Assembly (NCBI GenBank): GCA_020052975.1 | Contig: JAGVOC010000272.1 | Span: forward strand, 1 to 27,142 | Length of the DNA stretch: 27,142 nucleotides | Direction of reading: 5' to 3' | Source of the DNA: Desulfobacterales bacterium | Lineage (GTDB): Bacteria; Desulfobacterota; Desulfobacteria; Desulfobacterales; RPRI01 | Part shown: one piece after another, positions 1 to 27,142 of the stretch | How positions within the stretch are numbered: the first letter of the stretch is position 1 | How the letters are laid out: every line of letters begins with the position of its first letter | Made by a program: the position numbers and the translations under genes | The notes under the pieces: model-generated | Told to the model about the DNA's origin: nothing | Databases searched by the model: none | The model's input: only the letters and a program-made list of their open reading frames with translations

Positions 1-70
1 GAGAAGAACAGTTTCGAATCTGGAGAGACGGCAGCGAATGACATTGTCAGAAGTTGCCGTCTTAAGAAAG

Positions 71-89
71 CCACCGACAAGGTCGGTGG
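71..89. repeat. Perfect palindrome CCACCGAC-AAG-GTCGGTGG
   Basis: An 8-bp perfect stem with a 3-nt loop. There is no T-run after the second arm, so it is not a classical intrinsic terminator. An almost identical structure (two base changes, both compensated) lies at 26991-27009 on the other side of the cluster. The pair looks like a REP-type or otherwise dispersed palindromic repeat. The first 41 bases of the window hold a frame ending in TGA at 39-41 that could be the tail of an upstream gene, but it is too short to identify. Confidence 0.6.
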
Positions 90-143
90 TAGTTTACTCC
101 GCGCTAAAAGACTGGTTGCCACCAGTTATTTACAATTCACTAA

Positions 144-494
144 TTTCTTGTACGTTTGGAGTTGGAAATCCTGTCCTATGCATGTAAGGACATCATTCAA
201 AAAAACAGGCTGCTCAAGGGAATGGGAAAGGGCAAGCGTGCGTTTCTTCTGGCTGCTGGCTCGAGTATCAACCAGAAAAACCTCAAGCCGCTGGCTGGCG
301 AAGATTGTTTCAGCATCAGCAACTTTTATCTTCATAACGATATTCAAACGATCAATCCTGCTTTCCACGGATTTGCCCCTTATCACGAGCCCCTTATTCT
401 GGAAAACTATTACATAAAACAACCGGATATAGACGTTATGCAAATGAAAAAGCTATATTTTGACAAAGACGCATCATTCCGGGGATTCAGATAA
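144..494 (+). pseudogene. Truncated N-terminal fragment of a CstI sialyltransferase/DUF115-like surface-glycan protein
   Basis: The open frame following a stop at about 141 encodes roughly 115 residues. It contains a basic KGKR segment, then AFLLAAGSSINQKNLKPL and a stretch with SNFYLHNDIQTINPAFHGFAPYH. The 'xxxAxGxSLNxxdLxxL...f.vN.fyl' pattern is what I recall from the nucleotide-binding N-terminus of CstI/CstII-type sialyltransferases and the related DUF115/MptE-like proteins of glycan loci. Those proteins normally exceed 250 residues. Here the recognisable part ends near base 410, is followed by about 25 unrelated-looking residues, and stops at 494. No ATG with a ribosome site precedes it: candidate starts are TTG at 156 and ATG at 222. 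I infer a gene remnant left by a deletion or rearrangement at the cluster edge. The family assignment is from memory of the motif only. Confidence 0.5.
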
Positions 495-516
495 TATTGA
501 GGAATTGCAGAAATTT

Positions 517-2469
517 ATGCTTACCAATATAGGTCGCTGTTCAAAGGTTATCTGGGCTGAGCGATTGACGGTCCTGGATTGTCTTTATCTTTATATTAAA
601 TGTCTACTGTCTGATACATGCGTGCATTATGATAAACACAGTATAACACGGAATGGTGCCATTCTCCTTAAGATTCTCAAAATAGTCAGAGCGAACCGCA
701 TTTTTAGAGATGTAAAATTGACGCTTCAGGCGATTAGTGCACCTCATCCACATCAGATACGGGACAGAGTTGATGAAATAATCGATATGTTTCTTGGAGA
801 GCGATTAGCAGGCGTGCCCGGATGGAAGACGCAGATGGTCCGCTCCTATATCGCTTCCGCGATTCTTGGGAAAGTTGAATTCGCGGCCATGGTTGAAGCC
901 AAGAGAGGGGGTGATGCCGGGCGTCATGAACTCTTTCTCGAACGAGATCCCATTAATTCAGTACTTAAATCTTTTTTGGAGGACAGAGGGTTTCGTGTGT
1001 TGGAGTCAATATCGTTTTTGAAGCATTTCATTCTTATAGCGCGGCCGTTTCGCGATTTCTATCGAGCTTTATTGGGGTTTGTGAAAAAGCGCAAAGATGC
1101 TTTCACCGAGAGCACAAGACCTGCCATATGGGTCGAATATAATGACCTCGTCTTGCCTCTGAACCGGTTTTATCTGTTCTGGTATAAGCACGTTGACACG
1201 GCTAATTTTGATGTGGTCTGCTATTTTGACAGAACTGATACGACGCCAAACTTAAAGAGGACAAGCGCATTAGAAAAAGAAGGTTTGAAGTGGGTGGATT
1301 GTGCTGACCCAATTCAGCTTGCGCATTTTCGTTTGACGGATATTTATGCCATGATAAAATTACTTGTTACCTTAAAAGAAGGGCATACATGGTGGCTGCG
1401 CTTGTTATGGATACGATATCAGATATTTTATGAGGCGTACCGCTTAGTGTTCCGCCGCTTTCGTGTCAAAATGTTGATGCAACATCAGGAGGGATTATGG
1501 TTGCAGATGCCGCAGGCGAAGGCTATCGAGGAAGAAGGTGGCATCATGGTAGGTTTTCACTGGTCAAACTACCCTCTCCCGAATTTGCAAACACACCTAA
1601 AGCCACAGCAGGTATTCTTTGTTTGGGGTAAGGCAATGCTTGAAACGCTTTATGTAAACGGGAATTCCTGTCGCTATATTCTGCCTTCTGGGGTATGGAT
1701 GCTCTCGCAGGATGAATCTCTACCGAATACTAACCAGATGTTTGATGATTGTGATTTTATTCTGGGCATTTTTGACTCATCCGTCGCGCACAACGCATAC
1801 CAAACTCCCGAAGCATTAGAATTGTTTTATATAACTATTCTTGAGCTTCTTGAGAAGAATCGTAATTGGGGAGGTGTTATTAAAAGTAAAAAATGGGGTG
1901 TGGCGGATCTTAAAGGCATGCTCCCGCAAGGCAGCAAAATCGCTAAACAGATTAATAAGCTTATTCGGGATAAAAGAGTGGTTTTTCTTGATTGGATTGT
2001 CAATCCAGTGACGGTCGCAATGAAAGTTGATCTGTCGGTTTGTTTTGGCTTCAGCTCTGTTGGTGTAATGGCCGGTGCTTTGGGGCGCAAGGCGATACAC
2101 TGGGATTGTGCTGGGCATCTAAATCATCCTATTTACCGCAACAAGCAACAAAAGGTGCTCTACTTATCACTCGAGGAATTTAAGAATGCAATTATAATTT
2201 CTTCGAGAGGTGATGTTACAATAGGTGATTTTTCTCTGTGGGGAAAAGACTTCAACTATTTCGACGATTTATTGGCACCGCAGAGAGTGGGAAGATTTAT
2301 TTCGAACTATATGGAAGAGGTTATTGCGACTGCTAATGCCAAGCATTCCATGGATTTTTCAGCAAACCTATACGTGGAGGAAAATTCTGTAAATATGGAC
2401 TTTTTTGAGATTAGTAACTGGTGGGGTCCATTACATAATAATGTCGGCAAGGAGGTCAACACAGTATGA
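517..2469 (+). CDS. Large GT-B-like surface polysaccharide biosynthesis protein (function unknown)
   Basis: About 650 residues with no signal peptide or convincing membrane span, so probably a cytoplasmic or peripheral protein. I cannot name a family with confidence. The C-terminal third has the look of capsule/CDP-glycerol-type GT-B transferases: a lysine- and tryptophan-rich segment near residue 450, then near residue 511 a GFSS motif followed by [15 protein letters not shown]. That resembles the 'S-S-x-x-x-E/G-A-x-x-G-x-x-x-I' nucleotide-sugar loop of such enzymes. It sits first in the intact gene run and its stop overlaps the next start (ATGA). The start is uncertain: ATG 517 has GAGGA 13 nt upstream, but the frame is open back to a TTG at 460. 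A second protein of similar size and general type closes the cluster at 25057-26970. A role in glycan transfer or assembly is inferred from the fold-like motif and location only. Confidence 0.6.
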
Positions 2470-3536
2470 CCATGCTGATCGAGTCTGCTTTCTTCGATAT
2501 TGACGGGGTGTTGACAGATGGAGCTGTGTATGTAAACGCAGATGGGCTTGAGTCAAAACGCATTGTTTTTGATGACATAGACGCAATATTCGAACTCAAG
2601 AGGGCTGGTGTGAAAATTGGTTTTGTTACAGGTGAAAACAATTCATTCACAGAATATGTGCAAAGGAGGTTTTCACCTAATTTCTTCACAAGTGGTTGTC
2701 GTGATAAGCTTTCATGGTTTCGCGAATTGATAAATAGAGAAGGGTTGAAAGCAGAAACCTCGTGTTTTGTGGGTGATTCGAAAAAGGATGTAGATCTGCT
2801 CAGATTCCTGGACTTCAGCTTTGTACCTGCTAACGTTGACGAGCAAATCAAAGCAGCCGCAAAATTCGTGCTAAAATCTTCAAGAGGTAGCGGGGCAATC
2901 AAAGAAACGGTCGAATTCATCTTTCAAAAAAACAATACCACGAATTTTCAAGATGGCTTTTGGCGTGAAAAACTGTCTGAACATGTAAAGACTGTTACTC
3001 TTATGGAGAATACAGATTTTTATGTGTCGGTTACTGCGGCGACTACAGTAATAATTAATGCTCTTAGAGCGGGGAAAAAACTTCTGCTCTGCGGGAATGG
3101 GGGTAGTGCCTCAGATTCACAGCATATTGCAACCGAGCTTGTCAGCAGATTTCTCCTTGAACGCAAAGCGCTTGATGCAGAAGCGCTGAGTGTGAACACT
3201 TCATCTTTGACTGCAATTGGCAACGATTATAATTTTGATAAAATATTCTCCCGTCAGGTCGAAGCGAAGGGACGTTCTGGAGATGTGTTGCTTGGAATAT
3301 CAACAAGCGGAAACTCGAAGAATGTTGTGGAAGCGATGGCCTCGGCAAAAAAGGTGGGGATGAAGACGATAGGGCTTACGGGGAGCAATCACACAGGAAA
3401 TGCCATTAGCAGGCAGGCCGATATCTGCATTTGTGTTCCCTCTAATTCCACGCCACGTATTCAGGAGTGCCACATCCTAATTGGCCATATGATGTGTGAA
3501 ATGATAGAAAATAAATTAACTGTTAAGGAGGCATAA
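2466..3536 (+). CDS. Fusion: KdsC-like HAD phosphatase + GmhA-like SIS sugar-phosphate isomerase
   Basis: A 356-residue two-domain cytoplasmic enzyme. Residues 5-155 are a KdsC-type HAD phosphatase without cap: [11 protein letters not shown] gives nucleophile D11 and acid/base D13, T55 is motif II, and GDSKKD (103-108) is the Mg2+-binding motif IV. Residues about 165-356 are a GmhA-type SIS domain: [12 protein letters not shown] (209-220), E224 at the position of the GmhA catalytic Glu, a STSGNS phosphate loop, and H336 in IQECH at the GmhA catalytic His position. In the Kdo pathway a SIS isomerase and KdsC act on either side of the PEP condensation, and the next gene encodes a PEP-condensing enzyme. 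This protein therefore plausibly supplies an aldose phosphate and later dephosphorylates the ulosonate phosphate. A strong AAGGAGG (2449-2455) lies 10 nt before ATG 2466. The substrate chain length is not determinable. Confidence 0.85.
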
Positions 3537-4379
3537 ATGTCAGTATTCATCATTGCGGAAATCGGCATCAATCACAATGGAGACATGGGTATTGCAAAAG
3601 AACTCATCCGTCTTGCAAAGGATGCAGGTTGTGATGCCGTGAAATTTCAAAAAAGAAGTATTGATCGTGTTTACACGAAGGAATTACTGGACTCACCTCG
3701 AGAAAGTCCGTGGGGAACAACTCAGCGGCAACAGAAGGAAGGTCTGGAATTTAATTATGAACAGTACAAGGAAATCGATTCCTACTGTAGTGAGCTTGGA
3801 ATTGAATGGTTTGCCTCGGCATGGGATATTGAAAGCAAGAAATTTCTGAGGCAATTTAACTTGAAATATAATAAAGTCGCATCTGCAATGCTTGTTTACG
3901 AAGAACTGCTTAAAGAAATCGCTTCTGAAAAAAAATATACTTTCATTTCGACTGGAGGCAGCTTGATCGAGGACATTGAGAAGGCTGTAGACATATTCAG
4001 AAAGGCTGATTGCCCCTTTGAACTGATGTACTGCAAGGGTGTTTATCCTATGCGTGACGAAGACGCAAATCTCCGGTGCATAGAAACACTGAGAAAACAT
4101 TTTAATTGTAAAGTTGGATATAGCGGCCACGAGGTCGGTCTGGCGATTTCATATGCTGCTGCGGCATTGGGAGCTACATCCCTGGAACGCCACATAACGC
4201 TCAGTCGCGCGATGTATGGTTCAGATCAGGCAGCTTCTATAGAGCCAGCAGGATTACGAATGCTGGTCGGCTCTGTCAGGAAGATTGAAAATGCTTTGGG
4301 AAATGGGGTTATCAAGATCCTCGACAGTGAAGAGTCTGTCATGAAAAAGTTGAGAGCGCATATTCCGGAAGTCCATTAA
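3537..4379 (+). CDS. NeuB-family ulosonate synthase lacking the SAF domain
   Basis: PEP-dependent condensing enzyme of the NeuB/SpsE family (sialic, legionaminic, pseudaminic and KDN-type acid synthases). Visible signatures are AEIGINHNG (7-15), AVKFQ (34-38), and the two metal-binding His residues H198 in GYSGH and H219 in LERHITL. These are 21 residues apart, as in meningococcal NeuB. The protein is 280 residues, against about 340-350 for typical NeuB: it stops after the TIM barrel and lacks the C-terminal antifreeze-like SAF domain that caps the partner active site in the classical dimer. The start directly follows the upstream stop and has AAGGAGG at 3525-3531, so it is translationally coupled to the phosphatase/isomerase fusion. 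The expected reaction is PEP plus an aldose (or aldose phosphate) giving a 3-deoxy-2-ulosonic acid. The acceptor sugar is unknown. Confidence 0.87.
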   Translation: MSVFIIAEIGINHNGDMGIAKELIRLAKDAGCDAVKFQKRSIDRVYTKELLDSPRESPWGTTQRQQKEGLEFNYEQYKEIDSYCSELGIEWFASAWDIESKKFLRQFNLKYNKVASAMLVYEELLKEIASEKKYTFISTGGSLIEDIEKAVDIFRKADCPFELMYCKGVYPMRDEDANLRCIETLRKHFNCKVGYSGHEVGLAISYAAAALGATSLERHITLSRAMYGSDQAASIEPAGLRMLVGSVRKIENALGNGVIKILDSEESVMKKLRAHIPEVH

Positions 4380-4380
4380 T

Positions 4381-5250
4381 ATGAAAGAACATAAGACAAA
4401 CATTCGATGCTATCTTTGCGGAAATGATGAGAAATTCCACAAGGAAGGCGTTGTGCGCGATAATAGTGAAATTGAAGTTCTCAAATGCGATGTCTGCGGG
4501 CTTATATTTCTGGAATCAGCGTCTCATATCAATGAAGGTTTTTATGAAAACTCAGGGATGCATACCGGAGAGGTTTCTCTGGATCGCTGGATTCGAGAAA
4601 CCGCCTGGGATGATGATCGGCGTTTTTCGTATTTACAGAGAAGTATGGAGAATAAAAGTGTTCTTGATGTGGGATGTGGAAACGGAGGTTTTCTCACGCG
4701 GGCGCGTTCGGTTGCCGGGCGCTGCGACGGTGTTGAACCGGAGTCACAGCTTCAGGATCATTTCAGGCGGGAAGGGTTGCGGGTTTATTCTATCATTGAT
4801 GAAGTAAGTGATCGATATGATATCATTACCCTGTTTCATGTGCTTGAGCACATGTCCGACCCTCGATCATCTTTAATTTCGTTAGGAGAAAAACTGCATC
4901 CCCACGGAGAACTGATCATTGAAGTTCCCAATGCCAATGATGCACTTCTTTCTTTATATCAGAGTTCTGATTTCAAGAAATTTGCCTACTGGTCATGTCA
5001 TTTGTTTGTTTTCAATGAAGATACTCTCGCAACGCTCATCAGACAAGCTGGCTATAAAGTGAATTATATAAAACAAATTCAGCGGTATCCGTTGTCGAAT
5101 CATTTGCATTGGCTTTCTCGCGGGAAGCCGGGTGGACATAAGGAATGGGCCTTTCTTGATTCTGCTGAGTTGCATGCCGCCTATGAAAAACAGCTTGCCG
5201 CTCTCGGCTTGTGCGATACCCTGTTGAGCAGTATTCAACGTGCTAATTAA
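4381..5250 (+). CDS. SAM-dependent methyltransferase with N-terminal zinc ribbon
   Basis: 289 residues. The N-terminus carries two CxxC pairs (C10/C13 and C36/C39), a probable structural zinc ribbon. This is followed by a class I Rossmann methyltransferase with motif I VLDVGCGNGGF (D96-G102), an acidic segment near the SAM ribose site, and FHVLEHMSDP typical of family 11/12 methyltransferases. The CxxC-plus-methyltransferase layout is common among sugar C- and O-methyltransferases encoded in polysaccharide clusters. It starts one base after the neuB-like stop and ends at the first noticeable intergenic gap, so it is likely the last gene of the 517-5250 transcription unit. Methylation of a glycan precursor or of the growing chain is inferred. 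A second methyltransferase with the same zinc-ribbon layout lies at 19639-20619. Confidence 0.78.
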   Translation: MKEHKTNIRCYLCGNDEKFHKEGVVRDNSEIEVLKCDVCGLIFLESASHINEGFYENSGMHTGEVSLDRWIRETAWDDDRRFSYLQRSMENKSVLDVGCGNGGFLTRARSVAGRCDGVEPESQLQDHFRREGLRVYSIIDEVSDRYDIITLFHVLEHMSDPRSSLISLGEKLHPHGELIIEVPNANDALLSLYQSSDFKKFAYWSCHLFVFNEDTLATLIRQAGYKVNYIKQIQRYPLSNHLHWLSRGKPGGHKEWAFLDSAELHAAYEKQLAALGLCDTLLSSIQRAN

Positions 5251-5263
5251 CTACATGGAGGTC

Positions 5264-5293
5264 ATGCGCGTTGATATTTTGATCAACAAGTAA
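5264..5293 (+). other. Nine-codon open frame with an internal stem-loop, in a 111-nt gap
   Basis: The gap 5251-5361 contains TGGAGG (5256-5261) just 2 nt before an ATG opening the frame MRVDILINK and then TAA. Inside it, GTTGAT (5270-5275) and ATCAAC (5282-5287) are perfect inverted arms around a 6-nt loop. It could be a leader peptide, the stub of a lost gene, or chance. The short spacing from the Shine-Dalgarno-like motif argues against strong translation. Confidence 0.2.
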
Positions 5294-5311
5294 CCGTTCT
5301 AAGTTAATAGA

Positions 5312-5340
5312 TTGAAAAAGCATAATACGAATGACATATT
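5312..5340 (+). promoter_or_regulatory. Possible sigma70-type promoter before the second methyltransferase
   Basis: TTGAAA (5312-5317), a 17-nt spacer and CATATT (5335-5340) match -35/-10 consensus at about 5/6 and 4/6 positions, 21 nt before the ATG at 5362. This is by eye only, in AT-rich DNA where chance matches are frequent. Confidence 0.25.
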
Positions 5341-5361
5341 TGAAGGAAATTTATAATTGTT

Positions 5362-6279
5362 ATGAAGAATCATGAGGCCTTAGTTCAAGCAACATACAAT
5401 GAACGCTGGAGTGATTGGATAGATGTTTACGATGAGTTGGTTAATAAACTGAATGATCCGGGATATGTTGTTCGCGACCAGACTGTTATTAATCAAATTC
5501 ATCGTGCGGTTATTATGCATAAGTATATACAAATGCATTTTGAACGTGGCGCTAGAATTCTTGATGTGGCTTGTGGAACCGGTTTTAATACTTGCTATCT
5601 AAATAAACAAGGATACAGTGCAATTGGATTTGATTTCAGCCCCACCGCTATCGAACGGGGCAAGAAACTTGAAAATAAATTAGGACTTCCGCAGAGCGCT
5701 TTCCTTCAAGGAGAGCATACCATCCTTAATAATATGCAAGATAATAGTTTTGATGTTGTAATAGCAATGGGGTTCCTTCGATATGTAAGTGCTGAGGTTC
5801 GCGATTATGTTTACAGGAGTGTTCGACGGATTCTTAAGCAAGGTGGCTGCTTTATTCTCACAAATACTAATATCCTTTTTCATTTATTTGCACTTAATGA
5901 CTTTACTCTACGATTTTGGACTGAAGCTATTCAGAGTTTTAGTAATTCTGAATCTCTTCTTGGTGGCGTTTCAATCCATGAAGCCTTATCTCAGCAGATC
6001 ATTCTGCCCAAAAGAGAATATGCAGCGCATAGTGTTAGCAAGCGAACCGTAACACACGAAGAGAATCCTTTGACTTATAGCGAAGTCACTGGAAAGTATG
6101 GTTTTAGTATCGAAGAAACATATTATCCAGATGCCCATTTGTTACCTCCATTTTTAGAAAAAGTGGTTGATCAGGTTTCACTAGACCGCCTCAAAGCAAA
6201 CATTTGTCTCGAAAGATCAAGAGATTGGCGTTCTATGTTTATGTGTTATGAATTTTTGTCTGTGTTAAAGAAGTTATAA
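5362..6279 (+). CDS. Class I SAM-dependent methyltransferase
   Basis: 305 residues with SAM motif I ILDVACGTGFN (D68-G74), an acidic residue in FDFSPTAIERG after strand 2, and a motif IV-like region FDVVIAMGFLRYV, followed by RILKQGGCFILTNTN. It lacks the zinc ribbon seen in the other two methyltransferases, and the C-terminal half is not recognisable. The coding region looks more AT-rich than its neighbours and sits behind a 111-nt gap, suggesting it was inserted into the cluster separately. GAAGGAA lies about 12 nt before the ATG. Its target is probably a sugar hydroxyl, amine or carboxyl in the glycan, but nothing in the sequence fixes this. Confidence 0.75.
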   Translation: MKNHEALVQATYNERWSDWIDVYDELVNKLNDPGYVVRDQTVINQIHRAVIMHKYIQMHFERGARILDVACGTGFNTCYLNKQGYSAIGFDFSPTAIERGKKLENKLGLPQSAFLQGEHTILNNMQDNSFDVVIAMGFLRYVSAEVRDYVYRSVRRILKQGGCFILTNTNILFHLFALNDFTLRFWTEAIQSFSNSESLLGGVSIHEALSQQIILPKREYAAHSVSKRTVTHEENPLTYSEVTGKYGFSIEETYYPDAHLLPPFLEKVVDQVSLDRLKANICLERSRDWRSMFMCYEFLSVLKKL

Positions 6280-6314
6280 ACAGAGGATCATTGGGAATTA
6301 TTAAGTGTAGACCA

Positions 6315-6998
6315 ATGAATAAACATAATTTCGAACATACAGCATTTATTCCGGCCAGGAAGGGAAGCAAGGGGCTCCCCCTTAAAAACCGCTTGTTGTT
6401 TGATGTAACGGCTGATTTTCTTGAGCATGAGGGTTGGTTTCATGAGATTATTGTTTCCACTGATGATGAGTACATTGTAGACAAGGCCAGTAAGCGCGGG
6501 TTTCGAGTTCATCACCGGAGCCCTGAACTTTCTGGCGATGCAGTCTCTATTAAAGCGGTCATTGTGGCCGCGCTAAGGGAATTGAATATTCCACCTGATG
6601 CAGTGATGTGGTTGTTTTATCTCACGATAGTTTACAAAGACCCGGATGATTTTGTTACCGTCCGGAAAATGATTGAGAATTCACATTTCAGAACCGTCTG
6701 TAGTTTTGTGCCCGCCATTACGCATCCATTTAACTGCTGGCGGTATGATGATCGACATGCCTCAATCAGCCAGTATATTCCCAACAATATCTACCGGAGA
6801 CAGGATCTGCCGGATGCCTGGATGCACCATCACTATGTGTGCTGTTTTGAAGCATCTGTCATTGAATCCCTGAATGATGAACTCATCGGAGAAAAGACGG
6901 TTCCTTTCTTTGTGCATAAAGAAAAGGCCGACATGATTATAGAAATTGATACGCCATCAGAATTGGAGCGATGGCAGGCTATCATTAAGGCGAGGTAA
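6315..6998 (+). CDS. Divergent NeuA-like CMP-sugar (acylneuraminate) cytidylyltransferase
   Basis: About 227 residues. The nucleotide-binding signature FIPARKGSKGLPLKN (11-25) is the NeuA/CMP-acylneuraminate synthetase P-loop-like motif. It is followed by EIIVSTDDEYI and, near the C-terminus, a MIIEIDTPSEL segment corresponding to the 'IDID' metal-binding end of NeuA. It would activate a ulosonic acid, presumably the product of the NeuB-like enzyme, with CTP. It is divergent in two places: the segment after KN is short and lacks the usual GKPLI-type sequence, and the normal 'QPTSPLR' stretch reads WLFYLTIVYKDPDDF. The start is ambiguous. ATG 6315 suits the family length but has no clear ribosome site; TTG 6291 is in frame with AGAGGA only 3 nt upstream. 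The 3-nt gap to the next gene indicates an operon. Confidence 0.75.
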   Translation: MNKHNFEHTAFIPARKGSKGLPLKNRLLFDVTADFLEHEGWFHEIIVSTDDEYIVDKASKRGFRVHHRSPELSGDAVSIKAVIVAALRELNIPPDAVMWLFYLTIVYKDPDDFVTVRKMIENSHFRTVCSFVPAITHPFNCWRYDDRHASISQYIPNNIYRRQDLPDAWMHHHYVCCFEASVIESLNDELIGEKTVPFFVHKEKADMIIEIDTPSELERWQAIIKAR

Positions 6999-7001
6999 GG
7001 T

Positions 7002-8339
7002 ATGGAGATTAAAAAGCCGATCATTGATAGGTCAAATCAAATCTACGCGCGGGCAAAAGAGATTATTCCTGCCGGAACACAGACTTTCAGTAAAGGGGTT
7101 ACCCAGTTCGTTGATGGATTTGCCCCAAAATATCTGCAGAGAGGCAAAGGGGCTTATGTTTGGGATGTTGACGGCAATAAGTATCTTGATTATGTCATGG
7201 CCTGTCATCCGCTTATACTTGGCTATGCAGATCCCGACGTTAACAGTGCCGTAATCGAGCAGCTTGAGCTGGGATCTACCTTCAGCCTCATGAATGAGCT
7301 TGAAGTCGATGTCACGGAACTACTTATTGAAGCGATTCCCTGCGCCGAGGCTGCTCGTTTTGGGAAGAATGGTGCTGATGCAACGACGGTCGGTGTGCGG
7401 ATGGCACGTGCGATTACGGGCAGGGATCACATTGTCTATTGCGGCTATCACGGATGGCATGATTGGTATATTGCGAATACGGATTTGAACAGCGGCATTC
7501 CGGAATTCAATCAGCGGCTGGCCCACGCATTCGCCTACAATGATCTTGATAGTCTACAGCAGGTGTTTGAGAAATATCCGGCCGAGATTGCTATTGTCAT
7601 TATGGAGCCATTGACCATTCTTGAGCCGAAGGATAACTTCCTTCATGAAGTAAAAAGAATGACGCATCATTATGGTGCGTTGTTGATGTTTGATGAGGTA
7701 ATTACGGGATTCCGTTTTGCTTATGGCGGTGCTCAGGAACTGACGGGAGTTATTCCTGACCTCACATCTCTGGCAAAGGGGATATCCAATGGCATTCCGC
7801 TGTCTGCAATTGTAGGCAAGCGAGAGTATATGTTCGTGCTGGAAAAAACATTTTTTTCTTTCACCTACGGTGGAGATTGTATAGGACTGGCGGCTGCCAA
7901 GGCCTGCCTGCCCAAGCTAAAACGGGAGAAAGTTTCGGAACACCTGTGGCATGTTGGGACGATTCTTAAAGATGGATTTAATAATCTCTCTGCGATGTAT
8001 GGTCTGAGCGAATATATACAATGCATAGGGTATCCATGCAGGACGATTGTTTCGTTTGATGGGCGTGATGCATATGATCCGCTCGACATGAAGTCATTTT
8101 TTCAGCAGGAACTTATTAGGCGTGGTATCTTGTGGGCGGCATATCATGCATTATCTTATTCGCACACGGAAAACGATATCAATTACAGCCTGACCTGCTA
8201 TGAAGATGTGCTTAAACTATTCAGGAATGTAATCGATAAGAATCTTGAACTCCGTGGACTGATTGAAGGAATTCCTGTGCGCCCAGTTTTCAGAAAGGTT
8301 GCTGATTTCAACTCATATTCACTGAAACAAAAGGTCTGA
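7002..8339 (+). CDS. Class III PLP aminotransferase, glutamate-1-semialdehyde-aminomutase-like
   Basis: 445 residues of the class III (ornithine/GSA) aminotransferase fold. The N-terminal PAGTQTFSKG and the YVWDVDGNKYLDYV beta-hairpin are typical of HemL-like proteins. D231 in LMFDEVITGFR contacts the PLP ring, and K259 in SLAKGISNG is the expected Schiff-base lysine. True HemL for tetrapyrrole synthesis is usually encoded elsewhere. Here the gene sits between a CMP-acid synthetase and sugar-modifying enzymes, so amination of a sugar or ulosonic acid aldehyde/ketone is more likely. Glutamate would be a plausible amino donor. The start ATG 7002 is 3 nt after the previous stop, with AAGGCGAGG-like bases upstream. 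The product is not identifiable from sequence. Confidence 0.83.
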   Translation: MEIKKPIIDRSNQIYARAKEIIPAGTQTFSKGVTQFVDGFAPKYLQRGKGAYVWDVDGNKYLDYVMACHPLILGYADPDVNSAVIEQLELGSTFSLMNELEVDVTELLIEAIPCAEAARFGKNGADATTVGVRMARAITGRDHIVYCGYHGWHDWYIANTDLNSGIPEFNQRLAHAFAYNDLDSLQQVFEKYPAEIAIVIMEPLTILEPKDNFLHEVKRMTHHYGALLMFDEVITGFRFAYGGAQELTGVIPDLTSLAKGISNGIPLSAIVGKREYMFVLEKTFFSFTYGGDCIGLAAAKACLPKLKREKVSEHLWHVGTILKDGFNNLSAMYGLSEYIQCIGYPCRTIVSFDGRDAYDPLDMKSFFQQELIRRGILWAAYHALSYSHTENDINYSLTCYEDVLKLFRNVIDKNLELRGLIEGIPVRPVFRKVADFNSYSLKQKV

Positions 8340-8343
8340 CTCA

Positions 8344-9198
8344 ATGCAATCACGCTTGGGAATTATGCAGGGGAGATTATCAACCCCGATCAACAACCAG
8401 ATTCAGGCATTTCCACAAACTTGTTGGCAGGAGGAGTTTGAGCTTTGTCAGGCGTTGGGACTTCAATGCATGGAATGGATTTATGAATACAACGGGCATG
8501 AAAGTAATCCGCTCATGTCCAGCGCAGGAATCGATGAGATGATGAAGCTGAAAAATATCTATGGTATTGATGTAGGTTCGGTTGTAGCCGATTACTTTAT
8601 GGTTCAAAGGCTTTTTGGTGATGATCAAGAGATGATCAAAAACGCGATCGATACCCTCTATGCCCTCATCGATCAATGCGCAAAAAGCAGTATCCCGATT
8701 ATTGAATTACCCTTTGTTGATGAATCTGCATTATGTACTCCTGAAGACATCAAACAATTACGAGAAACACTGCATGAAGCAATCAACTATGCCGGTGATA
8801 AGAATGTGTTGATCACACTGGAAACATCTCTTCCTCCGCAACGGTTCTATGAACTGATAGAATCTTTTTGTTCGCCATACGTGAAGGTTAACTATGATAT
8901 GGGCAATAGCGCCTCTCTTGGTTATGACCCTGTTGAAGAAATAACGTTGATGGGCAAATATATTGCAAACGTTCACATTAAAGACCGGCTTTTGGGCGGG
9001 GGAACCGTACCTCTCGGATGTGGCAATACAGATTTCAAGATCGTCTTCGCCGAGTTGAAACGTATTGGCTACAGTGGTGATTTCATACTTCAGGCGGCCC
9101 GAAGAGACCTCTTCCATCATATAGATCATGTGCATTATGAAGATACAATACGCGGATACATTGCTTTTGTTAAACCGTATATTGAGGTATTTTCATGA
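8344..9198 (+). CDS. Sugar phosphate isomerase/epimerase-like TIM-barrel protein
   Basis: 284 residues, matching the AP-endonuclease-2/xylose-isomerase-like TIM barrel. The N-terminal RLGIMQGRLS and ITLETS, NYDMGN and NVHIKDR strands give likely metal ligands E160, D185 and H211. The fourth ligand position, usually Glu near the end of the barrel, reads Gln (Q250 in FILQAAR). The family interconverts ketoses or keto-sugar phosphates by metal-assisted enolisation; relatives include hexulose-phosphate isomerases and tagatose/psicose epimerases. It starts 4 nt after the aminotransferase stop, with AAAGG upstream, and its own stop overlaps the next gene (ATGA). It probably acts in the same sugar-tailoring sequence as the flanking aminotransferase and dehydrogenase. 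Confidence 0.8.
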   Translation: MQSRLGIMQGRLSTPINNQIQAFPQTCWQEEFELCQALGLQCMEWIYEYNGHESNPLMSSAGIDEMMKLKNIYGIDVGSVVADYFMVQRLFGDDQEMIKNAIDTLYALIDQCAKSSIPIIELPFVDESALCTPEDIKQLRETLHEAINYAGDKNVLITLETSLPPQRFYELIESFCSPYVKVNYDMGNSASLGYDPVEEITLMGKYIANVHIKDRLLGGGTVPLGCGNTDFKIVFAELKRIGYSGDFILQAARRDLFHHIDHVHYEDTIRGYIAFVKPYIEVFS

Positions 9199-10223
9199 AA
9201 GTGCTTTTTGTGGGTCTGGGTGGTGTGGGACAGAGGCATCTGAGAAACATCCATGTTCTTTGTCCGGAGGCGCAATTCGGGGCCTTTCGTATCAAGGGGA
9301 GGACTTTTGAGATCAGCAATGATCTCAAACCAGACTATAGCGTTGATATCATAAAAAAATACGATGTTACTGTTTTTTCATCAATGAATTCCGCACTATC
9401 GTTCAGACCGGACGTTGCAATCATAGCAAATCCGACCAGCCTGCATGTGGAAACGACAATTAGCATAATTAAGAGCGGGATCCCTGTTTTTCTCGAGAAA
9501 CCAATTTCAGACAACAGAGATGGTCTTGAGGAACTCTTGAGAGAAGTCAGAAGCAAAAAGGCATCCGTGATGGTCGGGTACATGCTGCGCTTTCATCCGT
9601 GCACCAGGAAAGTGAAGGAGCTGATAGATCAGAGTAGAATCGGCCGGATCTATTCTGTTATGGCTACAATTAATTCCTACATGCCGGAATGGCATCGGTA
9701 TGAAGAATATAATTCGTTTTATGCCGGACGAAGAGATCTTGGCGGCGGGGTCATTCTGACCGAGATACACGAAATTGACATCCTTTGCTGGCTTTTTGGT
9801 CGGCCCTCGCGACTGTGGTGTCTCGGAGGGACATACAGCAGCCTCCCTCTGGACGTTGAGGATTCGATCAGTGTAATGATGGAGCAAAAAGCACAGGGTT
9901 ATTCTTTCCCTGTACAAATGACGATCTCCTTTGTCCAGCGATATCCCATGCGCAAAGTGACCATACTTGGCGAGAGTGGCGTAATAGAGTGGGATATGCT
10001 CAAATCAGAAGTGACACTTAATGACCGCACGAACGGTGCTATTGAAGTATTTAGAAAACCTGACTATGACAGGAACCACCTTTTTTTGCTTGAAATGAAG
10101 CATTTTCTTGAATGTACTGAAACGGGCAAAGAGTCAGATACAACCCTTGAAAAAGTAATTGACGGTCATTATACCGCTCTTCTGATGAAAGAGAATCTGA
10201 ATAAGGATATTATTATCTCATGA
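9195..10223 (+). CDS. Gfo/Idh/MocA-family NAD(P)-dependent sugar dehydrogenase
   Basis: 342 residues. The N-terminal Rossmann motif VGLGGVGQRH has GxGxxG at 7-12, and FLEKPIS contains E101-K102-P103, the signature Lys of the family. The C-terminal half is the expected alpha/beta substrate domain with GGGVILTEIHEID, in which the His is likely a substrate or catalytic contact. The enzyme oxidises or reduces a sugar hydroxyl/ketone. ATG overlaps the previous TGA, so it is co-translated with the isomerase-like protein. Together with the aminotransferase it could create a keto group that is then aminated (oxidation followed by transamination), a usual route to amino sugars. A second member of this family is at 20621-21658. 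Confidence 0.87.
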   Translation: MKVLFVGLGGVGQRHLRNIHVLCPEAQFGAFRIKGRTFEISNDLKPDYSVDIIKKYDVTVFSSMNSALSFRPDVAIIANPTSLHVETTISIIKSGIPVFLEKPISDNRDGLEELLREVRSKKASVMVGYMLRFHPCTRKVKELIDQSRIGRIYSVMATINSYMPEWHRYEEYNSFYAGRRDLGGGVILTEIHEIDILCWLFGRPSRLWCLGGTYSSLPLDVEDSISVMMEQKAQGYSFPVQMTISFVQRYPMRKVTILGESGVIEWDMLKSEVTLNDRTNGAIEVFRKPDYDRNHLFLLEMKHFLECTETGKESDTTLEKVIDGHYTALLMKENLNKDIIIS

Positions 10224-10236
10224 TAAGTGAGCTCGG

Positions 10237-10250
10237 TTGCAGATCTGCAA
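10237..10250. promoter_or_regulatory. Perfect 14-bp dyad TTGCAGATCTGCAA in a 68-nt gap
   Basis: The only gap in the 6315-14119 run of tightly spaced genes holds this perfect palindrome with no loop, 13 bases after the Gfo/Idh stop and 41 bases before the SDR start. The absence of a loop and of a T-run fits a dimeric regulator site better than a terminator. No promoter hexamers are convincing beside it. Confidence 0.3.
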
Positions 10251-10291
10251 TCATCTCTTGTCGCGTTGTATTTGAGGAAACATAGTTAATC

Positions 10292-11131
10292 ATGGGACGA
10301 ACACAAACGACTTTGAACAGTTTTAGACTGGACGGCAAGACAGCTATCGTCACGGGCGGTGCCGGCCTCCTTGGTATTAAGCACGCTGAAGTCCTGGCAG
10401 AAGCGGGTTGTAACACGATTTTGTGGGATATTCATTGGGAGAAGGGGCTAGTTGCAGCTCAAGAGATCGAAACCGAATTCGGCAGTCGATGCAGGGCTAT
10501 GAATGTTGACATTACATCAAAGGAATCAATTAAGCGCGGACTGGAGACGGTTATTGCCGATTGTGGAGGCGTCGATATCCTGATCAACAATGCTGCAAAT
10601 AATCCGAAAATGGATTCGACATCCGATATTGCATGGAGCCGTTTTGAACATTTCAGCCTTGATATGTGGCATGAAGATATCGCAGTCGGCCTTACAGGAA
10701 CCATGTTGTGCTGTCAGGAAGTCGGCATGCATATGGTGCAGAGGGGTGGCGGGGTTATCCTAAATGTTGCTTCGGATCTTGGGATCATTGCCCCCGACCA
10801 GCGTATTTACCGAAAGGAAGGAATAACGGACGATAAACAACCAGTCAAACCTGTTAGTTATTCAGTAGTCAAACATGGACTGATTGGTCTCACGAAGTAT
10901 CTTGCTACTTATTGGGCAGAAAGCGGGATTCGTGTCAATGCACTCTCACCTGCAGGCGTGCAGACAAATCAGTCTGATGACTTTGTCGGCCGGCTTAGCG
11001 CTCTTATCCCGATGGGAAGAATGGCAAAACCGCATGAGTATAAAGCTGCTGTTCTATTTTTGGTCTCCGATGCGTCCTCGTATATGACAGGCGCCAATGT
11101 TGTTATAGATGGCGGCAGAACATGCTGGTGA
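10292..11131 (+). CDS. Short-chain dehydrogenase/reductase (SDR)
   Basis: 279 residues, a classical-type SDR. The cofactor motif TGGAGLLG occupies 21-28 (a variant of TGxxxGxG), with NNAANNP after strand 4 and the catalytic Y190/K194 pair in YSVVK. The RVNALSPAGVQT and YMTGANVVIDGG C-terminal elements are standard for FabG-like SDRs. D36 in LWDIHW after strand 2 suggests an NAD(H) preference. It follows a 68-nt gap with a dyad symmetry element, with GAGGA upstream of the ATG. Its end overlaps the next gene by 10 nt. It is probably a sugar oxidoreductase acting with the preceding Gfo/Idh, epimerase and aminotransferase genes. Confidence 0.85.
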   Translation: MGRTQTTLNSFRLDGKTAIVTGGAGLLGIKHAEVLAEAGCNTILWDIHWEKGLVAAQEIETEFGSRCRAMNVDITSKESIKRGLETVIADCGGVDILINNAANNPKMDSTSDIAWSRFEHFSLDMWHEDIAVGLTGTMLCCQEVGMHMVQRGGGVILNVASDLGIIAPDQRIYRKEGITDDKQPVKPVSYSVVKHGLIGLTKYLATYWAESGIRVNALSPAGVQTNQSDDFVGRLSALIPMGRMAKPHEYKAAVLFLVSDASSYMTGANVVIDGGRTCW

Positions 11132-12330
11132 AAAAAAGCATTATTTTCATTGTAATTTATCCTTTTAATGACGACTATGCGCTTAAATATGGATTTGATA
11201 TAATTAGAAGTAGAGGATTTGAAATTATTATCCTCAATCTATTTAACGTATTATTCCCCAAGGAGATTACTGACAAGCTAAACTTATATCAGCAATTAGA
11301 TTTTGTTAACGGCATTGAACAGGTCATGGTAAAGGATGAAAAAGATTTCGTAAGCCGAATCAAAGCTGTCTCGGGCTGGAAAATTTCAGTGTTGGTAGTT
11401 TTTCCATACATAAAAGTATTGCGTCTCTTGAAAAAATCGCATCTTAATTATATCTTGCTTTTTTGTAATTCTTATCCTCCGTATCCAGGCACTCTGAAGG
11501 CGTTTGCAGAGAGGTTGAGTAATGCGTGCAAGCGCTTTTTTTCAGCACCTGTTAAAATGGTCACCACAGCTATATTATCCAGATTGCCTTATGCTTGGGC
11601 ACATGTCGATTACCCGAAATATGTGGTGTTAGGGTCAGATGTATGCCCCACCTGCACTATCCCAGCAGGAAAAAGCAAGGTAATAAAAGCGCATTCTTTT
11701 GATTACGACCGTGTTTTACGAAATGCATCTGTGTCAAAACCATCATATGTTCCGAATGAGGATTACTATGTCCATTTGGAATGTCCCCCGTGGGATACGC
11801 ATGACTATACACTTCTCAATCAAAAGGCTGTTTTGAAGAAGGAAGAATATGCTGCAATTATCAATACTTTTCACGACTGGCTTGAGAAAAGTACAGGCAA
11901 AAAAGTGATAATTGCTGCGCATCCTAAGCATACGCAAGAAGAAAATGTGTATGGCGGACGTCCCTTTGTTGTTGGTGCAGAACAGTTAGTGAAATACAGT
12001 AGTGGCGTTTTCTGTCACTACTCGGGGGCTATGAAATTTGCCGTTATTTATCGCAAGCCGATTTGCGTTACTTCAAGCAGGCATCTGGCCTGCGACCGGT
12101 ATTTTCAGACGAATCTTCATGCCAGCGCCAGTGGGATTGGAGCCGAGATCAATTTCATTGATACAGAAGATGACTATCGTGCATTGGGTAACAAAGGTTT
12201 TTTCTTTTATGACGAACACGCTTATGCCGAATATGAACGTAAATACATTACTTCCAGCAGATTTCAGAATCGTCTGTTATGGGAAATTGTGTTGGACGAA
12301 ATGCTGCGCGAGGAAGGAATAAGTGTATAA
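11122..12330 (+). CDS. Putative GT-B-like glycosyltransferase/polysaccharide biosynthesis protein
   Basis: 402 residues that I cannot place in a named family. The N-terminus (IIFIVIYPFNDDYALKYGFD) reads like the first strand and helix of a GT-B domain rather than a signal peptide. The C-terminal half has IIAAHPKH (H267) followed by YGGRPFV, EQLVKYSSGVFCHYSG and KFAVIYRKPI. This resembles the C-terminal donor-binding half of capsule/polysialyl-type transferases, where an HP motif is followed by a 'Ser...A...G/RKP' loop. ATG 11122 overlaps the SDR by 10 nt, with GTG 11128 as an alternative. The coding sequence is visibly AT-richer than the genes upstream, matching the two genes that follow. The role as a glycosyltransferase is inferred. 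Confidence 0.6.
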   Translation: MLVKKSIIFIVIYPFNDDYALKYGFDIIRSRGFEIIILNLFNVLFPKEITDKLNLYQQLDFVNGIEQVMVKDEKDFVSRIKAVSGWKISVLVVFPYIKVLRLLKKSHLNYILLFCNSYPPYPGTLKAFAERLSNACKRFFSAPVKMVTTAILSRLPYAWAHVDYPKYVVLGSDVCPTCTIPAGKSKVIKAHSFDYDRVLRNASVSKPSYVPNEDYYVHLECPPWDTHDYTLLNQKAVLKKEEYAAIINTFHDWLEKSTGKKVIIAAHPKHTQEENVYGGRPFVVGAEQLVKYSSGVFCHYSGAMKFAVIYRKPICVTSSRHLACDRYFQTNLHASASGIGAEINFIDTEDDYRALGNKGFFFYDEHAYAEYERKYITSSRFQNRLLWEIVLDEMLREEGISV

Positions 12331-14119
12331 CACTTTAAAGGCAGTTTTTATCACGCTTCCCCAGAGGGGCAACCCTTCTTTTTTCCCCCCGCTTGGTCCT
12401 CTGGCCGTGATGAATGCCCTGAAAAAGCACGGCTACGAGAATATTCACTTTTATAATATTGATGTTCTGAGACCTTCTCGCGAGGAAGCCATAGAGCATA
12501 TCGTATCACTGCGTCCAGATGTTGTTGCTATAAGCGCTCCCGTATCAACTGCTTATGATAACTGTCGTTTTTTTTCAAAAGAGTTAAAAAAAGTACTGCC
12601 AAACATAAAGATCATTCTCGGCGGAAATATGACGGCAAGCGCCGAAATCATCTTTAGAGGAACCGATGTAGATTATTGCATTATTGGCGAGGGCGAAAAG
12701 GTGATAGGCGAATTGTTTGATTGCATGCAATCAAACAATGACCCTGCCGATTTAAGTAAAATAAAGGGCTTGGCATATATGCTGGATGGTCGATTTGCCT
12801 GCACGGGATATACAGATCAGATACCGCAGCATCAAATATTTGATGTCGATTGGGACATGCTAGATGAACTGTCTGTTAAGCATTATTTCACGCCTTTAAA
12901 CGAATTGGATCCTTTGTCGGTTCGCTACAAATATTTCTTCTACGATGATATTTATGCACTGCAATCAAAAGGAACTGAATATGCTAAAAAAACAATAGCT
13001 ATTATGTCATGTTCAAAGGGCTGTATCGGCAGATGTACTTATTGTCATCGTTTTACCAAAGGCATACGGGTTGTTCCTGTTGATATTGTGATGATGAGAA
13101 TTAAAGAGCTTATTCATCGTTTTAATATCGGAGCCATTGAATTCTCGGATGAGTGTTTCGGTGTCAACAAACAATGGCTTGCCGATTTCTGTAAGGCCAT
13201 TGGCGGCTTAGATATTGTGTGGCGGGTTGGCGGTATGCGTGTCGATGCGGTGACCCCCGAAATAATAAAAATGATGAAAAACGCCGGCTGTCGGACGATT
13301 GTCTATGGAGTTGAAAGCGGTAGCGAACGAATTCTCAAAATAATGGAAAAAAAGGTTAGCATCCAGCAAAATATTAATGCCATACAGTGGACTGTAGAGG
13401 CCGGGTTATATACCATCCCTCAGCTTGTTATCGGAATGCCCGGTGAAACAACTGAAACAATTAAAGAAACAGCCAATTTTACCGCTAATGCCATAACTAT
13501 CAGCAACCGCCAGAATCCGGGAGAAGTCGGCATGACGTTTGCTCAGGCATTGCCGGGAACGCCGCTATACGAGTATGCGAGAAGCGTTGGCATTATAGGT
13601 GCCACACCGGAGGCGGAGGAGGAGTATCTCATTCGGATATCAGATAAGGACGCCGCTGATAGGCATTCGACCTTGAATTTTACTAAATATCCTCGACTGA
13701 TAATGCTCTCCTGGCCGCTGCTTATTCATATTATTGTATCTTACAGGTATGTATCCATTTTCGGGAAAATACATTTCCATAAAATACTATCAGCGGGACA
13801 TGAATCTGGTTATGGCTCACTTGCCTATGCTTTACGTTCTGGTCGTTACCGCAGTTTCCTTTCTGCACATCCGGGTGTTCTTTATCGTTTGCGGTGGTTC
13901 GTTTGGATCGTGCCGTTTTTGAATACATTGAAACTGGATGGATTTACAAAAACCTGGCGTCTTTTGCTAGAATTAATTGGGTGGCATATCCAATGCGTTA
14001 CCGGCAAGAATCATTCTTTTCCTTTTTTGTACAAATCTCTTCGCAAGATCCTTGCAGATGATATGGATAACGCATATTCCGGATCAAAAGAAATGGAAAT
14101 ACTGCGCAGAGGTCGATAG
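12323..14119 (+). CDS. B12-binding-domain radical SAM enzyme
   Basis: 598 residues. Residues 1-160 look like a cobalamin-binding domain of class B radical SAM proteins (FFPPLGPLAVMNALKKHGY, then RPDVVAISAPV, ILGGN, IGEGEKVIGEL). The [4Fe-4S] cluster motif is C234-xxx-C238-xx-C241 in CIGRCTYCHR, followed by the glycine-rich EFSDECFG and YGVESGSERIL strands of the partial TIM barrel. The last 150 residues are an unassigned helical, aromatic-rich domain. Class B members perform C-methylation or other radical steps such as ring or skeletal rearrangement. The GTG start at 12323 overlaps the upstream gene by 8 nt and has GAGGAAGGA before it. Its substrate is presumably a sugar or lipid-linked glycan of this cluster. 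Confidence 0.83.
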   Translation: MYNTLKAVFITLPQRGNPSFFPPLGPLAVMNALKKHGYENIHFYNIDVLRPSREEAIEHIVSLRPDVVAISAPVSTAYDNCRFFSKELKKVLPNIKIILGGNMTASAEIIFRGTDVDYCIIGEGEKVIGELFDCMQSNNDPADLSKIKGLAYMLDGRFACTGYTDQIPQHQIFDVDWDMLDELSVKHYFTPLNELDPLSVRYKYFFYDDIYALQSKGTEYAKKTIAIMSCSKGCIGRCTYCHRFTKGIRVVPVDIVMMRIKELIHRFNIGAIEFSDECFGVNKQWLADFCKAIGGLDIVWRVGGMRVDAVTPEIIKMMKNAGCRTIVYGVESGSERILKIMEKKVSIQQNINAIQWTVEAGLYTIPQLVIGMPGETTETIKETANFTANAITISNRQNPGEVGMTFAQALPGTPLYEYARSVGIIGATPEAEEEYLIRISDKDAADRHSTLNFTKYPRLIMLSWPLLIHIIVSYRYVSIFGKIHFHKILSAGHESGYGSLAYALRSGRYRSFLSAHPGVLYRLRWFVWIVPFLNTLKLDGFTKTWRLLLELIGWHIQCVTGKNHSFPFLYKSLRKILADDMDNAYSGSKEMEILRRGR

Positions 14120-14194
14120 CTTTATGTTGTCTTTGCGTAACTACAAATTTTCATGGAAAAAACTAATCTCGAAGTTAAAAGATAGGAAGGTTTT

Positions 14195-15994
14195 GTGAAG
14201 CTTTTTGCTATACAAAAGATACGCCGTATTTTAAACAGAAAGGAAAAATTAAATTTTTTCATCATCATCTGTTTGTCAGTATTTCTCTCAGTGTCGGAAA
14301 TCTTCAGTATCGGGATACTCGTTCCTATAATCAATTTATTTCTTAATCCCGAGCTTATTACTGCTTCTGAGAAACTGCGCGCCTTGTATGTATGGAGCGG
14401 CGCTGCGGCCCCCGTAGGCTTTTTGACGCGACTAGTGATTGTTGCTATCTTATTGTTTTTAGCGAAATCTGTTTGTGGGATTTTAGTGCTCTACTGGCAG
14501 CAAAGGTATATGGCAGGGGTCAGACGCAGATTATCAGGTGATATTCTGGAGGCGTACCTGCATCGCCCATACGAATTTCATCTTCTTAGCAATTCGTCGA
14601 CTCTTTTTAAGAATGTTAACGTAGAAGTTACACAATTTGTTTCTTATTTTCTAAATCCCGTGATTGCGATTCTATCGGAAGGTATTATCCTGTGTGGAGT
14701 AGTGTTTGTGGCCGTTTATTTGTATCCGTGGGCAACGTTAATAGCGGCGACAGGGGTTGGTGTTGTTGCGATCGGATTGAATCAATTATTTAAACGCCGA
14801 ATGGCGCGTTATGCCGAGGAACGAAGCATTTTCTCAGAACAATATTATAAAGCAGCCATGGAATCATTCCAGGCAGTCAAGGAGATAAAGATATTTAATG
14901 TACAGGACTATTTTGTAAGAAAATTTTTACGTTCATTTAGTCAATATCTTAATGGTTTTGTAAAATCAACTATTGTCAGTAGTTTGCCGCGGTACTACTT
15001 GGAAACACTTTTTTTCTCGGCTATTTTAGGCATGATCTTGATAAGCGTACATACTAATATGAACTACAAGGAAACTATTCCCATGATTGCTATTTTGGGA
15101 GTAGTAGCAATACGATTAATGCCCTCCATCAGTAAAATTGTACAAAACGCCAATTCAATGCAATATTCATTCAATTCGCTGGATATGGTATTTGACATTA
15201 TAGGTGAAGCGGCGAAAACCCCGTATCAAGATATAGCGACGCCGATTACAACAATTTGTCATGATACTTTGCCGATACGATTCGAGGAAGTGTCATTTGG
15301 ATATGCGTCGGGAAAACAAGATATTGTAAAGGACTTAAGCCTTACGGTAGCACCACATGCCATTACGGCATTTGCGGGGGAAACGGGTACCGGTAAAAGC
15401 ACATTGATAGACATTATCATGGGGCTTCTTTTGCCGCAAAAGGGGGGGATGTATTATGGTACTGTGAAGATCGATGCGGAGAACGTTGAAATCTATCGCA
15501 CCAAGATCGGTTATGTGCCTCAGACCATCATTCTCATTGACGAAACAATCGCCGCAAATATTGCCTTTGGCGTTCCCTTGTCCAGTCGGAAAGATGAGAA
15601 ACTTCTCCGTGCAGTCGAGTTGTCACAACTTGCTAGTTTTATAGATGAATTGCCTGACGGTTTGCAGACAGTGGTTGGGGAACGCGGTGTGCGTCTTTCG
15701 GGGGGACAAAGACAGCGAATTGGCATTGCCCGTGCGCTTTACCGTGATCCGGAAATTCTGGTATTTGACGAAGCGACATCCGCTCTTGATATGCATACAG
15801 AAGAACAGGTATATCAGGCAATAAAAGGATTAAAAAAAACGATTGTTATGGTAACCCATCGGCCGACTGCACTTGCTTTCGCCGATATGATCTATGTACT
15901 GCACGAAGGAGCGATACATGAGCAAGGGACATACGCCGAGTTATGCGAAAAATCTCAATACTTCAAAAATATTTCAAATACAGGCCATGATTGA
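14195..15994 (+). CDS. ABC exporter/flippase (fused TMD-NBD, PglK/MsbA type)
   Basis: 599 residues: an N-terminal membrane domain with about six hydrophobic segments (roughly residues 22-48, 76-98, 150-172, 176-195, 264-284 and 293-312) and a C-terminal ATPase. The nucleotide-binding domain has Walker A GETGTGKST (395-403), signature LSGGQ (501-505), Walker B LVFDEATSALD (D525, E526) and a switch His in VTHRPTA. Half-size fused exporters in glycan loci, such as PglK or MsbA relatives, flip lipid-linked oligosaccharides or lipids across the inner membrane. No Wzx flippase or Wzm/Wzt pair is visible here, so this is the best export candidate. GTG start 14195 has AGGAAGG 5 nt upstream, after a 75-nt gap in which I see nothing else. 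It is the last gene before a 201-nt spacer. Confidence 0.87.
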   Translation: MKLFAIQKIRRILNRKEKLNFFIIICLSVFLSVSEIFSIGILVPIINLFLNPELITASEKLRALYVWSGAAAPVGFLTRLVIVAILLFLAKSVCGILVLYWQQRYMAGVRRRLSGDILEAYLHRPYEFHLLSNSSTLFKNVNVEVTQFVSYFLNPVIAILSEGIILCGVVFVAVYLYPWATLIAATGVGVVAIGLNQLFKRRMARYAEERSIFSEQYYKAAMESFQAVKEIKIFNVQDYFVRKFLRSFSQYLNGFVKSTIVSSLPRYYLETLFFSAILGMILISVHTNMNYKETIPMIAILGVVAIRLMPSISKIVQNANSMQYSFNSLDMVFDIIGEAAKTPYQDIATPITTICHDTLPIRFEEVSFGYASGKQDIVKDLSLTVAPHAITAFAGETGTGKSTLIDIIMGLLLPQKGGMYYGTVKIDAENVEIYRTKIGYVPQTIILIDETIAANIAFGVPLSSRKDEKLLRAVELSQLASFIDELPDGLQTVVGERGVRLSGGQRQRIGIARALYRDPEILVFDEATSALDMHTEEQVYQAIKGLKKTIVMVTHRPTALAFADMIYVLHEGAIHEQGTYAELCEKSQYFKNISNTGHD

Positions 15995-16040
15995 TGTGCT
16001 ATTCACCGGTAATTAAATATAGATTCCAACCATCCATTTC

Positions 16041-16097
16041 CTGTAAATACAGGCATTGTGCTGCTTTATTGACATGTTTAATTGCCAGAGCAATAAG
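16041..16097 (+). promoter_or_regulatory. Candidate promoter with upstream dyad before the aldolase operon
   Basis: In the 201-nt spacer 15995-16195, TTGACA (16069-16074) is followed by a 17-nt spacer and AATAAG (16092-16097), a perfect -35 with a 4/6 -10. Just upstream, CTGTAAATACAG (16041-16052) is an inverted repeat with 5-bp arms and could be an operator. Downstream, GAAAAAA and TTTTTTC form arms at 16151-16170. This is the natural place for a second transcription start in the cluster. Confidence 0.4.
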
Positions 16098-16195
16098 TGG
16101 CTCAAGATAAAAAAACAGGAGAAAGCGAAAAGCGCTTGAAAAAGTTGTATGAAAAAACGCTCATTTTTTCAATTATTATCGAAAGGCATTAAGAG

Positions 16196-16990
16196 ATGAC
16201 AATAAAGGAAAAGCTTCGTATTGGAGAGCTTACTATTGGTTCCTGGATTACCCTGGCCCATCCGGCGATTGCAGAAATCATGGCAAGGGCTGGTTTTGAT
16301 TGGCTAACGGTTGATCTTGAACACAGCGTCATAACAATTCGTGAAGCAGAGGAATTAATCCGGGTGATTGATCTTTGTGGCGTTGTACCTTTGGTCCGTC
16401 TTTCTGCCAATGATCCCGTCCAGATCAAACGTGTCATGGATGCGGGTGCCCATGGTGTTATTGTGCCGATGGTGAATTCCGTAGAAGATGCGAGAAAGGC
16501 AGTTGAATCTGTGCGCTACCCTCCTGACGGGAGGCGCGGTGTAGGGTTGGCCCGCGCCCAGGGTTATGGGAGTAGTTTTGAGAAGTATAAAGAATGGCTA
16601 AATCAAGAATCAATTGTAATCGTTCAGGTTGAGCATATAAAGGCAGTGGAAAATTTAGATGCTATCTTATCTGTAGAGGGTGTGGATGGCTTTATAGTAG
16701 GTCCCTATGATTTATCCGGGTCACTTGGAATACCGGGACAGTTTGATAATGAATTGATGATCGAGGCGATGAGCAAGATTCGGACCTTCATGAAAAGCTC
16801 TTCAAAAATTCCAGGTTTTCATGTGGTTGAGCCTGATGTTGATCAATTACAGCAGCGTGTGCAAGAGGGTTATCGGTTTTTAGCCTATAGTGTGGATATC
16901 CGCATGTTAGATACATGCTGCTGCTCAGCAATAAAGAAGATTAAGGTCCAAAGCGGAATAGGCATTCGACGATCTCTTTCAAAACGATAG
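16196..16990 (+). CDS. HpcH/HpaI-family pyruvate aldolase
   Basis: 264 residues of the class II, metal-dependent HpcH/HpaI (2,4-dihydroxyhept-2-enedioate/2-keto-3-deoxy-acid) aldolase fold. The order of landmarks is IGSWITLAHPAIAEIMARAG, VDLEHS (40-44, with catalytic H43), LVRLSANDP with the substrate Arg, VIVPMVNS, E146 in VQVEHI and D172 in VGPYDLS, the two metal ligands. Family members reversibly join pyruvate to an aldehyde, giving 4-hydroxy-2-keto-3-deoxy acids. In a glycan cluster that also encodes a KdsB-like cytidylyltransferase, it may build a ulosonic acid from pyruvate rather than PEP, or degrade or shorten one. AAAGG lies 9 nt before the ATG. It is the first gene after a promoter-bearing spacer, and 24 nt separate it from the best start of the next gene. 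Confidence 0.85.
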   Translation: MTIKEKLRIGELTIGSWITLAHPAIAEIMARAGFDWLTVDLEHSVITIREAEELIRVIDLCGVVPLVRLSANDPVQIKRVMDAGAHGVIVPMVNSVEDARKAVESVRYPPDGRRGVGLARAQGYGSSFEKYKEWLNQESIVIVQVEHIKAVENLDAILSVEGVDGFIVGPYDLSGSLGIPGQFDNELMIEAMSKIRTFMKSSSKIPGFHVVEPDVDQLQQRVQEGYRFLAYSVDIRMLDTCCCSAIKKIKVQSGIGIRRSLSKR

Positions 16991-17014
16991 ATGAACTATA
17001 AGGGAGGCATAATG

Positions 17015-18586
17015 ATGAATGGCAATGGGAGCAAACGGCAGGTTCAGAAGAATCCAAAAGATTTTCGGGTCCTTTTCGTCTATCCAAACATGCAGATGAG
17101 CTCTCTTGCCCCGATTAGCATTGCCACCCTCTCCGGATTGTTGAGGGAAAATGGTTTTGATGTCGATCTCTTTGATACAACTTTATATATCACGCCGTAT
17201 TCAACCGATACAAATAAAGAGAAAGTCTATCTTTCTAAAGTTCGACCTTTCGACTGGGAGGAACGCGGCATAGTCCCAAAAACAGGAGATGTGCTGGTGG
17301 ATTTTGGACGCAAGGTAGGTGAGTACAATCCGGATCTGATTGCGTTTACGGTCTTCGAGAATTCGTGGATGATGACAGATGCACTCCTTCGTTCGTTGAG
17401 GCTTCCTGTTCTTACAATTGTCGGGGGGGTGTTTGCAACCTTTGCGCCAGATGTCGTTTTGGAGCATCCAAAAGTGGATTACGTGTGCCGCGGAGAGGGA
17501 GAATGGTCGCTTCTCGCCTTATGTAAGGCTCTCTGTGCTGGAAAATCGACGGACAATATTCTGAATATATGGGCAAAGGTTGATGGGACGATTGTTCGAA
17601 ATGCTATTGGTAAGGTTCAAAAGCTTGATGACTTGCCATTGCCGGATTGGTCCATCTTCGAAAAGCAGAGCTTCTATCGGCCTATGCAGGGACATGTGTG
17701 GCGTACTATCGGAGTTGAGACTCAGCGTGGATGTCCATTTGGATGCACATACTGTAACTCTCCAGCAAATGCAGAACTCTATAAAAGTGAGCAGGCAGGA
17801 AAATATTACCGCAAGAAATCAATCAAACGCGTTGCTGCGGAGTTGGAGAATGCGAGAAAAAGCGTGAATCCGGAACTGATCTATTTTGTCACTGACAATT
17901 TTTTGGCGATGACAGATTCTGAATTCGATGAATTCGCAGAAATGTACCAAGACTATCGTATCCCTTTCTGGATGAACACGCGCGCAGAAACAGTGGATAT
18001 ACGACGGGCTAAAGGACTGGACCTCATGAATTGTCTGCGCATGAATATTGGGATCGAACACGGAAATGAGAAATTCCGTGCTGAAGTTCTGGAGCGCCAC
18101 GTTCCGACGGCTTCATACCTGAAGGCCTTTCGGGCGTGTTCGGGACGGAAGTTTGTGTGTGTTGCAAACTCGATAATCGGTTTTCCGGATGAAACTCGGG
18201 ATTTGGCCTTTGATACCATTGAACTTAATCGTGCATTGCCTGAGGACATAGAGGCTACGGGTGCGTTTATCTTCACGCCATATCACGGCACAAAATTGAG
18301 GGAACGAGCAGTTCGGAAGGGATACCTACAGCCCAGCACCATTTGTTCGGCGACGGTGACGAATTCCAGCATACTCAATATGCCATTGTTTACGCCGGAG
18401 GTGATCAAGGGGCTTTGTCGGGTCTTTAGTTTCTATACCAAGATGCCGCAGAGTCGCTGGCCTGAAATTGCTCACGCGGAGTTGTTCGACGATGTGGGAG
18501 AAATGGTGTTCCAAAAACTCTCACATGAATATAAAGAGGAGTATGTAGCCACAAGCAAAATGCCTGTGATTCCAAAGACTGACTAA
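17015..18586 (+). CDS. B12-binding-domain radical SAM enzyme (second copy)
   Basis: About 523 residues. The N-terminal cobalamin-binding region contains APISIATLSGLLRENGFDV, PDLIAFTVFEN, TIVGG and VCRGEGEWSLLALCKAL. The radical SAM cluster motif is C240-xxx-C244-xx-C247 in CPFGCTYCNSP, followed by IYFVTDNFLA and NIGIEHGNEKFR. The start was chosen at ATG 17015 because GGGAGG (17002-17007) lies 7 nt upstream; ATG 17012 and ATG 16991 are in frame but are too close to, or upstream of, that site. It is only distantly similar to the other radical SAM protein (12323-14119) and lacks its long C-terminal domain. Likely roles are C-methylation or another radical transformation of a sugar or lipid intermediate. 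After its stop comes a 270-nt spacer. Confidence 0.83.
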   Translation: MNGNGSKRQVQKNPKDFRVLFVYPNMQMSSLAPISIATLSGLLRENGFDVDLFDTTLYITPYSTDTNKEKVYLSKVRPFDWEERGIVPKTGDVLVDFGRKVGEYNPDLIAFTVFENSWMMTDALLRSLRLPVLTIVGGVFATFAPDVVLEHPKVDYVCRGEGEWSLLALCKALCAGKSTDNILNIWAKVDGTIVRNAIGKVQKLDDLPLPDWSIFEKQSFYRPMQGHVWRTIGVETQRGCPFGCTYCNSPANAELYKSEQAGKYYRKKSIKRVAAELENARKSVNPELIYFVTDNFLAMTDSEFDEFAEMYQDYRIPFWMNTRAETVDIRRAKGLDLMNCLRMNIGIEHGNEKFRAEVLERHVPTASYLKAFRACSGRKFVCVANSIIGFPDETRDLAFDTIELNRALPEDIEATGAFIFTPYHGTKLRERAVRKGYLQPSTICSATVTNSSILNMPLFTPEVIKGLCRVFSFYTKMPQSRWPEIAHAELFDDVGEMVFQKLSHEYKEEYVATSKMPVIPKTD

Positions 18587-18856
18587 CAGATTCGAAAGTG
18601 GTGGTGACTATGGAAGAGAAACTCTCATGACGGTCCTGTCATAAAGGATGATGAAAATTGACAGATGTGCTTACTCTTTGGCGGGCGGGTGCTTATCATA
18701 TCACTGAATACATTTTCAAGGAGGGAGGAGAAAATTTTCCGGCGCAAAAATTCCGGGATGATTTTAAATTTTTATGCGGCCGTAATTTTTAATATGGGTG
18801 AAGGATCTATTTTACACTCCTCTTTTGAGAAGATGGATAAGTCGTAGGAGATAATC

Positions 18857-19642
18857 ATGAATATAGTTGCGATTATACCAGCCCGTATGGCTTCAAGCCG
18901 TTTTCCCAACAAACCTATGGTTGCGATTTTGGGTATACCCATGATCGGACATGTTTACTACCGAAGCAAGATGTGTACATGCCTTGCCGATGTTTGGGTG
19001 GCGACCTGCGATCGTGAGATTGCCATTTACATTGAATCCATTGGCGGCAAAGCTGTCATGACTGCGGGCACCCACCAGCGGGCCTCTGACCGGGCCGCAG
19101 AAGCCCTTCTTGAAATTGAGAAACTAACGGGTAATTCTATAGACTATGTAGCTATGATACAGGGCGACGAACCGATGCTGGCGCCACAGATGATCGATGA
19201 ACTTGTTGCTCCGACACAGAATGATCCCAGGCTGCAGATTACCAACTTGATTACGAAGATTGATTCTCCGGAAGAATTCGAAAACGCGAACGCGGTCAAA
19301 GTAGTCCTTGACCAGCAAGGTTTCGCGCTTTATTTTTCGCGGGAACCCATCCCATCGAGAAAGAAATATTCGGGCGATGTTCCAATGTGGAAACAATTGG
19401 GGCTCATCCTTTTTAGCCGCAAGGCCCTGCTGGACTATACAAAAATGACCCCAACCCCTCTTGAAATCATCGAATCAGTCGATATGAATCGCTTCCTTGA
19501 GCACGGCATAAAGATCAAGATGGTACCAACCGACCATCGGATTTTCGGGATCGATGTTCCGGAGGATCTGCGATCCGTTGAGCCTCTGCTCAGGAAGGAC
19601 CCGCTAACGGAGAAATACCTGCATCCAAAGAGAACGATATGA
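18857..19642 (+). CDS. KdsB-like CMP-ulosonate cytidylyltransferase
   Basis: 261 residues, the expected size for the 3-deoxy-manno-octulosonate cytidylyltransferase family. It shows IPARMASSRFPNKP (7-20, nucleotide loop), IGHVYYRSK, VATCDREI, GGKAVMTAGTHQRASDRAAEAL, and IQGDEPML with the metal-binding Asp in QGDEPM (102-107), then FSREPIPS and QLGLILFSRKALLDY. This is the classic order for KdsB. The housekeeping kdsB is normally near lpxK or elsewhere. The position here, followed by sugar-tailoring enzymes, suggests a dedicated paralogue that activates a Kdo-related acid for this glycan. AGGAG precedes the ATG at 18857, and its stop overlaps the next start (ATGA). No KdsA homologue is visible in the window, and the HpcH/HpaI aldolase upstream is the only other acid-forming enzyme near it. 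Confidence 0.85.
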   Translation: MNIVAIIPARMASSRFPNKPMVAILGIPMIGHVYYRSKMCTCLADVWVATCDREIAIYIESIGGKAVMTAGTHQRASDRAAEALLEIEKLTGNSIDYVAMIQGDEPMLAPQMIDELVAPTQNDPRLQITNLITKIDSPEEFENANAVKVVLDQQGFALYFSREPIPSRKKYSGDVPMWKQLGLILFSRKALLDYTKMTPTPLEIIESVDMNRFLEHGIKIKMVPTDHRIFGIDVPEDLRSVEPLLRKDPLTEKYLHPKRTI

Positions 19643-20619
19643 AAGAAGAAGATATTCGAAAACGGGACGTTCTGAATCGTTATCTTGAACTTGTTCGCGA
19701 GGATGCGGCGAGGCTTTTCAGGGATCGATCAGCATTTCAAAAGATCGACTGTCCCGCCTGTGGTAGTCAGGAGCTATTGAATCAATTTTCAAAAATCGGT
19801 TTCAATTATGTGCAGTGCAAGGAATGCGAAACTTTGTTCGTCAATCCCCGGCCAGCCTATAAGGATCTGATGAACATATATGTTGATTCGCCATCGACCC
19901 GGTTCTGGGTGGCGGATTTTTTCCTCCCTATGGCAGATGTGCGGCGGGAGAAGATTTTCAGCCCCCGGGCGGAATTCATTGCCGAACGTTTTCCGGATAT
20001 GAGATCGGGCAGGATGGCTGATATTGGCGCTGGGTTCGGTCTCTTCCTGGAAGAAATGAAATTACGATGGCCCGCATCAGATATTGTGGCTATCGAGCCT
20101 TCTATAGACATGGCAAAAATATGTCGGGAAAAAGGGTTGACGGTTCTGGAAACTACACTTGAGGATGTCGATCCCGATGAACGATTCGATCTTATGACGG
20201 CCTTTGAACTCTTTGAACATCTCCATGACCCACTTCCCTTCGTTGAAAAGGTGTACAATCTTTTAAACCCCGGCGGCTACCTGTTCCTCACGACGCTAAA
20301 TGGCCTTGGATTCGATGTTCAGATCCTGTGGGAGCGGGCGAAAAGTGTCTTTCCCCCGCATCACCTTAATTTCTTCAATCCACGTTCGATGGAAACACTA
20401 CTAGTGCGGAAGGAATTCGAAATTGTTGAGATTGCTACACCCGGACAGCTTGACTGGGACATCATAGAAGGGGCCTACCAGCATGACGGGCTGGATCCGG
20501 GACGTTTCTTTAAGACCGTTTCTCGATACGGCACTGCTGAGGCGAAGCGGGATTTACAGCAATGGATTCGGGCAAATAATTTCAGTTCCCACATGCGGGT
20601 CATCGCAAAGAAAAGATAA
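19639..20619 (+). CDS. SAM-dependent methyltransferase with zinc ribbon (second copy)
   Basis: 326 residues. Two CxxC pairs (C38/C41 in CPACGS and C60/C63 in CKECET) form a likely zinc ribbon, followed by FVNPRP. A class I methyltransferase domain then has MADIGAGFGLF (D128-G134), FELFEHLHDP and LLNPGGYLFLTT. The HHLNFFNPRSMETLL segment is characteristic of this zinc-ribbon methyltransferase group in polysaccharide loci. It shares domain order with the enzyme at 4381-5250 but has a long extra N-terminal helix. It overlaps the KdsB-like gene by 4 nt and is followed after one base by the Gfo/Idh gene. Methylation of the CMP-activated acid or of a derived sugar is inferred. Confidence 0.8.
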   Translation: MKEEDIRKRDVLNRYLELVREDAARLFRDRSAFQKIDCPACGSQELLNQFSKIGFNYVQCKECETLFVNPRPAYKDLMNIYVDSPSTRFWVADFFLPMADVRREKIFSPRAEFIAERFPDMRSGRMADIGAGFGLFLEEMKLRWPASDIVAIEPSIDMAKICREKGLTVLETTLEDVDPDERFDLMTAFELFEHLHDPLPFVEKVYNLLNPGGYLFLTTLNGLGFDVQILWERAKSVFPPHHLNFFNPRSMETLLVRKEFEIVEIATPGQLDWDIIEGAYQHDGLDPGRFFKTVSRYGTAEAKRDLQQWIRANNFSSHMRVIAKKR

Positions 20620-20620
20620 T

Positions 20621-21658
20621 ATGGATATTCAAAAACTGAGGGTCGGCATAGCGGGTTACGGTGTCGTCGGGAAGAGAAGACGGCAGTTTATCGATCTCAA
20701 CTCCAATATGGTCACCGTAGCTGTGAGTGACAGCAACTTCGATCAGGAAGGAACAGCGACGGACGGAGTGAAATTCTACCCAACCTATCACGGGCTTTCC
20801 AACGAAAAGCTTGATGTCCTCTTTGTCAGCCTTCCCAACTATCTTGCTGCTGAGGCAACTATCGCAGGGCTCGAAAGAGGTCTTCATGTATTCTGTGAGA
20901 AGCCGCCGGGAAGGACTGTTCAGGATATCCGGGATGTCATCGCTACTGAAAAAAAGCAACCCCATCTTAAATTGAAGTATGGATTCAATCATCGGTACCA
21001 TGAATCTGTAAAAGAAGCGAAAAAGGTCATCGAATCAGGCCAATATGGTGAAATTATCAATCTGAGGGGAATTTATGGCAAAAGCAGCATCATCCCCTTC
21101 GACAAGGGCTGGCGCGCAGAACGGCAATATGCCGGGGGTGGAATACTTCTTGATCAGGGAATCCACATGCTTGACATGATCTGCTATTTCGCTGGTGACT
21201 TTGAAGAGGTAAAGAGTTTCGTTTCCAATAATTATTGGCATCACGACGTGGAGGATAACGCTTACGCCATCATGAGGAATCGCGAGGGCTGTGTCGCTAT
21301 GCTGCACTCAACGGCCACCCAGTGGCAGCACAAGTTCAGACTCGAGATCACCTTGCGCGATGCTCTGATGGAGCTGTCGGGCATTCTCTCCGGCACAAAG
21401 AGCTATGGGGATGAACGGCTGACGATTATACCCAAAAAGGACGGTTCGGCGGTTGGTTCCTTCTTGGAGGTAACTAATTCGTATCTCGATGATAACTCCT
21501 GGCAATGCGAAATTAATGAATTTGCCGACATCATTATAAACAATAAAGTTGTTGAAAATGGAAACAGCGCTGACGCCCTTAAAGTGATGGAACTGGTCTA
21601 TAGAATCTATTGTGCTGATAGCAGGTGGCAAGAAGTTTTCAATATTCAGTGTCCGTAA
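20621..21658 (+). CDS. Gfo/Idh/MocA-family NAD(P)-dependent dehydrogenase (second copy)
   Basis: 345 residues from ATG 20621. The frame is open upstream to about 20483, but that part overlaps the methyltransferase and the Rossmann fold begins right after ATG 20621. Motifs are VGIAGYGVVGKRR (GxGxxG at 12-17), FVSLPNYLAAEAT, and FCEKPPGR with E93-K94-P95. GGGILLDQGIHMLDM provides the His typically near the active site. Family members oxidise or reduce hydroxyl/keto groups of sugars and inositols, and inositol dehydrogenase (IdhA/MocA) is the founding type. That is relevant because a cyclase-like gene is four genes downstream. The spacing of one base after the previous stop indicates coupled translation. 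Confidence 0.86.
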   Translation: MDIQKLRVGIAGYGVVGKRRRQFIDLNSNMVTVAVSDSNFDQEGTATDGVKFYPTYHGLSNEKLDVLFVSLPNYLAAEATIAGLERGLHVFCEKPPGRTVQDIRDVIATEKKQPHLKLKYGFNHRYHESVKEAKKVIESGQYGEIINLRGIYGKSSIIPFDKGWRAERQYAGGGILLDQGIHMLDMICYFAGDFEEVKSFVSNNYWHHDVEDNAYAIMRNREGCVAMLHSTATQWQHKFRLEITLRDALMELSGILSGTKSYGDERLTIIPKKDGSAVGSFLEVTNSYLDDNSWQCEINEFADIIINNKVVENGNSADALKVMELVYRIYCADSRWQEVFNIQCP

Positions 21659-21678
21659 AAAGGAGTATGGAAAACGAC

Positions 21679-22290
21679 ATGAACAATATTGACAGGTTGT
21701 GTAATAATTCGCAAAGTGCGGGTGCGTTTGCTCATGGTTACTTCAATTATCTGAAGCAGGCGTTGGATTCCATTACGCCAGCGTCAATTGACAAGCTTGT
21801 GAAAGAGTTTGAGAACGCGCGGGAAACCGGCAATACGATATTTGTTGCCGGAAATGGCGGTTCTGCCACCACGGCAACAAGCATGGCAAATGACATCGGT
21901 TTCGATGTCATCAAAAAAGCCGGTACAGACAAACCGTTCAGGGTATTAGCGTTGACCGATAACACATCAGTGATCACGGCAATTGCAAATGATGTAGGGT
22001 ATGAAAATATTTTCCTGAATCAACTGAAGATTCACTATCGCCAGGGTGACAAGTTATTGGTCATATCCGCAAGCGGCAATTCTCCAAATGTGGTTGTTGC
22101 GGCCGAATGGGTAAGGCAGCAAGGAGGGCGTGTTATAAGTTTTGTCGGGTTCACGGGAGGCAAATTGAAAGAAATTTCCGATATTGTTGTTCACGTCAGA
22201 TCTGAAACAGGGGAATATGGACCGGTAGAGGACGCCCATCTCATACTAAACCATATTCTTGCCCACTGGTTTCAGTGTAGGTTGAGATAA
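21679..22290 (+). CDS. SIS-domain sugar-phosphate isomerase, GmhA-like
   Basis: About 203 residues, close to the 190-200 expected for GmhA-type phosphoheptose isomerases. AGNGGSATTATSM (57-69) is the phosphate loop, ALTDNTSVITAIAND and ISASGNSPNV are the further SIS strands, and VEDAHLILNHIL carries the His corresponding to GmhA's catalytic His. At the position of GmhA's catalytic Glu this protein has D72 (MANDIG), unlike the SIS domain at 2466-3536, which keeps Glu. The start is uncertain: AGGAG (21661-21665) is 1 nt before ATG 21667 and 13 nt before ATG 21679. Possible substrates include sedoheptulose 7-phosphate or another ketose phosphate. A partner role with the downstream cyclase-like enzyme is inferred. 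Confidence 0.78.
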   Translation: MNNIDRLCNNSQSAGAFAHGYFNYLKQALDSITPASIDKLVKEFENARETGNTIFVAGNGGSATTATSMANDIGFDVIKKAGTDKPFRVLALTDNTSVITAIANDVGYENIFLNQLKIHYRQGDKLLVISASGNSPNVVVAAEWVRQQGGRVISFVGFTGGKLKEISDIVVHVRSETGEYGPVEDAHLILNHILAHWFQCRLR

Positions 22291-22312
22291 TGCTGAATAT
22301 TGAAGAGGATCT

Positions 22313-23242
22313 ATGGCAGCCAAGATTCTCATAGGACCGTCATCGTTTGCCGCAACCGACAAAACCCCCATGAACCGACTGATAGCAGCGGGGTACGAGG
22401 TTGTAGACAACCCCTATAAGCGAAAACTGACAAAAGAGGAACTTTTGAATCTTTTGAAGGATGATGTCGTGGGCCTTATTGCCGGGCTGGAAACCATAGA
22501 CCGGGAGGTTTTGGAGAAATCCCATATTCAGGTGGTTTCCCGTGTTGGTGCAGGTGTTTCCAATGTAGATATCGAAGCTGCCCGCGATCTGGGTATTCGT
22601 GTTTTCAACACTCCCGATGCCCCAACCAACGCCGTAGCGGAACTCACCATAGGTGCACTGTTAAGCCTACTGCGGATGATTCCCCAGATGGATCAGGCGC
22701 TACATGAAGGGCAATGGCAGAAAAGGATGGGGCTTCAACTCCAGGGCAAGACGGTGGTCATCATCGGATTCGGAAGGATTGGACGGAGAGTTGCAGAGTT
22801 GCTTTCCCCCTTCGGTGTAAAGATTTTGCTTGTTGATCCATACGTTAATGAAAGCACCTGCGCCGGATACCGGAAAGCAACCCTCCAGGCGACACTGCCT
22901 GAAGCCGATATTATCACCATCCACAGTAGCGGCCAAGATTGCATTATCGGAGAGAAGGAATTTTCCTGCATGAAGAAGGGCGTTTATCTGCTCAATGTTG
23001 CGCGGGGAGGTGTCATTTCAGAGAACGCCTTAGTAAAAGCCATTGAAGATGGCACCGTTGCGGGTGCTTGGCTCGATACCTTCGAGGAAGAACCCTACAA
23101 GGGGCCGCTGTGCAGTTACCAGAATGTCATTTTGACACCCCATGTGGGGTCATACACGGCCGAGTGCCGCTTGCAGATGGAAAACGAGGCTGTAGATAAC
23201 CTGCTCAACTATTTGAAGAGGCCGAAAGACGAAACATTATGA
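22313..23242 (+). CDS. D-3-phosphoglycerate-dehydrogenase-like 2-hydroxyacid dehydrogenase
   Basis: 309 residues, the short form of the D-isomer-specific 2-hydroxyacid dehydrogenase family without a C-terminal ACT domain. Visible elements are SRVGAGVSNVDIEAA, the dinucleotide motif G152-F-G154-R-I-G157 followed by D173 (NAD preference), the catalytic Arg R231 in NVARGGVI, E260 in DTFEEEP and H277 in LTPHVGS. The enzyme interconverts a 2-hydroxy acid and a 2-keto acid. In this setting it is more likely a glycan-pathway enzyme acting on a sugar or ulosonic acid than a serine-pathway enzyme, as its neighbours on both sides are sugar enzymes. GAAGAGGA precedes ATG 22313, and its stop overlaps the next start (ATGA). 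Confidence 0.83.
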   Translation: MAAKILIGPSSFAATDKTPMNRLIAAGYEVVDNPYKRKLTKEELLNLLKDDVVGLIAGLETIDREVLEKSHIQVVSRVGAGVSNVDIEAARDLGIRVFNTPDAPTNAVAELTIGALLSLLRMIPQMDQALHEGQWQKRMGLQLQGKTVVIIGFGRIGRRVAELLSPFGVKILLVDPYVNESTCAGYRKATLQATLPEADIITIHSSGQDCIIGEKEFSCMKKGVYLLNVARGGVISENALVKAIEDGTVAGAWLDTFEEEPYKGPLCSYQNVILTPHVGSYTAECRLQMENEAVDNLLNYLKRPKDETL

Positions 23243-23991
23243 AGATTGATTTTCAAGGCCAAACGGTTCTCGTGACAGGGGCGACACGGGGAATGGGAAA
23301 ACAGTTTGCAGATGACTTTGCCAAACTCGGTGCCAATCTGATCCTGACTGGGATGGACAAGGACAAGATAGAAACACTGAACTGTGAGGCAGAACAGGAC
23401 AAGCAATCGTTCAGAAAATACTATTCCGTCGATTTTACCAACGCCGAAAGCACAAAAACTTTTATAGAGGCCATTGAGGCATATCAAAAGATCGATGTGT
23501 GCATCAACAATGCGGGGATAAACCGGATCAACTTCATCGACGAGACCTTGCTTGAAGATTGGAAAGATATTCTAAGTGTGAACCTTGAAGCTCCTTTCAT
23601 GATCACCCGGGCCGTAAGCCGGCTCATGAAAAAAAACCGATATGGACGGATCATCAATATTGCCTCGATATTCGGGATCATCAGTAAGGCCAAACGTTCT
23701 ATATACACAACAACGAAATTCGGTCTCCGCGGGCTTACAGTGTCCTCTGCCATAGAGCTTGCGCCTTATAATGTTCTGGTCAACTCAGTCTCCCCCGGTT
23801 TTGTGCTTACGGAGCTTACGAAAAACATTCTGAGTGAGGCGGAGATGGAGGATCTTGCCCGTCAGGTTCCCATGGGCCGTTTTGCCGAGCCCGATGAGAT
23901 CAGTAGAGTTGTTCTCTTCTTGGCGAGTTCCTTAAATACCTACCTTACAGGGCAGAACATCGTTGTAGATGGCGGTTTTGTCAATGTCTGA
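23239..23991 (+). CDS. FabG-like short-chain dehydrogenase/reductase (second SDR)
   Basis: 250 residues, the usual length for a classical SDR. TGATRGMG (13-20) is the cofactor motif, NNAGIN follows strand 4, N-x-A-S-I-F precedes the catalytic Y156/K160 in YTTTK, and NSVSPGFVLTEL and YLTGQNIVVDGG complete the pattern. It overlaps the preceding dehydrogenase by 4 nt and the following cyclase-like gene by 8 nt, so all three are probably produced together. The likely substrate is a keto intermediate produced or consumed by the neighbouring dehydrogenase and cyclase-like enzymes. A fatty-acid role is unlikely because no acyl carrier protein or other fab gene is nearby. Confidence 0.87.
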   Translation: MKIDFQGQTVLVTGATRGMGKQFADDFAKLGANLILTGMDKDKIETLNCEAEQDKQSFRKYYSVDFTNAESTKTFIEAIEAYQKIDVCINNAGINRINFIDETLLEDWKDILSVNLEAPFMITRAVSRLMKKNRYGRIINIASIFGIISKAKRSIYTTTKFGLRGLTVSSAIELAPYNVLVNSVSPGFVLTELTKNILSEAEMEDLARQVPMGRFAEPDEISRVVLFLASSLNTYLTGQNIVVDGGFVNV

Positions 23992-25060
23992 TTCTTTGCA
24001 TATCAAGTCTCTCTTTAGAAATTACGACGTCCATTTTATTGGAGATTTCACACTGCTGCTTCAAGGCCTTGTTGATCAACATGCATTTTTCGTCATCGAT
24101 TCTATCATATGGGAAATATATAAAGAAAATCTAAAAGACGTAATTCCTGACGGGCGCATTCTCATCGTCGAAGCCAATGAAAACAATAAGACGCTCGACA
24201 AATGCCGGGAAATTATTGAGACACTTGTTGACAGGCAGATGCGGCGTAACGAAAAGCTCGTGGCTGTGGGTGGTGGTATTATCCAGGATGTAACCGCATT
24301 CAGCGCTTCCATTATTTACAGAGGTATCGAATGGGCCTTTTTTCCAACGACGCTTCTTGCCCAGGCCGATAGTTGCATCGGAAGTAAAACATCCATCAAT
24401 CTCGGTGGCAAGAAGAATCTCATTGGCAATTTCTACCCACCCTCGAATGTATTTATCGATACGACGTTCCTTGCGTCCCTTTCCGTCGATGACATAAAAT
24501 CGGGTATCGGCGAGATATTGCACTACTACATTTACGCCGCGAGCCCTCTTTTCGATGAACTTATCAATGATTACGCAATGATAATCCGAGACCGGGACTT
24601 TCTTATAAAGCACATCCGGGAAAGCCTGAAGATCAAGAAATCTGTGATTGAAAATGACGAATTTGATCGAGGAGAACGAAATAAATTTAATTATGGTCAC
24701 ACCTTCGGTCATGCCATTGAATCCGTCACAAATTACGCAATCAACCATGGTCAAGCAGTAACAATAGGTATGGATTTGGCAAACTATGTTTCCATGAAAA
24801 TAGGATTTATGAGTCCAGATATTTTTCAGGATATTCATTCAAAACTATCTTCCAACTTTCCCGATTACGACTGGGACAAAATCAATCTTGACCTATATCT
24901 TGCCCTTCTTTCAAAGGATAAAAAGAATGTTGGTGATAACGTTGGGTGTATTCTTTCTGAAGGCCATGGCATGCTTATTAAACAGCAGTTGCCCAAGGAT
25001 AATCATTTCAAGGAGATGATCCATGCGTATTTCATAGAGGAAGTACGTAAGAAAAGATGA
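23984..25060 (+). CDS. 3-dehydroquinate-synthase-like sugar phosphate cyclase
   Basis: About 358 residues from ATG 23984 (an in-frame ATG at 23969 is the alternative). The whole motif series of dehydroquinate synthase is present: GGGIIQD (96-102), YRGIEW, PTTLLAQADSCIGSKTSIN, GKKNLIGNFY, metal ligand E177 in GEILH, RNKFNYGHTFGHAIE with H239 and H243, NHGQAV and a late SKDKKNVG. One difference from bona fide AroB is that the metal-binding E is followed three residues later by H180, where AroB has Lys (ExxK). The Arg and Asn of the RNxxN stretch, associated with carboxylate-bearing substrate in AroB, are kept. The family makes carbocycles from ketose phosphates (DHQ, EEVS, DOI and desmethyl-4-deoxygadusol synthases). 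A dedicated carbocycle-forming role in this glycan is inferred; aromatic biosynthesis is unlikely here because no other aro gene is present. Confidence 0.83.
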   Translation: MSDSLHIKSLFRNYDVHFIGDFTLLLQGLVDQHAFFVIDSIIWEIYKENLKDVIPDGRILIVEANENNKTLDKCREIIETLVDRQMRRNEKLVAVGGGIIQDVTAFSASIIYRGIEWAFFPTTLLAQADSCIGSKTSINLGGKKNLIGNFYPPSNVFIDTTFLASLSVDDIKSGIGEILHYYIYAASPLFDELINDYAMIIRDRDFLIKHIRESLKIKKSVIENDEFDRGERNKFNYGHTFGHAIESVTNYAINHGQAVTIGMDLANYVSMKIGFMSPDIFQDIHSKLSSNFPDYDWDKINLDLYLALLSKDKKNVGDNVGCILSEGHGMLIKQQLPKDNHFKEMIHAYFIEEVRKKR

Positions 25061-26970
25061 TTAGCAAGGATCAGAACATTCATGAAAATAAACTTTGGGT
25101 GTGCTGGGTTAAACCAAATTGCTTGCCTTCTGCAAACATCAGGATATTAAGTTTTTTAAAGCCGTCAGATGAAGAGATTTTCATTCAAAGCATATCTGAA
25201 AATAATCTGATTTCTGGTCGAAGTATAGCACAAGAGGTAAAAGATGATGCCTTGAAGTTATATACGGAGGTTGTTGCACACATTGGGGCAGATAGAATCG
25301 GCAAAAACTCAAGCCTTCGTATGTTATTGAAGTCAAGTAATGGAAACAGTCTCTGGTGGTATCATCCGGTTTCTTTCAAGGATTTCGAGACAGATCCTAC
25401 TTTTAATCGAATAATACAAATTTTGGTTATTGATAAGATTGCATCAGAAGATAACTTTGAAAATATAGTCTTTTGGGGTGCTGATGATGCAGTTGCGAAT
25501 GTCCTAAAGTCAAAATATCAGGTTGAATGTAAAGGCACAAAGCATAAATTGGCAGTTCTCGGATATCTCAGAGCTTTCGCCTCACGGTTAACACAATTAA
25601 TTGCACATGTTTATCATTGGTATCTAATTAGAAATGAAGTACCGGATACTACTTTCACACCAGACGTAGTGTTTGAAGGATTTTGGGATTGGAGTGTTCG
25701 CCCAAGTACACGGGAGGAAGGTTTAGATGATCGGTACTTCAAATCCCTACCCAATCTTTTGGAGCAACAAGACCTTAAAGCCGCATGGTTGTTATGGTTT
25801 GATCCACATTCAGAGCCTCGATTAAACAATCGATCAGCAACAGACGTACTGAATAGAGCGCGCCCATACAATAATCTAATTTTTTTGCAGAAATATCTGA
25901 AAATAACGGATATCGTTAAAGCGTTTTCCAATTTTAGCCCCGCAATAATATACCATTCAATTGCGAGATCTATTAGCTTTAAAGATCTTTATAAAAATAA
26001 TGGATTAAACTTGTTCCCAATATTTAGAGATCAATTGTCATACCATTTCATATCATCTACGTTACCTCACTATAATCTTGTAGAAAAAGCATGCGTCACC
26101 GCATTCGCAAAGTTCAGGCCAAAGATCGCTTTAACCTTTTTAGAAACGTTCCCTTACTCCCGGGCATTTTACGCAGGTGCAAGACAGGGATCCCCGGAAA
26201 CGAAACTGGCAACAATGCAACATGCAAGTTATAGCCGGGAGAAAACATTTGTTCGCCTTGATCCTGAAATAGAATTTCATGGGAAGCCGGATAATTGTTC
26301 TATACCAAAACCTGACTGTGTCTTTGCAATGGGTGAACTGGGAAAAGAAATCTTCCAGGAATACGGTTTTGCAACCCATGACATTTTTTTGACAGGCTCG
26401 GCGAGATATGAGCACATCCGAACAGATCCTATTGTAAAAGCTCAAAGAACATCTCCAAATACCTTTAACCTATTGATGGTGACCTCTCTTGATCGAGATA
26501 GCGAGATGGACATGGTCGATGCGCTGTATTTTGCTTCAAAAGACTTACCTTGCATAAAGCTATTTTTACGTAACCACCCCTTCGCCCGTATGGATGAACA
26601 TCCCCTTTTCCAACCCATGAAGGAGCGTATCACGATAACGAACGGCCCATTCGAAGATGATCTTCAGAACACAGATTTGATCATGTTTTCCTATTCAACG
26701 GTTGCAGAAGAAGCCTTAATCCGCGGCGTCCCTGTTTGGCAATGGTGCTCTGCCGGCTATAATGCGTCTGCGTTTAGAGAAATTGGAGTTATTCCAGCAT
26801 TCTATTCTGTATCAAAATTGAGGGACAGCTTAAAAGAATTCATCGCCAACCCCGTCCCATTTATCCTTGAAGAGAAAACCCGTAATAACGTACTTAATAA
26901 ATGTTTTTATAAAGCAGATGGAAAAGCGAGTGAAAGGATCAAGAGTAAAATAATCGACTTACTGAATTGA
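25057..26970 (+). CDS. Large GT-B-like surface carbohydrate biosynthesis protein
   Basis: 637 residues with no signal peptide. I do not recognise the N-terminal 350 residues. The C-terminal part has a GT-B/CDP-glycerol-transferase-like order: TMQHASYSREKTF, then VFAMGELGKEIFQEYGF and FLTGSARYEHI, then FLRNHPFARMDEH (about residue 510), then FSYSTVAEEALIRGVPVWQW (about 544). 'TGSPRYD' followed by 'HP' and 'S-x-x-x-E-A-x-x-x-G-x-P' is the common signature of capsule and teichoic-acid-type transferases. Its ATG overlaps the cyclase gene's TGA, so it ends the operon. The DNA is AT-richer than the KdsB-to-SDR block upstream. It is similar in size and general plan to the protein at 517-2469, but I see no close sequence identity. 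Transfer of one of the unusual sugars is inferred. Confidence 0.7.
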   Translation: MISKDQNIHENKLWVCWVKPNCLPSANIRILSFLKPSDEEIFIQSISENNLISGRSIAQEVKDDALKLYTEVVAHIGADRIGKNSSLRMLLKSSNGNSLWWYHPVSFKDFETDPTFNRIIQILVIDKIASEDNFENIVFWGADDAVANVLKSKYQVECKGTKHKLAVLGYLRAFASRLTQLIAHVYHWYLIRNEVPDTTFTPDVVFEGFWDWSVRPSTREEGLDDRYFKSLPNLLEQQDLKAAWLLWFDPHSEPRLNNRSATDVLNRARPYNNLIFLQKYLKITDIVKAFSNFSPAIIYHSIARSISFKDLYKNNGLNLFPIFRDQLSYHFISSTLPHYNLVEKACVTAFAKFRPKIALTFLETFPYSRAFYAGARQGSPETKLATMQHASYSREKTFVRLDPEIEFHGKPDNCSIPKPDCVFAMGELGKEIFQEYGFATHDIFLTGSARYEHIRTDPIVKAQRTSPNTFNLLMVTSLDRDSEMDMVDALYFASKDLPCIKLFLRNHPFARMDEHPLFQPMKERITITNGPFEDDLQNTDLIMFSYSTVAEEALIRGVPVWQWCSAGYNASAFREIGVIPAFYSVSKLRDSLKEFIANPVPFILEEKTRNNVLNKCFYKADGKASERIKSKIIDLLN

Positions 26971-26990
26971 TATTAAATATTTCAACTAAT

Positions 26991-27009
26991 CCGCCGACGT
27001 AGTCGGCGG
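26991..27009. repeat. Perfect palindrome CCGCCGAC-GTA-GTCGGCGG
   Basis: An 8-bp perfect stem with a 3-nt loop, 21 nt after the last gene of the cluster. It has the same architecture and almost the same arms as the palindrome at 71-89. The stem differs at the third pair (A-T to G-C), changed on both arms. There is no T-run after it. It could be a dispersed palindromic repeat that also acts as a transcript 3' end. Confidence 0.6.
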
Positions 27010-27101
27010 TGGGGAGCGCTGGTCTGGAAAAAATGTACAGTTATTTAAGTGGTAAAGTTGCTCTAAACTGAAATAAAGTAACAGAAAGGAGCAGCGGGAA
27101 G

Positions 27102-27142
27102 ATGAAGAAATTGAGAAGGAATCACGGAGCAGCGTTTAAAGC
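27102..27142 (+). mobile_element. 5' end of an IS3-family transposase OrfA (runs off the window)
   Basis: The last 41 bases encode MKKLRRNHGAAFKA after a good ribosome site (AAAGGAG, 27086-27092). Short basic openings of the form 'M(K)xxRRNHxxxFKA' are characteristic of IS3-family OrfA proteins. Only 13-14 residues are available, so subgroup and intactness cannot be judged. The element's terminal inverted repeat should lie between about 27010 and 27080, but I could not define it without the other end. Confidence 0.6.

Follow-up and report, generated by a model that had tools for sequence, protein, structure and literature searches.

The Kdo pathway consists of KdsD-KdsA-KdsC-KdsB, and carbocyclic sugars are found in a few bacterial glycans. 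One such sugar of a bacterial glycan is bradyrhizose (PMC4743980); no assigned biosynthetic gene set for caryose or bradyrhizose was found in the available portions of the literature. The ebo operon provides a further point of comparison. EboD belongs to an orphan sugar-phosphate-cyclase clade that is typically annotated as DHQ synthase, and it is encoded in a conserved putative operon with a UbiA-type prenyltransferase, a TIM-barrel protein, and hydrolases; the authors proposed sedoheptulose 7-phosphate as its substrate (PMC5133447). In the case of 3-dehydroquinate synthase itself (AroB; DHQS), eleven contacts to DAHP have been listed for the Staphylococcus aureus enzyme (PMC6262012). The family closest to the protein studied here is TIGR04425, which NCBIfam describes as a "hypothetical equivalog" for an AroB-related putative sugar phosphate phospholyase (cyclizing). 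No literature on this accession or on the term "sugar phosphate phospholyase" was found among openly licensed papers. The cassette survey, the active-site comparison, and the cyclase-free variant presented below are new beyond the TIGR04425 entry.

The window, which is the whole stretch of 27,142 nucleotides that we analyzed, contains a block of nine intact genes on a single strand, nearly all of which abut or overlap, and a gene for a GT-B-fold protein follows directly (Table 1). The junctions in the block include three overlaps of 4 bases and one overlap of 8 or 23 bases, and the sole intergenic gap of more than 25 bases is the 270-base gap ahead of the KdsB-like gene. All eight of the genes named in the original prediction were present, intact, and on the plus strand, but its gene list omitted the radical SAM gene that lies inside the block. 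It had also stated that KdsA is missing, and no KdsA family was found among the NCBIfam and Pfam matches listed for the ten proteins. No phosphatase gene is located within the block. A NeuB-type synthase gene lies upstream, at positions 3537 to 4379.

Table 1. Genes of the block and the gene that follows it
Product	Position	Strand	Basis or remark
HpcH/HpaI-type pyruvate aldolase (HpaI/GarL/YfaU relatives; HpcH)	16196..16990	+	PF03328, 131.7 bits (gathering score 25)
B12-binding radical SAM protein	16991..18586	+	PF02310 and PF04055
KdsB-like CMP-sugar-acid synthetase, altered sugar pocket	18857..19642	+	NF009905 and NF003952, over cut-off
SAM methyltransferase (MT3), N-terminal Cys cluster	19639..20619	+	PF13489; Cys cluster by eye
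Gfo/Idh/MocA dehydrogenase (Gfo/Idh)	20621..21658	+	PF01408 and PF22725
SIS-domain sugar-phosphate isomerase-like protein	21679..22290 (alternative start 21667)	+	TIGR00441, below cut-off
D-2-hydroxyacid dehydrogenase (PGDH-like; 2HADH)	22313..23242	+	PF02826 and PF00389
SDR dehydrogenase	23239..23991	+	PF13561/PF00106
AroB-related sugar phosphate phospholyase (AroB-like)	23984..25060 (ORF also opens at 23969)	+	TIGR04425
TIGR04326-related protein with a GT-B fold (residues 200-637), candidate transferase of the product sugar	25057..26970	+	Overlaps the AroB-like gene

The genes of the block had been predicted to form a conserved module rather than to lie scattered in relatives. A neighborhood comparison, which had been set beforehand as the test, bore this out. 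Specifically, the HpcH, KdsB-like, methyltransferase, Gfo/Idh, SIS, 2HADH, SDR, and AroB-like families recurred together in metagenome-assembled genomes (MAGs) of several phyla, and since their genes also lie together in relatives, the gene set is a sparse but conserved cassette and more than a chance arrangement. An SDR gene directly preceded the AroB-like gene in 33 of 34 loci, the exception being L117. These counts came from tblastn (single-linkage clusters give slightly different ones), and the survey was made without L014, which has a partial AroB-like gene at a contig edge, and L096, which lies on the same contig as L002. A cytidylyltransferase gene was found near the AroB-like gene in 20 loci (KdsB-like in 15 and PseF/NeuA-like in 5), and these 20 included Gfo/Idh in 19, 2HADH in 19, SIS in 17, and HpcH in 10. 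Ten other loci, which had no KdsB gene, carried a thiamine diphosphate (TPP) enzyme and/or a second aldolase, and no Gfo/Idh, SIS, 2HADH, KdsB, or NeuA gene was seen in them. A second sample of 70 genomes, searched with Gfo/Idh as the anchor at E values up to 1e-75, yielded only the center genome (G002).

In some loci, the SDR-AroB-like pair lies beside an acetolactate-synthase-like TPP enzyme and CDP-dideoxysugar-type genes, an arrangement that we liken to yersiniose-type loci. The block in the window differs from yersiniose-type and bradyrhizose loci (PMC4743980) in having neither a TPP enzyme nor CDP-dideoxysugar genes. The AroB-like clade and EboD are both orphan cyclase clades in conserved putative operons, but the partner genes differ from those given in PMC5133447. 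The likeness to the Kdo pathway consists of a KdsB homologue, a sugar-phosphate isomerase-like gene, and, in some cassette variants, a phosphatase. In contrast to that pathway, the cassette has no KdsA, has an HpcH aldolase in part of its loci, and encodes a KdsB with changed pocket motifs, and the block in the window contains the SDR-AroB-like pair and no phosphatase gene.

The KdsB-like protein scored above the cut-offs of two subfamily models (NF009905, 290.7 versus 255; NF003952, 270.2 versus 193) and below those of NF003950 (200 versus 234) and the two KdsB equivalog models (NF003948, 172.8 versus 281; TIGR00466, 148 versus 155.2). Its motifs HQRASDR, KQLGLI, and ESVDMNR correspond to HQSGTER, RHLGIY, and EMLEQLR in Escherichia coli. 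The His and Glu-Gln of E. coli KdsB/KpsU, which we take to be sugar-side contact residues, were replaced by Gln and Asp-Met in all 11 main-type KdsB-like rows, a comparison that omitted L010 and L012 (KdsB outside the cluster used), the second open reading frame of L005 (split frame), and the second hits of L008 and L009. As judged from these residues, the KdsB-like protein has a conserved non-Kdo pocket. The cassette had been predicted to yield a CMP-activated acid built from pyruvate. A CMP-activated acid is indeed its likely product, given the 20 of 34 loci with a cytidylyltransferase, but the prediction held less well for pyruvate, since HpcH was found in just half of those 20.

The AroB-like protein scored 445.3 bits against TIGR04425 (cut-off, 400), which makes it a member by score, and 265.8 bits against the aroB model TIGR01357, which is below the cut-off of 305. 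In a quick tree, all 35 AroB-like rows fell on one side of a branch of length 1.34 with an SH-aLRT value of 100, apart from the AroB rows, for which 22 of the 49 from genome loci and 3 more from plasmids were used; EboD, EVS, DDGS, and amino-DHQS rows were left out. Five of the rows kept (L012, L013, L111, L112, and L117) scored 367 to 390 bits, which is under the cut-off of TIGR04425; the locus survey also retained L007 and L009, for which no score was obtained. Several proteins of the clade carry a 3-dehydroquinate synthase annotation and are probably not shikimate enzymes. When plasmids were searched by tblastn with three clade members, no match reached 60% identity, and the best plasmid rows listed had about 29 to 34% identity and were annotated, where annotated, as AroB or related cyclases. 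A near-mode search of phages with positions 16000 to 27142 and a distant-mode search of E. coli genomes with the AroB-like gene only also gave no match.

The DHQS fold is kept in the AroB-like protein of the window, as are 10 of the 11 DAHP contacts listed for S. aureus DHQS. The only changed contact is Lys181, which corresponds to His185. Lys223, Arg237, and Asn241 were present in 35 of 35 AroB-like rows and 49 of 49 AroB rows, and His248 was also retained in all 35 AroB-like proteins. Because the DHQS-type Lys, Arg, and Asn are kept throughout, the substrate of the AroB-like protein is probably a phosphorylated 2-keto acid and hence carboxylate bearing. For this reason, a CMP-activated acid and a carbocyclic sugar, which the original prediction had offered as two readings, no longer stand as clean alternatives. 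His185 was found in 18 of the 35 proteins, those of the window's subclade, and a single change on the tree suffices to account for it. None of the 18 His185 loci belongs to the TPP/aldolase type. A strict rule tying His185 to the cassette was rejected, as Lys185 occurs in both locus backgrounds.

The remaining enzymes were less uniform. HpcH scored 185.2 bits against TIGR02311 (cut-off, 368.8), and its closest PDB matches were 3qz6 and 2vws. Its motifs VR, EH, (Q)xE, and GPYDLS, presumably catalytic, were conserved over nine aligned HpcH rows, including that of the window. The best NCBIfam match of the Gfo/Idh protein was iolG (87.6 bits, far under the cut-off of 355), and 2HADH matched TIGR01327 with 225.2 bits, below the cut-off of 454; each family was present in 20 of the 34 loci. 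The SIS protein, present in 19 loci, has the family motif G(E/D)YGxxED. It had been called a GmhA-like isomerase, and it is indeed related to GmhA, but its match to TIGR00441 (91.6 bits) did not reach the cut-off of 209.45, and the His, Glu, and Gln of GmhA, which we take to be catalytic, are Ser, Asp, and Glu. A KdsC-GmhA fusion in the same window retains the His, Glu, and Gln. SIS relatives with 36 to 44% identity were found in ten further genomes of 149, and eight of these had no TIGR04425 match over the cut-off, so SIS proteins of this kind are not confined to the cassette. The methyltransferase was found in 10 of the 34 loci, four of them at 26 to 39% identity. The radical SAM protein is outside the conserved cassette, as the 34 loci contained no more than two weak matches to it (25% and 23%).

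The linked gene set probably builds an acidic surface sugar. With a confidence just short of even, we read the block as the pathway of a surface-polysaccharide locus to a CMP-activated, non-Kdo 2-keto (ulosonic-type) acid, with a phosphate-removing and probably ring-closing AroB-like/SDR module. The substrates, the step order, the ring closure, and the role of the transferase that we infer are as follows. HpcH would join pyruvate and an aldehyde to give the acid skeleton, and a core of HpcH, Gfo/Idh, 2HADH, methyltransferase, and KdsB-like protein would build, oxidize, methylate, and activate the acid; that HpcH was not seen in half of the cytidylyltransferase loci counts against this reading. 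In the window, the phosphate would be handled by the SIS, SDR, and AroB-like proteins instead of a phosphatase. The AroB-like protein would take a phosphorylated 2-keto acid in its pyranose form through NAD-dependent oxidation, phosphate elimination, and reduction, and most likely would then close a carbocycle, as dehydroquinate synthase does. The SDR would then reduce the ketone, and the product would be passed to the GT-B-fold transferase. If the ulosonic acid itself were turned into a carbocycle, no anomeric center would be left for the KdsB-like protein to activate, so that either the ring must lie elsewhere on the molecule or no closure occurs.

In the loci of two genomes (L135 and L136), the core occurs with an inositol-monophosphatase-type gene. 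No SDR or AroB-like gene was found in these genomes, both of which are possibly incomplete, and the L136 contig ends 1.8 kb past the phosphatase gene, so anything encoded beyond that point could have escaped the search. In both loci, the phosphatase gene sits where the SDR-AroB-like pair would be, and the Gfo/Idh and 2HADH genes remain together with KdsB. L136 also contains the methyltransferase gene. Both loci were nested among cyclase-bearing loci in the Gfo/Idh and 2HADH trees with moderate support, and their KdsB pocket motifs matched those of cyclase-bearing relatives. Thus, the CMP-activated part may not require a carbocycle, and the cyclase appears to form an optional branch of the pathway. 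Two AroB-like proteins (P0049 and P0065) are fused to an inositol-monophosphatase domain, which indicates that phosphatase and cyclase are not strict alternatives. There was no support for inositol as a shared precursor of the cyclase-free loci, because searches of the two genomes concerned (G109 and G110) gave no match to inositol-phosphate synthase (PF07994).

The unchanged KdsB motifs also leave room for a role of the AroB-like protein that does not involve ring closure. Oxidation, phosphate loss, and reduction would then yield a methyl ketone that is reduced by the SDR, and the resulting terminally deoxygenated ulosonic acid would stay open for CMP activation. The near-constant SDR partner is in line with this idea, as is an activated end that need not change whether or not the cyclase is present, and a phosphatase gene at the place of the SDR-AroB-like pair is what one would predict for two activities directed at the phosphate end. 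However, nearly all of the DHQS contacts are retained, DHQS chemistry readily closes a ring, and the change to His185, which is confined to 18 of the 35 proteins, cannot explain a clade-wide loss of closure. We regard this alternative as rather unlikely.

A second alternative, which we consider somewhat less probable still, is that the block holds two neighboring but separate pathways: HpcH, KdsB, and the methyltransferase would make a CMP-ulosonic acid, and SIS, 2HADH, SDR, and the AroB-like protein would produce a cyclic unit that is unrelated to this acid but destined for the same polysaccharide. In L013, a Gfo-SDR-AroB-like group does lie about 4 kb from HpcH-KdsB, and the ten loci of the TPP/aldolase type show that the AroB-like gene can occur without KdsB. 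Yet Gfo/Idh, SIS, and 2HADH were not seen in any of those ten loci, and the three families occur together in the cytidylyltransferase loci. The interleaved gene order in the block and the retention of Gfo/Idh and 2HADH with KdsB in the cyclase-free loci also argue for a single pathway.

A valiolone- or inosose-like product (a neutral carbocyclic sugar or cyclitol) derived from sedoheptulose 7-phosphate or glucose 6-phosphate would fit the GmhA-related SIS protein and the iolG match of the Gfo/Idh protein, but the active-site residues of the AroB-like protein disfavor it. The comparators were two annotated proteins of each type. At the Lys223 site, the 2-deoxy-scyllo-inosose synthases have Lys, and at the Arg237 and Asn241 sites, they have Ala/Gly and Glu; in the sedoheptulose 7-phosphate cyclases, the three sites are occupied by Met, Lys/Ala, and Asp. 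Neither the replacement of both Arg and Asn, as in the inosose synthases, nor the Met/Asp/Pro pattern of the two EEVS-type cyclases (Lys223, Asn241, and His248 sites) was seen in any of the 35 AroB-like proteins. In addition, PF07994 matched in just 4 of the 22 genomes searched, neither cyclase-free genome among them. A neutral cyclitol is thus very unlikely. Least probable of all is an ordinary shikimate-pathway AroB that sits in a polysaccharide locus by chance, which would agree with the retained fold and contacts and with the 3 of 10 genomes in which no second AroB-type match was found, but not with the family scores, the separate clade, the SDR partner, the His185 of the window's subclade, or the second, lower-scoring AroB-type match in the other 7 of those 10 genomes with an AroB-like gene.

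In line with the original prediction, which knew of no assigned pathway for it, no paper on this gene set was found among the literature matches listed, which covered openly licensed papers, mostly as titles and the beginnings of abstracts. It is conceivable, though somewhat short of an even chance, that the block represents a new way of making a ulosonic acid that is either carbocyclic or terminally deoxygenated. A DHQS-type enzyme would then act on a non-shikimate sugar-acid phosphate and take over from the phosphatase of Kdo-like biosynthesis. The cassette provides a concrete, testable set of enzymes for the question of how carbocyclic sugars are made, and the substrate of the cyclase is likely narrowed to a carboxylate-bearing phosphate. 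Related cassettes that have a phosphatase, and in which the cyclase was not found, provide a natural control. If the proposed pathway is correct, its product would be, to our knowledge, the first cyclase-dependent CMP-activated glycan acid, and the route to it would be present in MAGs of several phyla. The SDR-AroB-like pair would then be a portable two-enzyme module that has also been recruited into loci with TPP enzymes and CDP-dideoxysugar-type genes.

Gene calls and NCBIfam/Pfam family searches identified nine intact genes in the block. The gene set named in the original prediction was recovered, intact and on one strand, except that the B12 radical SAM gene inside the block had been missing from it; this gene was not conserved in relatives. 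The proposed lack of KdsA was borne out, as no KdsA family appeared among the listed NCBIfam/Pfam matches of ten proteins (those of the block and of the gene that follows). The KdsB/MT3, 2HADH/SDR, and AroB-like/25057 junctions had 4-base overlaps, the SDR and AroB-like genes overlapped by 8 or 23 bases depending on the choice of start codon, and the sole larger intergenic gap in the block was 270 bases, located 5' of KdsB. The product of the gene that follows had a GT-B fold (residues 200-637) preceded by an N-terminal extension some 200 residues long, was related to TIGR04326 but under that family's cut-off, and had 61 homologues, the window's own record included. Because its best matches were UDP-GlcNAc 2-epimerases, with glycosyltransferases close behind, we regard it as a candidate transferase and no more.

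Features of the window and of AroB-like loci (L) in other genomes
Feature	Location	Strand	Content
First acid module	window 2466-11131		KdsC-like phosphatase fused to GmhA-like SIS domain; NeuB; two methyltransferases; PseF-like cytidylyltransferase; class III aminotransferase (GSAM-like); sugar-phosphate epimerase-like protein; Gfo/Idh; SDR
Second radical SAM protein	window 12323-14119		labeled by eye only
Block, in gene order	window 16196-25060	+	HpcH, B12 radical SAM, KdsB-like, methyltransferase (MT3), Gfo/Idh, SIS, 2HADH, SDR, AroB-like
Radical SAM gene in block	window 16991-18586	+	B12-binding by Pfam
Gene after AroB-like	window 25057-26970		overlaps AroB-like gene
L107 neighbors of AroB-like	L107:7590-9455		YhcH/N-acetylneuraminate-anomerase-like and PF04199 cyclase-family (arylformamidase-like) proteins, by family search
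L104 neighbors of AroB-like	L104:7588-9485		YhcH/N-acetylneuraminate-anomerase-like and PF04199 cyclase-family proteins, by similarity or cluster
Split KdsB-like reading frame	L005:4964-5778		two overlapping ORFs; natural split or assembly error

The families grouped by the original prediction did recur near AroB-like. We surveyed the genes lying up to 9.5 kb from AroB-like at 34 loci, a non-random sample with 14 loci from patterns of close relatives and the rest from a TIGR04425 search, and found SDR in 33, Gfo in 20, 2HADH in 20, SIS in 19, KdsB in 15, HpcH in 10, and MT3 in 10; absences were weak evidence because several contigs ended inside 9.5 kb. A cytidylyltransferase was present in 20/34 loci, KdsB-like in 15 and PseF/NeuA-like in five (L104, L107, L109, L110, and L115). 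These 20 loci carried Gfo in all but L008 (19/20), 2HADH in all but L013 (19/20), SIS in all but L013, L100, and L110 (17/20), and HpcH in 10/20. In four loci (L001, L005, L100, and L113), a HisC-like aminotransferase was accompanied by a second Gfo/Idh, and HpcH was not seen near the cyclase.

Ten other loci (L097, L099, L102, L103, L105, L106, L108, L111, L112, and L117) had, near AroB-like, a TPP enzyme resembling acetolactate synthase, a distant HpcH-type aldolase (29.2 bits against PF03328, whose gathering score is 25), or both; SDR lay beside AroB-like in all but L117. No Gfo, SIS, 2HADH, KdsB, or NeuA was seen within 9.5 kb of AroB-like in these ten, and several also had what we take, by eye from the sequences, to be CDP-dideoxysugar-type genes. 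These loci make up a second cassette, whose product could be a branched or carbocyclic deoxysugar. Three of the remaining four loci (L009, L098, L114, and L116) were near contig ends.

Motifs on the nucleotide and metal side of the KdsB-like proteins (PAR, QGDEP, and the D of the last motif) were largely conserved. Their sugar-side motifs departed from the two canonical rows compared, E. coli KdsB and KpsU, in a pattern common to 11/11 main-type rows (the window, L002, L003, L004, L006, L007, L008, L011, L013, L101, and L136). In all 11, the His of (R/K)H(L/V)GIY was Gln, the Glu-Gln of E(M/S)LEQLR was Asp-Met, and the Ser of the SGT motif was Arg (RAS in six). A second type (L001, L100, L113, and L135) was marked instead by RI(Y/G)G and ESCDSNR. 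From these altered motifs, Kdo is probably not the acid being activated; the changed positions are ones that touch Kdo.

We then considered the AroB-like active site. Eleven S. aureus 3-dehydroquinate synthase (DHQS) residues are listed as important for DAHP binding in PMC6262012. Mapped by spacing and alignment, their AroB-like counterparts were D134, K140, N150, E182, H185, K223, R237, N241, H244, H248, and K318/319. All but H185 matched the AroB residue in every row with a letter; K318/319 was kept in 33/35 AroB-like rows, the other two being gapped, and K223, R237, and N241 were kept in 35/35 AroB-like rows and in 49/49 AroB rows from genome loci. In the small comparator sets, two annotated 2-deoxy-scyllo-inosose synthases kept the Lys and had A/G and E at the R237 and N241 sites, and two annotated sedoheptulose 7-phosphate cyclases had M, K/A, and D at the three sites. 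In DHQS, the carboxylate group of DAHP binds to Arg and Lys. Given the kept residues relative to the other cyclases, we read AroB-like as probably retaining a carboxylate-binding site. Position 185 was His in 18/35 rows and Lys in 17/35; none of the 18 His185 loci was of the TPP/aldolase type, Lys185 was present in both backgrounds, and His185 required one change on the tree.

The window Gfo was searched against 149 genomes (E up to 1e-40). Seven had matches, with 56-84% identity in five; of these five genomes, three had TIGR04425 and two (G109 and G110) did not, and the other three TIGR04425 genomes of the sample (G086, G106, and G153) had no such Gfo. The G110 locus (L136) matched HpcH (58%), MT3 (57%), KdsB (49%), Gfo (59%), and 2HADH (56%), and next came a protein of the inositol-monophosphatase type, 45% identical to that of L135; SIS, SDR, and AroB-like had no match in the 18 kb searched, and the contig ended 1.8 kb past the phosphatase. 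The G109 locus (L135), well inside a 79-kb contig, contained methyltransferase, aminotransferase, Gfo2, Gfo, KdsB, SIS, 2HADH, phosphatase, and TIGR04326-type (51% identical) genes. Thus, the cyclase is apparently optional in the cassette, with both genomes possibly incomplete. The KdsB pocket motifs of L135 and L136 were those of cyclase-bearing relatives, and the acid met by KdsB looks alike with or without the cyclase; in trees, Gfo and 2HADH of the two loci grouped among cyclase-bearing loci, with several forks lacking strong support. Among the 120 listed of 7911 AroB-like homologues, two (P0049 and P0065) were fused at the C terminus to an inositol-monophosphatase domain, a family assignment checked for P0049 by family search. 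Because of these fusions and the phosphatase in cyclase-free loci, the phosphatase and SDR-AroB-like probably belong to a single pathway, and each may in part replace the other.

SIS matches (E up to 1e-25) occurred in 14/149 genomes, at 53-90% in four (G001, G006, G035, and G109) and at 36-44% in ten, among them the TIGR04425 genomes G106 and G153. In two of the others (L137 and L138), the SIS gene adjoined a sugar nucleotidyltransferase-like gene, and the remaining cassette genes had no match there, so the SIS family was not specific to the cassette. The window SIS was related to GmhA, with the GmhA His, Glu, and Gln replaced by Ser, Asp, and Glu; the His was kept in cassette copies L011, L104, L107, L109, L113, L115, and L116, and a G(E/D)YGxxED motif was common to the family. 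Family motifs were strongly conserved in 2HADH (20 rows), SDR (32), Gfo (21), and HpcH (9).

Fourteen AroB-like loci came from an alignment-based scan of genome contigs (13/14 marked as MAGs), with record titles including Syntrophaceae, Smithella, Chlorobiaceae, Bacteroidetes, Aminicenantes, Chloroflexi, Brocadiaceae, Gemmatimonadaceae, and Alphaproteobacteria. Matches over the TIGR04425 cut-off numbered 6/149, 4/297, 7/247, 2/251, 2/246, and 4/349 in six genome samples; the true frequency is lower because five counts include the center genome, picked for carrying the gene (that of the 4/349 sample scored 370 bits and was not among the matches). Eight of the first ten genomes examined had a match over the cut-off. 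A second, lower-scoring AroB-type match occurred in 7/10 (two with an internal stop codon) and was not found in G003, G004, and G005, for which incompleteness is the simplest cause.

The data support that the gene set is conserved, that AroB-like keeps contacts of the DHQS type, that the KdsB motifs are of a non-Kdo kind, and that the cyclase is apparently optional. In the proposed pathway, HpcH would make a 3-deoxy-2-keto acid, Gfo and 2HADH would carry out oxidation, AroB-like would eliminate phosphate, probably with ring closure, and SDR would carry out reduction. The proposal is weakest at CMP activation: if the ulosonic acid itself became the carbocycle, no anomeric center would be left for CMP. 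For this reason we keep two alternatives. A non-cyclising, deoxygenating AroB-like, which avoids this loss, is a doubtful but tenable reading; two separate pathways seem unlikely. The AroB-like family is already known as an NCBI model without an assigned role; no publication on TIGR04425 was found by accession or family name, and none on this gene set in searches of titles and abstracts. A CMP-activated, non-Kdo acid would make the cassette a variant among pathways to CMP-activated sugar acids, and there is a substantial chance that its chemistry is new.
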